Source of the DNA: Chitinophaga pinensis | GTDB lineage: Bacteria; Bacteroidota; Bacteroidia; Flavobacteriales_D; Crocinitomicaceae | Assembly (NCBI GenBank): GCA_945902745.1 | Contig: CAMDNE010000001.1 | Coordinates: 186,001-250,000 of the forward strand | Direction of reading: 5' to 3' | DNA length: 64,000 bases | Shown here: positions 1-64,000 of the stretch, one piece after another | Layout: each line of letters starts with the position of its first letter | Position numbering within the stretch: the stretch's first letter is position 1 | Program-made: the position numbers and the translations under genes | The notes under the pieces: model-generated | Databases searched by the model: none | What the model was told of the DNA's origin: nothing | Seen by the model: the letters and a program-made list of their open reading frames with translations, nothing else

Positions 1-579
1 GAAAATTGCAAGAAATTTGGCTTAACTCCAGTTGTTGCAATCAATAATTTCTTCTCTGATTCAGATGCTGAAATTGCATATGTGGTTGAGAAATGTGCTG
101 CATTAGGAGTAAAAGCTGTTCTGTCTAAAGGATGGGGTGATGGAGGAAATGGTACAATGGATCTGGCTAGAGCTGTTGTTGATGTTGTTGAAAGCAAAAC
201 AAATAATTACCACCAATTATACGATTGGAGTTTATCAATAGAAGATAAAATTAGCACGATTGCTAAAGAAATATATGGAGCGATAGACGTGACCTATTCT
301 CCAAAAGCGAAAAATCAATTGAAAGAATTTGACAAACTTGGAGTGAATGGTTTCCCAGTTTGTATGGCAAAAACGCAGAAATCGTTTTCTGATGATGAAA
401 AAAGAGTGGGGCGACCAAGAGATTTTAAAATCAATATCCGCGAGTTTGAATTAGCAAATGGAGCTGGATTTGTTGTTGCTATTGTTGGCGACATGATGAG
501 AATGCCTGGTTTGCCTGCTGTTCCTGCTTCTGAAGGAATGGATATTGACAATGATGGAAACATTACAGGACTTTCATAA
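1..579 (+). CDS. fhs: Formate--tetrahydrofolate ligase, C-terminal part (5' end outside window)
   Basis: This is the last 192 codons of an ATP-dependent formate-THF ligase (10-formyl-THF synthetase), a cytosolic enzyme that activates formate for one-carbon metabolism. The frame is open from base 1, so the gene is cut by the window edge and no internal start should be used. Recognisable C-terminal family motifs are GWGDGGNGTMDLA, an IYGA...YSPKA stretch, GFPVCMAKTQKSFSDD and the final GFVV..VGDMMRMPGLP segment. The next gene, fdhD, begins 15 nt downstream, so ligase and formate dehydrogenase genes appear co-transcribed, linking both formate-consuming routes. Family assignment is secure; operon membership is inferred from spacing. 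Confidence 0.95.
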   Translation, partial: ENCKKFGLTPVVAINNFFSDSDAEIAYVVEKCAALGVKAVLSKGWGDGGNGTMDLARAVVDVVESKTNNYHQLYDWSLSIEDKISTIAKEIYGAIDVTYSPKAKNQLKEFDKLGVNGFPVCMAKTQKSFSDDEKRVGRPRDFKINIREFELANGAGFVVAIVGDMMRMPGLPAVPASEGMDIDNDGNITGLS

Positions 580-594
580 ATAGAAGTTTTCTGA

Positions 595-1440
595 ATGAAA
601 ATTGAACTTTATAACGGTGTTTTATACAATGGAATAACATTCTCTCAATTGGAGGATGTTATTTCCATTGAAGTTCCCTTGAGTATTGCTGTAAATGGAA
701 TTCCTTTCACAGTAACAATGCAAACTCCTGGAAATGAAAAAGAATTGGTTAGAGGGTTATTGTTCGGTGAAAATGTATTCAGAAGTCAAAAAATACAACC
801 AAAAATCGAAATCTCAGAAGTAAATAAAGCAGGACATATTACAGCTGTAAATGTTGTTATTCCAATTGAATTAGTGTTAAAGGATTTTGCTGGAACAAGA
901 AACGTGATCTCTTCCTCTTCATGTGGCGTTTGTGGTAAAACATCTTTGGAAGAAGAAGAATGTATTATCATTTCTAATACAGAAATCTTAAAAGCAGAAA
1001 TAGTTCCGGAAATGTTCGAAAAAGTTAGTGTTGGACAGAAAAATTTTCAAAAGTCTGGTGGAACACATGCTGCAGGAGCATTTACAATTGACGGAGAATT
1101 ACTAGTGCTACAAGAAGATATTGGAAGACACAATGCTGTAGACAAAGTAATTGGTTATTTAATCAATACTAATCTTCTACACAAAGTAAAATGTATCACT
1201 GTAAGTGGACGCATTTCATATGAAATTGTAAGCAAAATAAAATCGGCTGGAATTCCATTTTTAGCTGCCGTTTCAGCTCCTTCTTCACTAGCGATTGACA
1301 ATGCACAAGAGGCTGGAATTACATTGATGGCTTTCTGTAGAAATAATAAATTTACTATTTATTCAAATCCTCAAATGGTTGAAATTGGTGCAAATCAATT
1401 GAAAGCAAATGAGGTTAAAGTTAAAACTGATGTCAAATAA
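595..1440 (+). CDS. fdhD: Formate dehydrogenase accessory sulfurtransferase FdhD
   Basis: A 281-residue protein of the FdhD family, which transfers sulfur from a cysteine desulfurase to the molybdenum cofactor of formate dehydrogenase. The redox motif CGVCG (Cys110, Cys113) sits in the expected flexible loop after SSSS, and the C-terminal half shows the family's GGTHAAG..., [10 protein letters not shown] and SGRISYEIV segments. Length is normal for the family. It lies between fhs and the formate dehydrogenase subunits and its 3' end overlaps the next gene by 11 nt if that gene starts at 1430, supporting translational coupling. FdhD is required only for Mo/W formate dehydrogenases, which fits the downstream catalytic subunit. 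Confidence 0.96.
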
Positions 1441-3082
1441 TTTAAGTCATCTATTAGGTCGAAAAGGAACTGATAAGAATTTATTCGAAGAGCTCGGAAT
1501 TGCTGCTTCTAAAACGGGTACACCAAGTTCTGAAGCAATGGATAAATTGCACGAAGAATTTCTAGTCGGAAAATCAACTGTTTATGGAACGGTTTCCTTT
1601 TATGATTTTTTGAAACCAGAAAATCAAGGTAAAAAAGCATACGTATGCAACGGAAGTGTCTGCATGATTGCTGGAACTCAAAAAGCTGTGCATGAAAAAT
1701 TAGAAACTCAATTCGAAGCGAAAGAAATAGGTGAAATGTGTTGTTTGGGGCGTTGCCATGAGAACAGTGCTTTTCATATTGATGGGAAAAATTATTCTGG
1801 AAAGGACATCAATCAAATTGAAGCAATTAAAAATGGGGATAAGACGACACTTGAAACATACAATGTTGGAAGTATTGGAAATCTAATTTTGACCAAAGAA
1901 TACGGTTCAATTAGTGAATATTATAAAATCTTTACCGATTGTATTTCGAAAGATTCAAAAGAATTATTGGTTCACCTGAAAGATTCAGGATTACGTGGTA
2001 GAGGTGGAGCTGGATTTTCAATGGCTTTCAAATTGGAATCCTGTAAAAACGCTGTTTCAGATGCAAAATATATCGTTTGTAACGCCGATGAAGGTGACCC
2101 TGGAGCTTATTCCGATCGTTATATTATGGAGCAACGTCCACACGCTTTATTGATGGGAATGATGATTGCGGGATATATCACTGGCGCGGAATGTGGTGTC
2201 GTTTACATTCGTGGAGAATATCCTGAATCTGTAGATATTATTTCAGATTGTATCGCTGATTTGAAAAAAGAAAATTTACTTGGACAAAATATCAATAATT
2301 CAGGATTCAATTTTGAATTTAAAGTTATCAAAGCGCAAGGAGCTTATATCTGTGGTGAAGAAACAGCGTTACTTTCATCTATTGAAGGTCAACGACCAGA
2401 AGTACGCGTTCGTCCTCCATATCCAACACAACAAGGATTGTTCAATAAACCAACTGCAGTAAACAATGTAGAAACATTAGCCAATCTTCCTTTTATTTTT
2501 GAAAATGGTGGAAAAGCATACGCGGCTATCGGAACTGAAAAATCATCTGGAACGAAATTAATTTCACTTGATGGTCATTTTAATACTCCTGGAATTTATG
2601 AAGTAGATATGGGAACACCATTGTCAACTGTCATTAATCAACTTGGTGGAGGATTTAGAATTCCAATCAAGGCAATGCATATTGGTGGACCATTAGGAGG
2701 TTTAGTTCCGGTTAGTAAAATCGATAGTTTAACTGTGGATTTTGATTCGTTCGCAAGAGAAGGTTTTTTGTTAGGTCACGCTTCGATTGTTTGTTTGCCA
2801 GAAGATTATCCGATAATCAAATACATTGAACACCTTTTTAAATTTACTGCGCACGAAAGTTGTGGTAAATGTTTTCCTTGTCGCTTAGGCTCAACTCGAG
2901 GAGCAGAAATGCTTACCAAAGCGCAAAATGAGGATTTCAAAATTGATGTTACCTTAATGAACGATTTACTAGAAACCTTGGAAACAGGTTCTCTTTGTGC
3001 ATTAGGTGGTGGACTTCCATTGCCAGTTAAAAATGCAATGAACTATTTTGAAGCTGAATTGGCACCTTACTTTACTAAATAA
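1430..3082 (+). CDS. NADH-binding diaphorase subunit of formate dehydrogenase (NuoE-NuoF fusion)
   Basis: About 550 residues that fuse a thioredoxin-like [2Fe-2S] NuoE domain (roughly residues 1-140, Cys pairs in CNGSVC and CCLGRC) to a NuoF/51-kDa domain with the NADH motif [10 protein letters not shown], the FMN segment [14 protein letters not shown], the [12 protein letters not shown] loop and the [4Fe-4S] site [10 protein letters not shown] plus a distal Cys in SLCALGG. It would pass electrons from formate oxidation to NAD+. An upstream ATG at 1409 is possible, but it lengthens the overlap with fdhD and adds only a basic 7-residue tag, so 1430 is preferred. The catalytic subunit follows after 6 nt. 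The NuoEF arrangement resembles soluble NAD-dependent formate dehydrogenases. Confidence 0.9.
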
Positions 3083-3088
3083 TTTACG

Positions 3089-5809
3089 ATGAGTTTAACA
3101 GCATATATCAACGATAAAATTTATCAGATAACTGAAGGCGAAACCATTTTGAGTTTTGTAAAAAGACATTTAGGAAATGAACTTGTTCCCACGTTATGTG
3201 ATGCGCCAAATCTAGATCCTTTTGGTGCATGTCGTGTTTGTAGCGTGGACGTTGCTTTTACACAAGATGGGCCAGCGAAAGCTCAAGCTTCTTGTCATAC
3301 GCCAGTTATTCCAAATTCATATATCTACACTAACAGCGAACGAATCACGCGCTTGAGAAAGAACATCGTTGAATTAGTGTTGACTGATCATCCGTTGGAC
3401 TGTCTGACGTGCGAAGTAAACAATAACTGTGAATTACAAAGTGTTGCTGCGAAAGTTGGCGTTCGTGATGTACGTTACCCAGCTGGAAAAAATCACTTGG
3501 ATAGAAAAAAAGATTTGAGTCACCCATACATGACATCCGATTTATCAAAATGTATCAATTGTTTTAGATGTGTACGAGCGTGTGATGAAGTTCAAGGTGA
3601 ATTAGTATTAAGCATGGCTGGAAGAGGTTTTGATAGCCATATCATTAAAGGAAATAATGAATCATTTTTCGGTTCTGATTGTGTAAGCTGCGGTGCATGT
3701 GCACAAGCATGTCCAACATCAGCAATATCGGATGTTTTTGAATCAAAATCTGTAGTTGCTGATGAAAAAATAAGAACGGTTTGTACGTATTGTGGTGTAG
3801 GTTGTAATTTAGAAGTTGCCGTTGTAAATGGTAAAGTGAAATCTATTCAAGCGCCTTATGATGCTGAAGTGAATCAAGGCCATACCTGTTTGAAAGGACG
3901 ATTTGCATTCTCTTTCTACAACCATCCAGACAGAATTAAAACGCCATTGATTCGGAAAAATGGAGTTTTAGAACCTGCGACATGGGATGAAGCATATGAG
4001 TTTATAGCAAACAAATTAACGGATATCAAACAGAAAAATGGTCCTGATTCAATCGCTGGGATTTCTTCTGCAAGATGTACCAACGAAGAGAATTACTTGA
4101 TGCAGAAATTCATTCGTGCAGTAATTGGAACGAATAATATTGACTGTTGTGCACGTGTTTGTCATTCGCCAACGGCTTTAGGAATGCAAAATGCTTTTGG
4201 AACGGGTGCTGCAACAAATTCTGTTGAAGATATCAAGTTTACAGATTGCATCATGGTTATTGGAGCAAATCCAACTGACGCACATCCAGTAACTGGTGCA
4301 AAGTTGAAGCAATTTGCCATGAAGGGGAAACCTTCAATCGTTATTGATCCTCGAAGAACAGAAATGGCGCGTTTTGCAACGTATCATTTACAGTTAAAAC
4401 CAGGGACAAATGTCGCTTTGCTGAACATGATGTTGTATTACATCATAACTGAAGGGGCAGTTGCAAATGAATTCGTAGACAATAGAACGGAAGGATATGC
4501 TGATTTCAAAGCCATGATTCTTAAGGTTGATGTAGATGAAATGGAACGCATTACTGGAGTTGAAAAATCATTAGTAAAAGCAGCCGCTTTGGCGTATGCA
4601 AATGCACCAAATGCAATGTCATTCCATGGATTAGGTGTTACCGAACATTCACAAGGAACTCATACCGTAATGTTGATTTCAGATTTAGCAATGATTACTG
4701 GTAATATCGGCAGAAGAGGGGTTGGAGTCAATCCATTGCGTGGTCAAAACAATGTGCAAGGAGCTGCAGATATGGGTTGTCAGCCACATCAAGGTGCTGG
4801 TTATATGAATTCGTATGATCCAGAAGTCAATAAATTATACGAAGCATTTTACAAGACAAAGATTCCTTTTAGTAAAGGATTGAAAATACCAGAAATGTTC
4901 GAAGCTTCAATTGAAGGTAATCTGAAAGCTTTATGGTTAATGGGCGAAGATGTTGTTCAAACTGATCCCAATACGAATAAGGTAATTGCCGCAATGGAGA
5001 ATTTGGAATTGTTAGTAATTCAAGAAATCTTCATGACAGAAACAGTTAAATATGCTCATGTAGTTCTTCCTGGAGCAACATTCTTAGAGAAAAGTGGAAC
5101 ATTTACAAATGCTGAAAGAAGAATTCAACGCGTTATAAAAGCTGTTGAACCATTAGAAGGAACAAAAAGTGATGGGCAAATATTGGTTGATATCATGAAT
5201 AAAATGGGTTATGCTCAAGCTGATTATAATGCTGATACGATGTTGCAGGAAATTAGTCAAATTGTACCCTTCTTCGCAGGAGTTCAATGGGATGAATTAG
5301 GTGATAACGGAAAACAATGGCCTGTCAAAAAAGATGGTTCTGACACAGAAATTTTACATTTAGCTGAATTCACAAGAGGAAAAGGGAAATTTCATTACTT
5401 CGATTTCAAAGAAAGCAATGAGACGGCTAAAAATGGAAAAGAATATCCATATATCATCACAACCAATAGAGAATTGGAACACTACAATTCTGGAACAATG
5501 ACAAGAAGAACTGGAAATGTCAAAATTCTCACGGAAGATGTTTTGTTGATCAATGCAACAGATGCAGCGAGACACTTAATTAATGAGGGCGACATGGTTT
5601 GTGTTGAATCTCCAAGAGGTAAAGTGGATATCAAAGCGCGCATTACAGATGAGGTTAAACCTGGAATCATGAGTACAACTTTTCATTTTCCAGAAGTAAT
5701 GTTGAACCTTATTACGAGTGATGAACACGATAGTTTGGCACTTTGTCCAGAATATAAAATCGTTGCAGTGAATATCCGAAAGAGTAAAGGACAGTATAGT
5801 AATAGATAA
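3089..5809 (+). CDS. fdhF: Formate dehydrogenase, molybdopterin catalytic subunit (Cys type)
   Basis: A 906-residue catalytic subunit. In order it has an N-terminal [2Fe-2S] ferredoxin domain (CDAPNLDPFGACRVC), a NuoG-type His/Cys cluster region (HPLDCLTCEVNNNC), two [4Fe-4S] ferredoxin motifs (CINCFRCVRAC and CVSCGACAQACP), then the molybdopterin oxidoreductase [4Fe-4S] motif CTYCGVGC...CLKGR and the bis-MGD domains ending in a C-terminal dinucleotide-binding domain. The Mo ligand is Cys358 in CARVCHSP, where selenoenzymes have selenocysteine. With fdhD and the NuoEF-like subunit upstream it forms an NAD-linked formate dehydrogenase; no membrane anchor or signal peptide is seen, so a cytosolic enzyme is inferred. 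A strong hairpin follows directly. Confidence 0.95.
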   Translation: MSLTAYINDKIYQITEGETILSFVKRHLGNELVPTLCDAPNLDPFGACRVCSVDVAFTQDGPAKAQASCHTPVIPNSYIYTNSERITRLRKNIVELVLTDHPLDCLTCEVNNNCELQSVAAKVGVRDVRYPAGKNHLDRKKDLSHPYMTSDLSKCINCFRCVRACDEVQGELVLSMAGRGFDSHIIKGNNESFFGSDCVSCGACAQACPTSAISDVFESKSVVADEKIRTVCTYCGVGCNLEVAVVNGKVKSIQAPYDAEVNQGHTCLKGRFAFSFYNHPDRIKTPLIRKNGVLEPATWDEAYEFIANKLTDIKQKNGPDSIAGISSARCTNEENYLMQKFIRAVIGTNNIDCCARVCHSPTALGMQNAFGTGAATNSVEDIKFTDCIMVIGANPTDAHPVTGAKLKQFAMKGKPSIVIDPRRTEMARFATYHLQLKPGTNVALLNMMLYYIITEGAVANEFVDNRTEGYADFKAMILKVDVDEMERITGVEKSLVKAAALAYANAPNAMSFHGLGVTEHSQGTHTVMLISDLAMITGNIGRRGVGVNPLRGQNNVQGAADMGCQPHQGAGYMNSYDPEVNKLYEAFYKTKIPFSKGLKIPEMFEASIEGNLKALWLMGEDVVQTDPNTNKVIAAMENLELLVIQEIFMTETVKYAHVVLPGATFLEKSGTFTNAERRIQRVIKAVEPLEGTKSDGQILVDIMNKMGYAQADYNADTMLQEISQIVPFFAGVQWDELGDNGKQWPVKKDGSDTEILHLAEFTRGKGKFHYFDFKESNETAKNGKEYPYIITTNRELEHYNSGTMTRRTGNVKILTEDVLLINATDAARHLINEGDMVCVESPRGKVDIKARITDEVKPGIMSTTFHFPEVMLNLITSDEHDSLALCPEYKIVAVNIRKSKGQYSNR

Positions 5810-5810
5810 T

Positions 5811-5851
5811 ATAAGAAGAAGGCTAGGAGATTTTCCTAGCCTTCTTCTTAT
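5811..5851. terminator. Intrinsic terminator after the formate dehydrogenase operon
   Basis: A perfect 18-bp inverted repeat (arms 5811-5828 and 5834-5851) with a 5-nt loop starts 1 nt after the fdhF stop codon. The T-rich 3' arm supports termination on the plus strand. The next gene converges from the right, so it may work in both directions. Confidence 0.85.
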
Positions 5852-5893
5852 ATTTAATTGAGTAATCGTTATGATACCGTATGACATATTTAT

Positions 5894-5999
5894 ACCCCTT
5901 TAGGGGTTATATGTTTTTAGCGCTGGATGTAATCCAGCGAAAAAAACATGAAATTATTCACTTTTTGGCATGTATTTTTTGTAAAATCATGCCAAAAAG
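5894..5999. repeat. Cluster of three intergenic hairpins
   Basis: Three inverted repeats lie in a row between convergent genes: CCCCTTTAGGGG at 5895-5906; CGCTGGAT/ATCCAGCG with a 3-nt loop at 5921-5939 followed by a run of A; and a 12-bp stem (CTTTTTGGCATG, 5961-5972) pairing with 5988-5999. A small open frame across them looks non-coding. They resemble dispersed palindromic elements plus a terminator for the minus-strand gene ending at 6039. Confidence 0.6.
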
Positions 6000-6038
6000 A
6001 TTTTGGGGTAACAAAGCGATCAGTCAATTATTTAAATA

Positions 6039-9035
6039 TCAATTCAACAAAGAACTCAATTTCAATCCTTTATTTACGATATTCATTTTTAAAGTAAATC
6101 TTATTTTTCGAGCATAATTTGATGTGCCAAAAGAGTCATTCAATTCTTGACTCATCCAAACAGGGAAATAGATTCCAAATACTTTCGCCAATCGAATTCC
6201 AACTCCTGTATTAATTGCTGAATTCAGACTTGACCCATTTGAAAATGCTCCAAAATCAGCGAATAGTCCAAAGATTCCCATTTTTGGTATTGGAAGTTGG
6301 AGGTATAAATTTCCTGTTGCCATAAAATGAGTGGTTGTACCATATCTACTTGTACTTTTAAAACCACCCATGTTTTCGTCTCTTTGTTGAGACCAAATTC
6401 CAGTATTGGCATTTCGTCCGAAGTAATAGTCTTCAAAAAACAAATCTTGTGCACCATCGCTGCCACTCAAAGACATGGAATATCTATACGTATTTGTGCC
6501 TTGCGTCAATTTTAAATTATACGTGTTACCAATAAATCCGCGAACTTCAACCCAACGTTTCATTTTATTTTTCAAGTATCGAAATTTATAACTCGCGTTA
6601 ACATTTACTCTTGCCATTTCTGCATCTTGTGCTTTTATTAAATCAGTTCTTAATGCAAAATGAACTTGGTGATCAGGTCGTGTAAAATCTACAGCGTATT
6701 TTGCAAAACCTCCTAAGTAATCTTCTTTTAATGAATTGTAAAAGTCATATTTTACAATTCCTTGAACAAGAAAATTTTGAGAAAACGGAGAATTCGTACG
6801 ATTCCCAATTTTTACGTTCCAATAAGGTGCAATCGCTAAATAAGTTCCATCACTCTTTCGAATAGTAGAACTTGAGTCCATTTTAAAAGACTTGATTGAA
6901 ACACCAAAACGAGAGATTTTTATATGTTTTTTAGGTAAACACGTGTAAGAAAATTCACCAATTCCTGAAACCATTTGTCGGCCAAAAGAATACATTGGTG
7001 CAATTAAAAACTGAAAACGATTAAATGGAACGCCATTATTATGAACTACGGCGCCAATCATAAATTTATCATACATGTTTCCCGCGATAATTGGGCTCCA
7101 AAATAAGTTATTTTTCGTCGCTTCATTATCTCCAATCAAGAATTCAAATTTAATTGGTTCAACTTTTTTCAACATGCCTTTTGAATGCCAATTGTTATTT
7201 CCACGATACATTTCAGGAATATCCTTTGTAGCATCAATGCGGACTTCATCAGCATCTTTTGTACTTAAGGATAAGGTAGATTTCTTTTCATTTGGTTCAG
7301 CCCATTTTGTTTCTACAATTTCACCATTCTTGAAAACATTCACCTCAATTGGACCATTTACTTGTCCAACATTTTTGACTGTGACAAGCGTTCCTTCTTC
7401 ACTTGTTTTTACTTTCTTTAATTTATAATCAACGTGATTACATGTTTGAATTAAATCGCCGAACAACCAACTCAAATCTTTTCCTGAAGCCTTCTCTAAA
7501 GTTGCTTTCATATCTTCAGGTTGCGGGTGTTTAAATTTCCATTCTTCGAAATAAGCATGCATGCATTTCCCAAATAATTCTTCACCCAAATAATCTTTTA
7601 AATAGTAAAATATAAGTCCCGTTTTTTGATACATGATCACGCCGTAATTCAGAGAAGAAAATTCTGCGGAATGTGTTTCTAAGGGCTGATCTTCTCCTAA
7701 AACAGCTGTCATTCGATAAGAAATATCACCCATATCATGGTGGTCTAAATCATTAAAATGAAATTTTCCTCCCAATACCATGTCTGACATTCTTTGATTA
7801 TCTGGGTATTTTGTTTGAATGTAACGCACTTCATTCAAGGTATTCATTCCTTCGTCCATCCATCCGTGAACACGTTCATTGGAACCTAAAATTCCGTAAA
7901 ACCAATTATGTCCAACTTCGTGAACGATAACAACCTCTAATTCTTCTTTAGAACTTGCATTTCCAATTACAGTGACATTTGGATATTCCATTCCTCCACC
8001 TGCGCTGATTGTTCCATCAACTGCCGTAACATTATTATACGGATAATCACCGTTCCATAAAGAATAGAAATAAGTTCCATCATTGATGTATTCAATTGCA
8101 TGTTGCCATGTGAGCGCATTATGAGGAACAAACATTGCCCAGGATGTTACTATTCTTTTTGATTCTGGCATTGAAACTTCACCTTTTAAAACAGCAAAAC
8201 GTTTGTCTGCAAACCATGCAAAATCATGTACTTTACTTTGTGTATAACGAATGGTTTTAAATTCAGAATCAGAAGGAGGGAAGATCGTTCTGCCTTTTTT
8301 GCCTTGAGATTGAGATAAATAATCACTTAATTTTTTATTGGTTTCTTCTGCTTTAGAATTTAAAAATTCTATTTCAGATTGTGTTTGTAAATCTCCTGTT
8401 GCGCCAACAATGTAGTTTTTTGGAAGTGTAATACTTACATCGAATGAACCGTATTCAGAATAAAATTCGCCTTGATTTAAATAAGGCATTTGATTCCAAC
8501 CATTCTTGTCATAGACCGCTGGCTTAGGATACCATTGGGTTATCTGATAGGATTGTTCAATATGACCAAGTCTTGATATTTTCCCTGAAGGTAGCTTGAC
8601 TTTAAAAGGAGTAGAAACTGAAAAGCGTTCACCTGATTTTAATGGTGTTGCCAAATAAAGAATGCAAATATCGATGTTCAGTGGATCTAATTCCCATTTT
8701 ACTTTTGAACCATTGATTTTGAAATCTAAAGAGTCAATATTCCCTTTGTCAGTATCATCTCCGTATTTCAATGTTGTTTGACCACCTTCATATTGTTGTT
8801 TTGCCAAGGCTGTTTTTCCATTTCTATAAGCATTGGGCCATAAATGAATATAGATTTCATTCAAATCATTAGGTGAATTATTGATATATTCAAATTCTTC
8901 AAATCCACTGATGGAATTGTTAATATCGTCCAGTTTTACTGAAATGGTATAATTTACCTCTTGTTGCCAGTATTTCTGTCCAATAGAAAATCCTGAAATA
9001 ATTGAGAGACATATAAAAAGAATCAGCTTTTTCAT
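6039..9035 (-). CDS. Exported M1-family zinc metallopeptidase with long C-terminal barrel-like extension
   Basis: A 998-residue protein with an N-terminal signal peptide (MKKLILFICLSIISGFSIGQ); the start at 9035 is chosen because an upstream ATG (9065) would put 10 residues before the signal sequence. The gluzincin motif HEVGH is at residues 372-376 and the third zinc ligand Glu395 is 19 residues later in WMDEGMN, with the M1 substrate-binding G-G-GMEYP motif upstream. The first two thirds match M1 aminopeptidases (N-terminal beta domain, catalytic domain). The last ~380 residues alternate hydrophobic and polar residues with many Tyr/Phe and look like outer-membrane beta strands. Peptide or protein hydrolysis at the cell surface or periplasm is inferred; substrate unknown. 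Confidence 0.85.
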   Translation of the reverse strand: MKKLILFICLSIISGFSIGQKYWQQEVNYTISVKLDDINNSISGFEEFEYINNSPNDLNEIYIHLWPNAYRNGKTALAKQQYEGGQTTLKYGDDTDKGNIDSLDFKINGSKVKWELDPLNIDICILYLATPLKSGERFSVSTPFKVKLPSGKISRLGHIEQSYQITQWYPKPAVYDKNGWNQMPYLNQGEFYSEYGSFDVSITLPKNYIVGATGDLQTQSEIEFLNSKAEETNKKLSDYLSQSQGKKGRTIFPPSDSEFKTIRYTQSKVHDFAWFADKRFAVLKGEVSMPESKRIVTSWAMFVPHNALTWQHAIEYINDGTYFYSLWNGDYPYNNVTAVDGTISAGGGMEYPNVTVIGNASSKEELEVVIVHEVGHNWFYGILGSNERVHGWMDEGMNTLNEVRYIQTKYPDNQRMSDMVLGGKFHFNDLDHHDMGDISYRMTAVLGEDQPLETHSAEFSSLNYGVIMYQKTGLIFYYLKDYLGEELFGKCMHAYFEEWKFKHPQPEDMKATLEKASGKDLSWLFGDLIQTCNHVDYKLKKVKTSEEGTLVTVKNVGQVNGPIEVNVFKNGEIVETKWAEPNEKKSTLSLSTKDADEVRIDATKDIPEMYRGNNNWHSKGMLKKVEPIKFEFLIGDNEATKNNLFWSPIIAGNMYDKFMIGAVVHNNGVPFNRFQFLIAPMYSFGRQMVSGIGEFSYTCLPKKHIKISRFGVSIKSFKMDSSSTIRKSDGTYLAIAPYWNVKIGNRTNSPFSQNFLVQGIVKYDFYNSLKEDYLGGFAKYAVDFTRPDHQVHFALRTDLIKAQDAEMARVNVNASYKFRYLKNKMKRWVEVRGFIGNTYNLKLTQGTNTYRYSMSLSGSDGAQDLFFEDYYFGRNANTGIWSQQRDENMGGFKSTSRYGTTTHFMATGNLYLQLPIPKMGIFGLFADFGAFSNGSSLNSAINTGVGIRLAKVFGIYFPVWMSQELNDSFGTSNYARKIRFTLKMNIVNKGLKLSSLLN

Positions 9036-9105
9036 ATTGAATATTGATTTAAATTTTTTGAGCACAAAGAAAATTATTTACTCGTTAAAGTTAAGCATTT
9101 GAGGG

Positions 9106-9138
9106 AAATAAAAAAGGCTACCCAAAATGGATAGCCTT
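9106..9138 (-). terminator. Terminator of the MopE-like T9SS gene
   Basis: Arms AAGGCTA (9114-9120) and TAGCCTT (9132-9138), with an inner CCA/TGG extension across one mismatch, are followed on the minus strand by a run of T (9108-9113). It lies just after the stop codon at 9156. Confidence 0.75.
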
Positions 9139-9155
9139 CAGATCAATAATTTCAA

Positions 9156-11789
9156 TTATTTTTGAATAACAATACGCTGCTGAGCAGTCCCATTGTCTGA
9201 AATTATCTTTAATATGTATGTCCCATTGGAAATGGATGTAAGATTGAATAATACAAATGAATTTTCAATTGATTGAGCACTTACTATTTTACCGTTCAAA
9301 TCCAAACATTCCATTCTACCAGTAATTAATTGATTAAAATTAACTTGAAAAACTCCTGTTGAAGGGTTTGGATAAACTGACATAAGTATATTCTCAATAT
9401 TTTTTAATCCCGCATAATTGTCTGTTAAATCACAATTTTCATCAATTCCATTGTCGAGAATTTCTGTTGCTCCAGGATACGCATTTGGATTAGAATCATT
9501 GCAATCTCCATCAATCAATGAATAGCCAGTTCCTGGATCTTGGCAAAATAATGTTCCATTTCCTGTTCCAAATGAATCATTATCTGTATCCGTGAAATAG
9601 GCGTTATAAATTAAACCTTCATCAGAAGGACCATTACAATTGTTATCTAATCCATCGCAAATTTCTGGTGCTCCTGGATAAACTGTATTTAATGCATCGT
9701 CGCAATCATCTGAAATTGTAACATACCCTGCACCTAGGGTTGCACAAGTTGTAATTGCTAGTCCAATCATAGAGCCATGCCCATCATTATCAGCATCCAA
9801 ATAATAAGTTGTTGGTCCGATAATCAAATTGTTATTGTCATCACAATCACCAGGATTCATTACGTAACCAACTGGTTGAATACATTGAGTCAGTGTAACT
9901 AAAGCATTTCCTGTTAAATCACCATCATTATCTTGATACCACGCGGTATTAGGATTCATTAAACCATCAGTATCATCACAATCTGTATTGTCTAATACAT
10001 ATCCAAACATCGATGTACAGGTTGAAATACTTGAAGATGCATTTCCAAAACCATCAGCATCAGTATCTGCAAAATAAGTTTGTGGTGTCAATGTTCCAAA
10101 GTTTGCGATGATTCTTACATTATCGTTTCTCCAAGTTGAACCTGCACCTCCTATGTTTGTAATGTAAAATCTAAAAGTTACTTGAGTCAAGGCATCAAAA
10201 GCTGCAGTTAAATTCACAGTATCTGTTCTATCTGTAATGAGTGGTGCACCAGTTCCTAAATCAGCAACAAAATTGTCGACACTTGAACGTAAGAACCATG
10301 TCGGTGTTCCTCCAGAAGCACTTATTCTATGTGTAAAAATAATTCTGTTCAAATCTAAGGTTGAACAATCATTTGCTGTAACTGTAAATTCATTGTACTC
10401 GTTTAAATCAATTGTTCCTGTCATATTCCAAGCACTTGTGCTAAAGACGTTTGCAGCAGGGGAACAGGTTGTACCAGTTGATGCATAATCGCTAAACAAA
10501 GCATTTAATGGCTGAGCAGTAACAGATATTGACGTCATTGGACAGGCAGCAAGTTGTGTGAATTCGTACATCCCAATGTCGGTACCTAGTGAAGAAGCAT
10601 CTGAACCAGAGCAATCTTCATCAATTCCATTATCTAAAATATCAAAAGCTACTGGATTTATTAATGCATCAACATCGTTGCAATCTAACATATTAGAAAC
10701 ATATCCTACCGGTTGAGAACATGCAGTTATTGTTGTTAACGGCGTTCCATAAGTGTCGTTATCAAAATCCAAATAGTAAACATTTGTCGCTGCACCAATT
10801 GCATTATTGGAATCGTCACAATCATCGCTGTTTGTAACATAACCAACTGGTTGAACACAGCCTAAAACAGTAATTAATGGATTACCTAATCCGTCTAAAT
10901 CCGTGTCAGCATAATAGGTAATTGAACCAGCTGTGATTGTAAGATTAATTGTAATGATACTATCGCATAAAGCGGCATTTGGAATCGTATCCATATATGT
11001 TCCAGAAGATGTGTATGTTTCATCACCACTTGGAACAGTATAAGTTAAACAAGCAGATGGTGAGATTGTGTTTAACGTATTACAACTAATTGTCCAAGCG
11101 ATAGAAACATCGTCAATAGAAAGCCCGTGATCATTTCCTGCATGATTAGGGTCCTCCCATTTTAACATTAAATATTCTCCATTATTTAAAACCAATCCAG
11201 GAATTGAAATAGTGGTAAGACTAACTCTATTTGCGGGTAAATTACCGTCTAGTGCTGATGCCGCTATATTAAATATAGGACTTGCTGTCATGAGAGCAGG
11301 AACTTGAGTCCATATTGTATTAGTTCCTGGAGTTAATGATGCTATCAACGCACTACTTACTTGATAATATACTTGAATTTGTTGAGCAACTGGCACAGGA
11401 TTTCCGCCATCACGCCATTGTTCTAATGTGTATGAAACTGAAAAATTATTGATGAGTGAACCAGAGTTATTTTGAAGTTGAACCCCATGGGCACCATTTC
11501 CAAAACCTCCAGAACCTACAGTTCCTAATGCTCTTTCAAAAGCAGCAACTGTACCAAAACTATATAATTTTCCAGCATTTGACGTTCCAGCTGCGGCATC
11601 ATATACCATTGCAGCAGCAGTTGATTTTTGAGAATACCAGTTTAAAATGGTAGAATTATCTGTCCATGGAATATTTGTTCCAGTGTTGAGTAATCCATCA
11701 AAGTTTTGAGAATAACTCCCCGTTCCTGTGATAGAAACTTGAGAAAATCCAATTAATGGAAACAGTAAAACGATTAATATTTTTTTCAT
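9156..11789 (-). CDS. T9SS type A sorted surface protein with MopE-like Asp-rich modules
   Basis: An 877-residue exported protein: signal peptide ending near FPLIGFSQ, a ~230-residue N-terminal region rich in Ser/Thr/Asn resembling a jellyroll or CBM-like domain, then six ~40-residue modules of the form YYxDxDxDGxG...C...GYV...DDCDD (two before and four after a second ~170-residue globular domain), and a typical T9SS type A sorting domain starting at YPNPSTG and ending IVIQK. The Asp-rich modules resemble the putative metal (calcium)-binding motif of MopE-type surface proteins. Export by the Sec system and then T9SS to the cell surface is inferred. No enzymatic motif is seen; an adhesin or matrix role is possible. 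A TAnnTTTG-like box lies just upstream. Confidence 0.88.
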   Translation of the reverse strand: MKKILIVLLFPLIGFSQVSITGTGSYSQNFDGLLNTGTNIPWTDNSTILNWYSQKSTAAAMVYDAAAGTSNAGKLYSFGTVAAFERALGTVGSGGFGNGAHGVQLQNNSGSLINNFSVSYTLEQWRDGGNPVPVAQQIQVYYQVSSALIASLTPGTNTIWTQVPALMTASPIFNIAASALDGNLPANRVSLTTISIPGLVLNNGEYLMLKWEDPNHAGNDHGLSIDDVSIAWTISCNTLNTISPSACLTYTVPSGDETYTSSGTYMDTIPNAALCDSIITINLTITAGSITYYADTDLDGLGNPLITVLGCVQPVGYVTNSDDCDDSNNAIGAATNVYYLDFDNDTYGTPLTTITACSQPVGYVSNMLDCNDVDALINPVAFDILDNGIDEDCSGSDASSLGTDIGMYEFTQLAACPMTSISVTAQPLNALFSDYASTGTTCSPAANVFSTSAWNMTGTIDLNEYNEFTVTANDCSTLDLNRIIFTHRISASGGTPTWFLRSSVDNFVADLGTGAPLITDRTDTVNLTAAFDALTQVTFRFYITNIGGAGSTWRNDNVRIIANFGTLTPQTYFADTDADGFGNASSSISTCTSMFGYVLDNTDCDDTDGLMNPNTAWYQDNDGDLTGNALVTLTQCIQPVGYVMNPGDCDDNNNLIIGPTTYYLDADNDGHGSMIGLAITTCATLGAGYVTISDDCDDALNTVYPGAPEICDGLDNNCNGPSDEGLIYNAYFTDTDNDSFGTGNGTLFCQDPGTGYSLIDGDCNDSNPNAYPGATEILDNGIDENCDLTDNYAGLKNIENILMSVYPNPSTGVFQVNFNQLITGRMECLDLNGKIVSAQSIENSFVLFNLTSISNGTYILKIISDNGTAQQRIVIQK

Positions 11790-11807
11790 AGTATATTATT
11801 TACAGGG

Positions 11808-11815
11808 CAAAAATA
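11808..11815 (-). promoter_or_regulatory. Candidate -7 promoter box for the MopE-like gene
   Basis: On the minus strand this reads TATTTTTG, matching the Bacteroidota -7 consensus TAnnTTTG, about 19 nt before the start codon. No convincing -33 TTG at the usual spacing was found. Confidence 0.45.
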
Positions 11816-11866
11816 CGCACTATTATACCAAGAAAAGAAATGTTCTTATAAACTAATTGTAAACAA

Positions 11867-11892
11867 AAAAGGTTGTATTTCTACAACCTTTT
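11867..11892 (-). terminator. Terminator of the thioredoxin-fold protein gene
   Basis: An 11-bp stem (AAAAGGTTGTA / TACAACCTTTT) with a 4-nt loop lies 11 nt after the stop codon at 11904 and is followed on the minus strand by T residues. Confidence 0.8.
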
Positions 11893-11903
11893 AATTAACC
11901 GTT

Positions 11904-13427
11904 TTAGTGCATTTGTTCGTCCTCTTCTGGATCAGGAGGAAATAATTTAGGAAGGTCTTGTTTACCTTGTAATCGGTCCAATAAATCTTCCAATTGAGAA
12001 ATTGAAATACTCTTAGCAATGATATTTTTATCTTTATCTAACACAAATACTCTAGGTGTAGAGAAGATATCGTAAGTTGTTTGATAGTTCAAAGATTCAA
12101 TTGTTGTGTATTTAGGAACAAATTGTCTGGCATCATCCATGGCTGCTTTAAATAAGGCATCTGTTACGCCAACATTGATATATGTCAAATTGTTTGTGCG
12201 GATAAAATCTTTCCATTTTTGGAAATCTTCACCAACAGCTTTTCCAACTGAAAATATTTCTATGTTTCTTTCCTTGAACTTTTGTTTGTATAGAACTTCT
12301 AATTTCGGTGTTGTTTTTTTGCAATGTCCACATTCTGGATCCCAAAAATATAGGATTGTATAGTCTGATTTCAAACTATAGAAATCTCTCCATTTAACAT
12401 CTGTAGTGTCTCTTAAAATAACATTAGGTGGTTTTGCTCCTAACACCAAATTCTTTTGAACAGGAATTTTCTCGCATAAATCTTCTAATTTTTCTGGTGT
12501 CATCCAAAAGGCTGGTGAGTTACCTTCAACATTTTTAGAACAGTAATAACGATCAGCCATATAGATATAAACCTTATCCATTCCCATGATATTACTTTTC
12601 CCATATGTTGAAGTAATCCAAGAAACAACATATTCAAATGTTTTTGATTTAGGATTCAACTGATCACAGAATTTGAATGAATATTTAATGATCGTGTCCC
12701 AATGTTGGATCATCATGTTTTTTCCGAAATAGTATTCCATTTTTGAATGAAATACTGGAGTATTGACTAATCGGTCGTCATTTAAATCAATGTTATCCCA
12801 GTAATGGTTTCTGTAATAATTGAATCTGTAATTCGAATCTATAATATTACCTTTTGCATCTAATGGCGCTTCTGGTATTATTACGTCCATAGACATTTTG
12901 ACAATTTTGGAAACTAAAAGCGCTTTGTGCACTTCTAATAAGTTATTTTGATAATCAGTAACGTCTTTGTTGATGGCATCAATTTTTGTTGTTAATTCTT
13001 TATATCCAGGATCAGTTGCTTTTAATTTAGCTCTGTCATCTGTTATTTTTGTTGCTTCCGTCTTTTTCGGCCCGATGAATTTAATGTAATCCATGAAAAT
13101 TCTGTTTTCTTCGGACTTCTTCACTTTCATATTGGCTACAAAATCAGGAGCAGAAGTTTCCATATTTACTTCTTCACTGTTATAAATGAACTCAAAGTAT
13201 TTTTGTCCTGGGAATAAAACACCAAAAATACCAGGTTTTTGATTTTTACCATCGAATTCAACATAACCAGCTTTTATTTCAGCGGTGTCTGCATAATACA
13301 ATCCTTTTCCAAAATACTTTACTAAGAATACAGTTGTGTCTTTTTGATTGGCTATTTTGAATTTCATTTTTTGTCCAAAAGACATAAAAGAAACAAAAGT
13401 GATTGCTAAAATTAGTATTGATTTCAT
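11904..13427 (-). CDS. Exported thioredoxin-fold protein (TlpA-like, DUF5106/DUF4369-type)
   Basis: A 507-residue protein with a signal peptide (ending FMSFGQ). The N-terminal ~110 residues resemble the DUF4369 beta domain common before Bacteroidota thioredoxins, the middle is alpha-helical (DUF5106-like), and the C-terminal ~150 residues form a thioredoxin fold with the CxxC motif CGHC in YFWDPECGHCKKTTP and the cis-Pro region FSTPRVFVLD. Such proteins act as periplasmic disulfide reductases or isomerases. The gene is monocistronic, with a terminator behind and a TAnnTTTG box ahead. Redox function is inferred from the intact CxxC; partner unknown. Confidence 0.88.
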   Translation of the reverse strand: MKSILILAITFVSFMSFGQKMKFKIANQKDTTVFLVKYFGKGLYYADTAEIKAGYVEFDGKNQKPGIFGVLFPGQKYFEFIYNSEEVNMETSAPDFVANMKVKKSEENRIFMDYIKFIGPKKTEATKITDDRAKLKATDPGYKELTTKIDAINKDVTDYQNNLLEVHKALLVSKIVKMSMDVIIPEAPLDAKGNIIDSNYRFNYYRNHYWDNIDLNDDRLVNTPVFHSKMEYYFGKNMMIQHWDTIIKYSFKFCDQLNPKSKTFEYVVSWITSTYGKSNIMGMDKVYIYMADRYYCSKNVEGNSPAFWMTPEKLEDLCEKIPVQKNLVLGAKPPNVILRDTTDVKWRDFYSLKSDYTILYFWDPECGHCKKTTPKLEVLYKQKFKERNIEIFSVGKAVGEDFQKWKDFIRTNNLTYINVGVTDALFKAAMDDARQFVPKYTTIESLNYQTTYDIFSTPRVFVLDKDKNIIAKSISISQLEDLLDRLQGKQDLPKLFPPDPEEDEQMH

Positions 13428-13470
13428 ATGCTATTTTTAATTTTAGGTTGAATTTATTTTAAAGACGTGA

Positions 13471-13478
13471 CAAATTTA
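13471..13478 (-). promoter_or_regulatory. Candidate -7 promoter box of the thioredoxin-fold gene
   Basis: Minus strand TAAATTTG, a full match to TAnnTTTG, 43 nt before the start codon at 13427. No clear -33 TTG was seen at the standard distance. Confidence 0.45.
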
Positions 13479-13512
13479 CGAAAGTCCTTTTAATTAACAT
13501 TTCTTTAACCAT

Positions 13513-14688
13513 TTAGTATTGCTTGAAAATGCCATTTTTTGCTGTTCGATAACTCGCTAAAACAAAAAGTAAATACGTGCCAGCTAATGAAATCAGTGCA
13601 ATGAAAGAAATTTGTGTGTCAATGTAAAGTCCGCCAGATTCAAACATGGTATCTAAAAAGTATTTAAAGACAAAAAATACACTTAATCCTAAACTTGAAA
13701 CGATTCCGAAAATTTTCACGAAATACAGGAAGAAACTCTTAATGACAACTTGAGGATAAAAACCAATTCTTAAAAGTGTGCGCACTTCATATGCATTTCT
13801 TGACATCAATAATTGCATGTATTGAATTAATACCAAACCAGAAACAAAAACTGCAATGATTGAGATACCTAAGACAACTAGGAATAGCGTGCCAACAACA
13901 CTTTTTAGTCGTCCTACAACCATTTGGGCATTTTTGGACTCTAAACCACGCTTCTTCAATAAATCTTCCACTAAGCCAAATTCACTTTCTTTCCCAGAAA
14001 TCATTATTTGCGTAATTTTTTTCTCTTTTCCGGATGTGTATTTTGAATTCCCATATTCCATGAAGCTTTCAGGAACAAGAATTGACGAGACTTCATTTGT
14101 GAATCCAATTATTCGCGCATCAACCCATTCTTTGTCTGTTTCCCCTTTTAGTGTGAATTTGAATTTAATATCCATTGCTAAGTCATCAGAAATTTGCGGA
14201 ATTCCACTTGAACTCATGAACGTATTTAACATCACCAAAAAATCTCTCGGCATGATTATCGGAACAAATTTATCTCCTTCTTTCCAATGCCATTTTGTTG
14301 ATTTTACATCAAGAAATTTTTGATCTACCGTTTGAATAAAAACATCAGACCTAAACCTTGGAACCATTGGGTCAGCTGTTTCAAATGAAACATCAAAATT
14401 ATTACTGATTACGGGCTGAACATCCTGAATAAATGGTTCTGCTTTAATCTTTTTAATTTCGTTTTCAGAAAAATCAGTTTTCGTCATGTTTAATGAACTG
14501 GAATTTGTGACCTTCTTCTGAACTATAATTGTATTTGGGCCTAAAATATCAGAACCTTTACCAAAGTCATTGACTTTTATCAAATAGTGAATAGATGTAA
14601 TCAAAAAAGTGATTCCCATAAACGCACCAATAATTGCAATTATCAACTGCTTTTTATCTTGATTTTTATATAATAGTTTGTTTAACAT
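13513..14688 (-). CDS. ABC transporter permease (FtsX/MacB-like)
   Basis: A 391-residue membrane protein with one transmembrane helix near the N-terminus (IAIIGAFMGITFLITSI), a ~220-residue extracytoplasmic domain, and three further hydrophobic segments in the C-terminal 150 residues (LFLVVLGISIIAVFVSGLVLI and two more). This 1+3 topology is that of FtsX/MacB/LolE-type permeases, which move lipoproteins, peptides or transmit mechanical signals rather than import small solutes. It is 3 nt downstream of its ATPase gene, so the two form one transporter. The single copy would be expected to dimerise. Substrate cannot be told from sequence. Confidence 0.82.
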   Translation of the reverse strand: MLNKLLYKNQDKKQLIIAIIGAFMGITFLITSIHYLIKVNDFGKGSDILGPNTIIVQKKVTNSSSLNMTKTDFSENEIKKIKAEPFIQDVQPVISNNFDVSFETADPMVPRFRSDVFIQTVDQKFLDVKSTKWHWKEGDKFVPIIMPRDFLVMLNTFMSSSGIPQISDDLAMDIKFKFTLKGETDKEWVDARIIGFTNEVSSILVPESFMEYGNSKYTSGKEKKITQIMISGKESEFGLVEDLLKKRGLESKNAQMVVGRLKSVVGTLFLVVLGISIIAVFVSGLVLIQYMQLLMSRNAYEVRTLLRIGFYPQVVIKSFFLYFVKIFGIVSSLGLSVFFVFKYFLDTMFESGGLYIDTQISFIALISLAGTYLLFVLASYRTAKNGIFKQY

Positions 14689-14691
14689 GAC

Positions 14692-15333
14692 TTACAGTTT
14701 TAATTCTTTATCATACTTGAATTTGTGATCATCACCTAACGTGGTTAATACAAATCCTGCGCCTTGTTCAGAGCACCTTTCGTTAATCATCGTAAAACAT
14801 CTTTGTGTGTTTTCTTCATCTAAATGTGAAAAAGGTTCATCCAAAATCAATAATTCAAAAGGTTGACACATTGCTCTGATAATAGCCACGCGTTGCTGTT
14901 GACCCATTGAAAGTAAACTGCATTGTTGTTCCCATTTATCTTCAATTTCTAAACGTTCCAACATTTTACGAATTTCTTGTTCAGAATAAACTGGATTCAA
15001 ACTGTTTTTTAAAAGAAGATTTTCACCAACTGTCAACTTTGGAAAGAGCTGAAGATCTTGAAACACGACCGAGATTTTTTCTTGACGAATAAGTGCCCAT
15101 TCAGTTGGTTTGAATGTTTTTACATCCGTATTGTTGTAGGTTACAGTTCCTGAGTAATCGGATCTTAATCCAATTGTAGTCAATGTGAATGTAGATTTCC
15201 CTTTTCCACTTGACGCATTGAGCAAGATTTTTTCACCATGATTCAATTCTACATAATTACCCCAAATACTTTCATTGCTATGTTTTATAGAAGCTAAAGG
15301 AACTGGCATAATATGATCGAGAACAATTTTCAT
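14692..15333 (-). CDS. ABC transporter ATP-binding protein (LolD/MacB-like)
   Basis: A 213-residue ATPase with Walker A region ASSGKGKST, Q-loop VFQDLQLFPKLTV, signature LSMGQQQRVA, Walker B LLILDEPFSHLDEE and a C-terminal H-loop region (TLGDDHKF, where the usual switch His follows DD). The P-loop has Ala in place of the first Gly of GxxGxGKST, an unusual but probably tolerated change. It is first in a two-gene unit with the FtsX-like permease. Short size and lack of extra domains fit exporters of the LolD/FtsE group. The switch-region motif is atypical, so activity is likely but not certain. Confidence 0.85.
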   Translation of the reverse strand: MKIVLDHIMPVPLASIKHSNESIWGNYVELNHGEKILLNASSGKGKSTFTLTTIGLRSDYSGTVTYNNTDVKTFKPTEWALIRQEKISVVFQDLQLFPKLTVGENLLLKNSLNPVYSEQEIRKMLERLEIEDKWEQQCSLLSMGQQQRVAIIRAMCQPFELLILDEPFSHLDEENTQRCFTMINERCSEQGAGFVLTTLGDDHKFKYDKELKL

Positions 15334-15392
15334 AATACTATATTTAAAAGTGGTTTTTCAAGAATCGTTCCAAAAGAGTATCCGCTTGAATA

Positions 15393-16295
15393 TCAGATGT
15401 TAGTTATTTTTTCAACTATTTCCTTTGTCATTTGATCGACAGTTGTATATGGTATCCAAGTCGCATCATCGTGTTTCCTGAACCAGGTTAATTGTCGTTT
15501 TGCATAACGTCTTGAATTTTGTTTAATTAATTCAATTGCTTCTTCTAATTCAATTTCTTGATCTAAATACCGGAACAATTCAGTATAGCCTACTGTCTTC
15601 AAGGAACTTAATTTTTTATATGGCAACAGGCTTTTCACTTCTAAGATTAATCCATTTTCAAGCATGATATCAACGCGTAAATTGATTCGTTCATATAATT
15701 TTTGACGATCATGCTCTATAATAAATCTTATCACTCCAAAAGGCCTAATTATTTTTTGATTCTTTCTCATTTCTGAAAAAGTCATATTTGAAAGTCGAAT
15801 TGCTTCGATTGCTCTAATGACGCGAACAGGATTTTGCCTATCTACAATAGCATAAAATTCTGGGTCCTTTTCATTTAGTTCAAGCAAGAGGCTATCGAGC
15901 CCATTTCGTTGCACAATTTCCGTCAGTTCATTTCTTAATTCAATGGAAGAAGGGATGTCGTCTAATCCATTGCAAACAGCGTCAATAAACATTCCGGAAC
16001 CACCAACCATAATAATAGTGTCGTGGTTTTTAAATTCTGTATCTAAAATGTCTAAAGCCTCTTTCGCATAAGTTGACGCTGTGACTTCATCAGTAATTGA
16101 ATGAGAATCGATAAAATAGTGATGTATTCCTTCTTGTTCTTCAATAGTTGGTTTGGCAGTTCCAATGGATAATTCTCTATAAAATTGACGTGAATCGGCC
16201 GATACGATAACTGTTGAAAAGAGTTTTGCTAAAGCTACGCTTAAAGCAGTTTTTCCGCTAGCTGTTGGGCCTTCTATGACGATTAGTTGTTTGAT
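15393..16295 (-). CDS. miaA: tRNA dimethylallyltransferase MiaA with apparent ATC start codon
   Basis: MiaA transfers a dimethylallyl group to N6 of adenosine 37 in tRNAs reading UNN codons. The frame between the stop at about 16305 and the end encodes the whole enzyme: P-loop IEGPTASGKT, the SADSRQFYRE segment, GTAKPT, then GGSGMFIDA, and C-terminal SRRYAKRQLTWFRK. There is no ATG, GTG or TTG in frame until 16010, deep inside the protein, beyond the P-loop. An ATC codon at 16295-16293 sits exactly where family members start (then KQLIVIEGPTASGKT) and gives 300 residues, the normal length. So the gene either uses ATC or has a one-base change from ATG. It follows the mltF-like gene by 24 nt. 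Confidence 0.88.
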   Translation of the reverse strand: MKQLIVIEGPTASGKTALSVALAKLFSTVIVSADSRQFYRELSIGTAKPTIEEQEGIHHYFIDSHSITDEVTASTYAKEALDILDTEFKNHDTIIMVGGSGMFIDAVCNGLDDIPSSIELRNELTEIVQRNGLDSLLLELNEKDPEFYAIVDRQNPVRVIRAIEAIRLSNMTFSEMRKNQKIIRPFGVIRFIIEHDRQKLYERINLRVDIMLENGLILEVKSLLPYKKLSSLKTVGYTELFRYLDQEIELEEAIELIKQNSRRYAKRQLTWFRKHDDATWIPYTTVDQMTKEIVEKITNI

Positions 16296-16319
16296 TTTTT
16301 TATTTCAAAGTTAATCAAA

Positions 16320-17759
16320 TCATTTATACACGCTTGCCCATTCAAGATATCGCGCATAAATGGCTTTTACGTAATTGTTTGTTCTTGCTCCTCTCATTGC
16401 TCCATTTCTCACTACCTCGTCTCTGTAGTATTCGCTTTTTGAAAGATTGGCCATCATTATCTCTACGTTATCATCCCAAATGAACGGATTTAAACCATGT
16501 TTTCTAGCAAGTCTTTGAGCATCTTCAATATGTCCTTTTCCTGCATTGTACGTTGCTAAAGTGAATTTTTCTCGTTGAGCTTTATCAGGTATTTGGCTCC
16601 AAGAAATAAAATCTTTGGACATTTTTTTCATCCCGCCTAAAATCTGAATATTTGGAGGAGAACTTGGATAAACGCCATATTTTGGACCTGTATTAGGCAT
16701 AAATTGCATCATTCCATAAGCGCCTCCAAAACCTCTAACAGTTGGGTTGAATTTTGATTCATGATAAGCTACGGAAGCCAATAGACGCCAATCCCAATTG
16801 TATTTTAAAGCGACTTCTTTGAAAATTGCATCATAAGCAGATAATTGGCCTCCTTTAAGGTTAGATTTTATTACAGTAGCATTTAGGGTTGTGTTTTTGC
16901 TGTCGAAGTATTTGTTCTTTATGTACTTGAATGTTTTTTTGGACATGAATTGATTCAGCCATTTGTCTAATCGTGCATTTAACAATGGGCTCGTTTTCCT
17001 TAAACCAAATCCGATCTTTTGTCTAACTGAAACATGAGTAGCAATATCAATATTTTCAAAAAATCTGTCATTTACCTTGGCAATATTTTCTTCAGTGACA
17101 GTGAAATCGATTAATCCTTCTGATACCATCTCAATCATTTCCTCGGTTCCAATCACACCATCTTCTTCTTCAATATAAATAGTGTCACCAATTTCATCTT
17201 GAAGATGTGAAAGACGTTGATAATTACTTGAATTTTTCCAGACATGTACTTTTTTATGAGCCAATTCTGAAATATCTCTTACGAGAAGAGAATTTATTTG
17301 TGCAGCAGTCATTTTCTCCCATCCTTCAGGTTTACGCTGAATTAATACTTGCGGCGTGCGGATGTATGGGAGTGAGAAATCAATTTGTTTTTTTCGTTCA
17401 CGTGTAATTGTGTAATTACATGCGATAATGTCACCTTCACCGTTGTTTAGCATTGGGATTAAATCGTCTAGGTTATTGACAATTTTTATTTCTAATGCAA
17501 CGCCAAGTTCATTTGCAAATTCTTTGAGCACTTCATATTCAAACCCCATTTTTTTTCCGCGATAGATGAAAAAGGAGGTAGAGCTATTTTCTGCAAGAAC
17601 AGTTAATTTACCTTTTTTTAAAATTTCTCCTAAGTCAATTGAGGTGGATGGGATTTCAATATTATCCGTTTCTTTTTTTATTCTTGTACAATTTATTGTA
17701 GCCAAGAATAAAAGGCAAACTAGTAGTATTTTAAAAAGATATGTTTTTTTTATTTTCAT
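16320..17759 (-). CDS. mltF: Membrane-bound lytic murein transglycosylase F-like lipoprotein
   Basis: A 479-residue protein with an N-terminal hydrophobic signal and a lipobox-like Cys (LATINC), a solute-binding (SBP_bac_3) domain at about residues 45-290, and a C-terminal SLT lytic transglycosylase domain with the catalytic Glu in SVAYHESKFNP followed by the GAYGMMQFMP motif and LATYNAGKGHI. MltF enzymes cleave the glycan strand of peptidoglycan, forming 1,6-anhydro-MurNAc; the N-terminal domain is thought to regulate this. Envelope location at the periplasmic face of the outer membrane is inferred. miaA follows at 24 nt and may be co-transcribed. Confidence 0.9.
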   Translation of the reverse strand: MKIKKTYLFKILLVCLLFLATINCTRIKKETDNIEIPSTSIDLGEILKKGKLTVLAENSSTSFFIYRGKKMGFEYEVLKEFANELGVALEIKIVNNLDDLIPMLNNGEGDIIACNYTITRERKKQIDFSLPYIRTPQVLIQRKPEGWEKMTAAQINSLLVRDISELAHKKVHVWKNSSNYQRLSHLQDEIGDTIYIEEEDGVIGTEEMIEMVSEGLIDFTVTEENIAKVNDRFFENIDIATHVSVRQKIGFGLRKTSPLLNARLDKWLNQFMSKKTFKYIKNKYFDSKNTTLNATVIKSNLKGGQLSAYDAIFKEVALKYNWDWRLLASVAYHESKFNPTVRGFGGAYGMMQFMPNTGPKYGVYPSSPPNIQILGGMKKMSKDFISWSQIPDKAQREKFTLATYNAGKGHIEDAQRLARKHGLNPFIWDDNVEIMMANLSKSEYYRDEVVRNGAMRGARTNNYVKAIYARYLEWASVYK

Positions 17760-17806
17760 TTAAAATGAATAACGAACGCAAATTACAATAAAAAAAAATA
17801 GGAGCT

Positions 17807-18391
17807 TTAATTGTTAATTTCTTTTTGGTTAAAATAAACGATTGCTTCCTTCATATATTCCTTAAAACAATCTGTAATTACTTTTTCATGTTTCAAAAAA
17901 ACAAGCGGCGCATTTATCAATTCGTTTGAGAATGATAAACGGGAGGATACTCCTTCGCAGGATTTTTCTAGACCTTCAAATTGGGTGTAATAATTCATCC
18001 ATTTATAGGTTTTCATTTTATCAATGAATTCCTGAAATTCTTTAGAATAATGATTCCAATAAACAGGATTGTATCTATAAAATTCATCTAGAAAAATTTC
18101 GAATGATTTTGAATGGTAATTCGCCCAGTTTTTCGCTAATAAATGATCAAAAAATAGATCAATTGCAATTCCAGTTACTTTTGGCAATTCTGCATATAGC
18201 TGACGCATCAAATCAATAACCTTAGGATGATGATCAATGTAATTATCAATAGATCGATGTAACTTTATGCCTTTTTGTAATAATTCGGGAAGTTTTTCAA
18301 AATTGCGCCCTTTGATATGGTCTCCATATAAATTGGCATACATCAATTCACTATTATTTTCAGAAAAATATAGATGACCTAAAAAATTCAT
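17807..18391 (-). CDS. Acyl carrier protein phosphodiesterase (AcpH/DUF479 family)
   Basis: A 194-residue protein starting MNFLGHLYFSE, with GDHIKGR, a LHRSIDNYIDHHP motif and the FFDHLLAKNW segment; His and Asp residues in these motifs match the HD-like metal site of ACP hydrolases. These enzymes remove the 4'-phosphopantetheine arm from holo-ACP. Length and start are typical. It stands alone between the DUF2795 gene and the mltF-like gene on the same strand. Confidence 0.88.
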   Translation of the reverse strand: MNFLGHLYFSENNSELMYANLYGDHIKGRNFEKLPELLQKGIKLHRSIDNYIDHHPKVIDLMRQLYAELPKVTGIAIDLFFDHLLAKNWANYHSKSFEIFLDEFYRYNPVYWNHYSKEFQEFIDKMKTYKWMNYYTQFEGLEKSCEGVSSRLSFSNELINAPLVFLKHEKVITDCFKEYMKEAIVYFNQKEINN

Positions 18392-18423
18392 ACGTGAAAG
18401 TTACAACTTTTTGTGCAAAAAAA

Positions 18424-18445
18424 AATCCCACTTTTCAGTGGGATT
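18424..18445 (-). terminator. Terminator of the DUF2795 gene
   Basis: A 9-bp stem (AATCCCACT / AGTGGGATT) with a TTTC loop, 4 nt after the stop codon at 18450, followed on the minus strand by nine T residues. A strong intrinsic terminator. Confidence 0.88.
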
Positions 18446-18449
18446 GAAA

Positions 18450-18671
18450 TCAATATTCGTCTTCGTTGAAAAGAAAATCTTCTCTTGAAGGATAATCTGG
18501 CCATATTTCTTCAATACTTTCATATATATCACCTTCGTCTTCCAAATCTTGCAAGTTTTCAACTACTTCAAGAGGAGCTCCTGTTCTAATAGCAAAATCG
18601 ATTAATTCATCTTTTGCTGCAGGCCATGGAGCGTCTTCCATATATGATGCTAATTCTAATGTCCAGTACAT
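18450..18671 (-). CDS. DUF2795 family small acidic protein
   Basis: A 73-residue, strongly acidic protein with the DUF2795 pattern PWPAAKDELIDFAIRTGAP...V...L..L.DE.D.YES. Such proteins are common and highly conserved in Bacteroidota; function is unknown, though the fold is a small helical domain. It has a well-formed promoter, a purine-rich stretch just before the start and its own terminator, suggesting a monocistronic, well-expressed gene. Confidence 0.85.
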   Translation of the reverse strand: MYWTLELASYMEDAPWPAAKDELIDFAIRTGAPLEVVENLQDLEDEGDIYESIEEIWPDYPSREDFLFNEDEY

Positions 18672-18702
18672 CTTTCCTCTAATTTTAATTGTTTGATTGG
18701 CG

Positions 18703-18732
18703 CAAAAGTAATTTTATTTTCAAACTTTCCAA
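18703..18732 (-). promoter_or_regulatory. Promoter of the DUF2795 gene (-33 TTG, -7 TAnnTTTG)
   Basis: On the minus strand TTG (18732-18730), a 19-nt spacer, then TACTTTTG (18710-18703), followed by a start codon 31 nt later. Both elements and spacing match the Bacteroidota housekeeping promoter; this is the best-formed one noticed in the window. Confidence 0.65.
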
Positions 18733-18781
18733 ATTACTGAGCTAAAAGATTGAAAATGTTTTATTAACATTTTAGCGAATT

Positions 18782-19330
18782 TTACATTCTTGGATGCCAA
18801 GGTTGATCCTCAATTCCTAAATCTTGAGCAATTTTCCTCCCTAAAACAAAGAGATAATCACTTAATCGATTGATATAGACAATTACTTCTGGAGCAACAA
18901 AATCGTTTTGTTTCAAATCAACTATTATTCTTTCTGCTCTCCTACAAATGCATCGCGACAAATGGCAAAATGAAACTGTAGTATGTCCACCAGGTAAAAT
19001 AAAACTTTTCATTTCTGGAAGTTTTTGCTCCATTTCATCCATCCAATTTTCCAAGAATTTAGTATCAGATTCATGTAGATCGGGTATTTTCATATTCGAT
19101 TTCTCTGGGTCTGAAGCTAAACTGGAACCAATTGTAAATAATCGGTCTTGAATTTCCAATAACTGTTTTTTATATTCGATATTAATTTCTTGGTCTTTCA
19201 CTAAGCCGATTGAAGAGTTTAATTCATCGATTGTGCCATATGCTTCAATTCTCAGAGAACTTTTTAAAATTCTTGTTCCACCAATTAATCCTGTAGAACC
19301 TGTATCACCATTTTTTGTATAAATTTTCAT
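18782..19330 (-). CDS. Cob(I)alamin adenosyltransferase, PduO/MMAB type
   Basis: A 182-residue ATP:corrinoid adenosyltransferase that makes adenosylcobalamin. It has the N-terminal ATP motif YTKNGDTGSTGLIGG, the IEAYGTIDELNSSIG segment and the C-terminal CRRAER and YINRLSDYLFVLGR motifs of the PduO family. Length is normal. It begins 7 nt after the stop of the cyclase/HD gene on the same strand, so the two may share a transcript, although no functional link is evident. The protein is a cytosolic trimer in known members. Confidence 0.93.
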   Translation of the reverse strand: MKIYTKNGDTGSTGLIGGTRILKSSLRIEAYGTIDELNSSIGLVKDQEINIEYKKQLLEIQDRLFTIGSSLASDPEKSNMKIPDLHESDTKFLENWMDEMEQKLPEMKSFILPGGHTTVSFCHLSRCICRRAERIIVDLKQNDFVAPEVIVYINRLSDYLFVLGRKIAQDLGIEDQPWHPRM

Positions 19331-19337
19331 TGACTTT

Positions 19338-21026
19338 TTATTTCAAGATTTTTAATTGTTCTTTTAATTCAGCAATTCTAACCTTCTTGCTTTGAAGGCG
19401 AATATTTTTTGCCGTTTCTGTATGATATCTGTGAACTTTTTCTAGATAATGTAATTGAAATTGAACCCATTCAAGTTCATTCATTTTATTTCCGCAATTC
19501 GCCATTTCTAAGCGTAATTTATTAGAAACATTGTAATAATCTGCTCGACCTAAATAATCATGGTCGGCATCGCACATTATTTTCTCTAACATTGTAATTG
19601 GTTCAATGTCAGTACTTGTTGATTTTATAATATTTGTAATAGTCTTGATTTGATCTTGCGTATAACCAAATTTAGGTAAGTTGTTTTCAGCTATCATAAT
19701 AGCGAATGCTTCATTTGAATCATGTTGAAGAATGTAACCCGCATCATGATAAAGTACGGCTGTTTTTAATAGTAAAAAATCTTCTTCATTTATCCCCTCT
19801 AATTTGGCAATTCGAATAGCTGCTTTTTCAACATTTAGTGTGTGTGAAATATCATGGTAAATAACATCTTCGGGTAATAATGCTTTTAGCCTATTAGTTA
19901 TATCATTCCGCATGTGTTCAAAATCTATCGATGTAAGGCCACATTTTATGCGTAATGCTGTAGATGCAATTTTACCTTCGCCATATAAACAATGATTTAA
20001 CTTAATATCATTTAAATAGAACATTTCAATGCTCCCACCACGTTTGTGAATGTTAACTGCTCCTCGTGGTTCTAAATTCATAAAGTCAGAGACATTTTTT
20101 GCAATTTCTTTTGTGATAGTTATATGTCCTGGTTTAGTTCCTTGTTCTGCTCTAGCGGCTATATTAACGGTATCCCCCCAAACGTCAAAACTGATTTTAC
20201 TTGAACCAATTATCCCTGCGACCAATGGTCCCATATGTAAACCGACACGAATTTCCCAAAAATCTCTGTTCATTGCTCGCGCAATATCTTGTTCATTTCT
20301 TAGGAAATCTCTAATTTCAATTGCTGCCAAACAAGCTCTGATTGAGGGCTCCTCATGATGTTCGGTGACACCAGCAAGCGCCATGTATGCATCACCAATC
20401 GTTTTGATTTTCTCAAGCTTATATCGCTCAATAATCACATCAAATTGATTGAAATAATATTCTAATTTTTTAAGTAATCGAATTGGTTTAATATCTTTTG
20501 CTTTGGAAGAAAAGTCAACAAAATCAGTAAATAATACGATCCCATTTTCAAATCTTCTTGGCGAAAAAGCTTTATTTGCACTTAAGTCTTCAAGAACGGT
20601 TGCTGGAAAAATATTATTAAGAAGTTGATTGATACGTTGGTCTTTGTAAAATAAAGATTTGAAAACCTCAATTTTTGCTTGAATGAGATTTGGATTGAAT
20701 GGTATTGTAATATAATCTACAGCTCCTTCATTTAAACCTTTCACCATTTTTGCACCGGAGGAAGAATCAGCAGTTAAAACAATTTTGTACATGTTTTTAA
20801 CCGAACTAATTTCTTTCAATGATTGCAATAATTCAATTCCACCGAAAAATGGATTATCAATGTTAATCAATAAAATGCCGATTTCTTTTTGTTTTAATAG
20901 TGGTAAAGCTGTATCAATTGAATCAGCGAGAAGTATATTATTTCCTCCTCCAGATAGAATTTCTTTCAGTCCTTTTTGATTTTTATGATCATCATCGATT
21001 ATTAAAATGTTGATGAAGCGTTCCAT
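19338..21026 (-). CDS. Receiver-like / class III adenylate cyclase / HD-domain fusion protein
   Basis: A 562-residue soluble protein with three parts: a response-regulator receiver fold (1-125), a class III nucleotidyl cyclase domain (about 155-340) and a C-terminal HD hydrolase domain (about 375-500). The cyclase has both metal Asp (Asp168 in FTDFVDF, Asp212 in TIGDAY), adenine-selecting Lys208 and Asp281, and catalytic Asn288 and Arg292, so adenylate rather than guanylate cyclase is predicted. The HD part has HxxxH (391, 395), HD (427-428) and Asp486. In the receiver the phosphoacceptor position is Asn55 (NIDNP) and the conserved Lys is Ile, so it is probably not phosphorylated. Combining a synthase with a possible phosphohydrolase suggests a self-contained signalling enzyme. 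Confidence 0.88.
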   Translation of the reverse strand: MERFINILIIDDDHKNQKGLKEILSGGGNNILLADSIDTALPLLKQKEIGILLINIDNPFFGGIELLQSLKEISSVKNMYKIVLTADSSSGAKMVKGLNEGAVDYITIPFNPNLIQAKIEVFKSLFYKDQRINQLLNNIFPATVLEDLSANKAFSPRRFENGIVLFTDFVDFSSKAKDIKPIRLLKKLEYYFNQFDVIIERYKLEKIKTIGDAYMALAGVTEHHEEPSIRACLAAIEIRDFLRNEQDIARAMNRDFWEIRVGLHMGPLVAGIIGSSKISFDVWGDTVNIAARAEQGTKPGHITITKEIAKNVSDFMNLEPRGAVNIHKRGGSIEMFYLNDIKLNHCLYGEGKIASTALRIKCGLTSIDFEHMRNDITNRLKALLPEDVIYHDISHTLNVEKAAIRIAKLEGINEEDFLLLKTAVLYHDAGYILQHDSNEAFAIMIAENNLPKFGYTQDQIKTITNIIKSTSTDIEPITMLEKIMCDADHDYLGRADYYNVSNKLRLEMANCGNKMNELEWVQFQLHYLEKVHRYHTETAKNIRLQSKKVRIAELKEQLKILK

Positions 21027-21098
21027 TGCGTTTTTATTTTAACACTAAAAATAATGAAAGAAGACTGATAAGCAACCAATATGTAATTTATTCTTGAA

Positions 21099-22328
21099 CT
21101 ATTGAAGAAAATGGTTTTTCAACGCTTCATCAATTGAAACTGAAGTTTGCGTTAATTCTAAAATTCTTTGAATTACTCCATCTACAATAGCGTCTGGACA
21201 AGAAGCACCAGATGTGATAATTATAGTTATTGGATTTTTATTTTCTGGAATGAATTCGGTCATACTTTCCAATTCTTTGCGATGAATATTGAATGAATTG
21301 ACTATGTTAAGAGATGTGATTTCCTCTTTTGATTTAATAAAATAGGTTGGAAATTTTTGCTCTAACAATTCAACTAAATGAGTCGTATTTGAACTGTTAT
21401 ATCCGCCTACTACAATTGCAAGATCGGCCTCTTTCTCAATAAGTCCGTATGTCGCTGTTTGGTTATCATTTGTAGCATAACACAGTGTGTCTCGCGTATC
21501 TGCAATATGGTTTTTTAAATCAGCTTCACCATATTTACGCAACATAATGCTTCTTAAATAATCAGTTATTTCTTGCGTTTCAGTAGCGAGCATTGTCGTT
21601 TGATTCACTACACCAATTTTAGTTAAATCTGTTAAAGGATTAAATCCTTCGGAAAATTTGCCTTTGAAGAATACATGGAAATTTTCTATTGGCTCAATTC
21701 CTTGAATAATTTCACCTAATACTTTTGCTTCATTGAGATCTTTTAAAATCAATACAGGAGCATTTTCTTTACTATGAGAAAATGTAGCACGCGTTTCTTC
21801 GTGGTTGTATTTACCGTGAATTAAAACAGTGTGTTTGTCCATGCCTAAACGTTCTGAACGATTCCAAACTTTCTCAACAAACGGACATGTTGTATTATAT
21901 CTTTTTACATCAACACCAATTGCTGATAATATAGTTTCAATTTCAACCGTTGTTCCAAAAGCAGGAATGATAACGATGTCTTCACAATTAATATTTTCCC
22001 AAGGAATTAATTGAGTTCCGTCCGTATCTTGAATAAATTTTATTCCATTATTTGTTAAATCTTCATTCACAGCTGGATTATGAATCATTTGACTTAACAA
22101 GAAAATACGTTTATCAGGATTCTCTTGAATTGCTTTATAGGATATTTCAATTGCATTTTCAACACCATAACAAAATCCAAAATGCCGTGAAATATAAAAT
22201 TTAATTTTCCCGAAATCGAGCAAGCTTGGTGAAAAATCTTTTTTTCTAGGATCTTCAATTTTCCTTTTTTCTTTCACCTTGCTGATGATAGGGGAGCGGT
22301 AAAAATCTGGAATTTCGAATTGCTTCAT
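21099..22328 (-). CDS. ispH: 4-hydroxy-3-methylbut-2-enyl diphosphate reductase
   Basis: A 409-residue IspH (LytB), the last enzyme of the MEP isoprenoid pathway, reducing HMBPP to IPP and DMAPP with a [4Fe-4S] cluster. Cluster cysteines are in HFGFCYGVENAI, in YNTTCPFVEKVW and in SGASCPDAIVDG; active-site segments VVNQTTMLATET and TRDTLCYATNDNQ are present. It is longer than the ~315-residue enterobacterial protein, with an N-terminal extension of about 45 residues and insertions, as is common in Bacteroidota. Presence indicates the organism makes isoprenoids by the MEP route. Confidence 0.95.
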   Translation of the reverse strand: MKQFEIPDFYRSPIISKVKEKRKIEDPRKKDFSPSLLDFGKIKFYISRHFGFCYGVENAIEISYKAIQENPDKRIFLLSQMIHNPAVNEDLTNNGIKFIQDTDGTQLIPWENINCEDIVIIPAFGTTVEIETILSAIGVDVKRYNTTCPFVEKVWNRSERLGMDKHTVLIHGKYNHEETRATFSHSKENAPVLILKDLNEAKVLGEIIQGIEPIENFHVFFKGKFSEGFNPLTDLTKIGVVNQTTMLATETQEITDYLRSIMLRKYGEADLKNHIADTRDTLCYATNDNQTATYGLIEKEADLAIVVGGYNSSNTTHLVELLEQKFPTYFIKSKEEITSLNIVNSFNIHRKELESMTEFIPENKNPITIIITSGASCPDAIVDGVIQRILELTQTSVSIDEALKNHFLQ

Positions 22329-22387
22329 GTTGTAAAATATTCTACAAATATAACACCTCAGTTTTATAATTGTTTCAAGAAAAAAAG

Positions 22388-22413
22388 AAAGGCTGCCATT
22401 TCTGACAGCCTTT
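22388..22413 (-). terminator. Terminator of the DUF4139 gene
   Basis: Arms AAAGGCTG (22388-22395) and CAGCCTTT (22406-22413) lie just after the stop codon at 22418 and are followed on the minus strand by a T-rich run. Confidence 0.75.
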
Positions 22414-22417
22414 ACAT

Positions 22418-24097
22418 CTAAAGGGCAATATTCATATCCTTATTGTATTTGACTTTGTAATTGAAATTAAACAATTTCGTTTCTTTGGTTTTTAAATCGA
22501 GTTGCCATTCAATTATACCACTCAGTGGATCCAATGTTCCTTTTCCTAAATCAACGGATTCAATGGTAATGTCAGCATTGGTTGTAATAGGAATTTGATC
22601 TTGAATTATCAAATCGATGCCTGTTGCTTTCAAATTCTTTATTTCTATTGAATAAGCCATCGTTTTCTCAATTTTATCACCTATAATTTTATCCTTACAC
22701 TCTTTTTTAACAAGTAATCTTTTGATTACAATGTTTGGATCTCTTCCTAGACTTAAATACATGGTGTCTTGCATAGTAGTTGGGTCAATATACGTTTCAC
22801 CAATATAGCTTCCATCAAAGAAGATGTTTGCTTGCGCCGGCACTAATCCTAGCTCGTCTAATTTTGAAAGTTCAGCAACAAGGTATACGGAGTTATCCAT
22901 TTTTGGAACACTATAGTATTTGTAATTAGCATCCAAATCGGCTACTTTAATTAAGACCATGTGTTGCTCATTATTCGATTTAATTGAATATGGAAGATCA
23001 ATATGGAATTCCATGGAAGTCAATTGACGTATCGTTGAAACGAACTGATCGGACGTTTGACCAATTACAGATAATTCTTCTTCAGTTGTAATTGAATTGG
23101 AATAAGCATAACCCTTTGTATCCATTTCTTTCTTCATAGCGGATTGTGGCGTATTGTTGTTGTAACCATCATTTCGATACGTGTAATAATCAATATACCA
23201 AGGATGCAAAGTTGGTTTCGTTTTGTTTTGATAAGGATTGTTCGTTGAGATATTTAATTTTATATTGTCCCAATCTAATCCTGAATTTTGAAAAACTTGC
23301 GCCTTGTACGTAAGATTTATTTTGGATGTTAAACCATCGCTTCTTAAATCATACATTGGAACCCAGCCAGCATTGGCGACCAGATACGAAATACTCATTT
23401 TTCCTGTAACAATCTCTTTAGATGATACGGTAACTGTAATTCTATGTATCGGACCTTGATCTCTAGGATTCATGCCATTACTACTTTGGTGTTGTTTTAA
23501 CTTTATAAGACGTTCGTCCATTGCACGTTTCTTTTCTAATTTATCAGCCTTTTTTCTATTCAAAACCTGCAATTTCTTGTTGATTTCAGTCATTTTGATT
23601 GTGTAATAATCGATTGCTTGCTTCAATAAATTGATAGAATCGTTTACTTTTCCTTGACCACGGATTGCACCATTGTTGGCAAGAATGTTTTTAGAAGCGT
23701 TCATAACATCAATTTCGTCTTGAATATCTTGAATGTCATATCCTAAATACTTTAAAGAATCCTCTAACAAATAAATATCTTTTCTGATTTTCAAAGGCAA
23801 ACCTTCCAAGCTAATTTCTTCTGGTTTAGGGTAGAAAAGGGAATATTTTGAATCGATAATAACAACACTTCCCGTTGCTTTTACTTGCAAACTATTCGCA
23901 TCAATAAATGGACTAATTCCTTCAATGATTACTTCTGTAATTCCAGGTTTAACGGAATAAGAAGCTTTTTGAAATAGTTGAGCTCCTTGAGCATAAACTG
24001 TTACTTCTGAGATTGTTGATTTAATTATTTCTTTGTCATTTGCACGAACCTGAAACAAAATCAACATTAAAACTGCAATACTAGATATCTTTTTCAT
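22418..24097 (-). CDS. DUF4139 protein, mucoidy inhibitor MuiA family
   Basis: A 559-residue exported protein: signal peptide (ending near FQVRA), an N-terminal DUF4140-type beta domain (TISEVTVYAQGAQLFQKA), a coiled-coil stretch at about 110-200 (LEDSLKYL...KADKLEKKRAMDE), and a C-terminal DUF4139 domain of beta strands (SYLVANAGWVPMYDLR..., GLDWDNIKLNIST). MuiA-family proteins are widespread; the name comes from a mucoidy phenotype and the biochemical role is not known. The gene stands alone, with a terminator behind and a long repeat-rich spacer ahead of it. Confidence 0.88.
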   Translation of the reverse strand: MKKISSIAVLMLILFQVRANDKEIIKSTISEVTVYAQGAQLFQKASYSVKPGITEVIIEGISPFIDANSLQVKATGSVVIIDSKYSLFYPKPEEISLEGLPLKIRKDIYLLEDSLKYLGYDIQDIQDEIDVMNASKNILANNGAIRGQGKVNDSINLLKQAIDYYTIKMTEINKKLQVLNRKKADKLEKKRAMDERLIKLKQHQSSNGMNPRDQGPIHRITVTVSSKEIVTGKMSISYLVANAGWVPMYDLRSDGLTSKINLTYKAQVFQNSGLDWDNIKLNISTNNPYQNKTKPTLHPWYIDYYTYRNDGYNNNTPQSAMKKEMDTKGYAYSNSITTEEELSVIGQTSDQFVSTIRQLTSMEFHIDLPYSIKSNNEQHMVLIKVADLDANYKYYSVPKMDNSVYLVAELSKLDELGLVPAQANIFFDGSYIGETYIDPTTMQDTMYLSLGRDPNIVIKRLLVKKECKDKIIGDKIEKTMAYSIEIKNLKATGIDLIIQDQIPITTNADITIESVDLGKGTLDPLSGIIEWQLDLKTKETKLFNFNYKVKYNKDMNIAL

Positions 24098-24180
24098 GAT
24101 TTTTTTTTTTGGCAGTACATGAACATAAAAGATACGTTCAATATAGAATCAAAAAAAAATATAGTTAAAGGGTATTTATA

Positions 24181-24480
24181 AAACACATAGGCACATAGAT
24201 TGGCCTTGTATTATATTTGTTGTGCGTATTATTTTTTTACCACATAGGCACATAGTTCATATAGTTTAGCCTTGCATTATAAATTTGTGTGAGCATTTTT
24301 TTACCACATAGAAACATAGTTCACATAGATTGGCCTTGCATTATAAATTTGTCTGAGCATTTTTTTTACCACATAGGCAAATAGTTCACATAGTTTGGCC
24401 TTGCATTATAAATTTGTGTGAGCATTTTTTTACCACATAGATACAATGTACACATAGATTGAATTTGCATTGTAAATTAG
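24181..24480. repeat. Imperfect tandem repeat, five units of ~60-66 bp with CACATAG core
   Basis: Five units follow one another (about 24181, 24238, 24302, 24368, 24431), each with TTACCACATAG, a second and third CATAG block, then GGCCTTGCATTATAAATTTG and a T tract. Within a unit the heptamer CACATAG recurs every 7-9 nt. The rest of the 24098-24627 gap is AT-rich; a related inverted array, CCTATGTGGCCTATG, lies at 24558-24584. No open frame or RNA gene is evident. It looks like a dispersed intergenic repeat family that expanded locally. Confidence 0.85.
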
Positions 24481-24557
24481 GTACTGAGTTAGTTTGCTTA
24501 TATCACCTATTTTCCTGTTAGTTAGGAATTTACGACAAAGGAAAATATTTATTTTTT

Positions 24558-24592
24558 ACCTATGTGGCCTATGTTTCTATGTGTTAGAAATT
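24558..24592. repeat. CCTATGTG short array (inverted member of the CACATAG family)
   Basis: Three ~9-nt units (CCTATGTG, GCCTATGTT, TCTATGTG) followed by TTAGAAATTT. Nearly the same arrangement occurs at 47564-47598, so this is a dispersed element. It lies ahead of the 3' end of glmM. Confidence 0.7.
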
Positions 24593-24627
24593 TACCGAAA
24601 ATCGGATTATTTTATATGTTTAAACTT

Positions 24628-26013
24628 TTAAATAAGTGCTTTAATCTCCAAAATTATTCTTTCAGCCAAATCATTTGCCATTTGTTCATTCTCACTTTCA
24701 GAATAAATACGAATTATTGGTTCAGTATTACTTTTTCTTAAATGCACCCATTCTTTGCCGATGTAAATTTTCACACCATCTGTGGTATCAACTTCTTCGT
24801 GCGCATAATTTAACGTCATATGCAAGAGCAATTGATCAACATCGATATCTGGAGTCAATTCAATTTTATTTTTGGAAATAGTATATTTTGGATAACTGTC
24901 TCTCAATGCTGAAACAGACATTTTTTTATGTGCTAAATGACTCAAAAACAAAGCAATTCCGACCAATGAATCACGACCATAATGCAAATCAGGATAAATT
25001 ACGCCGCCATTTCCTTCACCGCCAATTACAGCGTTAGTCTCTTTCATTTTTGTTACCACATTCACTTCTCCAACAGCGGCAGCCGAATAAACTTGACCTC
25101 TTGCTTCAGTGATATCTCGCAATGCACGCGTAGATGATAAGTTTGAAACGGTTGCGCCAGGTGTATGTGTTAACACATAATCTGCAACGGCAACCAACGT
25201 GTATTCTTCACCGAACATGGATCCATCTTCACAAACAAGCGCTAAACGGTCAACATCAGGATCAACGGTGATTCCAACATCTCCACCAACTTCTTTTATT
25301 TTATCTGAAAGATCAGTTAAATGTTCTGGAAGAGGTTCTGGATTGTGCGGGAAATGACCTGTTGGTTCACAATACAATTCAGTAATTTTATACACGCCTA
25401 ATGCTTTTAATAAAGCTGGGACGAAGATCCCACCTGTTGAATTTACAGCATCAACAACTACTGAGAAATTAGCTTCTTCAATGGCTTTTTTATCAACTAG
25501 CGGTAAAGCTAAAATAGCATCAATGTGCTTTTGCATGTATGAATGATCCAAGTTAACTTTTCCTAAGTCATCCACTTCTGCGAAATCAAAACTTTCTGAT
25601 TCAGCAATTGCTAAAACTTCAATTCCATCATCTCCAGAAATGAATTCACCTTTTTCATTCAATAATTTTAAAGCATTCCACTGTTTTGGATTATGACTTG
25701 CGGTTAAAATGATTCCGCCTTGTGCATGTTCCATTGTCACAGCAACTTCAACGGTTGGAGTAGTGGATAAACCTAAATTTACCACATCAATTCCCAATCC
25801 TACCAATGTTGAAATAACCAAATCAGAAATCATTTGACCTGAAATTCTCGCATCACGACCAATAACTACTTTGATTTTTTGAGAACCATTACTGTTCTTC
25901 AACCAAGTGCCATAAGCAGCGGCAAATTTAACAGTATCAATAGGTGTTAATCCTTGATCAACTTTTCCTCCTATCGTTCCTCTAATTCCTGAGATAGATT
26001 TTATTAATGTCAT
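24628..26013 (-). CDS. glmM: Phosphoglucosamine mutase (phosphohexomutase family)
   Basis: A 461-residue alpha-D-phosphohexomutase. It has the N-terminal GIRGT motif, the active-site phosphoserine loop TASHNPKQWNALK, the metal loop DPDVDRLALV, the sugar-binding loop GGEGNGGVIYP and the C-terminal phosphate-binding RKSNTEPIIRIYSE. Family members in Bacteroidota are usually assigned as GlmM, converting glucosamine-6-phosphate to glucosamine-1-phosphate for peptidoglycan and LPS precursors; phosphomannomutase activity cannot be excluded from sequence alone. It lies upstream of neither gene closely; ribH ends ~50 nt away across a short AT-rich repeat. Confidence 0.88.
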   Translation of the reverse strand: MTLIKSISGIRGTIGGKVDQGLTPIDTVKFAAAYGTWLKNSNGSQKIKVVIGRDARISGQMISDLVISTLVGLGIDVVNLGLSTTPTVEVAVTMEHAQGGIILTASHNPKQWNALKLLNEKGEFISGDDGIEVLAIAESESFDFAEVDDLGKVNLDHSYMQKHIDAILALPLVDKKAIEEANFSVVVDAVNSTGGIFVPALLKALGVYKITELYCEPTGHFPHNPEPLPEHLTDLSDKIKEVGGDVGITVDPDVDRLALVCEDGSMFGEEYTLVAVADYVLTHTPGATVSNLSSTRALRDITEARGQVYSAAAVGEVNVVTKMKETNAVIGGEGNGGVIYPDLHYGRDSLVGIALFLSHLAHKKMSVSALRDSYPKYTISKNKIELTPDIDVDQLLLHMTLNYAHEEVDTTDGVKIYIGKEWVHLRKSNTEPIIRIYSESENEQMANDLAERIILEIKALI

Positions 26014-26026
26014 TTTATAGTTGCTA

Positions 26027-26072
26027 ATTACAAATCACGAATTGCAAATCACGAATTACAAATTATGAATCA
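26027..26072. repeat. Short tandem repeat between ribH and glmM
   Basis: Three ~14-15-nt units (AAATCACGAATTGC, AAATCACGAATTAC, AAATTATGAATCAC). A similar AATCACAAATTACAAAT string lies at 47533-47556, so this is a dispersed spacer element. Confidence 0.6.
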
Positions 26073-26588
26073 CTTCCCGTAACCAATTTTATCGGTTGTT
26101 GTAAATTGTTTTTTCAGATCAATCATTTTCATACAGGCGATTGCACATTCAATTCCTTTGTTTCCATGAACACCGCCTGAACGGTCAATGGATTGTTGCA
26201 TATTATCATCGGTCAGAAGACAAAAAGCAACGGGAATATTGTATTTAAGATTGACATCTTTGATTCCTTGTGTTGCACCGTCACAAACAAAATCAAAATG
26301 CTTGGTTTCACCTTTGATTACAACACCTATTGCTACAACTCCGTCAATTTTGCCATATTCACACATGTATTGAGCTCCTAAAGGCAATTCAAATGCTCCT
26401 GGAACAAAACGCACAGAAATATTTTCTTCTTTAACACCATTTTCCAAAAATGCCTCTTTGGCACCTTTTAAAAGATTCAACGTAATTGAATCGTTCCATT
26501 CAGAAACAACAATGCCGACTTTAAAATCGGCACCGTTTGGAACAAAGTCCTTATTGTATTCTGACAAATTGCGTAACGCAGTAGCCAT
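26070..26588 (-). CDS. ribH: 6,7-dimethyl-8-ribityllumazine synthase
   Basis: A 172-residue lumazine synthase catalysing the penultimate step of riboflavin synthesis from 3,4-dihydroxybutanone 4-phosphate and a ribitylaminouracil. Motifs include VVSEWND, RFVPGAFELPLGA, AIGVVIKGETKHFDFVC and the catalytic His region, with GNKGIECA near the C-terminus. The start codon overlaps the stop of the TPR gene by one base (TAATG), indicating translational coupling. The protein assembles into pentamers or 60-mers in known cases. Confidence 0.96.
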   Translation of the reverse strand: MATALRNLSEYNKDFVPNGADFKVGIVVSEWNDSITLNLLKGAKEAFLENGVKEENISVRFVPGAFELPLGAQYMCEYGKIDGVVAIGVVIKGETKHFDFVCDGATQGIKDVNLKYNIPVAFCLLTDDNMQQSIDRSGGVHGNKGIECAIACMKMIDLKKQFTTTDKIGYGK

Positions 26589-27232
26589 TATTTTTTTGTT
26601 GTTTTGTTAGATGCTCTAGCGATATATTTTTCAATTCCTTTTTGACTTGCAAAAGAAGCATAATCATCTTTAATTGTCGTGTAGCATTCAACAGCTTTCT
26701 CGAAATCTTTCACTTTTTCTGCACATAGACCAGCTTTCATAAGGTACATTGGTGTAGTCATTTCATTTTCGTTAATGCCAGCTGCTTCCAAATATAACGT
26801 TCCAGCTTTTTCATAATCTTTCAATTCTGATTGACAATCTCCTTGCAAACCAACAGCCATTGATGAAATATATGTGTCTTTTACATCAACACTTTCTAAT
26901 TCTGTTAATGCTTTTTTGAATTGACCTTTAACCATATATTGACGAGCCAAAATGAATTGAGCATTTTCCCCACCAATTTTCCCATCGTATTTTTTTGCGA
27001 TTGGTTTTAACTCTTCAATAGCGGCATCAGTCGAATCTTTAGCTGCATAATTCAATCCAACCCAATAAGCGTCTTTCGATTTTTCATTCGCTGGTTTCCA
27101 CAAAAACTGCACGTATGCGAAATAACCGATTACTAAAACAAGGATTCCTCCTCCGATATAAGATACCAAACGAGCGTTCTTGTTTGATTCAAATTTTTTC
27201 TTTAATTCTTGTACTGAGAAATTTTCTAACAT
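26588..27232 (-). CDS. Membrane-anchored tetratricopeptide repeat protein
   Basis: A 214-residue protein with a cytosolic N-terminus (about 25 residues), one transmembrane helix (GGGILVLVIGYFAYVQFLW) and a C-terminal helical region with TPR-like repeats (AQFILARQYMVKGQFKKALTELESV; AGLCAEKVKDFEKAVECYTTI). It resembles YfgM-like ancillary translocon proteins, but that is inference. The gene is coupled to ribH and divergent from recF, a neighbourhood that recurs in Bacteroidota. Confidence 0.82.
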   Translation of the reverse strand: MLENFSVQELKKKFESNKNARLVSYIGGGILVLVIGYFAYVQFLWKPANEKSKDAYWVGLNYAAKDSTDAAIEELKPIAKKYDGKIGGENAQFILARQYMVKGQFKKALTELESVDVKDTYISSMAVGLQGDCQSELKDYEKAGTLYLEAAGINENEMTTPMYLMKAGLCAEKVKDFEKAVECYTTIKDDYASFASQKGIEKYIARASNKTTKK

Positions 27233-27363
27233 ATTAAAAGCATATTAAGCCGTGCAAAAATAGTTTTTTTTTTTATTATATAAAGCGAAGTTTTCAACAA
27301 GATACTACTTAAATGTCTTTTACATTTCAAAATCCTTTTCTTTCGGATGACCAAAAAATGAAC

Positions 27364-27371
27364 TAAATTTG
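27364..27371 (+). promoter_or_regulatory. Candidate -7 promoter box of recF
   Basis: TAAATTTG matches TAnnTTTG and ends 5 nt before the recF ATG at 27377. If used, transcription would begin at or next to the start codon, giving a leaderless or nearly leaderless mRNA. Confidence 0.45.
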
Positions 27372-27376
27372 TTGCA

Positions 27377-28504
27377 ATGCATTTAAAATCCATCCATTTA
27401 ATCAATTTTAAGAATTACGAAGAGGCTGAAATAGCGCTATCTTCTAATGTTAATTGCTTTGTGGGAATGAACGGTTCTGGCAAAACAAATATTTTAGATG
27501 CCGTCCATTATTTGAGTTTGTGTAAATCTTATATGAATGTTCTGGATCGGCAAAATATTCGGTTTGATCAACAGTTTTTTGCAATTCAAGGAATTTGGGA
27601 CAAGGAAGAACAAGAAATAGCAATTCATTGTGCTGTAAAAGCGGGTGCTAAGAAAGTTTTCAAAAGAAATAAAAAGGAATACGAAAAATTAGCAGATCAT
27701 ATAGGACAATTTCCAGCAGTAATGATTTCACCTTATGATAGAGATTTAATTTCCGAAGGAAGTGAATTGAGACGTAAATGGATGGATGGGATTATTTCTC
27801 AGTTTGACAGACATTATCTAGATGACATTCAGAAATATGGAAAAATACTAGACCAACGAAATGCCCTTTTAAAAAACATGTATGAACAACGATTGTTTGA
27901 CCGAGAATCTATTGAGGTTTGGAATGATCAAATGTCACGCATTGGAACAGCAATTCATCAAAAAAGAAAGCAATTCTTGGAGGAATTTATTCCTGTATTT
28001 CAAGAACGTTATAATTACATCGGATTGGAAGAAGAGGAAGTTCATTTAGAATACCGTTCTCAATTAAATGAAATGAGTTTTGATGATTTGTTAAAAGCCT
28101 TCGAGAAAAAAGATGCAATCACGCATTACTCGAATGGAGGAACGCATAAAGATGATTTGTTATTTACCATAAAAGGTCATCCAATCAAGAAATTCGGATC
28201 TCAAGGACAGCAAAAGTCATTTATTATTGCTTTACGTTTGGCGCAATATGACTGGCTGAAAAAACAATTGAATGTTAATCCAGTGTTGTTATTAGACGAT
28301 ATTTTTGATAAATTAGATCAAATTCGTGTGAAGAAATTATTGAATTTGGTTTCAAATAATTACTTCGGACAAGTTTTAGTTACTGATACAGACGAAGAAC
28401 GTTTGAGGGATATCTTTCAAACTGGTGATTTCGAAAGTAAGATGTTTAGCGTTGATCAAGGTGTTGTATCTGAATTACCAGCAATTATTAATCAATCTAT
28501 TTAG
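27377..28504 (+). CDS. recF: DNA replication/repair ATPase RecF
   Basis: A 375-residue SMC-like ATPase that loads RecA at single-strand gaps with RecO and RecR. It has the Walker A motif GMNGSGKTNILDA, the N-terminal LxNFKNYEEAE motif, a central coiled-coil region, the signature-like GSQGQQKSFIIALRLAQ and Walker B PVLLLDDIFDKLD. Length and start are typical. It is followed after 2 nt by a DUF721 gene, a common partnership, and faces the TPR-ribH genes. Confidence 0.96.
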   Translation: MHLKSIHLINFKNYEEAEIALSSNVNCFVGMNGSGKTNILDAVHYLSLCKSYMNVLDRQNIRFDQQFFAIQGIWDKEEQEIAIHCAVKAGAKKVFKRNKKEYEKLADHIGQFPAVMISPYDRDLISEGSELRRKWMDGIISQFDRHYLDDIQKYGKILDQRNALLKNMYEQRLFDRESIEVWNDQMSRIGTAIHQKRKQFLEEFIPVFQERYNYIGLEEEEVHLEYRSQLNEMSFDDLLKAFEKKDAITHYSNGGTHKDDLLFTIKGHPIKKFGSQGQQKSFIIALRLAQYDWLKKQLNVNPVLLLDDIFDKLDQIRVKKLLNLVSNNYFGQVLVTDTDEERLRDIFQTGDFESKMFSVDQGVVSELPAIINQSI

Positions 28505-28506
28505 CG

Positions 28507-28809
28507 ATGGACGAAAGAAAAAGAAGTTCGAATGAAACGCCTCTAAAGGATGTGATTGAAAAGTTGATGAAGGCTTATCGCTTGGATGGCAAAATGAAAG
28601 AACTCGATATTATTGACGCATGGCCAGAAATGATGGGAATTGCAGTCAGTAATAGAACTAAGAATATTACGATTAAAAATAAAACCTTGTTTCTAACAAT
28701 GGATTCAGCTGTCATGCGTGACGAATTATTACATGGAAAACAGATAATTATCCAACGAATCAATGAAAAAGCTGGTTGTGAATTGATTAATGATGTTTGG
28801 TTCGGCTAG
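28507..28809 (+). CDS. DUF721 / DciA-like protein
   Basis: A 100-residue basic protein with the DUF721 pattern: L..V...LMKAYRLDGKM.ELDIIDAWPEMMGIAVSNRTKNI.IKN.TLFLTMDSAVMRDELLHGKQIIIQRIN. DUF721 includes DciA, which helps load or operate the replicative helicase in bacteria lacking DnaC/DnaI. The gene is 2 nt after recF, so the two are almost surely co-transcribed, tying it to replication or repair. Helicase-loader function is inferred. Confidence 0.88.
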   Translation: MDERKRSSNETPLKDVIEKLMKAYRLDGKMKELDIIDAWPEMMGIAVSNRTKNITIKNKTLFLTMDSAVMRDELLHGKQIIIQRINEKAGCELINDVWFG

Positions 28810-28844
28810 TTAGAGCATAGACCGCTGTCGCTGATAGAACCTAG

Positions 28845-29229
28845 AGCATAGACTTAATCACTTGAATCAATTCGTTATTTGGGATTATAATATTGTTCAT
28901 GTGTAGAATTGAGATTATTTTAATTCTTTTGAACAAGTCTGAGTTCTCGGCTCTCGCTTCTCAGTTCTAGAGATAGCATAGACTTATTCAATTGAACCAA
29001 TTCGTTATTTGGGATTATAATATTGTTCATGTGTAGAATTGAGATTATTATAATTCTTTGGAACAAGTCTCAGTTCTCGGCTCTCGCTTCTCAGTTCTAG
29101 AGAGAGCATAGACTTAATCGCAAGAACCAATTCGTTATTTGGGATTTTAATATTGTTCATGTTTAGAATTGAGATTATTATAATTCTTTTGAACAAGTCT
29201 CAGTTCTCGGCTCTCGCTTCTCAGTTCTA
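28845..29229. repeat. 130-bp tandem repeat, three copies
   Basis: Three copies with exact 130-nt spacing (units begin AGCATAGACTTA at 28845, 28975 and 29105). Each holds ATTTGGGATTATAATATTG, an AGAATTGAGATTAT block and ends CTCGGCTCTCGCTTCTCAG. Copies differ at only a few positions. The rest of the 28810-29283 gap contains a shorter AGAGCATAGACC fragment. No coding potential: a 63-codon minus-strand frame merely crosses a unit. Confidence 0.9.
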
Positions 29230-29268
29230 TTTTGACATAATTTAACATTCCATTGAGCTGAAAATCAC

Positions 29269-29276
29269 TATATTTG
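29269..29276 (+). promoter_or_regulatory. Candidate -7 promoter box of the esterase gene
   Basis: TATATTTG, matching TAnnTTTG, lies 8 nt before the ATG at 29284. The -33 TTG is not well placed. Confidence 0.4.
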
Positions 29277-29283
29277 TCGCCTT

Positions 29284-30000
29284 ATGAAAAAAACAACTCT
29301 TCTTTTTAGCTTATTCTTAAGCGTTCAATTTATTGGTCTTTCACAAATTACAGCTGTAAAAGGGAAAGCTGATTATAATTTTTGGTTGGCATTACCATCT
29401 GATAGTGTTCTCAAAACAAATCCACCGATATTAATATTCTTACACGGAAAAAGTTTATCTGGTTCTGATATGAATTTGGTGAAGAAATATGGTGTAATCC
29501 ATGAAATGGAAAAAGGAAGAAAGATCGGAGCGATTGTAATTGCACCTCAAGTTCCTGCAGGAAAATCGTGGGAACCAAAGAAAGTTTTAGATGTGTTGCA
29601 ATACGTTCAAAGTCAATACAAAACGGATACGAACCGTGTGTATGTTGCAGGAATGAGCTTGGGAGGATATGGAACATTGCATTTCGCTGGAGCTTATCCA
29701 GAAATCGTAACTGCAGCTGTTGCCTTGTGTGGTGGTGGAAACGTTAAAGACGCAGGAAATTTAGCAGAAGTTCCTTTATGGATTCAACATGGAAATCTTG
29801 ATAATGCCGTTCCAATCTCAGAATCAGATAAAATTGTAAAAGCTATAAAGGATTGCAACGGTGGTAAAAATTTAACATATACGGTCGTTAAAGGAGCCAA
29901 TCATGGTGACTTAGAAAAAGTTTTCCGTACAGATGAAATGTACAATTGGTTGTTTCAATTCTCTAATGCAGTTGAAACGATCACGGAGGAGAAGAAATAA
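29284..30000 (+). CDS. Exported alpha/beta hydrolase (esterase/phospholipase-like)
   Basis: A 238-residue protein with a signal peptide (ending near FIGLSQ). The alpha/beta-hydrolase fold shows the oxyanion motif FLHGKSLSG, nucleophile elbow GMSLGGYG (Ser), acid in GNLDNAV and catalytic His in GANHGD. It resembles small carboxylesterases or dienelactone-hydrolase-like PE-type enzymes of Bacteroidota. The mature protein is expected in the periplasm or outside the cell; substrate unknown. It is flanked by repeat-rich spacers and has its own hairpin behind it. Confidence 0.85.
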   Translation: MKKTTLLFSLFLSVQFIGLSQITAVKGKADYNFWLALPSDSVLKTNPPILIFLHGKSLSGSDMNLVKKYGVIHEMEKGRKIGAIVIAPQVPAGKSWEPKKVLDVLQYVQSQYKTDTNRVYVAGMSLGGYGTLHFAGAYPEIVTAAVALCGGGNVKDAGNLAEVPLWIQHGNLDNAVPISESDKIVKAIKDCNGGKNLTYTVVKGANHGDLEKVFRTDEMYNWLFQFSNAVETITEEKK

Positions 30001-30037
30001 TTAACAATTATCAATTAACAATTGATAATTGTTAATT
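29999..30037 (+). terminator. Long AT-rich hairpin after the esterase gene
   Basis: A perfect 18-bp stem (arms 29999-30016 and 30020-30037) with a 3-nt loop overlaps the stop codon. It is very AT-rich, and similar ATTATCAATTGTCAG text occurs at 58835-58857, so it may be a dispersed palindrome that also acts as a terminator. Confidence 0.55.
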
Positions 30038-30340
30038 GTCAGTTGCTATTCAGTAAAGAAAATTCTCAATTTTAAAACTTTTCATCCAATCAAAAACAAA
30101 CACCAGTCTGTTCGTTGCACCTTTTCAGAATTTTCTTCATTTAATTAGGTGCTTTTTTTAAAAATTATTGGCATTAACCATAACCATAACCATAACCATA
30201 ACTATCTCATTTTTATAACATAAAACATTTATTTAAATGATTTATTTACTACATTTACCCCAAATTAACCAAGGCTAGTTCAACTTTCCTCTCTCTTCAT
30301 TTGAGTCGACTTAAGACGAATCTTATAAAAGATCAACTCA
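30038..30340. other. Intergenic region upstream of the T9SS/collagen-like gene set
   Basis: No gene was recognised. It holds a hexanucleotide run (TAACCA, four perfect units and a fifth partial at 30175-30204), T-rich tracts and AT-rich sequence expected to carry the promoter of the 30341 gene. Confidence 0.6.
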
Positions 30341-30838
30341 ATGAAGAAAAACACAATCGTGTTATTTTCACTATTTGCTTCTATTTCTGTCTCAGCGCAG
30401 GAAGTTTTCTCCACGCAAGGAGAATCTTACTCCAATGCAAGTGCAAAGATCGACTTTACAATTGGCGAATTAGTGATTAACACAGGAACCGATGGAACCA
30501 ACGAGCTAACGCAAGGTTTCCACCAAACCAACTGGAACTTTGTAGGACTGGAGGATTATGCTCCCGACTACCAAGTCACTATTTTCCCCAACCCAACTCA
30601 GGATGTATTGAACATCAAGACGAGTGTGTTTGAAAATGTAACCTACACGCTGTATGATGCACAGGGAAAACTTGTTTTGCAAAACATTCTTTCTGCCGAG
30701 CAAACTCCTATTCAAGTAAGTCAATTAGCTCCAGGGGCTTATTCACTTGAATTAATTTTTGAAAACAGTAATAATGGGCCTCTGAGCTCGTCGAAGGGAC
30801 CGAAGCGTAAGACATTTAAACTAGTTAAATCATACTAA
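30341..30838 (+). CDS. Small T9SS type A sorted protein
   Basis: A 165-residue exported protein: signal peptide (ending SVSAQ), a ~60-residue region with FTIGELVINTGTDG...LTQGFHQ typical of short Bacteroidota surface proteins, and a T9SS type A sorting domain beginning FPNPTQDVLNI. The sorting domain is interrupted near its end by a short insert (about GPLSSSKGPKR) encoded by a copy of a dispersed DNA repeat at 30782-30796; the final strand TFKLVKSY is still in frame. It is 10 nt upstream of the first collagen-like gene and may be co-transcribed with it. Function unknown. Confidence 0.82.
   Translation: MKKNTIVLFSLFASISVSAQEVFSTQGESYSNASAKIDFTIGELVINTGTDGTNELTQGFHQTNWNFVGLEDYAPDYQVTIFPNPTQDVLNIKTSVFENVTYTLYDAQGKLVLQNILSAEQTPIQVSQLAPGAYSLELIFENSNNGPLSSSKGPKRKTFKLVKSY
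30782..30796. repeat. Dispersed GAGCTYGTCGAAG element inside a coding region
   Basis: CTGAGCTCGTCGAAG; the same core with one change (CTGAGCTTGTCGAAG) is intergenic at 41239-41253. Here it lies in the 3' part of the T9SS gene and keeps the frame. Confidence 0.65.
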
Positions 30839-30848
30839 TTATCAAATC

Positions 30849-32117
30849 ATGAAAAAAATACTACTCTCACTCGTTGCAGCAGCAACACTTTCATTATGTT
30901 CTTTCGGTCAAGCGCCAGAAGGCTTCAAATACCAAGCAGTCGTTCGTGATGCTGGAAATACAATCTTAAACAATCAAGCAGTTGGACTTCGCATGACGAT
31001 CCAACAAGGTGCTATTGGTGGAACAACGGTTTATTCCGAAACGTTTGCACCAACAACCAATACGTACGGTTTAGTCAATCTTGAAATAGGAAACGGCACT
31101 GTAGTAAGTGGAACATTCGCCAACATCGATTGGTCAGCAGGGCCATATTTTATGGAAACAGCTGTTGATGTTACAGGTGGAACGAACTATTCAGTAATGG
31201 GAACAAGCCAATTAATGAGTGTTCCGTATGCATTGTATGCAAAAACGTCAGGAAATGGTCAAGGTCCAGCGGGAGCTCAAGGAATCCAAGGTCCAGCAGG
31301 AGTAGATGGTACTAATGGTACAAATGGAATTGATGGTGTTGATGGTGTAGATGGTGCAACAGGTCCACAAGGTCCAATAGGAAATAATGGAGCAGCAGGC
31401 GCTCAAGGAAATCAGGGTTTACCGGGAACAAATGGTGCAGTTGGAGCGACGGGGCCAGCAGGCGCACAAGGAAATCAGGGTTTACCGGGAACAAATGGTG
31501 CAACAGGCGCACAAGGCCCAGCAGGCGCTGATGGCCAAGGAGGAGTAACGACAGCTGGTTCAGGTATAAATGTAACAGGTGCTGGAACAGTAGCTAGTCC
31601 TTATGTAGTTAGTGCAACAAGCCCATGCGGTTTAGCTATAGGGCAGACTTACCAGGGTGGAATTATCTTTTATTTAGATGCTTCTGGATGCCACGGGTTG
31701 ATAAGTGCGCCAACAGACCAATCGACATCAGCCCAATGGTGGAATGGAACCTATTTGGACACTAGAGCTTATGGAAGCGGATTGTTTGAAGGAAAGTATA
31801 ACACTCAAATGATTAATTGGAATCAAGGAGGAGCGACTTCTGCTGCTGCTATTTGCGGTAACTTATCGTTGGGAGGTTATGATGATTGGTATTTACCTTC
31901 AATTGAAGAATTGAATAAAATGTATCAAAACATAGGCCAGGGAAATGCCCTTGGATTAGGAAATGTTGGCGGTTTTGCTAATTACTACTATTGGAGTTCT
32001 ACGGAGTACGATAGCAACCTTGCGTGGATACAGTATTTCAGCACTGGTAGCCAAGTCATCAGCGCTAAGGAGGACTACTTCTACTACGGCTTTGTTCGCG
32101 CTGTTCGGGCTTTTTAA
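30849..32117 (+). CDS. DGR target protein 1: collagen-like protein with variable DUF1566/C-type-lectin-like domain
   Basis: A 422-residue exported protein. Signal peptide (ending LCSFGQ), an N-terminal ~115-residue domain ([15 protein letters not shown]...SVPYALYAK) found on Bacteroidota surface/tail-fibre-like proteins, a collagen-like Gly-X-Y stalk at about 135-230, then a DUF1566-type domain from about residue 259 with [29 protein letters not shown] and YWSSTE. The last 50 residues (from 373) are the variable repeat: their codons differ from the Asn-rich template copy at 35285 mainly where the template has A. The family fold is C-type-lectin-like, suited to ligand binding. It is about 95% alike to the next gene outside stalk and variable region. 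Confidence 0.88.
31965..32117 (+). other. DGR variable repeat 1 (VR1)
   Basis: Over the first 87 nt (31965-32051) it aligns without gaps to the template at 35285-35371 with 16 differences, 12 of them at template adenines; the other four lie in two neighbouring codons. It continues through further variable codons to an invariant end, GTTCGCGCTGTTCGGGC, at the stop codon. The invariant end would play the role of the IMH. Confidence 0.82.
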
Positions 32118-32195
32118 CTATTTATCTCCCGATAGCTATCGGGATTAACTATTTAAATATTACCGCGAAGCGGTCGATTTTTGAAAATGGCATTA
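32094..32195 (+). repeat. 102-bp perfect direct repeat, copy 1 (after target gene 1)
   Basis: Identical to 34670-34771. It spans the invariant 3' end of the target gene, two palindromes (32127-32144 and 32162-32174) and ATGGCATTA, the first nine bases of the avd-like gene that follows copy 2. It marks the boundary of a tandem target-gene duplication. Confidence 0.92.
32127..32144. repeat. Palindrome TCCCGATAGCTATCGGGA, copy 1
   Basis: Perfect 18-nt palindrome 9 nt after the stop codon of target gene 1; a second palindrome (ACCGCGAAGCGGT) follows at 32162-32174. Copies occur at 34703-34720 and, degenerate, at 38250-38267. Confidence 0.8.
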
Positions 32196-32206
32196 ATAAT
32201 CAAATC

Positions 32207-34693
32207 ATGAAAAAAATACTATTATCACTCGTTGCTATAGCAACACTCTCACTAAGCTCTTTCGGTCAAGCGCCAGAAGGCTTCAAATACCAAGCAGTCG
32301 TTCGTGATGCTGGAAATACAATCTTAAACAACCAAGCCGTTGGACTTCGCATGACGATCCAACAAGGTTCTATTGGCGGAACAACGGTTTATTCCGAAAC
32401 GTTTGCACCAACAACTAATGCCTATGGTTTAGTCAATCTTGAAATAGGAAACGGCACGCTTGTAAGTGGAAGTTTCGCCAACATCGATTGGTCAGCAGGG
32501 CCATATTTTATGGAAACAGCTGTTGATGTTGCAGGTGGAACGAACTATTCAGTAATGGGAACAAGTCAATTAATGAGTGTTCCGTATGCTTTGTATGCAA
32601 AAACTTCAGGAAATGGTCAAGGTCCGGCGGGAGCTCAAGGAATCCAAGGTCCAGCAGGAGTAGATGGTACTAATGGTACAAATGGAATTGATGGTGTTGA
32701 TGGTGTTGATGGTGTAGATGGTGCAACAGGTCCACAAGGTCCAATAGGAAATAATGGAGCAGCAGGAGCACAAGGAATTCAGGGTTTACCGGGAACAAAT
32801 GGTGCAGATGGAGCAACAGGCCCACAAGGAATTCAGGGTTTACCTGGAGTTAACGGTGCAGCAGGTGCAACAGGTCCACAAGGAAATCAGGGTTTGCCGG
32901 GAACAAATGGTGCAGTTGGTGCGACAGGTCCACAAGGAAATCAGGGTTTACCGGGAACAAACGGTGTAGTTGGTGCAACAGGTCCAACTGGAGCAACAGG
33001 ATTAACAGGCGCTCAAGGAATTCAAGGTTTACCAGGAACTAACGGTGCAATTGGTGCTGCCGGACCAACAGGTCCTCAAGGAGCTACTGGTCCAACGGGT
33101 GCAACTGGTTTAACAGGCGCACAAGGAAATCAGGGTTTACCGGGAACTAACGGTGCAGTTGGTGCAACAGGTCCAGCGGGTCCAACAGGATTAACAGGAT
33201 TAGCAGGCGCACAAGGAAATCAGGGTTTACCGGGAACTAACGGTGCAATTGGTCCAGCGGGTCCAACAGGATTAACAGGATTAGCAGGTCCACAAGGAAA
33301 TCAGGGTTTACCGGGAACAAATGGTCCAACTGGAGCAACTGGATTAACAGGACCACAAGGAAATCAGGGTTTACCTGGAACAAATGGTGCAGTTGGTGCA
33401 ACAGGTCCACAAGGACCAGTAGGAGTGGATGGAACTAACGGTGCAGTTGGTGCAACAGGTTCACAAGGTTCTGCAGGAACAAATGGTGCAGTTGGTGCGA
33501 CAGGTCCACAAGGAAATCAGGGTTTACCGGGAACAAACGGTGCAGTTGGAGCAACAGGAGCACAAGGTCCAATAGGAAATAATGGAGCAGCAGGTCCACA
33601 AGGAAATCAGGGTTTACCCGGAACTAACGGTGCAGTTGGAGTTTCTGGCGCTAACGGAACCAATGGTTTGAGTGCGTATCAAGTGTGGATTGGTTTAGGA
33701 AATACAGGTACAGAAACAGATTTTATCAATTCATTGACTGGTCCAACTGGTTTAACAGGTGCACAAGGAATTCAAGGTTTACCAGGAAATATTGGTGCAG
33801 TTGGAGCAACAGGTTCACAAGGTCCAATAGGAAATAATGGAGCAGCAGGCGCACAAGGAAATCAGGGTTTACCGGGAACTAACGGTGCAGTTGGTGCAAC
33901 AGGTCCACAAGGTCCAATAGGAAATAATGGAGCAGCAGGCGCTCAAGGAAATCAGGGTTTACCGGGAACAAATGGTGTAGCAGGCGCACAAGGAAATCAG
34001 GGTTTACCCGGAACTAATGGTGCAGTTGGAGCAGCAGGCGCACAAGGAAATCAGGGTTTACCGGGAACAAATGGTGCAGTTGGCGCAACAGGCCCAGCAG
34101 GAGCTGACGGACAAGGCGGTGTAACAACAGCTGGTTCAGGTATAAATGTAACAGGTGCTGGAACTGCAGCTAGTCCTTATGTTGTTAGTGCAACGAAACC
34201 TTGCGGCTTATCTATTGGCCAAACTTACGAGGGTGGAATTATCTTTTATTTAGATGCTTCTGGATGCCACGGGTTGATAAGTGCGCCAATAGACCAAAGC
34301 ACAGGAATTCAATGGTATAATGGAAGTTATACAGACACCTATGCTTCTGGTAGCGGCTTGTTTGATGGTGATGGAAATTGCTTTAGAATAAGAAGGTCAC
34401 AAGGAGATTGCGCAAATTGCAATGCAGCTGAATTATGTCTTGATTTAACTTTAGGAGCTTATTCAGACTGGTATTTGCCGTCAAAATATGAACTCAACTT
34501 AATGTATCGAAACATAGGACTAGGAAATGCCCTTGGATTAGGAAATGTTGGCGGTTTTGCGAGTTTCAACTTCTATTGGAGTTCTACGGAGCTCGATAAC
34601 TACGATGCCTGGAGGCAGAATTTCTTCAGTGGTGGCCAGAACTACAGCTCTAAGGACACCAACTACTATGTTCGCGCTGTTCGGGCTTTTTAA
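32207..34693 (+). CDS. DGR target protein 2: long collagen-like protein with variable DUF1566/C-type-lectin-like domain
   Basis: An 828-residue paralogue of the preceding protein with the same signal peptide and N-terminal domain but a much longer Gly-X-Y stalk (about residues 135-637). The stalk contains twelve NQGLPGTNG and several IQGLPG repeats, an 18-residue period, and one non-collagenous insert ([18 protein letters not shown]) of the type seen in tail-fibre-like proteins. The DUF1566-type domain starts at about 665 ([32 protein letters not shown]) and the variable repeat covers residues 781-828. Surface exposure with the variable domain at the tip of a trimeric stalk is inferred. avd-like gene follows 69 nt later. 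Confidence 0.88.
34547..34693 (+). other. DGR variable repeat 2 (VR2)
   Basis: Aligns to the template at 35285 with one 3-nt length difference; of about 20 substitutions up to the GGT-AAC codons roughly 14 are at template adenines. Ends in the same GTTCGCGCTGTTCGGGC as VR1. Differs from VR1 mostly at codons that are AAY or AAA in the template. Confidence 0.8.
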
Positions 34694-34771
34694 CTATTTA
34701 TCTCCCGATAGCTATCGGGATTAACTATTTAAATATTACCGCGAAGCGGTCGATTTTTGAAAATGGCATTA
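34670..34771 (+). repeat. 102-bp perfect direct repeat, copy 2 (after target gene 2)
   Basis: Identical to 32094-32195. Here its last nine bases are the true beginning of the avd-like gene. Contains the palindromes at 34703-34720 and 34738-34750. Confidence 0.92.
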
Positions 34772-35104
34772 TACTATGATTTGCCAGTTTATCGAGATAC
34801 GTATAAACTTATTTTGAAAATATTTGAGTGTACCAAAGATTTTTCAAAGGAATATAAATACACCTTGGGGCAAGATATGAAGCGTGATGCCTTACAACTA
34901 GTAAGAAGTATTTATAGAGCAAATAAATCAACCAATAAAATGGAGCATTTAGAAGCCTTTATGGATGATTTTGAATTATTGAAATTAGAAATTCGCCTAT
35001 GTGTAGATATGAAAATACTAACCATTAAAAAGCAAGCAGAAATTAGTTTGTTAATGGATGGTATTGGTAAACAAATTACAGGTTGGCGTAATAGTCAGCC
35101 TTAA
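34763..35104 (+). CDS. avd: Four-helix-bundle protein, DGR accessory variability determinant (Avd)-like
   Basis: A 113-residue basic, all-helical protein of the four-helix-bundle/S23 family: YDLPVYRDTYKLILKIFECTKD, then LGQDMKRDALQLVRSIYRAN, FELLKLEIRLCVDMKIL and a C-terminal IGKQITGWRNSQ. The family contains both rRNA intervening-sequence proteins and Avd, which binds the reverse transcriptase and the template RNA in DGRs. Position between a variable target gene and an Asn-coding template favours Avd. The ATG at 34763 is preferred over a TTG two codons earlier. The first nine bases also appear after target gene 1, so the gene edge was the breakpoint of a duplication. Confidence 0.82.
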   Translation: MALYYDLPVYRDTYKLILKIFECTKDFSKEYKYTLGQDMKRDALQLVRSIYRANKSTNKMEHLEAFMDDFELLKLEIRLCVDMKILTIKKQAEISLLMDGIGKQITGWRNSQP

Positions 35105-35284
35105 TAATGCCAGAATCGCTGTTGTTAAGGTGGCAGTGAGTGAGCAAGTTTTAGTTTAAAAGCGATAAAGGGACTGTTTGCAAAAGCAGTTAAAACGAGC
35201 AAAGTTCTTTTCTTTTCAGAAATGAACCGAGCTTTAATAAGTGCAAGATGCCTTGTATTTAGATAAACACCTTTATTAAATGTG
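35105..35284 (+). other. Spacer between avd and the template repeat
   Basis: No gene. In known DGRs the template RNA includes sequence upstream of the TR, so this stretch (with a T-rich TTCTTTTCTTTTCAG tract at about 35200-35220) is a candidate 5' part of such an RNA. The only open frames are short and on the opposite strand. Confidence 0.5.
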
Positions 35285-35388
35285 GTTGGCGGTTTTGCTA
35301 ATAACAACTATTGGAGTTCTACGGAGAACAATTATGATAATGCGTGGAAACAGAATTTCAACAATGGTAACCAGAATAAGAAAAACCG
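35285..35388 (+). other. DGR template repeat (TR), 3'-truncated
   Basis: Starts with the same GTTGGCGGTTTTGCTAA as VR1 and reads, in the target frame, as an Asn-rich peptide (NNNYWSSTENNYDNAWKQNF then NNGNQN). Constant codons (YWSSTE, AW.Q.F..G) are kept while variable codons are AAC/AAT/AAA, as in templates of adenine-mutagenic DGRs. It has no promoter or start codon of its own and runs into a stop. The part matching the last ~65 nt of the VRs, including GTTCGCGCTGTTCGGGC, is absent. Confidence 0.85.
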
Positions 35389-35529
35389 ATAGGTTTTAAG
35401 GGCCTGAAAGGCAAGTTTGTTGCAGGTGTTAAAAGATATAATATGTAAAGTATATTTTATATAATATGTAAAGCAAAAATAGTATAAAGTGTAAAATAAT
35501 ACTATATTTGTGAAAGAAAAATAAAGTGT
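35389..35529. other. Region after the template where a reverse transcriptase is expected; none found
   Basis: Only ~140 nt separate the template from the next gene. A short open stretch (35392-35448, GFKGLKGKFV...) is not recognisable as RT. Two 14-nt direct repeats TATAATATGTAAAG (35437-35450 and 35460-35473) and a -7-like box precede the ATPase gene. Confidence 0.6.
35503..35510 (+). promoter_or_regulatory. Candidate -7 promoter box of the DUF4143 ATPase
   Basis: TATATTTG, matching TAnnTTTG, 19 nt before the ATG at 35530. The two TATAATATGTAAAG repeats lie just upstream and could be operator sites. Confidence 0.45.
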
Positions 35530-36795
35530 ATGTCATCACAACTTTCCTATATAGCGCGTATTTCAGACGAAGAATTGAAACGGAAATTAAATGCTTCAGG
35601 CGCCTTATTAATTCGTGGCATGAAGGCCTGTGGTAAAACACAATCAGCGAAGCAACTTGCAGCGAGCATCATCTCTTTTGATCAAGATGAACAGGTTCCA
35701 TTGCTGATGGAAACAGCTCCACAGCGCTTGTTACTTGGAGAAGCACCCCGCTTGATTGATGAATGGCAAGAATACCCTAAAATTTGGAATTATGTGAGAC
35801 ATGAAGTGGATCAACGAAATAAAACGGCTCAATTTATTTTAACGGGTTCCTCAAATCCAGAGGAAAGTGTAAAAATGCACTCCGGTGCAGGAAGATTTAC
35901 GGTATTGGATATGCGCACAATGAGCTGGCAGGAAATGGGACATTCAACTGGTGAGATCAGCTTGGGTAAATTATTAAATGGAATTAATCAACAAACGAGT
36001 GACACACCAACAGACCTTGAATGTATTGTAGAGCGAATTATAAAAGGAGGATTTCCCGGCTTACTGAATAAAAGTTTAGCTCAGGCAATGGAAATCAATC
36101 GTGCTTATGTTGATTTGTTATCAGAAGTAGACATGAGTCGCGTTTCAGATGTTAAAAGAAATCCCGAGAAAGTTCGTGGTCTACTGCGTGCACTTGCGCG
36201 CAATGTAGCAACAACTGTTGATATAACAGTGCTAGAGAAAGATGTTAAACTAAATGAAAACACGGATGTTTCTCGTCCCACAATTTACGATTATTTAGAA
36301 GCCTTAAATCGGTTGATGATACTTGAAGATCAACCAGCATGGAATACCCATATCCGATCATCCGCTTCTCTGCGTAAATCCGCTAAACGTCATTTTTCAG
36401 ATGTTTCCCTTGCCGTAGCTTCATTAGGAATAGGAAAAGAAGCCTTGATAAATGATTTAAAATTAACAGGTTTTTTGTTTGAATCATTAGTTATTCATGA
36501 TATGCGAGTTTATGCACAAGCGAATGACGCTAAAGTATATCATTATTATGACTCAACTGGTTTGGAAGTAGATGCTATTGTGCAAAAGTACACTGGCGAA
36601 TATTGTGCTTTTGAAATTAAATTAGGAATCGGGCAAATTGATGAAGCAGCAAAAAACTTATTAAAATTTGCTTCAATTATAGAAGAGTCAAGTAGAACAA
36701 AGTTACAATCATTGAATGTGATTACCGGCACTGGTATAAGCTATACTCGAAATGATGGAATTAATGTAATTGCACTTTCTTCGCTTGGTTTCTAA
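35530..36795 (+). CDS. AAA_14/DUF4143 family ATP-binding protein
   Basis: A 421-residue P-loop protein with Walker A RGMKACGKTQSA (Lys36), Walker B-like PRLIDEWQEYP, sensor FILTGSSNPE and a C-terminal DUF4143 domain (TIYDYLEALNRLMILEDQPAW..., then a PD-(D/E)XK-like EVDAIV...AFEIKLG segment). This family is abundant in Bacteroidota and archaea, often with mobile or defence islands; its role is unknown. The C-terminal Glu-Val-Asp...Glu-Ile-Lys pattern looks nuclease-like. It occupies the place where the DGR reverse transcriptase would be expected. Confidence 0.88.
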   Translation: MSSQLSYIARISDEELKRKLNASGALLIRGMKACGKTQSAKQLAASIISFDQDEQVPLLMETAPQRLLLGEAPRLIDEWQEYPKIWNYVRHEVDQRNKTAQFILTGSSNPEESVKMHSGAGRFTVLDMRTMSWQEMGHSTGEISLGKLLNGINQQTSDTPTDLECIVERIIKGGFPGLLNKSLAQAMEINRAYVDLLSEVDMSRVSDVKRNPEKVRGLLRALARNVATTVDITVLEKDVKLNENTDVSRPTIYDYLEALNRLMILEDQPAWNTHIRSSASLRKSAKRHFSDVSLAVASLGIGKEALINDLKLTGFLFESLVIHDMRVYAQANDAKVYHYYDSTGLEVDAIVQKYTGEYCAFEIKLGIGQIDEAAKNLLKFASIIEESSRTKLQSLNVITGTGISYTRNDGINVIALSSLGF

Positions 36796-36963
36796 TACGA
36801 TTTAATAATTTGTATGTTAAAATAATAATAGTTGCCATAGTGGTAAAGTGAAAAATACAGGTATAAATGAAATTTAACACCTTTGCTGTTCCAGCTAATA
36901 TTTACCTGAGAGACACTTATATCGAGCGCATAAATCTCTTTAAGATGTACCCCACTTTTATTC

Positions 36964-38148
36964 TTAAATAATCTGTCCTGCCCACAATTTTTCTAAAAAA
37001 TCTTTCCACGGAAGGATCAGAATTGTATCTACTATTCTTGGCAAGGGTTCTGTGCACACTATAATCGCTTTTTTTACCTCATATTCCTCTTTGAAAGCTT
37101 TTAATCCTGTGAGGTGTTTTGATGTAATATTATTTGAAGATTTTATTTCTATAGCAACTTCATTGTGTCCTAAAATAAAATCCACTTCAATTTGTGTCGC
37201 TGTTCTCCAATACGAAATCAGGTATTCTAAGCCTGAATAGTGCTTGTGTGCTATTAGTTCTTGAAAAATAAAGGACTCAAAAGCGTGACCAAATAATTCA
37301 CTTCCTTTTTCTATTCTTCCTCGATGAAGTAAATTATTTGCAATTCCTACATCAAAAAAGTAAAATTTAGGAGTCTTAACTACGCGTCTTTTTGGCTTTC
37401 GTTGATACACAGGAATAAAATACCCCAACAAGGTGTCTTCCAAGATTTGAAAATATTCTTTTATGGTAATTGCAGAAACACCGCAATCTGCTGCGATATT
37501 AGTATAATTTACCATTTCACCCTGACTAAATGCAGCGGCATGTAAAAATTTTGAAAACACATCTACTTTTCTAATCTTAGCTTCAGCTACGATTTCATCT
37601 TGCAGATAATTGCCTATGTAAGATGAAATTAATCGTTTTGGTTTTTTTGATAAATAATGTCTTGGAAGCAATCCATTATTCAGTGCTCTATCCAAATCAA
37701 AATTTGGGATTTCTTTATAGGTTAGTGGATATAATGAATATTTTAATGCTCTTCCCCCCAACAAATTTTCTCCAGAACGAATAATTTTTCTAGGACTTGA
37801 ACCGCTTAATATAAATTGGATATTATGGTTCACGATGAGCCAATGAACTTCGTTTAATAAAATTGGAATGCGCTGAATTTCATCAATGATTACACGTTTT
37901 TTTTCTTGAGCTAAAATTGTTTCTCGAAGGTATTCAGGATTTGTAATCAATCGTTTATAAACATCTGAAAGTAATAAATCGAATACTAATGCTCCAGGAA
38001 AGAGCGTTTTAAGTAAAGTACTTTTCCCTGTTTGACGAGCACCCCAAAAAAATATACTCTGTCCATCATTATCGATAAAAACTTGCTTTCTTACTAAATC
38101 CATCGCTAATAATTTATACAAAGCTACAAAATTTTTATGTAAATCCAA
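36964..38148 (-). CDS. AAA_14/DUF4143 family ATP-binding protein
   Basis: A 394-residue relative of the preceding ATPase on the opposite strand: Walker A FFWGARQTGKST, Walker B RVIIDEIQRIP, sensor FILSGSSPRKI, a winged-helix-like middle (YTNIAADCGVSAITIKEYFQIL) and a C-terminal EVDFILG...AIEIKSS segment like a restriction-endonuclease-type fold. The two proteins are clearly different subgroups, not recent duplicates. Tandem 32-nt repeats lie directly upstream of its start. Function unknown. Confidence 0.88.
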   Translation of the reverse strand: MDLHKNFVALYKLLAMDLVRKQVFIDNDGQSIFFWGARQTGKSTLLKTLFPGALVFDLLLSDVYKRLITNPEYLRETILAQEKKRVIIDEIQRIPILLNEVHWLIVNHNIQFILSGSSPRKIIRSGENLLGGRALKYSLYPLTYKEIPNFDLDRALNNGLLPRHYLSKKPKRLISSYIGNYLQDEIVAEAKIRKVDVFSKFLHAAAFSQGEMVNYTNIAADCGVSAITIKEYFQILEDTLLGYFIPVYQRKPKRRVVKTPKFYFFDVGIANNLLHRGRIEKGSELFGHAFESFIFQELIAHKHYSGLEYLISYWRTATQIEVDFILGHNEVAIEIKSSNNITSKHLTGLKAFKEEYEVKKAIIVCTEPLPRIVDTILILPWKDFLEKLWAGQII

Positions 38149-38154
38149 ACTTTA

Positions 38155-38218
38155 ACTTTGCATTTACATTAATAATCCAAAGTACTACTTTGTATTTACA
38201 TTGATAATCCAAAGTACA
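38155..38218. repeat. Two tandem 32-nt units upstream of the DUF4143 ATPase
   Basis: Units at 38155-38186 and 38187-38218 share ACTTTG.ATTTACATT.ATAATCCAAAGT with inverted ends (ACTTTG / CAAAGT); a weaker third copy overlaps 38136-38155. Their place just before the start suggests operators for self-regulation. Confidence 0.6.
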
Positions 38219-38249
38219 TTTTATATTTTTAGACTAACTTTATGAATAA

Positions 38250-38267
38250 TCCCGATAGCTATCGTGA
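38250..38267. repeat. Degenerate GATAGCTATC palindrome
   Basis: TCCCGATAGCTATCGTGA, one base off the palindromes found after both DGR target genes. Shows the element is dispersed, not DGR-specific. Confidence 0.65.
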
Positions 38268-38275
38268 GATAATTG

Positions 38276-38755
38276 CTATTCAATATGATTCGGCGGTAAA
38301 ATCGTTTCAACTTTTGTCGCACGATCGTGCAAAACAATACTTCCTGTTACACCAACATTCAACGATGAATTTCCAGGTAACTTGATGAGGAAATGACATT
38401 TGTCTCTCACTTCTTGCGGTAAACCGTCATTTTCAGCTCCCAATAAATAAATCGCTCGTTTTGGATGTTGAAATTCGTGCAAAAATTCTGCTTTATCGTC
38501 GATTTCAATGCCTACAAGTCTGCAATCGTAAGGAATGTTGTTCAAAAGATCATCGAACGACTTGTAGTGAAAAAGAGGAATTCTCGACCAAGAACGCAAA
38601 ACATCTGAACTTTGTTTCTTGTACTTATGATCCACGGTAAAGATGTAAGCGGCTCCTAAAATATAGGCAGATCGCCACAGTGTCCCTAAGTTATGTTCTG
38701 TTTTACCTCGGAATACGCCAATGGCACAATATCCGGCTTTGTTAATTGTTTTCAC
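38276..38755 (-). CDS. SpoU/TrmH family RNA 2'-O-methyltransferase
   Basis: A 159-residue SPOUT methyltransferase with the three family motifs: NLGTLWRSA (motif 1), IYLLGAENDGLP (motif 2) and IKLPGNSSLNVGVTGSIVLHDR (motif 3), which form the trefoil-knot SAM site. The small size and lack of an N-terminal domain resemble TrmL-like enzymes that methylate tRNA wobble ribose, but the RNA target is not certain. It diverges from the O-methyltransferase gene. Confidence 0.88.
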   Translation of the reverse strand: MKTINKAGYCAIGVFRGKTEHNLGTLWRSAYILGAAYIFTVDHKYKKQSSDVLRSWSRIPLFHYKSFDDLLNNIPYDCRLVGIEIDDKAEFLHEFQHPKRAIYLLGAENDGLPQEVRDKCHFLIKLPGNSSLNVGVTGSIVLHDRATKVETILPPNHIE

Positions 38756-38821
38756 AGCACAAAAGTGCGAATTTTCTTCAGTACAACAATCATTTTATCC
38801 ATCTTTGCAAAAAAGGTTTTC

Positions 38822-39463
38822 ATGGATTTTATTGATCAAAAATTAGATACGTACGTTTGCACGCATTCAGAAAATGAATCAGACTTATTGAATGAATTGA
38901 ACCGTCAAACAAATCTAACGGTATTACAACCACGCATGTTGAGTGGCCATTTCCAAGGACGTGTTTTGAGCATGCTTTCACACATGATTAAACCGAATAG
39001 GATCCTTGAAATTGGCACATATACGGGTTATTCAGCACTTTGTTTAGCGGAAGGCTTGACTGAAAACGGGAAACTAATTACTATTGACATCAACGAAGAA
39101 TTAGAAGATATTACAAGAGAATATATTCAAAAAGCGAAGATGGATGATGTGATTGACTATGTGATTGGAAATGCAATGGAAATTATCCCAACTCTTTCTG
39201 AAGAATTTGATATCGTTTTCATTGATGCTGACAAATCCAACTATTGCAATTATTACAAATTGGTTTTTGACAAAGTAAAAAAAGGAGGTTATATCATTGC
39301 GGATAATGTGTTGTGGTCAGGAAAAGTATTAGAGGATTACGATTCCTTGGATGCGGACACCAAAGTGATTGTAGATTACAATAAAATGATTCACGACGAT
39401 TCACGTGTTCAAGAAGTGTTATTACCGATTCGAGATGGATTGATGATTGCGAGGAAACTATGA
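38822..39463 (+). CDS. SAM-dependent O-methyltransferase (catechol-type)
   Basis: A 213-residue class I methyltransferase with SAM motif EIGTYTGYSALCLAEGL, acidic loop TIDINEE, and metal-binding/catalytic DADKSNY and ADNVLWSGKV motifs of the caffeoyl-CoA/catechol O-methyltransferase family. A longer frame back to 38693 would overlap the divergent SpoU gene, so the ATG at 38822 is chosen. Substrate unknown. Confidence 0.88.
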   Translation: MDFIDQKLDTYVCTHSENESDLLNELNRQTNLTVLQPRMLSGHFQGRVLSMLSHMIKPNRILEIGTYTGYSALCLAEGLTENGKLITIDINEELEDITREYIQKAKMDDVIDYVIGNAMEIIPTLSEEFDIVFIDADKSNYCNYYKLVFDKVKKGGYIIADNVLWSGKVLEDYDSLDADTKVIVDYNKMIHDDSRVQEVLLPIRDGLMIARKL

Positions 39464-39546
39464 GTGGACAGTGTTTGAGTTTTGAAGGATTAGTGATGAA
39501 CGATGAGTGATGAATGTTTGAGAGTTGAACGATGAGTGAGGAGCGG

Positions 39547-40227
39547 ATGTTAGAAATAGTATATCAAGACGAATACCTTGTTGCGATTAATAAACCGCAT
39601 GGATTATTGGTTCACCGTTCGCCGATTGCGGCAGATGCAAGTGAATTTGCCATTCAGCTTTTGCGCGATCAAATAAATCAAAAAGTATTTCCTGTTCACC
39701 GATTGGATCGAAAAACAAGTGGTGTTTTGTTGTTTGCTTTGAATGAAGAGGTAAATCGTATTATGCAAGAAGCTTTTATGAATAAGAAAGTAGCTAAAAA
39801 ATACCTTGCTCTTGTGCGTGGATTTACCCCTGAATCTGGAACGATTGATTACGCCTTAACCAATGACGATGGGAAAACACAAGACGCCATAACACATTAT
39901 AAAACTTTAGAAACTTTTGATATTCCAGTACCATTTGGCAAACAACTTTCTTCTCGTTATTCATTGGTTGAAGTTGCTCCAGAAACAGGTCGTATGCATC
40001 AAATCCGCAAACATTTTGCACATATTTTTCACCCAATCATTGGAGACAGACCTCATGGTTGCAACAAGCAGAATAAGTTGTTTTTAGAAAAATGGGAAAT
40101 GAATAAAATGTTGTTGCATGCCCAAGAAATAAGTTTTATTCATCCTGTTTCAAATGAATCAATTACAATTCAAGCAGAAATACATGAGGATTTTAAAAGA
40201 ATTTTGGCGTTGTTTAGGGATTTTTGA
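39547..40227 (+). CDS. truC: tRNA pseudouridine(65) synthase TruC
   Basis: A 226-residue RluA-type pseudouridine synthase with catalytic Asp in HRLDRKTSG, the KKYLALV segment, RMHQIRKH and the TruC-specific GDRPHGCNKQN region. It modifies U65 of tRNA in known members. The ATG at 39547 (MLEIVYQDEYLVAINKP) matches the family start; an ATG five codons earlier at 39532 lies in a low-complexity GATGAGTGA spacer and is less likely. Confidence 0.9.
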   Translation: MLEIVYQDEYLVAINKPHGLLVHRSPIAADASEFAIQLLRDQINQKVFPVHRLDRKTSGVLLFALNEEVNRIMQEAFMNKKVAKKYLALVRGFTPESGTIDYALTNDDGKTQDAITHYKTLETFDIPVPFGKQLSSRYSLVEVAPETGRMHQIRKHFAHIFHPIIGDRPHGCNKQNKLFLEKWEMNKMLLHAQEISFIHPVSNESITIQAEIHEDFKRILALFRDF

Positions 40228-40327
40228 ATTGCCGCACTTGAAATAAAAACACCAATTGATTACTATTTAATCAAAAAATTGTTTGATTTTTAATCTTTTT
40301 TTGCTATCTTCAAGTAAAGATTGAAAG

Positions 40328-41152
40328 ATGAAGAAAGAAATTGGAGTTAATGGTTTAGTCATTAAACTTAGAAAAGAAAAAGGGGAAGAATTTATTTCAT
40401 TAACCGATATTGCCAGAAAAAAGAATCCTCTTGAACCAAAGGATGTCGTAAAAAACTGGTTAAGATCAAAATCAACGATTGAATTTCTCGGATTATGGGA
40501 AAAGATAAATAATCCAGAATTTAAAGGGGTCGATTTCGACCCCTTATTATTTCAAGCAGGTAGTAATTCATTTACATTATCTCCATCAAAATGGGTTGAA
40601 TCAACCAATGCAATAGGAATAGTAACAAGTACAGGTAAGTATGGGGGTACTTTCGCTCATACTGAAATTGCCTTGGAATTTGCATCTTGGATTTCTCCAG
40701 AATTTAAATTGTATTTAATAACAGAAATCAAGCGGCTCAAAGTAATAGAATCAAATCAACATAGTCTTAGCTGGTCCGTTCAGCGCACCATTTCTAAGAT
40801 TAATTATAAAATTCAAACTGATTCGATCAGAGACAATTTGATTCCGAAATCGTTAACTAAAAAAGAATCAACAATCATTTACGCGAGTGAAGCTGATTTA
40901 TTAAATGTTGCATTGTTTGGAATAACTGCGCAACAATGGAAAAATAAGAATCCAAAATCCGAAGGAAATATAAGAGATTTTGCCACCCTCGAACAACTTG
41001 TCGTATTGAGCAATATGGAAAGTATTAATGCATTACTAATTCAACAAGTTGTTCCATCACCTGAACGAATAATACAATTAAACCAAGTAGCAATAATGCA
41101 AATGAAATCAATTATGAGTGTCAATACTTTAAAGAAATTAAATAATCTTTAA
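40328..41152 (+). CDS. KilA-N domain protein
   Basis: A 274-residue protein whose N-terminal ~110 residues form a KilA-N domain (ISLTDIARKKNP..VVKNWLRSKSTIEFLGLWE, then STGKYGGTFAHTEIALEFASWISPEFKLYL), a DNA-binding fold common in phages and large DNA viruses. The C-terminal half is helical with no recognised motif. Chromosomal KilA-N genes are frequent in Bacteroidota and often mark prophage remnants or mobile regions; no other phage genes are seen here. A repeat-containing spacer follows. Confidence 0.88.
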   Translation: MKKEIGVNGLVIKLRKEKGEEFISLTDIARKKNPLEPKDVVKNWLRSKSTIEFLGLWEKINNPEFKGVDFDPLLFQAGSNSFTLSPSKWVESTNAIGIVTSTGKYGGTFAHTEIALEFASWISPEFKLYLITEIKRLKVIESNQHSLSWSVQRTISKINYKIQTDSIRDNLIPKSLTKKESTIIYASEADLLNVALFGITAQQWKNKNPKSEGNIRDFATLEQLVVLSNMESINALLIQQVVPSPERIIQLNQVAIMQMKSIMSVNTLKKLNNL

Positions 41153-41238
41153 ATTGTTCTAGTTAACAAAAAATCTAGTTGTAAATTACAATGTGTTCAG
41201 AAATCCCAAATTTATTTGGTCACTGCGCTATTTGGTCA

Positions 41239-41253
41239 CTGAGCTTGTCGAAG
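41239..41253. repeat. Dispersed GAGCTTGTCGAAG element
   Basis: CTGAGCTTGTCGAAG within a TTTGGTCACTG... context that is itself partly repeated (41216-41240). Same core as in the T9SS gene at 30782. Confidence 0.65.
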
Positions 41254-41261
41254 TGCCGAAT

Positions 41262-42035
41262 CTACACCAGCCCCGCAATAAAAAAGCCTCCCAATACAAA
41301 CAACATCACACCAACAATTTTTTGAATTCCTTTCATCGTCGTTTTTTTGACCAATTGTTTCCCGAAATAGGTCCCTATAAATGCAAAGACAATTCCTACA
41401 ATTAAGAGACTTTTGTTATTATTCAACACAGTGAAATTGAATGTTTCGTAATACACAAATAAGCGTGCAAGGTCAATCAACAAGGCTATTGCGTTTGAAG
41501 TTCCAATAAATTCGTCTTTTGTTAAGCCTGATTTATTCAAGAAGGCAGATCTAAAAGCACCTTGATGACCAGAAATCCCACCAAAAAAGCCACTTAACAC
41601 GCCACCAAGTGGAATCCATTGTTTTTTGATTTTTAGGTTTGAGAAACGTGGGTCTAAATCAAACCATGCGAAAAAGATCATTAAAGACCCAATTACGACT
41701 TTTAAAAGTGTGATTTCAATTATTTTATCTCCAATAGAATAGGCGTGAAGTGGCTCAACTTTGCCAATTAATCCTAAACAATATGCACCAACTGTTGCAA
41801 AAATTACGGCAGGAAAACCAAATCGAAATAGTACTGGAAGGTTTATGTGTTTGTAAACCAAACCAAATTTGAACAAATTATTCGATAAATGAACAATGGC
41901 CGTAGCTCCAATTGCAACTGGAAGAGGAAAGAAAATACTAAAAACGGGTAGCATCAATGTTCCAAGTCCAAAGCCAGAAAAGAAAGTTAATCCTGCACCA
42001 ATTAAGACCGTCAACGCAACAATGAAATAGTCCAT
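41262..42035 (-). CDS. TauE/SafE-type sulfite or anion exporter
   Basis: A 257-residue integral membrane protein with about 7-8 hydrophobic segments, including IVALTVLIGAGLTFFSGFGLG and the family's GGISGHQGAFRSAFL loop. TauE/SafE proteins export sulfite, sulfoacetate or related organosulfur anions; substrate cannot be told here. It is divergent from the threonine aldolase gene with an 82-nt spacer carrying promoter-like elements. Confidence 0.85.
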   Translation of the reverse strand: MDYFIVALTVLIGAGLTFFSGFGLGTLMLPVFSIFFPLPVAIGATAIVHLSNNLFKFGLVYKHINLPVLFRFGFPAVIFATVGAYCLGLIGKVEPLHAYSIGDKIIEITLLKVVIGSLMIFFAWFDLDPRFSNLKIKKQWIPLGGVLSGFFGGISGHQGAFRSAFLNKSGLTKDEFIGTSNAIALLIDLARLFVYYETFNFTVLNNNKSLLIVGIVFAFIGTYFGKQLVKKTTMKGIQKIVGVMLFVLGGFFIAGLV

Positions 42036-42068
42036 TTGAATTCTTTTTTACAAAAAAACATAAATTTG
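42036..42068 (+). promoter_or_regulatory. Promoter candidate of the threonine aldolase gene
   Basis: TTG (42036-42038), a 22-nt spacer and TAAATTTG (42061-42068), which matches the -7 consensus; the start codon is 49 nt downstream. Confidence 0.5.
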
Positions 42069-42117
42069 AACTAGCATTTGTCATGTAAGCAGTATTTTCA
42101 TCATCAAATTAAAGAAT

Positions 42118-43131
42118 ATGATTGATTTTCGAAGTGATACTGTGACCAAGCCATCAAAAGAAATGATGGATGCTATGTTTTCTGCACCTGTTGGTGATGA
42201 TGTTTTTTCTGAAGATCCAACTGTCAATGAATTACAACAATTTGCGGCTAAGATGTTTGGTAAAGAAGACGCTTTGTTTTGCAGTTCAGGAACACAAACC
42301 AATCAAATTGCAATCAATGTGCATGTGCAACCTGGTGGCGAAGTAATTTGTCACGAAGAAAGTCATATTTATAAATACGAAGGTGGAGGAATTGCTAAAA
42401 ATTCAGGAGCTTCAGTAAGATTATTACAAGGAGATCGCGGACGTTTAACGTTAGAATCTATTGCGAAATGGGTGAATCCCGATGATGTTCATTTTCCAAC
42501 AACCCAATTGGTGAGTTTAGAAGATACAGCAAACAGAGGAGGAGGAGCAATTTATGATTTTACAGAAATTCAAAAAATTAAAAAGTTTTGCGTTGCCAAT
42601 AATTTACCCTTACACCTTGACGGAGCGCGTTTAATGAATGCTTTGGTAGAAACGAAAATTGATCCAAAAGTATACGCTGCTGAATTCGATTCCATTTCTT
42701 TGTGTTTATCAAAAGGATTAGGAGCGCCAGTTGGTTCAGTTTTGATTGGAACGAAAGATTTTATCAAGAAGGCGAGACGTGTGCGCAAGGTTTTTGGTGG
42801 AGGAATGCGTCAAGCAGGAATCATTGCAGCAGGAGGTTTGTTTGCTTTGAAAAACAATGTGGACCGTTTGTTAATCGATCATCAACATGCACAACAATTA
42901 GAACGGACTCTCAATCAATTAAACTGGGTAAAAGAGGTTATTTCTGTTGAAACGAATATTGTAGTTCTCATTTTAAATAACCCTTCAAAACGGGATGAAA
43001 TTATTTCAAAATTAGCAGAACAAGGAGTTCGTGTTATGGCTTTTGGAGAAGGAATGTTGCGCTTGGTAACGCATTTAGATGTGTCTTCGAATGAAATCGA
43101 TCAAACATGTGATAAATTAGGAAAGATATAA
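42118..43131 (+). CDS. ltaE: Low-specificity L-threonine aldolase (PLP-dependent)
   Basis: A 337-residue fold-type I PLP enzyme that cleaves threonine/allo-threonine to glycine and acetaldehyde. It begins with the typical IDFRSDTVTKPS motif, has GTQTNQIAI, HLDGARLMNA and the PLP-binding Lys in SLCLSKGLGAPVGS, and KVFGGGMRQAG. Length is normal. It is monocistronic, with a promoter-like element in front and a bidirectional terminator behind. Confidence 0.93.
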   Translation: MIDFRSDTVTKPSKEMMDAMFSAPVGDDVFSEDPTVNELQQFAAKMFGKEDALFCSSGTQTNQIAINVHVQPGGEVICHEESHIYKYEGGGIAKNSGASVRLLQGDRGRLTLESIAKWVNPDDVHFPTTQLVSLEDTANRGGGAIYDFTEIQKIKKFCVANNLPLHLDGARLMNALVETKIDPKVYAAEFDSISLCLSKGLGAPVGSVLIGTKDFIKKARRVRKVFGGGMRQAGIIAAGGLFALKNNVDRLLIDHQHAQQLERTLNQLNWVKEVISVETNIVVLILNNPSKRDEIISKLAEQGVRVMAFGEGMLRLVTHLDVSSNEIDQTCDKLGKI

Positions 43132-43167
43132 CTAATCAAAAGGCTTTGTTCGCAACCTTTTGATTAG
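43132..43167. terminator. Bidirectional terminator between convergent genes
   Basis: A perfect 12-bp stem (CTAATCAAAAGG / CCTTTTGATTAG) with a 12-nt loop, starting 1 nt after the ltaE stop and ending 5 nt before the stop of the convergent T9SS gene. Confidence 0.85.
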
Positions 43168-43171
43168 TTAA

Positions 43172-45808
43172 TTATCGTAATAATTGAAAAAACGTATGTC
43201 CTTCTTTAATTGTTGTATCCAAGCCAACAACTTTGTACTTAATGAAGTATGTGCCTTCTAATGCTTCCGTTCCTTTTACTTTACCATCCCACTTATAATT
43301 GATATCGTTGAACTCGACCATTGTTAATCCCCAACGGTCAATAATCACACCTTCCATTGATTTCGCATTTTTTGTTGTAATGAAATAGGCATCATTGGAG
43401 TCATCGTTGTTAGGAGAGAACACATTTGGCACATATACTTCCAAAGGGTCATATGGGATTACTGTTATAATTGTCGACCAAGAACTTTCACAAATTCCAT
43501 TAGAAGCCGTCAAAATAATCGTAAAATCTCCTATAGCAATAAATGTGGAATTTTGAGAAGCAAGTGAGGCGGTAGTGATGGTTTGGCCATTATTAAATTC
43601 CCAAACGTAATTTGTGGCATTCGTGCTTAAATTATCAAATGTCACAGTTAAAGGAGAGTAACCTGAAGTAATTGCATTTTGTCCAAGTGCAATTGGTAAA
43701 GGCAAAACTGTAATAGTGGATGAAGCATTCGCTGTGCAACCATTTGCATCAGTAACAATTAAGTTATATGTTGTAGTTGAAACAGGAGTTACAGAATTTG
43801 AACTGGAGTTTATACCATTTGACCAAGCATAATTATAAGGACTAGTTCCACCATTTACAGTGTTTGTAATTGTTACCGTAGTCCCTTCACAAATTGTTTG
43901 ATTGGCACTTGCGGTTGCACTCAATAATACTGGTTGAGTTATAATAACCGAAGTAGTTGAGATGCAACCATTACCATCCGTTACCGATAAATTATAGGTT
44001 CCACTTACTAAATTTGTGAATTGAGTTCCTGCCTGAATTGGACCGCCATTTAGTGAAAAGGAATAGGGTAAAGCACCACCAACAGCGGTTACCGTAACAC
44101 TTCCGTTTGTGCCATTAAAGCAAGATACATTCGTATTAGAAACAACACTAATTGTTGGAGCATTATCTGCGTTAACAGTAACGAGAAGTGAGTTTTGACA
44201 GCCGTTATTATCTGTAACAAGAACAGTGTAATTTGATGCGTTAATTGACCCAAAAACTCCATTGTTTTGAGTGGTTATTCCGTTGTCAATTGAATATGTA
44301 AATGGGGAAACACCGCCACTCGCACTAACCTCTAATGAGCCATTTGGTAGATTACACGTCGAATTTATTGTACCAATCTCTGCAAGTGATAGTGGTGTAG
44401 GCTCTGTAATGAGTGTGTCTGCTAAATAAGTACACCCACTATTATCAGTTACTAAAATGGTGTAATTTCCAGCAGGCAGATTAGTGAAACTTCCAGAATT
44501 TGAAATTGCTCCACCATTTATTGAAAAAGAATATGGTGCTGTTCCTCCAGTTGCAATTGAATTTATTGAACCTGTTGTGGTTCCATTGCACAAAACATTT
44601 TGAACTTGATTAATGGCCAAAGATAAAGTAGAAGCATCAATAATTGCGGTGTTTAAAGTTGAGACACAGCCTGCAGCATCTTGAACATATGCCACATAAT
44701 TCCCTACTGGAAGTCCACCAAATGTTGAGCCTGGTTGATATGTAATATTATCAATTGAATAGGTGTAATTTGGTGTTCCACCGCTGGCAGTTACAGAAAA
44801 ACTCCCATTGGATTGACCACATGACGCGGGTGTGTTTGTGTTTTGGGTTAATAATAAACCTGTGTTAGCTGGGTTGACGATTACTTGATCTTCTTCAACT
44901 ACGGTGGTTCCGTCACATCTTGTATATGTTGCTCGAGCTGTATATGTTGTTGCTGTAGAAGGACAAACACTAACCGCAGCAGTTGTTCCTATAACGTTTA
45001 CTCCTTCCAACCACTCTAGTGTGTAAATAGGTGCTCCGTTTGGTAAAAATCGCCATGCTTCAGGTGTTGAAACAGTCCATGCTCCAGTGTTTCTTCCTGG
45101 AGGAGTAATCCCTGCAGTTCCCGCTGGATTTTGAATGCCTATTAATGCATTCCCACTATTCCAACCTCCACAAGTTGGTTTAGATTCAACATATACATCA
45201 ATAGCGTTAGTCGTTTCATATAATACCATCATGTGCCTACTCGTAATACTTGTACATGAAAATTGACAGATTTGATCGAAGGAAACAACAAAAATTCTAC
45301 AAGGTGATGTTCCAACTAGGTTCCATTTAATATTTCCGCAAACTGAAGGATCAATGTCATGATAAACACCAAATATATTACCTGCTGGCAATGTCGCTAA
45401 AGTTGTTGAAGGGCAAGTTGCGCTATATGACCATGGGCAATAACCTCCTGCATTTGCAACATTGAAAGATAAATTACCATTTGAACCAACCAAAATTTGC
45501 GTATAATTTACTCCATAGAAGCAAAAGTTGAATGGTAAGGTTATTGCCGGACTCCAAACATCATCTGTTCCAATTGAGACACCTGTTCCAGGTTGATTAT
45601 ATGGAATAGGAGGGTTATGAGGAATAGAATTAACACTATAACTAGTTGTTGCACCGGCTTCAAAAGGTATTGCCGTTAATGTCGCACAAGGTGTTGAGCA
45701 GTTTAATGTTTGATCTGGTCCAGCATCTACGTTTGGACAACCAGGAAATTGAGCACTTGAAAAGAAGGATAAAAATGCAGTAGTAAGTAATACAAGAGTT
45801 AATTTCAT
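43172..45808 (-). CDS. SprB-like repeat protein with T9SS type B (gliding-motility-associated) C-terminal domain
   Basis: An 878-residue exported protein. The start at 45808 gives a clean signal peptide (MKLTLVLLTTAFLSFFSSAQ); an ATG 33 nt earlier would bury it. After a Cys-rich N-terminal domain that resembles a nidogen/lectin-like beta sandwich (FCFYGVNYTQILVGSNGNLSF), there are about five SprB-type repeats (GG..PY.YSI..G....F..L..G.Y...V.D..GC), a PKD-like domain near residues 735-790 and a type B sorting domain (VPNVFSPNNDDSND...FQLLR). SprB-like proteins are surface adhesins moved by the gliding machinery. Adhesin role is inferred. Confidence 0.9.
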   Translation of the reverse strand: MKLTLVLLTTAFLSFFSSAQFPGCPNVDAGPDQTLNCSTPCATLTAIPFEAGATTSYSVNSIPHNPPIPYNQPGTGVSIGTDDVWSPAITLPFNFCFYGVNYTQILVGSNGNLSFNVANAGGYCPWSYSATCPSTTLATLPAGNIFGVYHDIDPSVCGNIKWNLVGTSPCRIFVVSFDQICQFSCTSITSRHMMVLYETTNAIDVYVESKPTCGGWNSGNALIGIQNPAGTAGITPPGRNTGAWTVSTPEAWRFLPNGAPIYTLEWLEGVNVIGTTAAVSVCPSTATTYTARATYTRCDGTTVVEEDQVIVNPANTGLLLTQNTNTPASCGQSNGSFSVTASGGTPNYTYSIDNITYQPGSTFGGLPVGNYVAYVQDAAGCVSTLNTAIIDASTLSLAINQVQNVLCNGTTTGSINSIATGGTAPYSFSINGGAISNSGSFTNLPAGNYTILVTDNSGCTYLADTLITEPTPLSLAEIGTINSTCNLPNGSLEVSASGGVSPFTYSIDNGITTQNNGVFGSINASNYTVLVTDNNGCQNSLLVTVNADNAPTISVVSNTNVSCFNGTNGSVTVTAVGGALPYSFSLNGGPIQAGTQFTNLVSGTYNLSVTDGNGCISTTSVIITQPVLLSATASANQTICEGTTVTITNTVNGGTSPYNYAWSNGINSSSNSVTPVSTTTYNLIVTDANGCTANASSTITVLPLPIALGQNAITSGYSPLTVTFDNLSTNATNYVWEFNNGQTITTASLASQNSTFIAIGDFTIILTASNGICESSWSTIITVIPYDPLEVYVPNVFSPNNDDSNDAYFITTKNAKSMEGVIIDRWGLTMVEFNDINYKWDGKVKGTEALEGTYFIKYKVVGLDTTIKEGHTFFQLLR

Positions 45809-45925
45809 TGTAAAATGATTGGTAGTGAAATTGATTAACAAGTAAAAATATCATTAAATTCAATTAGTGTGTTGTTTTTTGAGGTATTTTTATTAAAATT
45901 CAAAAAAAATATCAAATTATTGAAA

Positions 45926-46561
45926 ATGAGCAGGTTTGTTTCTATTAATTTACTGGTTTTTACACTTGTTTTCATTTCACTTTCTTGCAATTCAAGTAGT
46001 AAGAAATCAGTAATTAACATGAGTGATATTACGCCACATTCTGAACGAAATATATCATATTCAAACAAAGAGAAAATTGATACAATTGATTTTGGTTTTA
46101 ATTCTGCTGTTGCAAATGAATTAGGATTTAACTTGTCAGGACTAGCTTTTATTGAGAGACCAATGTTTCCAGATCGTTTTTCTGCAAAAAGAACAAAGAA
46201 ATTAGCTTTGAGACAAGAAATTGATTCAACTTTATTTTGCCAATGGTCATTTAAGGATTCAACACAAACAAAAAACGCATTTTACAATTGGATTGATTGT
46301 TTTGGAGAAAAAAATAAATCTATTCATTTCGGTCAAAAAGTGAATTTTCAAAAAGACAATTTCATCATTTTAGTGAATGATACATCACTTACCTATATTT
46401 CTAGTGAGAAAAAAATTCAACTGGATGATTGGTTGTTGTTTTTTGAAAAGTCACAAAAGATAAAAAATTGGAAAACGTTAATTTACCAAGGGACAAGAGC
46501 TAAAGCAACTTGGTATTCAGTAATCGAAGGTAAAAAAGAACCACTAAAACCTACAAAATGA
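45926..46561 (+). CDS. Putative lipoprotein of unknown function
   Basis: A 211-residue protein that starts MSRFVSINLLVFTLVFISLSC, a lipoprotein signal with lipobox Cys about residue 21; an upstream frame start at 45869 would hide it. The mature part (IERPMFPDRFSAKRTKKLALRQ..., WYSVIEGKKEPLKP) has no recognised motif. The stop overlaps the ATG of the next gene (ATGA), so the two are translationally coupled. Envelope location is inferred; function unknown. Confidence 0.75.
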   Translation: MSRFVSINLLVFTLVFISLSCNSSSKKSVINMSDITPHSERNISYSNKEKIDTIDFGFNSAVANELGFNLSGLAFIERPMFPDRFSAKRTKKLALRQEIDSTLFCQWSFKDSTQTKNAFYNWIDCFGEKNKSIHFGQKVNFQKDNFIILVNDTSLTYISSEKKIQLDDWLLFFEKSQKIKNWKTLIYQGTRAKATWYSVIEGKKEPLKPTK

Positions 46562-46890
46562 AAATAGTCAACAGAGGATACATCGCAATTAGACAAAACA
46601 AAGCTTTTTGGGATTGGGCAAATGAATTTGAATCCGATATGGAATTTACCGTGGAAGACGATATCGATCCGAATATATATCTTATTACGGAGGATTTTAT
46701 TGATGTTGAGCCAATCATCGAGCAAAATTTCAAGAAAATTTTCAAGAATGAGTTGTCAATGATCACTGAAGAAGAAACCGATTGGCCAGAAACACGCACC
46801 ATGGAAGTTTTTTTAGAATGGTTCACAATCGAAGTAGGTTCAACCGTTTTTGATCTGGATAAAAGCGATTTGAGAGTGGAGAAGGTTTAA
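46558..46890 (+). CDS. Small acidic protein of unknown function
   Basis: A 110-residue acidic protein (MKIVNRGYIAIRQNKAFWDW..., EVFLEWFTIEVGSTVFDL) without signal peptide or membrane segment, coupled to the lipoprotein gene by a 4-nt overlap. I recognise no domain; the Trp/Phe/acidic pattern looks like a conserved Bacteroidota family. Cytosolic location is inferred. Confidence 0.7.
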   Translation: MKIVNRGYIAIRQNKAFWDWANEFESDMEFTVEDDIDPNIYLITEDFIDVEPIIEQNFKKIFKNELSMITEEETDWPETRTMEVFLEWFTIEVGSTVFDLDKSDLRVEKV

Positions 46891-46937
46891 TGTTTTGAAC
46901 CTTTTTGTTTTACTATTGTTTTACTAAAAAAAATAAT

Positions 46938-47531
46938 ATGAAAACATTTATTTACATATTGATTGGGCTTACCCTAGTTTTCTTTGTAACACAAGCATTT
47001 ATGGTAAGAAGCACCAGTAAAACTGAACAACATAAATATTCAGTGATAAAAACATATGATAATTTTGAAGTGAGAAGGTATGCAAAGGCATTATTTTCAA
47101 CTGTAAAATTGAATGAAAAATCATATGATGAAGTTTCGGGTAAAGGGTTTCGTGTTTTAGCGGGGTATATTTTTGGAGGCAATGAAAGCAATGAGAAAAT
47201 AGCAATGACTTCGCCTGTTGCAATGCAAATAGGTGATTCATCAAAGATGTCATTTATGGTTCCAGCTGGTTATTCCCTGGATAATTTACCAAAACCGACT
47301 GACAGCAAAATATATTTTGAGTTTAAAGAAGAAGCAATCATGGCGGCCATTGAATTTGGAGGTTGGGCCAGTGATGAGAAAATTGAGGAGTATAAAAAGA
47401 AATTAATTGCCGAATTAGAAAAAGCGCAAATTCAATACAAAGGAAATTTTACTTATCTAGGTTACAACCCTCCTTACGAGGTTTTCAATCGAAGAAATGA
47501 AATTGTTGTGGAACTGGAGAATTACAAATAG
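46938..47531 (+). CDS. SOUL-family heme-binding protein
   Basis: A 197-residue protein with an N-terminal membrane or signal helix (TFIYILIGLTLVFFVTQAFM) and a SOUL domain: YDNFEVRRYAKALFSTV, GFRVLAGYIFGGNESNEKIAMTSPVAM, MSFMVPAGYSLDNLPKP and a C-terminal YNPPYEVFNRRNEIVVEL. SOUL proteins bind heme or related ligands; bacterial function is unclear. The ATG at 46938 is chosen over one 33 nt earlier, which adds only a spacer-like extension. Confidence 0.85.
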   Translation: MKTFIYILIGLTLVFFVTQAFMVRSTSKTEQHKYSVIKTYDNFEVRRYAKALFSTVKLNEKSYDEVSGKGFRVLAGYIFGGNESNEKIAMTSPVAMQIGDSSKMSFMVPAGYSLDNLPKPTDSKIYFEFKEEAIMAAIEFGGWASDEKIEEYKKKLIAELEKAQIQYKGNFTYLGYNPPYEVFNRRNEIVVELENYK

Positions 47532-47566
47532 TTAATCACAAATCACAAATTACAAATGTGATTAAC
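47531..47566. terminator. Hairpin between SOUL gene and CYTH gene
   Basis: Arms GTTAATCACA (47531-47540) and TGTGATTAAC (47557-47566) enclose an AATCACAAATTACAAA spacer; it follows the SOUL stop codon. It lacks a long T run, so termination is only likely. Confidence 0.5.
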
Positions 47567-47598
47567 CTATGTGACCTATGTTCCTATGTGTTAAAAAT
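47564..47598. repeat. CCTATGTG short array, second copy
   Basis: ACCTATGTG, ACCTATGTT, CCTATGTG then TTAAAAATAT: nearly the same as 24558-24592 and the inverted form of the CACATAG tandem array at 24181-24480. Confidence 0.7.
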
Positions 47599-47621
47599 AT
47601 CACATAATAGTTTGTCCAAAA

Positions 47622-48071
47622 TCAGCACCTCTCCACCAAATTTGAATTAAAATACTGCTGATCCATTGATACATCTTCTGTTACCCAATCAGGTTTTTCA
47701 AAAGTTTCTTCTTCAGAAGTCAATTCAATCTCTGCAATCATCAATCCTTCGAGTTTTCCATGAAATTCATCTACTTCCCATAAATGATTCCCAATAGTAA
47801 TTTCAAAACGGTATTTTTCGATGATTTTATCCGCAAAGTGATCAATCAATTCATTTGCTTCGTTTAAAGGAATCTCATATTCAAATTCACTTCTCGAAAT
47901 ACCAACGGTTGGACCTTTTATGGTAAGAAATCCTTTTTCGCCCTTTACGCGAACACGAATTGTTTTTTCAGGTGTTCGAACGAGATAAGCTTGAACAATT
48001 CTTTTGGGTGCTGGTTTGTTGACCAATTCCCATTTTTCTTTATTGACTAAAAATTTTCGTTCGATTTCCAT
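47622..48071 (-). CDS. CYTH domain protein (triphosphate tunnel metalloenzyme)
   Basis: A 149-residue CYTH domain with the signature EIERKFLV at the N-terminus, RVRVKGEKGFLTIKGP, EYEIPLNEA and EVDEFHGKLEGLMIAEIEL. These tunnel-fold enzymes act on triphosphates (inorganic triphosphatase or related); the ExExK motif and basic tunnel residues are present. The next gene on the same strand begins 4 nt upstream, so both may be co-transcribed. Confidence 0.9.
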   Translation of the reverse strand: MEIERKFLVNKEKWELVNKPAPKRIVQAYLVRTPEKTIRVRVKGEKGFLTIKGPTVGISRSEFEYEIPLNEANELIDHFADKIIEKYRFEITIGNHLWEVDEFHGKLEGLMIAEIELTSEEETFEKPDWVTEDVSMDQQYFNSNLVERC

Positions 48072-48074
48072 TTT

Positions 48075-48941
48075 TCAGAATGTTCTATTCCAAACATAAT
48101 CCCAATCCTTAATTGCTTCGAATTTTTGTTGAGCTACTTTATTTGACGGATGAGTTAAAACGGATTCAACAGAAACTGCTTTTAATGCTGGCGCTAAATC
48201 TTTGCGAACAAAGATGAAATTGAATCCTAATTCATTGCATCCAACTAATTTATAACCTAGATGATTTGCCAAATTTGTCATAGCAACTGGAGAAGCACCG
48301 TGATAATCGATTTGTTTTCCAGGATAGAAATAGTCAGCATCATACGGAACAACAACATCGTTCATTCCAAACTCATTGTGCGTTTCAATAATTACTACTT
48401 GTGGATTGATACAGTTAATAGCTTCCCAAACCCAATAATCGTTTCCGTCAATATCAATCGACATCATTCCAATTTCACCAGCTAATCCACCATTAGAAAT
48501 TAATTCATTGATGTTTTCGCGGGTAATCATTGAATTCAAAAAATTTGGTTGTGGTGCATTTGGATTTCCCCATTTCTTATAAAAATACTTACCTCTTTCG
48601 ATTGCTTGTTTGTTTCCGTCAATGAATAAACCTGTCCAATCGTGGTGAAAATGAAGGTTGGCAGAATTGCTATTGACACCATCGTCTGAACCAAATTCCA
48701 AGAAAGTCTTTACAGGATTTTCTATCATCGACAAGGTATAGAGCAACAATCCATCTTCTTCGAATTGAGAAAAGACTTTGAATCCGGTCATCGAAAAGTT
48801 GGGGATTACACCAGTTTTTTTAGCAAGTTTGTAGCTTTTAACTAGATTTTGTTGTCTTAATTGCTCCGTTTTCGAAAAGCGTTCTCGAATTTTAAACCGC
48901 AGAAAATGTTTTTTAAGAAAGTGCTTTAATACTGGGTGCAT
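48075..48941 (-). CDS. FkbM-like SAM-dependent methyltransferase
   Basis: A 288-residue protein with a class I methyltransferase core: FLEFGSDDGVNSNS (SAM motif I position), TGLFIDGNKQAIERG, MMSIDIDGNDYWVWEA and PQVVIIETHNEFG. The layout resembles FkbM-type methyltransferases that modify surface sugars or secondary metabolites. The N-terminal 60 residues are basic. It is divergent from a polysaccharide deacetylase gene, so a role in surface glycan modification is plausible but inferred. Confidence 0.72.
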   Translation of the reverse strand: MHPVLKHFLKKHFLRFKIRERFSKTEQLRQQNLVKSYKLAKKTGVIPNFSMTGFKVFSQFEEDGLLLYTLSMIENPVKTFLEFGSDDGVNSNSANLHFHHDWTGLFIDGNKQAIERGKYFYKKWGNPNAPQPNFLNSMITRENINELISNGGLAGEIGMMSIDIDGNDYWVWEAINCINPQVVIIETHNEFGMNDVVVPYDADYFYPGKQIDYHGASPVAMTNLANHLGYKLVGCNELGFNFIFVRKDLAPALKAVSVESVLTHPSNKVAQQKFEAIKDWDYVWNRTF

Positions 48942-49039
48942 GTTGCGAAGTTAATCTTCTGTCAATTATTTCATACTATTTTCAACGCAAATTGTATATT
49001 TTTTTTCGCTTCTGAGTTCTTTCTGTTAACTTCGTCCGA

Positions 49040-50026
49040 ATGAATATCTTTCTGACTTACGATTATGAATTGTTCTTTGGGAAATCTGCGGGTTCTGTGG
49101 ATAAATGCATGATTGAACCTACCAACGAACTACTTAAAATTGCGAAAGAATTTAAGGTTAAAATGACCTTTTTTGTAGATATTGGTTATTTGATCAAATT
49201 GAAAGAATTCCTTCCTGCTTATCCAGAATTGCAACTTGATGATTCTAAAGTCAGAAAGCAGTTGGCTCATATCTTAGAAGAAGGCCACGATATTCAGTTA
49301 CACATTCATCCGCATTGGGAGAAATCCTATTATGAAAATGGAAAATGGGTTTTTGTAACTGAAAACGCATACAAATTAGCGGATTTCAATGAAGAGGAAA
49401 TTAAGCGAATTGTTGTTTCCTACAAAAATATTTTAGATGAAATTGTGGGATACAAAACGACTGCTTTTAGAGCTGGTGGCTGGTGTATTCAACCATTTCA
49501 TAAATTGAACGCTATTTTTCAAGAAGTCGGAATTAAATACGATTCAAGTGTTTTTCCCGGTGGAAGTTTTTCTTCGACAGATTATTCATTCGATTTCACG
49601 AAAGCGCCAACAAAATCACATTATTCTTTTGAGGATGATGAATGTCAAGAAGTTGAAAATGGACCTTTTATAGAATATCCAATTAGTTCACGAAGGTATT
49701 CTCCAATTTTTTATTGGCGCTTATATATTTTGGGGAGATTATTTCCCTCTCAACACAAAATGATAGGTGACGGAGATTTTTTAGCGCAACCGGGACGCAA
49801 GCAATCGGTACTAACAAATTTCACATGGAATCACATCAGTACGGATGGATATTACGCCTCAAAATTAGAAGAGACACTGAATTCATTTGAGCAAAATAAT
49901 ACAGAAGACTTGGTGGTTATTGGTCACCCAAAAGGAATGACATTGTTTTCGTTGAAAGCAACGAAGAAATTTATATCAAAAGCGCATACCAAACATGTAT
50001 TTAGAACGTTTAAAGAATTGATTTGA
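49040..50026 (+). CDS. Polysaccharide deacetylase-like protein
   Basis: A 328-residue protein with the NodB-like carbohydrate esterase 4 pattern: FLTYDYELFF (metal Asp region), MTFFVDIGYLI, GHDIQLHIHPHW (His pair) and FRAGGWCIQP. Members remove N- or O-acetyl groups from glycans. No signal peptide, so a cytosolic role in precursor modification is inferred. Its stop overlaps the TTG start of the next gene by 3 nt (TTGA). Confidence 0.82.
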   Translation: MNIFLTYDYELFFGKSAGSVDKCMIEPTNELLKIAKEFKVKMTFFVDIGYLIKLKEFLPAYPELQLDDSKVRKQLAHILEEGHDIQLHIHPHWEKSYYENGKWVFVTENAYKLADFNEEEIKRIVVSYKNILDEIVGYKTTAFRAGGWCIQPFHKLNAIFQEVGIKYDSSVFPGGSFSSTDYSFDFTKAPTKSHYSFEDDECQEVENGPFIEYPISSRRYSPIFYWRLYILGRLFPSQHKMIGDGDFLAQPGRKQSVLTNFTWNHISTDGYYASKLEETLNSFEQNNTEDLVVIGHPKGMTLFSLKATKKFISKAHTKHVFRTFKELI

Positions 50027-50919
50027 AAATTATCCAACGAGAACATATTGACACAAAAAAATGGGACGCATTGGTTTCCTCTTCTTCTGATAATTCAGTA
50101 TTTTCAATGTCAACCTATTTAGATGCAGTGGCAGAAAATTGGTGTGTTTTAACAGATGATGATTATTCAAAGGGAATCGCAATGCCTTATACCGTTCGCT
50201 TGGGAATAAAAGTAGTTTACACACCTATTTTTGTGCGTTATTTAGAATGGTTTGGTAAGGAAACAATAAAGCAAGAAAGCATCAAATCCATTATTCAAAA
50301 CGAATTTCAACAAGGACAATTAAGTACAACTGTCTGTTTCGAGAACAAGAAATCAGAAGATTTCATTTTTCAAATAAGTGAGAATCAAGACGAACAAGTG
50401 ATCAATTCTCAAGCAAAACGTATGCTGTCAAAATTTGAAAAAGCGGGTTTTGCAATACATTTAGAAGCTGACGAAGAAGAAATTCTGAAAATCATCAAGG
50501 CAGAATTGCCTCAAAAAGTAAAATCTTTGAATGATAAATCACTCACAAGTTTAGAAGCATTGGTAAAGTCCTTGAAGAAGCATCACCTTTTGCAGGTTAT
50601 TGCTGTGAAAAAAGAAGATACACTAGCAGGAGGTTTGTTTTTAGTTGAATTCAATCAATCACTCTTGTATTTAAAAGGTGCATTCACTCCTGAGTCTAAA
50701 AAAGAAGGTGCAATGTATGGCGTGATGCAATATGCAATTGAATTGGCAAAAGCACAAAATAAACGATTTGATTTTGGTGGCTCAAGAGTGGAAGGAGTTC
50801 GAAGGTTTAATGTAAATTTGGGGGGTAAAGATGTAACATATCATTCGTTTGAATGGGATAATTCACCACTTTGGTTTAAAATTTTGAAAAGAGCAAAAAC
50901 AGCATGGAAAAGAAAGTAA
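50023..50919 (+). CDS. FemAB/BioF2-like GNAT acyltransferase
   Basis: A 298-residue protein with the double-GNAT layout of FemAB-type enzymes: N-terminal WDALVSSSSDNSVFSMSTYLDAV, middle SLEALVKSLKKHHLLQVIAV and C-terminal LYLKGAFTPESKKEGAMYGVMQ and RFDFGGSRVEGVRRFN. It starts with TTG overlapping the previous stop; no ATG occurs before residue 29, inside the first conserved block. It likely acylates an amino sugar or similar acceptor in the same pathway as its neighbours; the acceptor is unknown. Confidence 0.75.
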   Translation: MKIIQREHIDTKKWDALVSSSSDNSVFSMSTYLDAVAENWCVLTDDDYSKGIAMPYTVRLGIKVVYTPIFVRYLEWFGKETIKQESIKSIIQNEFQQGQLSTTVCFENKKSEDFIFQISENQDEQVINSQAKRMLSKFEKAGFAIHLEADEEEILKIIKAELPQKVKSLNDKSLTSLEALVKSLKKHHLLQVIAVKKEDTLAGGLFLVEFNQSLLYLKGAFTPESKKEGAMYGVMQYAIELAKAQNKRFDFGGSRVEGVRRFNVNLGGKDVTYHSFEWDNSPLWFKILKRAKTAWKRK

Positions 50920-51617
50920 TTTTAATTACGGGCGCATCAGGCGGAATGGGGAAAGAAATCACCAAATGGTTCAATACAGATCAGTATAAATTGGTTTTGC
51001 ATTATCACCTTCATCCTGTTGATTTAGAAGCTTCTGACTCCATTTTTCATGTTCAAGCTGATTTACGCGAAGAAAAGCAAATAACGGAGATGGTTGATGC
51101 TGCTCTTAAATATTTTGGTCGGATTGATATCCTAATCAACAATGCTGGAATTTCTAAAAGTGCGATGTCTTGGAAAACAGATTACGAAGCTTGGAAAGAG
51201 ACACTTGCTATTAATTTAGACGCGCCATTCTTACTTTCAAAAGCGGTAATTCCAAGCATGCGGTCGAACAATTTTGGGAAAATCATTAATATTTCTTCGG
51301 TTGTTGCTCAAACAGGTGCCATTGGGACAGCTGCTTATGCTGCATCAAAAGCGGGATTAATTGGCTTAACGAAAACACTGTCAAAAGAATTGGCGCTCAA
51401 CAATATAAGCGTAAATGCGCTGGCATTGGGTTATTTTAAAATTGGAATGATCGATGATGTTCCAAAAGAACTTCAAGAAACGATTATTCAAACGATTCCA
51501 AAAAAAGAACTTGGGAATCCATCTGCAGTATGTAAAACCATTGAATGGCTTATTTCAGATGAAGCAGCATATGTTACTGGACAAGTCATTAATTTAAATG
51601 GTGGAATGTACGTGTAA
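50904..51617 (+). CDS. Short-chain dehydrogenase/reductase (FabG-like)
   Basis: A 237-residue SDR with NAD(P)-binding TGASGGMGKEI, NNAG motif, catalytic Ser in ISSVVAQTG, Tyr-x3-Lys in YAASKAG and a C-terminal VTGQVINLNGG. It overlaps the upstream gene by 16 nt. FabG-like reduction of a 3-oxoacyl or sugar intermediate is possible; the cluster suggests surface-glycan or lipid-sugar synthesis rather than core fatty-acid synthesis. Confidence 0.85.
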   Translation: MEKKVILITGASGGMGKEITKWFNTDQYKLVLHYHLHPVDLEASDSIFHVQADLREEKQITEMVDAALKYFGRIDILINNAGISKSAMSWKTDYEAWKETLAINLDAPFLLSKAVIPSMRSNNFGKIINISSVVAQTGAIGTAAYAASKAGLIGLTKTLSKELALNNISVNALALGYFKIGMIDDVPKELQETIIQTIPKKELGNPSAVCKTIEWLISDEAAYVTGQVINLNGGMYV

Positions 51618-51644
51618 CATCCGCTCAAATTCTTATTTTTGCTC

Positions 51645-53525
51645 ATGTTTAGATTAAAAGCCAATACACCAAGATGGGTTATCATTCTCTTAGATTTGAT
51701 GCTTTCTTTCTTCGCTTTAATCTTTGCTTATCTCATTCGCTTCGATTTAAAAGCAGATCGTAATTTAATCCAACAAGAATGGTTGATCCTATCGAAATCT
51801 ATTCTCGTATTTTTCGTAGTAAAACTGCTTGTTTTTTATGTTTTTAAAATTCACAAAGGAATCGTTCGATATACATCAACTGAAGACATTCGCAGAATCT
51901 TTTTGGCTGTTTCAACAAGTTCTATCATTTATTTAATGCTGGGCTATTTGAGATATTCGCTATTTGATGGTTATTTCTTATTTCCAATGTCAGTATTGAT
52001 AATGGAGTTTTTGGCTTGTTTGGTCTTAATGATTGGCTCTCGATTCACAGTAAAATTATTGTACCTTGAGTCTATAAAATCTAATCAAAAGGAAGAACGA
52101 ATTTTAATTTATGGCGCAGGTGTTTCAGGTTTAATTACAAAAAAAACCATTGAGAAAGATGCTCGTTTGATGTATAAAATAGTCGGTTTCGTTGATGATA
52201 ATAAGAAAATGGAAGGGACGCGTTTGGAAGGTGTATCCGTTACACATACTTCCAAATTGGAGCATATCATCAAAGAAGAAGCTATTACGACAGTCATCAT
52301 GGCTATTCAAAAACCGGATGAAGACAACCGAAAAAAAATCGTTGAATTGTGTTTAGAATTGAATGTGAAAATTCAAAAAGTTCCGAACCTAAAAAGTTGG
52401 ATCAACGGCGAATTTTCTACCAAACAAATTGCTAAAATCAACATTGAAGATTTATTGGGAAGAAAACCAATTATATTGAATGAGGATAAAATCTCAAGTG
52501 AATTGAAAGGTAAAATCATATTAGTTTCGGGTGCTGCGGGATCTATTGGTAGTGGAATGGTGCGACAAATAGCGAAATACAATCCAAAAAAAATTGTGTT
52601 ATTGGATCAAGCTGAATCACCTTTGTATGATTTTCAAAATGAGTTATTATCCAACTTTCCTGATTTAAATTTTGAAGTTGTGATTGGTGACATTCGCAGT
52701 TATGAGCGAATGGAACGTCTTTTTGATTTTTTCAAACCAGATTATGTTTTTCACGCTGCAGCATACAAACACGTGCCTTTGATGGAAAGTAATCCTTCCG
52801 AAGCGGTATTAACGAATGTGAAAGGAACAAAAAACTTGGTTGATTTAGCCTTGAAGTTCAAGGTGAATAAATTTGTCATGATTTCAACGGATAAAGCGGT
52901 AAACCCAACGAATGTTATGGGAGCATCCAAACGCATCGCTGAAATTTATGCGCAGGCGGCAAATAACAAAGGAATTACAAGGTTTGTTACAACGCGTTTT
53001 GGAAATGTTCTTGGTTCGAATGGTTCTGTTATTCCATTGTTTCAGCGACAAATAGAGCAGGGTGGACCAATCACCGTTACAGACGAAAGAGTTACGCGTT
53101 TCTTCATGACAATTCCCGAGGCGTGTCAATTGGTATTGGATGCTGGAACGATGGGAGAAGGCGGTGAAATCTTTGTTTTTGACATGGGAGAATCTGTTAA
53201 AATTATTGATTTAGCAAAGAAAATGATTCAATTGAGTGGACTTGAATTAGGAAAAGACATTGAAATTAAAGTAACGGGATTGCGTCCTGGTGAAAAACTA
53301 TACGAAGAATTATTAGCGGAGGAAGAAAATACCATCCAAACGCATCACCCATTAATATTGAAAGCGAAAATTCGCGAAGAAGAAGCTTCTCAAATACAAG
53401 AAATTGAATTGTTGATTCAGTTATTTGAATCGCAAAAGAATGATGAAATTGTAACCAAAATGAAACAAATTGTTCCTGAGTTTATTAGTAATAATTCAGA
53501 TTACGAAAAACTCGATAAAAAATGA
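51645..53525 (+). CDS. Membrane-bound nucleotide-sugar epimerase/dehydratase (PglF/CapD-like)
   Basis: A 626-residue protein with four N-terminal transmembrane helices (about 10-140), a central CoA-binding-like Rossmann domain (YGAGVSGLITKKTIEK) and a C-terminal extended SDR domain with NAD motif GAAGSIGSGMVRQI, HAAAYKHVPLMESNP and catalytic STDKAVNPTNVMGASKR, where Met replaces the usual Tyr as in the UDP-GlcNAc 4,6-dehydratase (FlaA1/PglF) group. It would make UDP-4-keto-6-deoxy sugars for surface glycans. The ATG at 51645 is preferred over a TTG two codons before. Confidence 0.88.
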   Translation: MFRLKANTPRWVIILLDLMLSFFALIFAYLIRFDLKADRNLIQQEWLILSKSILVFFVVKLLVFYVFKIHKGIVRYTSTEDIRRIFLAVSTSSIIYLMLGYLRYSLFDGYFLFPMSVLIMEFLACLVLMIGSRFTVKLLYLESIKSNQKEERILIYGAGVSGLITKKTIEKDARLMYKIVGFVDDNKKMEGTRLEGVSVTHTSKLEHIIKEEAITTVIMAIQKPDEDNRKKIVELCLELNVKIQKVPNLKSWINGEFSTKQIAKINIEDLLGRKPIILNEDKISSELKGKIILVSGAAGSIGSGMVRQIAKYNPKKIVLLDQAESPLYDFQNELLSNFPDLNFEVVIGDIRSYERMERLFDFFKPDYVFHAAAYKHVPLMESNPSEAVLTNVKGTKNLVDLALKFKVNKFVMISTDKAVNPTNVMGASKRIAEIYAQAANNKGITRFVTTRFGNVLGSNGSVIPLFQRQIEQGGPITVTDERVTRFFMTIPEACQLVLDAGTMGEGGEIFVFDMGESVKIIDLAKKMIQLSGLELGKDIEIKVTGLRPGEKLYEELLAEEENTIQTHHPLILKAKIREEEASQIQEIELLIQLFESQKNDEIVTKMKQIVPEFISNNSDYEKLDKK

Positions 53526-53920
53526 TTGCACCAGCAAAGATTCAAGTACGCTTTTCAGATTTAGATGTCTTAGGACACGTTAACAACACAATTTACCTCA
53601 GTTATTTTGAAATGGCTCGTGTGCATTATTTCAAAGAATTGCTTGGTGAAGGGTGGGATTGGAACAAATTCGGAATCGTTTTAGCAAAAAATGAAGTAGA
53701 ATACTATAAATCCGTTTTGTTGAATCACGAACCATTAATCACCATTTTCACGGAACATATTGGATCAAAAAGCTTTACATTGTGCTATGAATTGCATGTA
53801 AACAACGAATTGTTTGCCAAAGGAAAATCAGTGCAAGTTTGTTTCGATGCGTCTATTCAACAATCAATTCTTGTTCCCGATCAAATGCGGATGCAACTTG
53901 AAAGAATAATTCGGGAATAG
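53522..53920 (+). CDS. Acyl-CoA thioesterase, 4-hydroxybenzoyl-CoA thioesterase family
   Basis: A 132-residue single hot-dog domain with the family's VRFSDLDVLGHVNNTIYLSYFE motif, in which the Asp is catalytic in the 4HBT group. It overlaps the epimerase gene by 4 nt (ATGA), so it is co-translated with it. The acyl-CoA substrate is unknown. Confidence 0.87.
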   Translation: MIAPAKIQVRFSDLDVLGHVNNTIYLSYFEMARVHYFKELLGEGWDWNKFGIVLAKNEVEYYKSVLLNHEPLITIFTEHIGSKSFTLCYELHVNNELFAKGKSVQVCFDASIQQSILVPDQMRMQLERIIRE

Positions 53921-53952
53921 TTTTTGCCATGAACCCAAAAAATAATAATAAT

Positions 53953-54990
53953 ATGAAAGCCTTACTTATTATTCTATTAATTACGACGAATTTATTTTCC
54001 GCTTTTAGCCAAATTCCAGTTGTTAAAAAAGACAATCCATGCGTTAAAACGAAAGGAGCAAAAGAACAACGTTACCTAGAATGGGAATGTGGTAAGTTGG
54101 CTGGTGTCGTTGATTGCAATGAGAAATTGACGTATGATGAAGATACAAAAACAATAATGAGTGGGAATATTGGAACACCTTTTACTGGAACGTGCGAATC
54201 ATGTCACATGAATGGTTTATTGGAAAGACGAATCACTTTTGTGAACGGGAAGGAAAACGGTGATGATACGACATATTACAAGTCTGGTTGCCCGCAAGTA
54301 AAGAGAAATCATATTTTGGGAGTTGAATCAGGACAATGGTTTTACTATTACGACAGCACCAATTACATTGCTTGGGAAATGAATTATAACTTGGGTCAAA
54401 AACACGGGAAACAATTGTATTTAACGAAAGAAGGGGATACAACACGCATCGAATTCTATTCTAACGGTAAGTTGAACGGTGTAAAGAAAAGCTATTATCC
54501 GAAGTCTAAAATTGAAAAGGAAATCACTTATGTTCAAGGTTTAATGGAAGGTCCTTTCAAATCCTATAACCGAGAAGGCAAAATCATTCAAGAGCTTTCT
54601 TATAAACAAGGAAAGAAAAATGGTGAGTTGAAGTATTATTATGATGATGGAACATTATTGTCAGTTGAACATTGGAACATGGATGTTAAAGATGGTGAAT
54701 TCAAAACCTTTTATTACGAAGGGAATCTCCAAAAAATGGAAAACTATAAAAAAGGAATTCCTGAAGGATGGTTTGAAGAAAAATGGCCAGATGATAAATT
54801 CAAACAACGAGCATTGTACAAAAAAGGAATAATTATCGAAGAACATCGCTTTGATGAACATGGAGTTGAAAACTATACGTTTGGTGTTGTAGCATCAGGG
54901 GGAAAAGAGGACGATGCCATGCCTAGTTCTAAAAAGAAAAAGAAGAAAAAGAAAGAAGATAAGGGTGGGAATTTAATTAAAATGGAATAA
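53953..54990 (+). CDS. Exported MORN-repeat protein (YwqK antitoxin-like)
   Basis: A 345-residue exported protein: signal peptide MKALLIILLITTNLFSAFSQ (start at 53953; an in-frame ATG eight codons earlier only adds an Asn-rich stretch), then about nine repeats of the type G....Y...G.L.....Y..G...G....YY..G, as in MORN/YwqK proteins. The name antitoxin comes from the family annotation; no toxin partner is visible. The C-terminus carries a run of Lys (KKKKKKKK) encoded by an A-rich stretch near 54930-54960, prone to slippage. The next gene starts directly after the stop. Confidence 0.82.
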   Translation: MKALLIILLITTNLFSAFSQIPVVKKDNPCVKTKGAKEQRYLEWECGKLAGVVDCNEKLTYDEDTKTIMSGNIGTPFTGTCESCHMNGLLERRITFVNGKENGDDTTYYKSGCPQVKRNHILGVESGQWFYYYDSTNYIAWEMNYNLGQKHGKQLYLTKEGDTTRIEFYSNGKLNGVKKSYYPKSKIEKEITYVQGLMEGPFKSYNREGKIIQELSYKQGKKNGELKYYYDDGTLLSVEHWNMDVKDGEFKTFYYEGNLQKMENYKKGIPEGWFEEKWPDDKFKQRALYKKGIIIEEHRFDEHGVENYTFGVVASGGKEDDAMPSSKKKKKKKKEDKGGNLIKME

Positions 54991-56214
54991 ATGATCATCG
55001 CAATAATTGGAGGAGGAGCAGCAGGTTTTTTTGCTGCTCTTTCTGCTAAAAAACACTTTCCCGAATACACAGTAATTATTTTTGAAAAGTCAGCTAAAGT
55101 GCTTTCAAAAGTGAAAATTTCTGGCGGTGGCCGCTGCAATGTTACCAATGCGTGTTTCGATAACAAAGAATTAGCTAAACATTATCCAAGGGGCGAGAAT
55201 AATCTACGGAAAGCGTTTGAGCAATTCAATGCGCAATCAACTGTAGATTGGTTTGAACAAAGAAATGTAGCTTTAAAAACTTATCCTGATAACTGTATTT
55301 TCCCACTTTCAAATGATTCTCAAACCATCATCGATTGTTTCACAAAAGAAGCAAGTACTTTGGGTGTTGAAATAAAATTCAACCAATCCATTACAGAAAT
55401 TAACAGAACTGAAAATGGGTTTGAATTAAGTACAAGAGAAGCTAAATTTCAAGCAGATAAAGTAATTGTTACAACTGGCGGACATCCAAAGCGCTCAGGA
55501 TTGGAATGGCTAGAACAATTAGGACACACCATCATTGAACCTGTTCCGTCGTTATTTACATTCAACATGCCGCAAGACCCAATTCGTGAATTAATGGGCA
55601 ATGTTGTAGAAAATGCAACGGTCAAAGTGGAAGGAACCAAGTTGATTGGAAAAGGTCCATTACTTGTGACACATTGGGGCATGAGTGGTCCAGCCATCTT
55701 GCAACTTTCAGCTTGGGGAGCAAGAATTTTAGCTGACAAAGCCTATCAGTTTTCAGTTTTAGTGAATTGGTTGGATGATGAAAAGGACGAAGGATTAAGA
55801 GTGCATTTATCAAAAATCATCGAAGAACATGGTGGCAAAATGATTGGCAATTTAAATCCGTTTCCTATGACGAGTAGGTTGTGGAATTTCCTGTTAACCA
55901 AATCAGAAATTAATCCTGAAATGCGGTGGAAAGACCTCGGAAAAAACGTAACCAACAAACTCGTCAATACACTTATCAATGACCGTTATGTCGTGAGTGG
56001 AAAAACTACCTTCAAAGAAGAATTTGTCACAGCAGGAGGTATTTCGCTGCAAGATGTCAACTTCAAAACAATGGAAAGCAAAATAGTTCCAGGAATGTTC
56101 TTTGCCGGCGAAGTGTTGGACATTGACGGAATAACTGGTGGTTTCAACTTCCAAGCTGCATGGACTACAGGTTTTGTGGCAGGGAAAAGTGTTAGACTGT
56201 TATCAAGTGAATAG
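54991..56214 (+). CDS. HI0933/BaiN-family NAD(P)/FAD-dependent oxidoreductase
   Basis: A 407-residue flavoprotein with the FAD motif IIGGGAAGFFAALSA, KISGGGRCNVTN, DKVIVTTGGHPKRSG and C-terminal GMFFAGEVLDIDGITGGFNFQAAWTTG. The family is broadly distributed and includes RdsA and BaiN-like enzymes; its usual in vivo substrate is not known. It begins immediately after the stop of the MORN gene, suggesting a shared transcript. Confidence 0.9.
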   Translation: MIIAIIGGGAAGFFAALSAKKHFPEYTVIIFEKSAKVLSKVKISGGGRCNVTNACFDNKELAKHYPRGENNLRKAFEQFNAQSTVDWFEQRNVALKTYPDNCIFPLSNDSQTIIDCFTKEASTLGVEIKFNQSITEINRTENGFELSTREAKFQADKVIVTTGGHPKRSGLEWLEQLGHTIIEPVPSLFTFNMPQDPIRELMGNVVENATVKVEGTKLIGKGPLLVTHWGMSGPAILQLSAWGARILADKAYQFSVLVNWLDDEKDEGLRVHLSKIIEEHGGKMIGNLNPFPMTSRLWNFLLTKSEINPEMRWKDLGKNVTNKLVNTLINDRYVVSGKTTFKEEFVTAGGISLQDVNFKTMESKIVPGMFFAGEVLDIDGITGGFNFQAAWTTGFVAGKSVRLLSSE

Positions 56215-56655
56215 ATGATTTCAAGTTGCGACCGCTTTAAAACCTTAAGCAAACGCTTCGAAAACATAAATATGGGGATGTGAAAGTAATTTCCTCAAAT
56301 TTGATAAGAATAGTTTGGAAGAGTTTCTGCGCCTTTCAGCTGGATCAGCGGTAGAAAAAAAACAATTCCCGCAAATAACGCAGAAAAAAGCACAAAAGGG
56401 ATTATCGTTATTAATTCTTTAAGCATGCGAGTAGATAGCTCAATACCAAATATTTAAGAATTAATTTAAAATCGGTTGGTAAACAAAAGTTAGTTTCCTC
56501 AAATTTGGTTAGTATAGTTTGGAAGAGTTTCTGCGCCTTTCAGCGGGATCAGCGGGAGAAAAAAAAACAATTCCCGCAAATAACGCAGAAAAATGCACTG
56601 AAGGATTTATCGTTATAGATTAAACATACGAGTAGTTAACTCATTAGGAATTATT
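56215..56655. repeat. Spacer with two ~204-nt-spaced repeat units
   Basis: No gene. Two copies of TTCCTCAAATTTG...TTTCTGCGCCTTTCAGC.GGATCAGCGG...ATTCCCGCAAATAACGCAGAAAAA begin at 56291 and 56495. Each unit can fold: CTGCG with CGCAG and CGGGA with TCCCG. This looks like a dispersed palindromic repeat present twice in tandem. A further GCGACCGCTT stretch at 56227-56236 is unexplained. Confidence 0.8.
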
Positions 56656-57048
56656 TCACTCCTCCCGCTCCGCAAAAGCAATCACATGTCCATCTGGATC
56701 TGCAACATAAAAAGCGCTATCTCCCCAATTTCTGTTTTCCAAAGGACTTACCATTTGAACGTTTGAGTTCTTGATTCGTTCAAAATGGGTTGTTAAATCA
56801 TCAATATACAGATACACTTCACAGCGCGGAATTCCAACAGCTTCAGAAGGATTGGGTAAAGTTGGTGTAATGATTCTTGCAATACTAGAATTCGGCATTA
56901 AACCAAGAATTACATTCGAATTTAATTCAAATTCAGTCATTCCAGTAACGTGTCGAACAGGCGCTTGATTCAATAAATCAGTGTAAAACGTTTTGCTAAT
57001 TTCTTGATCTACGACATACAGTATAATGTGACTTGCGCCTATTTTCAT
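56656..57048 (-). CDS. VOC/glyoxalase-fold protein
   Basis: A 130-residue protein with two beta-alpha-beta-beta-beta modules of the vicinal oxygen chelate superfamily: HIILYVVDQEISKTFYTDLL at the N-terminus and AFYVADPDGHVIAFAE at the C-terminus (metal-ligand positions plausible). The ATG at 57048 overlaps the decarboxylase stop by one base (TGATG), so the two are coupled. Activity cannot be assigned. Confidence 0.85.
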   Translation of the reverse strand: MKIGASHIILYVVDQEISKTFYTDLLNQAPVRHVTGMTEFELNSNVILGLMPNSSIARIITPTLPNPSEAVGIPRCEVYLYIDDLTTHFERIKNSNVQMVSPLENRNWGDSAFYVADPDGHVIAFAEREE

Positions 57049-58292
57049 CAAAGAACCATTGGTTTTGAAAAATGAATTTTTAAATCTTCGATGAAAGGTA
57101 GCAATTTTTCAAGTGTAACGTGCTCCATCACAACAATTTTATACCAGTCCGCAGCATGATGATTGTCTGGCACAAGGTTATATTGGTGTGCAATTTCTTT
57201 TGTCATACTTGAACTTCGAATTGTGACAATGTTAGAAGAAGGATTCCTGAAATAGTCAAGTTTCATCGCATCCAATTGTTCACACAACCAATCCGTTCGT
57301 TTTTGAAGTACAAATATTTTTTCAAACCAACCATTTGGACCATATTTCGAAAGAATCATCCAAACAGCTACAGCATTTGCGCCAGAACGACTTCCAATTA
57401 AGGTGCAATCTTCTCCTTCAACGTAACTTGCTTGTTTGGTTGTTGCATAATGAATAAAGCCTTTTCGAATCAGAAAAATCCCTGTTCCATAAGGTGCTTG
57501 AGCCATTTTATGTGCGTCTAACGTAACAGAAGAAACGTGTGGATTTGAAAAATTTAAATTGGTAGATTTATTCGCAAACGGGTAATAAAATCCTCCGTAG
57601 GCACCGTCAATATGCAATTTGAAATCTAAGTTGTTTTTGATTAAGGTATCTGTATAAAGATCAACATCATCAACAGAACCATACATTGTTGTCATCATGT
57701 TCGCAACAACAATAAAATACTTGATTCCTGCTGCTTTTGCTTTTTCTATTTGGTGTGCTAAATGAATTTCATCTAATTCTTTGGTAGTGTCAGCGGTTTC
57801 AACTTTGTAAATTGAAATCCCTAGAACATTGGATGCTTTGTCCATTGAATAGTGGCTATCTTTTGAACATAAAATAGCAATTTCACTGGAAGTAGCTTTT
57901 TTTTCTGTTTGAAAATAATTGCGATAAATCCAAATCGCTTGAAGATTAGCTTCTGTTCCTCCGGATGCTACATAACCATCAAATTGATCTTTTTCGCCTT
58001 GTAAAATATCTTCAGCACAAATTGCAATCATTTCTCGTTCTATCTCATGTGTTCCTTTAAAGAAACTTTCAGATTCACCAATTGTATGACAACCAATATG
58101 ATTTGGATTTTGAACTAAAGCACTTAAAAAAGGCGCATCTTTTAAAAAGGATTTATCTTGAGAGAAAACTTTTTCGTCGAGGTACGAAGCGGGAATACCT
58201 AAGATTATTTCATTTGTATAATTCACGTTTTGAGACAGCGCATTAAAAACTGTTTCATTAATTTCTTCTTGCGAACGTTTAAGCCACTTCAT
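57048..58292 (-). CDS. PLP-dependent group II decarboxylase
   Basis: A 414-residue fold-type I PLP enzyme with YVASGGTEANLQAIW, HYSMDKASNVLG, DGAYGGFYYP and the PLP-Lys in VTLDAHKMAQAPYGTG, the arrangement of histidine/tyrosine/aspartate/glutamate-type decarboxylases. The substrate is not clear; MfnA-like or aromatic amino acid decarboxylase are options. It is coupled to the VOC gene downstream. Start and length are typical. Confidence 0.85.
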   Translation of the reverse strand: MKWLKRSQEEINETVFNALSQNVNYTNEIILGIPASYLDEKVFSQDKSFLKDAPFLSALVQNPNHIGCHTIGESESFFKGTHEIEREMIAICAEDILQGEKDQFDGYVASGGTEANLQAIWIYRNYFQTEKKATSSEIAILCSKDSHYSMDKASNVLGISIYKVETADTTKELDEIHLAHQIEKAKAAGIKYFIVVANMMTTMYGSVDDVDLYTDTLIKNNLDFKLHIDGAYGGFYYPFANKSTNLNFSNPHVSSVTLDAHKMAQAPYGTGIFLIRKGFIHYATTKQASYVEGEDCTLIGSRSGANAVAVWMILSKYGPNGWFEKIFVLQKRTDWLCEQLDAMKLDYFRNPSSNIVTIRSSSMTKEIAHQYNLVPDNHHAADWYKIVVMEHVTLEKLLPFIEDLKIHFSKPMVL

Positions 58293-58345
58293 ACACTTTT
58301 TTATGCAAAAGTAGGCAGATTGATTTTTTTAAAGCCTGACCAAAG

Positions 58346-58756
58346 TCATGTTTGAGAATCTTTTATTGAATTCAACCATGCGATCCCTTTTTCATAAGAT
58401 GAGAATACTTTATAGGGCAATTTAGGGCGATTAACGGCGTAATAAAAATCAGCTATAATCCGTTGAGCTAAATTATTGAAAACCACAGCGGAGGCAAGCG
58501 TAATACTGCTTTTTTCCAATTCTATTGCATTTTCTCTTGCTTCTTTTGTTACAGAAACAAATTCACCCCCTTCAAAAATAAAATAGGCTTTTTGTCCTAA
58601 GGTAATTTGATCATAAAGACCGACGAGAATATCTTGAAACTCAACTGTTATCTCAGTATTTGGCAAAAATACAACATGAACAATGCCATCATGACGCATA
58701 GCAACAATAACTTGCTCATGCACAATTTCACGAAGAATTTCTTCAGGTTGATTCAT
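58346..58756 (-). CDS. SpoIIAA/STAS-like protein of unknown function
   Basis: A 136-residue protein with the pattern VHVVFLPNTEITVEFQDIL...YFIFEGGEFVSVTKEARENA..., resembling the SpoIIAA-like/DUF7793 domains common in Bacteroidota. No enzyme motif. Cytosolic, single domain. It stands alone on the minus strand between the decarboxylase and the CBS gene. Function unknown. Confidence 0.65.
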   Translation of the reverse strand: MNQPEEILREIVHEQVIVAMRHDGIVHVVFLPNTEITVEFQDILVGLYDQITLGQKAYFIFEGGEFVSVTKEARENAIELEKSSITLASAVVFNNLAQRIIADFYYAVNRPKLPYKVFSSYEKGIAWLNSIKDSQT

Positions 58757-58831
58757 AGTGGTTCGATTGACTTTTTCCTTTTAAAAAAAAGTATCAATCA
58801 AATATAATAAAATAATTGAAAGGAAGAATTC

Positions 58832-58868
58832 TAATTATCAATTATCAATTGTCAGTTGTCAATTGTGA
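58832..58868. repeat. AT-rich dispersed repeat before the CBS gene end
   Basis: ATTATCAATTATCAATTG and GTCAGTTGTCAATTG, the same text family as the hairpin at 29999-30037. No coding content. Confidence 0.6.
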
Positions 58869-58869
58869 A

Positions 58870-59277
58870 TCAGCTATTCTTTAAAAAGTAATTTAATAAG
58901 TCAGCAGTGGTAACAATTCCTTTTACTTCATTGTTTTCAGCGACAACCAATGAATGAAATTCACCTTTAGCTAACAAAGCTGTAGCTTCTTTTATGGAAG
59001 TGTTTTCAACAATTGTTACAGGATTAGATGACATGATATCTTTCACTTCGATTGTGTGGTAAACTTGTTCATTATCATCTAAAGAAGCTGTATGAATTGC
59101 CCGCATGAAATCAATCAAACTAACCATCCCAATTAATTTATTGTTTTCAATAACAGGAATATGGTGATGAAATTTTTGTTGTTCATAAATGTGCTTCAAA
59201 TCAATTATTTTTTGATTTGGTTCTACGCATTTGACATTTGTTGTCATTAACGTTGCAATTGGAAAATCAAGATTCAT
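58870..59277 (-). CDS. CBS-pair domain protein
   Basis: A 135-residue protein made of two CBS motifs (VEPNQKIIDLKHIYEQQKFHHHIPVIENNKLIGMVSLIDF and the similar C-terminal copy EATALLAKGEFHSLVVAENNEVKGIVTTADL). CBS pairs bind adenine nucleotides and regulate partner proteins. No other domain is attached, and the partner is unknown. It diverges from the coiled-coil/UbiB pair. Confidence 0.88.
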   Translation of the reverse strand: MNLDFPIATLMTTNVKCVEPNQKIIDLKHIYEQQKFHHHIPVIENNKLIGMVSLIDFMRAIHTASLDDNEQVYHTIEVKDIMSSNPVTIVENTSIKEATALLAKGEFHSLVVAENNEVKGIVTTADLLNYFLKNS

Positions 59278-59381
59278 TCTGCTAACTTTAATAATGATGG
59301 TTCAGAAAAAGTGTAAATAATGACTTTAATCATTTATTTCTTAATGCAAATATATTAATTTTACCTAACTTACAGAACCAT

Positions 59382-59759
59382 ATGAAAGCAAAAACATTAT
59401 TAGAATTAGTTACACTATCATCTACTCTTTACACAATTTCAAAAGAGACTCATTTGATGGAAAAATTGACTGCGTTATCTGAACAGGGTAAAGATAAAAT
59501 CAATGATTTCATGAAAGAATCTTTGGTTGATGCAGATGGAAATGAGATTGAGTTTATGGATAAACTTGTTTTGAAAGCGCATCAGGCAAAAGAGGAATTG
59601 GAAGCTAAAATAGGAGAAGTTGTTGCATCGTTTTACGAAAAAGTTAACATTGCACACACCGACCAGCTGAAAAACATGGAAATGCGCATTGATCAATTGA
59701 GTAAAGATTTAGCATTGGCCGAAGCGAGAATTAATCACCTTGAAAAAAACGATAAGTAG
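59382..59759 (+). CDS. Small coiled-coil (phasin-like) protein upstream of UbiB-type kinase
   Basis: A 125-residue helical protein with heptad-rich C-terminus (MEMRIDQLSKDLALAEARINHLEKNDK). I recognise no family with confidence; phasin-like or YtxH-like helical proteins are possible. It is 3 nt upstream of the UbiB-type kinase gene and probably co-transcribed with it, so a shared role is inferred. Confidence 0.7.
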   Translation: MKAKTLLELVTLSSTLYTISKETHLMEKLTALSEQGKDKINDFMKESLVDADGNEIEFMDKLVLKAHQAKEELEAKIGEVVASFYEKVNIAHTDQLKNMEMRIDQLSKDLALAEARINHLEKNDK

Positions 59760-59762
59760 CGA

Positions 59763-61484
59763 ATGGGGCTTTTCTCTTCATTGCGTGAACGCTATCGTTC
59801 TTTTGTAAGGTACAATCAGATTCTTAGGGTATTTGTTCGATATGGTTTTGAAGAAATCGTTTCTCACATGATTTCTTCTGGCAGATATAGTTTCATTAGA
59901 AGATTTATTCCAAAAACAACCAAAAAGAATGCTCAGAAATATACCAAATGGGAGAAAATGCGTTTGGTATGCGAAGAACTTGGACCTACCTTTATTAAAT
60001 TCGGACAAATTTTAAGCAATAGACCTGATTTATTGCCAGCCGACTTAATTCTTCAATTTGAAAAGTTACAAGACAATGTTCCCCCTTTGGCGAGTCAAGT
60101 TGCCCAAGAAGTTGTTGAAAGTGAATTGAAAGGCTCTGTAGATGAGTTGTTCGCTTGGTTTGACCCAGAAGCATTTGCATCAGCATCAATGGCACAAGTG
60201 CATAAAGTTACCCTTAAAACAGGAGAGAAAATTGCACTAAAAATTCAACGCCCTGGAATTAAACAAATCATTCTAGAGGATATTAAAGTGATGTACACAG
60301 TAGCCGATGTTTTGGTAAAACGTATTCCTTCTTTAAAAAGTTTTGATCCGAAAGGATTGGTTAAAAGTTTTGAAGAAAGTATTTTAAAAGAATTGGATTT
60401 TATTCATGAATCAATTAATTTACAACGTTTTGCGAATTATGTAACTGAAGACAAAACCGATACAACAACTCATACAATTAAAGTCTATAAAACGTTTACA
60501 ACGAGTAAGGTTTTGGCTCTCGAATTTGTGCAGGGTACGAAAGTTTCAAATATTGGACAATTGACAAGTTTAGGATTTGATTGTAAAAAAATAGCCAACA
60601 AACTTGCAACCTCCTATATTAAACAAGTGTTTAGATATGGGTTCTTTCATGCAGATCCGCATCCAGGAAATATTCTTGTTTTGTCTGATGGAGAAATCTG
60701 TTTCCTTGACTTTGGAATGATGGGTAGTATCATGGAGCGCGATATCGAAATGTTTGGACATCTATTCATTTCTGTAAAAGCCAGAGATGTAAAAGGAATC
60801 ATTAAAGCATTACAACAAATGTCAGAGATCACAGTCATAAAAGACATGCGTGCTCTTGAATTTGATATTTATGAATTCGTAGAAAGTTATAGTGTTACCT
60901 CAATTCATCAAAATGAAATGAGTAATGTGTTAATGGAATTGAAAGACGTGATCGTTTTACATGGTTTAAAAGTTCCTCCTCATTTCTTTCTACTAGCAAG
61001 GTCAATGGTTACGATAGAAGGGGTTATTCATCACTTAGACCCAAAATTGGACATCTTAGAATTAGCGCGCCCATATCTTGTAGAATCAATAAAGAAAACA
61101 TTTAATCCATTGAAATTGGGTAAAAAGATTCTGAACGGAATCTATGAATTTGGTGCGTATATGGAAGAGTTTCCTCAAGACTTGAAAAATGCAATACGCA
61201 AGATTAATAATGGAAAAATAATGGTGGATTTAACCCATAAAGGGATAGATCCGATGGTACATACAATCAATCGTGTTTCGAAGCAAATTATTACTGGATT
61301 AATCGTCGCAGGCCTAGTAATAGGTTCAATTCAATTGATTATCCATAAAGTTCCACCTTTCTGGGATGGAATTTCAGTATTAGGAATTGTCGGTCTTATT
61401 TTATCAGCTATTTTAACATATGGTATGCTAAAAGATTTAAGAAAAGGCGATCACGATAATTGGAAAGGTTGGGAAGAAGATTAA
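59763..61484 (+). CDS. UbiB/AarF/ABC1-family atypical kinase
   Basis: A 573-residue protein kinase-like protein with the ABC1 signature KFGQILSNRPDLLP, KLQDNVPP, the ATP-binding Ala-rich loop ASASMAQVHKV, FHADPHPGNILV, and DFGMMG, followed by two C-terminal transmembrane helices (ITGLIVAGLVIGSIQLII; LGIVGLILSAILTYGML). UbiB proteins support quinone synthesis or lipid transfer with ATPase activity. Length and motif order are typical. A terminator follows. Confidence 0.93.
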   Translation: MGLFSSLRERYRSFVRYNQILRVFVRYGFEEIVSHMISSGRYSFIRRFIPKTTKKNAQKYTKWEKMRLVCEELGPTFIKFGQILSNRPDLLPADLILQFEKLQDNVPPLASQVAQEVVESELKGSVDELFAWFDPEAFASASMAQVHKVTLKTGEKIALKIQRPGIKQIILEDIKVMYTVADVLVKRIPSLKSFDPKGLVKSFEESILKELDFIHESINLQRFANYVTEDKTDTTTHTIKVYKTFTTSKVLALEFVQGTKVSNIGQLTSLGFDCKKIANKLATSYIKQVFRYGFFHADPHPGNILVLSDGEICFLDFGMMGSIMERDIEMFGHLFISVKARDVKGIIKALQQMSEITVIKDMRALEFDIYEFVESYSVTSIHQNEMSNVLMELKDVIVLHGLKVPPHFFLLARSMVTIEGVIHHLDPKLDILELARPYLVESIKKTFNPLKLGKKILNGIYEFGAYMEEFPQDLKNAIRKINNGKIMVDLTHKGIDPMVHTINRVSKQIITGLIVAGLVIGSIQLIIHKVPPFWDGISVLGIVGLILSAILTYGMLKDLRKGDHDNWKGWEED

Positions 61485-61518
61485 AAAAAAGCGCTATTTT
61501 GAAATAGCACTTTTTTTT
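61483..61518. terminator. Bidirectional terminator between convergent UbiB and coiled-coil genes
   Basis: A long hairpin (AAAAAAAGCGCTATTT pairing with AAATAGCACTTTTTTT, with one G-T pair) spans the stop codons of both convergent genes, flanked by A and T runs on either side. Confidence 0.85.
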
Positions 61519-62122
61519 AAGACTGTATAAAGGCTTTTTTGAAGTGTTTATATGCTAAAGACATTTCATCTTGCAAAATATCCAATTTATCATCTAAGTG
61601 TGTTTTTTCTTCAAATTTCTCTTTGAAATTCGAAATTGCTTCTTCAATTTTTTTCTTTCGAATATCGAATCCATCACTCAAACTTTGTTTTATAGGATCC
61701 AACTTTTCGGAAATAATTTCAAGTTTTAATTTTAGATTTTCCAACGCATTCAACAATTCAGCATAAACTTTGATAAAAGTGGGATTTGTTTTTATTTCAA
61801 CTTGAACTTCGTGAATAGCAAAAAGAATTTTCTTTTTTTGATCTTCAAAAGTTTCTTTAGTTTCTGCTTTACCTAGTGCAAATTGTAATTGAAGATTTTG
61901 AAATTTCCCTTCTAATGTATGAAGCTGATTATTGCCTCGTATTGCCATTAATTTTGCTTCATGTAAATAAGAAGAAAATGATTTTTTTAATTCATTGTAT
62001 TTTTCTAAGGCTTCCATTTTTCCCAAACTTGCCTGAAGTTGGAATTCCTCTAAGTCATTTGCAGCACTTCTCATTTTATCAACCAATTGATCTATAAAAT
62101 GGATATTTTCTTTAATTTCCAT
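61517..62122 (-). CDS. Coiled-coil protein of unknown function
   Basis: A 201-residue, almost wholly helical protein rich in Lys/Glu/Leu heptads (KMEALEKYNELKKSF..., KLKLEIISEKLDPIKQSL). No signal peptide or known domain. Convergent with the UbiB-type gene across a shared hairpin. It has a loose similarity in style to the small helical protein at 59382, but this is not homology evidence. Function unknown. Confidence 0.65.
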   Translation of the reverse strand: MEIKENIHFIDQLVDKMRSAANDLEEFQLQASLGKMEALEKYNELKKSFSSYLHEAKLMAIRGNNQLHTLEGKFQNLQLQFALGKAETKETFEDQKKKILFAIHEVQVEIKTNPTFIKVYAELLNALENLKLKLEIISEKLDPIKQSLSDGFDIRKKKIEEAISNFKEKFEEKTHLDDKLDILQDEMSLAYKHFKKAFIQS

Positions 62123-62197
62123 AAGTTCACTTTTTACAATAAAATTAAGTTAAACTAGAAATCAGGTAATGATTTAAATCAGTATAAAATATGACAA

Positions 62198-64000
62198 TTA
62201 CTGTTTGTTGGGAATTTTCTTTTTGCGTTTCAAACTTTGGTAATCTAACCAGTATAATACTTTTATTGACAAACTATTTAAAGGTGCGTAATCAAACATA
62301 GAAGAGAGGTTAATAAAATAGGATTGATTGATATTTGAATCGTCAGAAAATATGGAATTCTTCCAAACAATGTTTATTTCACTCCCCGGTTGGAAAACCC
62401 AACGATAAACCATATCAATTGTAAAAGCATTAAAATTTGTATTGTAAACAGACACTCCATTTGCATCAAGTCCATCCAACGAATTTGGAATCAAAGTTCC
62501 ATCTTGATTTAAATCAAAGAAGGAATCATAGGAAATTACTGATCTATAATGTCTCAATCGGAAGGTTATTCCCATTCTATTAGTGAGTGTATAACGAAAA
62601 TTAATTGCATTTGTAGTATTTATTCTGTCTCTAGATCCAAAAACAACAGCACTAGAAGAAATTAAAGGTTCTCCAAATGCAACTGCGTAACCTTGGCTAT
62701 TCATGGAGAAATTTTGTTCAAATTCATACACAAAAAACATTTTGTCACTTAAACGAAACCTAGGGCTTACGTTATAACCGTATTCTTGCCAATTCCCACG
62801 GTCAATTATTGAATAATTAATTCCTAAATCAAGGGCAAATTTCTTTTGGTAATTGGATGAAAACCAACCTCCAAAATCAATCCATTTTGGTCCAATAAAA
62901 AACATTCCTGCCGTACGTGGTTCAAAATAGTCGTAATTTTCAGTTATTCCACTATTCACTCTAATTCCTGCAGCATGGAATTTTTTCAATAGTATAAAGG
63001 CACTCCAATTTAAATAAGTTGCAGTATAAACGTTGGGCTTGTATAAACGATTGTAGGATAGACCCAAGTTAGTTGAAAATTGATTTAATTTCCAAAAAGG
63101 TTTGAAAATTCTATAAGACACAGATGCTTCAATAATCCGTTTATTATTATTTGAATTATAACCAAGATCATTTGGGTCATATGTATTTGATTCTTCAAAA
63201 TAAGAACCTTGAAACACAAAATTCCCAGTTTGTTTTCCTGATGTTAAACCATAATTATAGCCTGTCTTCGTATTGGTTGAAAAGAATTTATTAGACAAAG
63301 TTGTTCTGCCTGAAACGAAGTATTTATTATCTGAGGTGTTAAGCTTTGTGTTTAAGCCTGTTACATTGGCGTCGTAAAAAACACCTTCTCTCATCACGTT
63401 CGTATTTGTTAAAGTAATGGAACTGTTGTTTTTTAAATTTTGGTCTAAAACAACGACATTGTAATTTGTTAAAGGTGAAGAGATAATTTGCCTTTCAGCA
63501 CCAGTTATTGAATTCACAGCTGTTGCATTTTGTTCTGCTGTTAATCCATTAAAAACACCAATACCTAATCCTTTTTTTGTTCTTCCGGAAATTTTTGTTG
63601 CATTATATAATTTCGAGGAAGAAGGTGTATTTGTTAAATATTCACCTTCCGTCAAATTCGTACTTAAAACACTATAGGGTGATTGAATTCCGATTCGTCT
63701 TGAATAAAAAAGCCCAGACTTATTGAACAATTCAGTTCCTTCAGTGAAAAATTGCCTGTTCTCATTAAATTGAATTTCAAAAGGGCTTATATTCAATACT
63801 TTATTATCAAACACTACTTGCCCAAAATCAGGAACCAAAGTCATGTCTAAGGTGAAAGCCTCATTTAATCCAAGTTTTATATCCATTCCGCCGTTGAACG
63901 ATCCAGACCAATTACTTTGTCCTGATACGTCGGAAGGGTAATGATCAGCATAAGCAGATAAATAGGGCATGAATGCGAGTCTTAAGGGCGGTTCAATATC
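62198..64000 (-). CDS. DUF5916 outer-membrane protein, C-terminal part (5' end outside window)
   Basis: The last 600 codons of a larger gene; the frame stays open through the window edge (DIEPPLRLAFMPYLSAY) so the Met near 63970 is internal. The DUF5916 domain is recognised by NGGMDIKLGLNEAFTLDMTLVPDFGQV, the FNENRQFFTEGTELF segment and FYSRRIG. The remaining region alternates beta-strand-like stretches ending in a Tyr/Phe-rich tail, as in an outer-membrane barrel; family members usually have an N-terminal carbohydrate-binding (CBM9-like) domain, which would lie outside. Role in surface glycan handling is inferred. Confidence 0.85.
   Translation of the reverse strand, partial: DIEPPLRLAFMPYLSAYADHYPSDVSGQSNWSGSFNGGMDIKLGLNEAFTLDMTLVPDFGQVVFDNKVLNISPFEIQFNENRQFFTEGTELFNKSGLFYSRRIGIQSPYSVLSTNLTEGEYLTNTPSSSKLYNATKISGRTKKGLGIGVFNGLTAEQNATAVNSITGAERQIISSPLTNYNVVVLDQNLKNNSSITLTNTNVMREGVFYDANVTGLNTKLNTSDNKYFVSGRTTLSNKFFSTNTKTGYNYGLTSGKQTGNFVFQGSYFEESNTYDPNDLGYNSNNNKRIIEASVSYRIFKPFWKLNQFSTNLGLSYNRLYKPNVYTATYLNWSAFILLKKFHAAGIRVNSGITENYDYFEPRTAGMFFIGPKWIDFGGWFSSNYQKKFALDLGINYSIIDRGNWQEYGYNVSPRFRLSDKMFFVYEFEQNFSMNSQGYAVAFGEPLISSSAVVFGSRDRINTTNAINFRYTLTNRMGITFRLRHYRSVISYDSFFDLNQDGTLIPNSLDGLDANGVSVYNTNFNAFTIDMVYRWVFQPGSEINIVWKNSIFSDDSNINQSYFINLSSMFDYAPLNSLSIKVLYWLDYQSLKRKKKIPNKQ

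Follow-up and report, generated by a model that had tools for sequence, protein, structure and literature searches.

Does a cassette in which two exported, collagen-stalked proteins are followed by an avd gene and a partial copy of their variable 3′ ends still operate as a diversity-generating retroelement (DGR), or is it what such an element leaves behind? The cassette lies in a stretch of 64,000 nt, here called the window, from a Chitinophaga pinensis assembly (GCA_945902745.1, contig CAMDNE010000001.1, positions 186,001–250,000, forward strand; GTDB lineage Bacteria; Bacteroidota; Bacteroidia; Flavobacteriales_D; Crocinitomicaceae). We conclude that the locus is a broken avd-type DGR. It is very probably the relic of an element that once diversified the C-type-lectin-like tips of two exported fibre proteins (T1 and T2), an element whose reverse transcriptase (RT) gene and template-repeat (TR) 3′ end have been lost here.

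Table 1. Features of the cassette, in window coordinates (VR, variable region)
Feature	Position	Strand	Evidence
Small exported protein with type IX secretion sorting domain; conserved upstream neighbour of target	30341..30838	+	Por_Secre_tail PF18962, 45.2 bits
T1 (target gene): signal and N-terminal domain, then collagen-like stalk (31263-31550) and Lcl_C tip (31713-32099)	30849..32117	+	Pfam Collagen 51.5 bits, Lcl_C 49.8 bits; 32 Gly-X-Y triplets
VR1, end of T1	31965..32117	+	Against L105 TR: adenines changed 26/57, other positions 3/89
Flank after VR1: hairpin ACCGC-GAA-GCGGT (32162-32174) and first three avd codons (32187-32195)	32118..32195	+	78/78 identical to 34694-34771; trace of tandem duplication
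T2 (target gene): plan of T1 with a longer stalk (32621-33673, 33740-34126) and Lcl_C tip (34292-34684)	32207..34693	+	Pfam Collagen 242.9 bits, Lcl_C 47.5 bits; 117+43 Gly-X-Y triplets
VR2, end of T2	34547..34693	+	Against L105 TR: adenines changed 24/57, other positions 4/89
Putative target-site cis-element between VR2 and avd: GAA-triloop hairpin	34738..34750	+	C(GNA)G hairpin enriched before avd in relatives
avd, complete open reading frame, 113 aa	34763..35104	+	bAvd PF22296, 84.2 bits (cut-off 40); 91% identical to L087 avd
TR stub: template repeat without 3′ end	35286..35374	+	Against G021 VR: differences at 14/31 adenines, 0/58 others
Probable eroded remains of TR 3′ end; RT gene, placed after here in relatives, missing	35375..35440	+	Gapped alignment to L086 TR end, score 35.7

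The initial annotation described two tandem exported paralogues with a shared N-terminal domain, a Gly-X-Y stalk and a DUF1566-type end, and the Collagen and Lcl_C/DUF1566 matches in both T1 and T2 agree with it. Their products (422 and 828 aa) have the signal and N-terminal domain in common (93.7% DNA identity); a comparison of the T1 N-terminal domain with solved structures gave nothing credible (best E 0.16). The C-type lectin fold that had been suggested for the C-terminal domain was recovered by modelling: the AlphaFold model of the tip (mean pLDDT 90.9) best matches 8q4e (VIA; Z 16.5, 2.5 Å over 125 residues), followed by 8oks (Z 10.7), and its match to Mtd and TvpA (Z 7.3) is weaker than what the tool regards as meaningful. 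From this model we confidently predict that the tip has the C-type-lectin-like fold of Legionella Lcl. Each VR lies at the 3′ end of a target with a predicted C-type-lectin fold, and T1 and T2 would most likely be adhesins. Two further VR-like 3′ ends occur on another contig of the assembly.

The target pair arose by a tandem duplication that took along the first three avd codons, as the identical 3′ flanks of the two genes attest. Both VRs are followed by the same hairpin, with a triloop and a 5-bp stem, as against the 7–10 bp and GRNA tetraloop of the published phage form. Hairpins of the C(GNA)G type precede avd in 39/78 relatives' loci versus 40/4800 random windows, and a remote target on contig C25 also carries the hairpin. 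Another palindrome after both VRs, CCCGATAGCTATCGGG, was rejected as the target hairpin; it has a third genomic occurrence and is found at 0/80 of the relatives' loci (L086–L165).

The avd-like gene that had been noted after the targets is a true avd by its bAvd match, scoring 69.4 bits against the NCBI Avd equivalog model, below the cut-off of 80. The nearest complete avd-type DGR that we found belongs to the Flavobacteriales MAG JR-MC-I-240519-72 (L087, also L069), a member of the same family, in which a collagen-stalked Lcl_C target, hairpin, avd and TR follow in the same order as in the window. Unlike the window, which is without both, this relative has a whole TR and, after it, a 408-aa DGR RT with IGNLTSQ and YVDD in that order. 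Window positions 30197–31519 align with L069 6922–8216 at 78.8%, and 30393–31309 with another species of the genus that the window comes from (G021, L075) at 75.1%. The complete avd frame weighs against the relic reading, as does selection: with dN at 0.041 and dS at 0.306 between the window and L087, the gene evolved under constraint over the greater part of their divergence, although these values say nothing about the present. A second avd-like match elsewhere in the assembly (G000:C1:273935) is weak, at 23.9 bits, below cut-off.

Is the copy downstream of avd a template? The initial annotation reported a partial, Asn-coding copy of the variable 3′ end, which we find at 35286–35374, and expected the 3′-end differences to concentrate at template adenines, as they do. 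Against this copy, VR1 differs at 12/31 adenines and 4/57 other positions (p 4e-4) and VR2 at 14/31 and 6/58 (p 3e-4); against the VR of G021, all 58/58 non-adenine positions match, and the adenine bias is stronger still (p 3.5e-8). The template relation of the window TR is real. One could argue that the copy, being partial and non-coding, is just a stray piece of target-gene sequence and that the locus is not a DGR at all. This explanation is extremely unlikely: the differences hit adenines of the copy, not those of the targets (2/21 and 1/18 when the counts are reversed), non-adenine differences to the G021 VR are wholly lacking, avd adjoins the copy as well as the target, and L069 carries an entire TR together with an RT at the orthologous site. 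The local TR as it now stands was not, however, the last template of VR1 and VR2, because both differ from it at non-adenine positions; the two fit the TR of a relative, L105, best (Table 1). The alignment to L069 stops at 35385, inside the TR, and no complete TR, with the 3′ end that it would share with the VR, was found. The score of the remains aligned to the L086 TR end was reached by 0/500 shuffles (shuffled maximum 34.9). A short frame at ~35386–35440 was considered as the terminal part of an RT gene since lost, and rejected: 35385–35530 scored 27–44 against five relatives, and for one of these shuffled sequence reached 55.

What, then, could use this template? The search for a DGR-type RT (SQ motif) found none in the 3.46-Mb assembly, the L069 DGR RT used as query had no match there, and the 64-kb window contains no RT match. 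Only two RVT_1 genes are present, 183 and 193 kb away, and both are retron-type by family scores and by their motifs (LPQGSPSSP/LPQGAPTSP), so neither is the missing enzyme. Because the assembly is in 54 contigs, a full TR and a DGR RT could sit in a gap of the assembly or on a contig that was lost, with the local TR as a spare copy of an active element; the open avd frame and the better fit of VR1 and VR2 to another version of the TR would suit such an arrangement. We nevertheless consider it improbable, given that the assembly is 99.85% complete, that the contig is continuous where relatives have the RT, that the local TR was the only copy found when the assembly was searched, and that the nearest relatives have decayed too: L086 has a stop in avd and an RT cut after 54 aa, and in G021 avd is shortened and the RT absent. 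Alternatively, another element or a phage might occasionally provide the RT, and avd, targets and hairpins would be kept for such occasions. The persistence of avd and of the hairpins, including that of the C25 target, fits a helper, as do closely similar avd genes in distant phyla, which indicate that DGR elements move. From the known mechanism, however, any RT would need the TR 3′ end that is missing here, and a phage source was rejected after one scan of viral contigs with the L087 RT returned a single relative at 43% identity; dependence on a helper is very unlikely.

The relic reading thus keeps part of what was originally proposed. The DGR anatomy stands, with adenine-directed differences showing that the targets were once rewritten from a TR. 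The lack of a DGR-type RT in this or related genomes had been named as refuting the proposal, and half of that holds: none was found in this genome, while relatives carry one straight after the TR. By the known DGR mechanism, RT and Avd of a working element would have made cDNA from the TR RNA, erring at adenines, and this cDNA would have replaced the VR of a target bearing the downstream hairpin. The RT gene and the TR 3′ end would then have been lost in this lineage, leaving avd orphaned, the TR reduced to a stub and the tips of the targets to change by ordinary mutation alone. On this reading the window holds a readable history, from a TR in use in the genus to target duplication to RT loss. 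Since the RT and the TR 3′ end are missing, inactivity is the best reading of the element, its tips are probably frozen, and the term 'hypervariable', applied to them earlier, fits the past of the element.

More broadly, some relatives' loci also lack an open RT. In the best 80 of 146 loci encoding an avd relative, the RT was scored as open in 56, partial or split in 10, without trace in 8 and on sequence too short to tell in 6; as L123, one of those scored as split, has a single open frame of 522 aa, 17/74 loci are without an open full-length RT, a count that draft-assembly frameshifts may inflate. TR/VR pairs were reported at 29/36 loci in a first scan (the L124 pair, which lies inside its own target, was set aside) and at 38/44 in a second, and these pairs are adenine-biased by construction because the scans left template adenines free and allowed ≤4 other mismatches. 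The unbiased counts are those of the window TR against VR1, VR2 and the G021 VR, and of VR1 and VR2 against the L105 TR. As a speculation that we consider less likely than not, collagen-stalked lectin tips may form a separate class of DGR target, spread horizontally, in which recurrent RT loss locks successful tip sets: an element would arrive, diversify trimeric stalked fibres and die in place, leaving frozen repertoires beside an orphan avd.

The relic belongs to a known kind; its collagen-stalked targets are a new variation on it. Lcl of Legionella pneumophila (PMC11162425) combines a collagen stalk with an Lcl_C/DUF1566 tip, as T1 and T2 do, but differs in its N-terminal domain (95.5 bits against the NCBI Lcl model NF046116, cut-off 500), and the available text of that paper contains no instance of the word 'diversity' and reports no DGR. 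DGR targets of the DUF1566 type described from human microbiomes and from genomes (PMC4159848, PMC6642488) resemble T1 and T2 in their DUF1566 tip, 3′-terminal VR and predicted C-type lectin fold, but no collagen stalk is mentioned in the accessible portions of these reports. The mosaic adhesive trimer fibres of Bdellovibrio (PMC10769870) differ: the N-terminal match, to NF053851, reaches 32.5 bits, below the cut-off of 60, and the word 'collagen' is absent from the main text of that paper. Our search of the accessible literature, mostly outside subscription journals, found no paper on collagen-stalked DGR targets.

Animals have collagen-stalked lectins. A lectin-like tip that a retroelement rewrites, carried on a collagen stalk whose length varies, would give bacteria a counterpart of these proteins with hypermutation built in. 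Collagen-stalked targets stand beside an open RT at 5/80 avd loci (L087, L090, L105, L106 and L113), where the combination of collagen stalk and DGR is directly testable.

The window locus appears to be a dead member of a group of diversity-generating retroelements (DGRs) with collagen-stalked targets. The initial annotation's DGR reading was right in kind, given adenine-directed variable regions (VRs), an avd gene and a template repeat (TR), but wrong as to activity; no DGR reverse transcriptase (RT) was found in the source assembly G000 (3.46 Mb, 54 contigs, 99.85% complete; window at C1:186001-250000). The targets T1 and T2 are, as annotated, tandem exported paralogues with a common N-terminal domain, Gly-X-Y collagen-like stalks (32 triplets in T1, 117+43 in T2) and Lcl_C (DUF1566) tips; the gene directly 3' of the pair, first called avd-like, is avd, and the suspected partial copy of the variable 3' ends follows it, with Asn codons at many target-variable sites. 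The 78 bases 3' of T1, in which the three opening codons of avd lie, are identical to those 3' of T2; a tandem duplication next to avd thus produced the pair. T1 and T2 share 93.7% identity across the signal and N-terminal domain and 73.4% in Lcl_C upstream of the VRs.

Features of the locus and of other stretches of G000
Feature	Stretch	Position	Strand	Remark
T1	window	30849-32117		VR1 at 3' end
T2	window	32207-34693		VR2 at 3' end
avd	window	34763-35104		
TR stub	window	35286-35374		
Two AAA_14/DUF4143 ATPase genes	window	35530-36795 and 36964-38148	+ and -	directly after relic, RT's place in relatives
Two retron-type RT genes	L022 (G000:C1:398000-417900)	6275-7957 and 16634-17746	+	
Two further genes ending in Lcl_C	L029 (G000:C25:26000-37721)	9622-10932 and 11051-11722	-	VR-like 3' ends
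Long repeat frame	L029	2-2002	-	
Fifth Lcl_C gene	L030 (G000:C34:1-15000)	4051-7476	+	caspase-domain, WD40-like, 1141 aa, Lcl_C at end

Compared with the TR of another avd locus, L105, VR1 differs at 26/57 adenines and 3/89 other positions, and VR2 at 24/57 and 4/89. This closeness at non-adenines, despite the divergence of the Lcl_C domains upstream, suggests that one kind of template rewrote both VRs. Both fit the L105 version better than the local TR, from which they differ at 4/57 (VR1) and 6/58 (VR2) non-adenines. The TR occurs once in G000; with E allowed up to 10, another 16 matches appear, four of them VRs (VR1, VR2 and two on contig C25) and 12 with E of at least 0.3. A comparison of the window TR with the VR of G021, another species of the genus, shows differences at 14/31 adenines and 0/58 other positions, so a TR of the window-stub sequence was probably once in use within the genus.

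Matches to avd at E <= 1e-8 occur in 23/349 genomes of the order, G000 included, and 10 of the 15 stretches taken around such matches carry an RT with an IGNLTSQ motif. The closest, L069 (also L087; genome G353, of the same family), the nearest complete cassette found, aligns to window 34548-35385 at 88.6%; the alignment ends within the TR, beyond which L069 has the remainder of the TR, then a hairpin and a 408-aa RT. Window 35375-35440 can be fitted, only with several gaps, to the TR end of the related locus L086, at a score (35.7) reached by 0/500 shuffles, if by a narrow margin (shuffled maximum 34.9); an AAA_14/DUF4143 gene comes next. The genome search that the initial annotation had proposed found no DGR RT: the L069 enzyme has no match in G000, and the other 25 genus genomes gave two poor ones (E 6.9e-9 at 30% identity; E 0.127). 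The two RVT_1 genes detected in G000, 183 and 193 kb from the locus, were rejected on their retron-type scores and QGxxxSP motifs in place of the SQ dipeptide described as the mark of DGR RTs (PMC3521204). About 10 kb separates these genes, and their surroundings appear rich in defence functions.

Decay recurs among relatives. In G021 the target is collagen-stalked, avd is shortened and the RT search gave no match. L086, with the nearest avd among the named loci (97%), keeps a whole TR, but there is a stop in its avd and its RT is cut after 54 aa. An open full-length RT is absent from 17 of the 74 avd loci with enough sequence, among the best 80 of 146 loci encoding an avd relative. The window avd is open (dN 0.041, dS 0.306 versus L087), and any decay of this gene would therefore be recent.

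Collagen stalk, Lcl_C tip, adenine-biased VR and open RT occur together in 5 of those best 80 loci (L087, L090, L105, L106 and L113), counting two scores below Pfam cut-offs (Collagen in L105, 26.7 against 27.2; Lcl_C in L106, 30.6 against 34.9). The hosts are metagenome-assembled genomes of Flavobacteriales or Bacteroidetes and of methanotrophs (Methylovulum, Methylococcaceae). In L103 and L133 avd likewise has a collagen-like gene next to it, but no trace of an RT. DUF1566 is described as a DGR target domain with a C-type lectin fold (PMC4159848, PMC6642488), and the collagen plus DUF1566 plan is likewise on record (PMC11162425); what is new is the combination of all four features in one locus. 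We found no account of collagen-stalked targets in the DGR literature searched, most of it open-access. The solved structure closest to an AlphaFold model of the T1 tip (22-sequence alignment; mean pLDDT 90.9) is 8q4e, the tip of Lcl from Legionella, with a Foldseek E of 3.4e-8 and a VIA Z of 16.5 (125 residues at 2.5 A). Next are 4eps, at Z 11.5, and Bd2740 of Bdellovibrio, at Z 10.7; Z is 7.3 for both Mtd and TvpA, possibly only a common arrangement by VIA's scale.

Of the 78 loci (L086-L165) with enough upstream sequence, 39 carry, ~13-65 bases ahead of avd, a hairpin that is closed by a C-G pair and has a GNA triloop, related loci not being independent; the rate in random windows from the same loci is 40/4800. 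Its stems vary with pairing kept (ACCGC, TCCGC, CCCGCC, CCCACC, TGAGGCAGC and others), and we infer that it functions as a cis-element. It could be the counterpart of the published phage hairpin, which has a 7-10 bp stem and a GRNA tetraloop rather than a triloop (PMC3240598).

Elsewhere in G000, the fifth Lcl_C gene has no detectable TR match. Against the L087 TR, the C25 gene end C25a shows changes at 26/57 adenines and 10/89 other positions, and ACCGC-GGA-GCGGT lies downstream of it; the case for C25b is weaker (24/54 and 20/88, p 0.006), with no such hairpin seen downstream in the stretch examined. An Hsp70 gene is close to both genes, as are paralogues that end in FKBP or WG repeats, and the two could encode intracellular proteins of a chaperone-linked system that serve as DGR targets. 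A long frame of short EIHGVYTAE-type repeats adjoins the Hsp70 gene.
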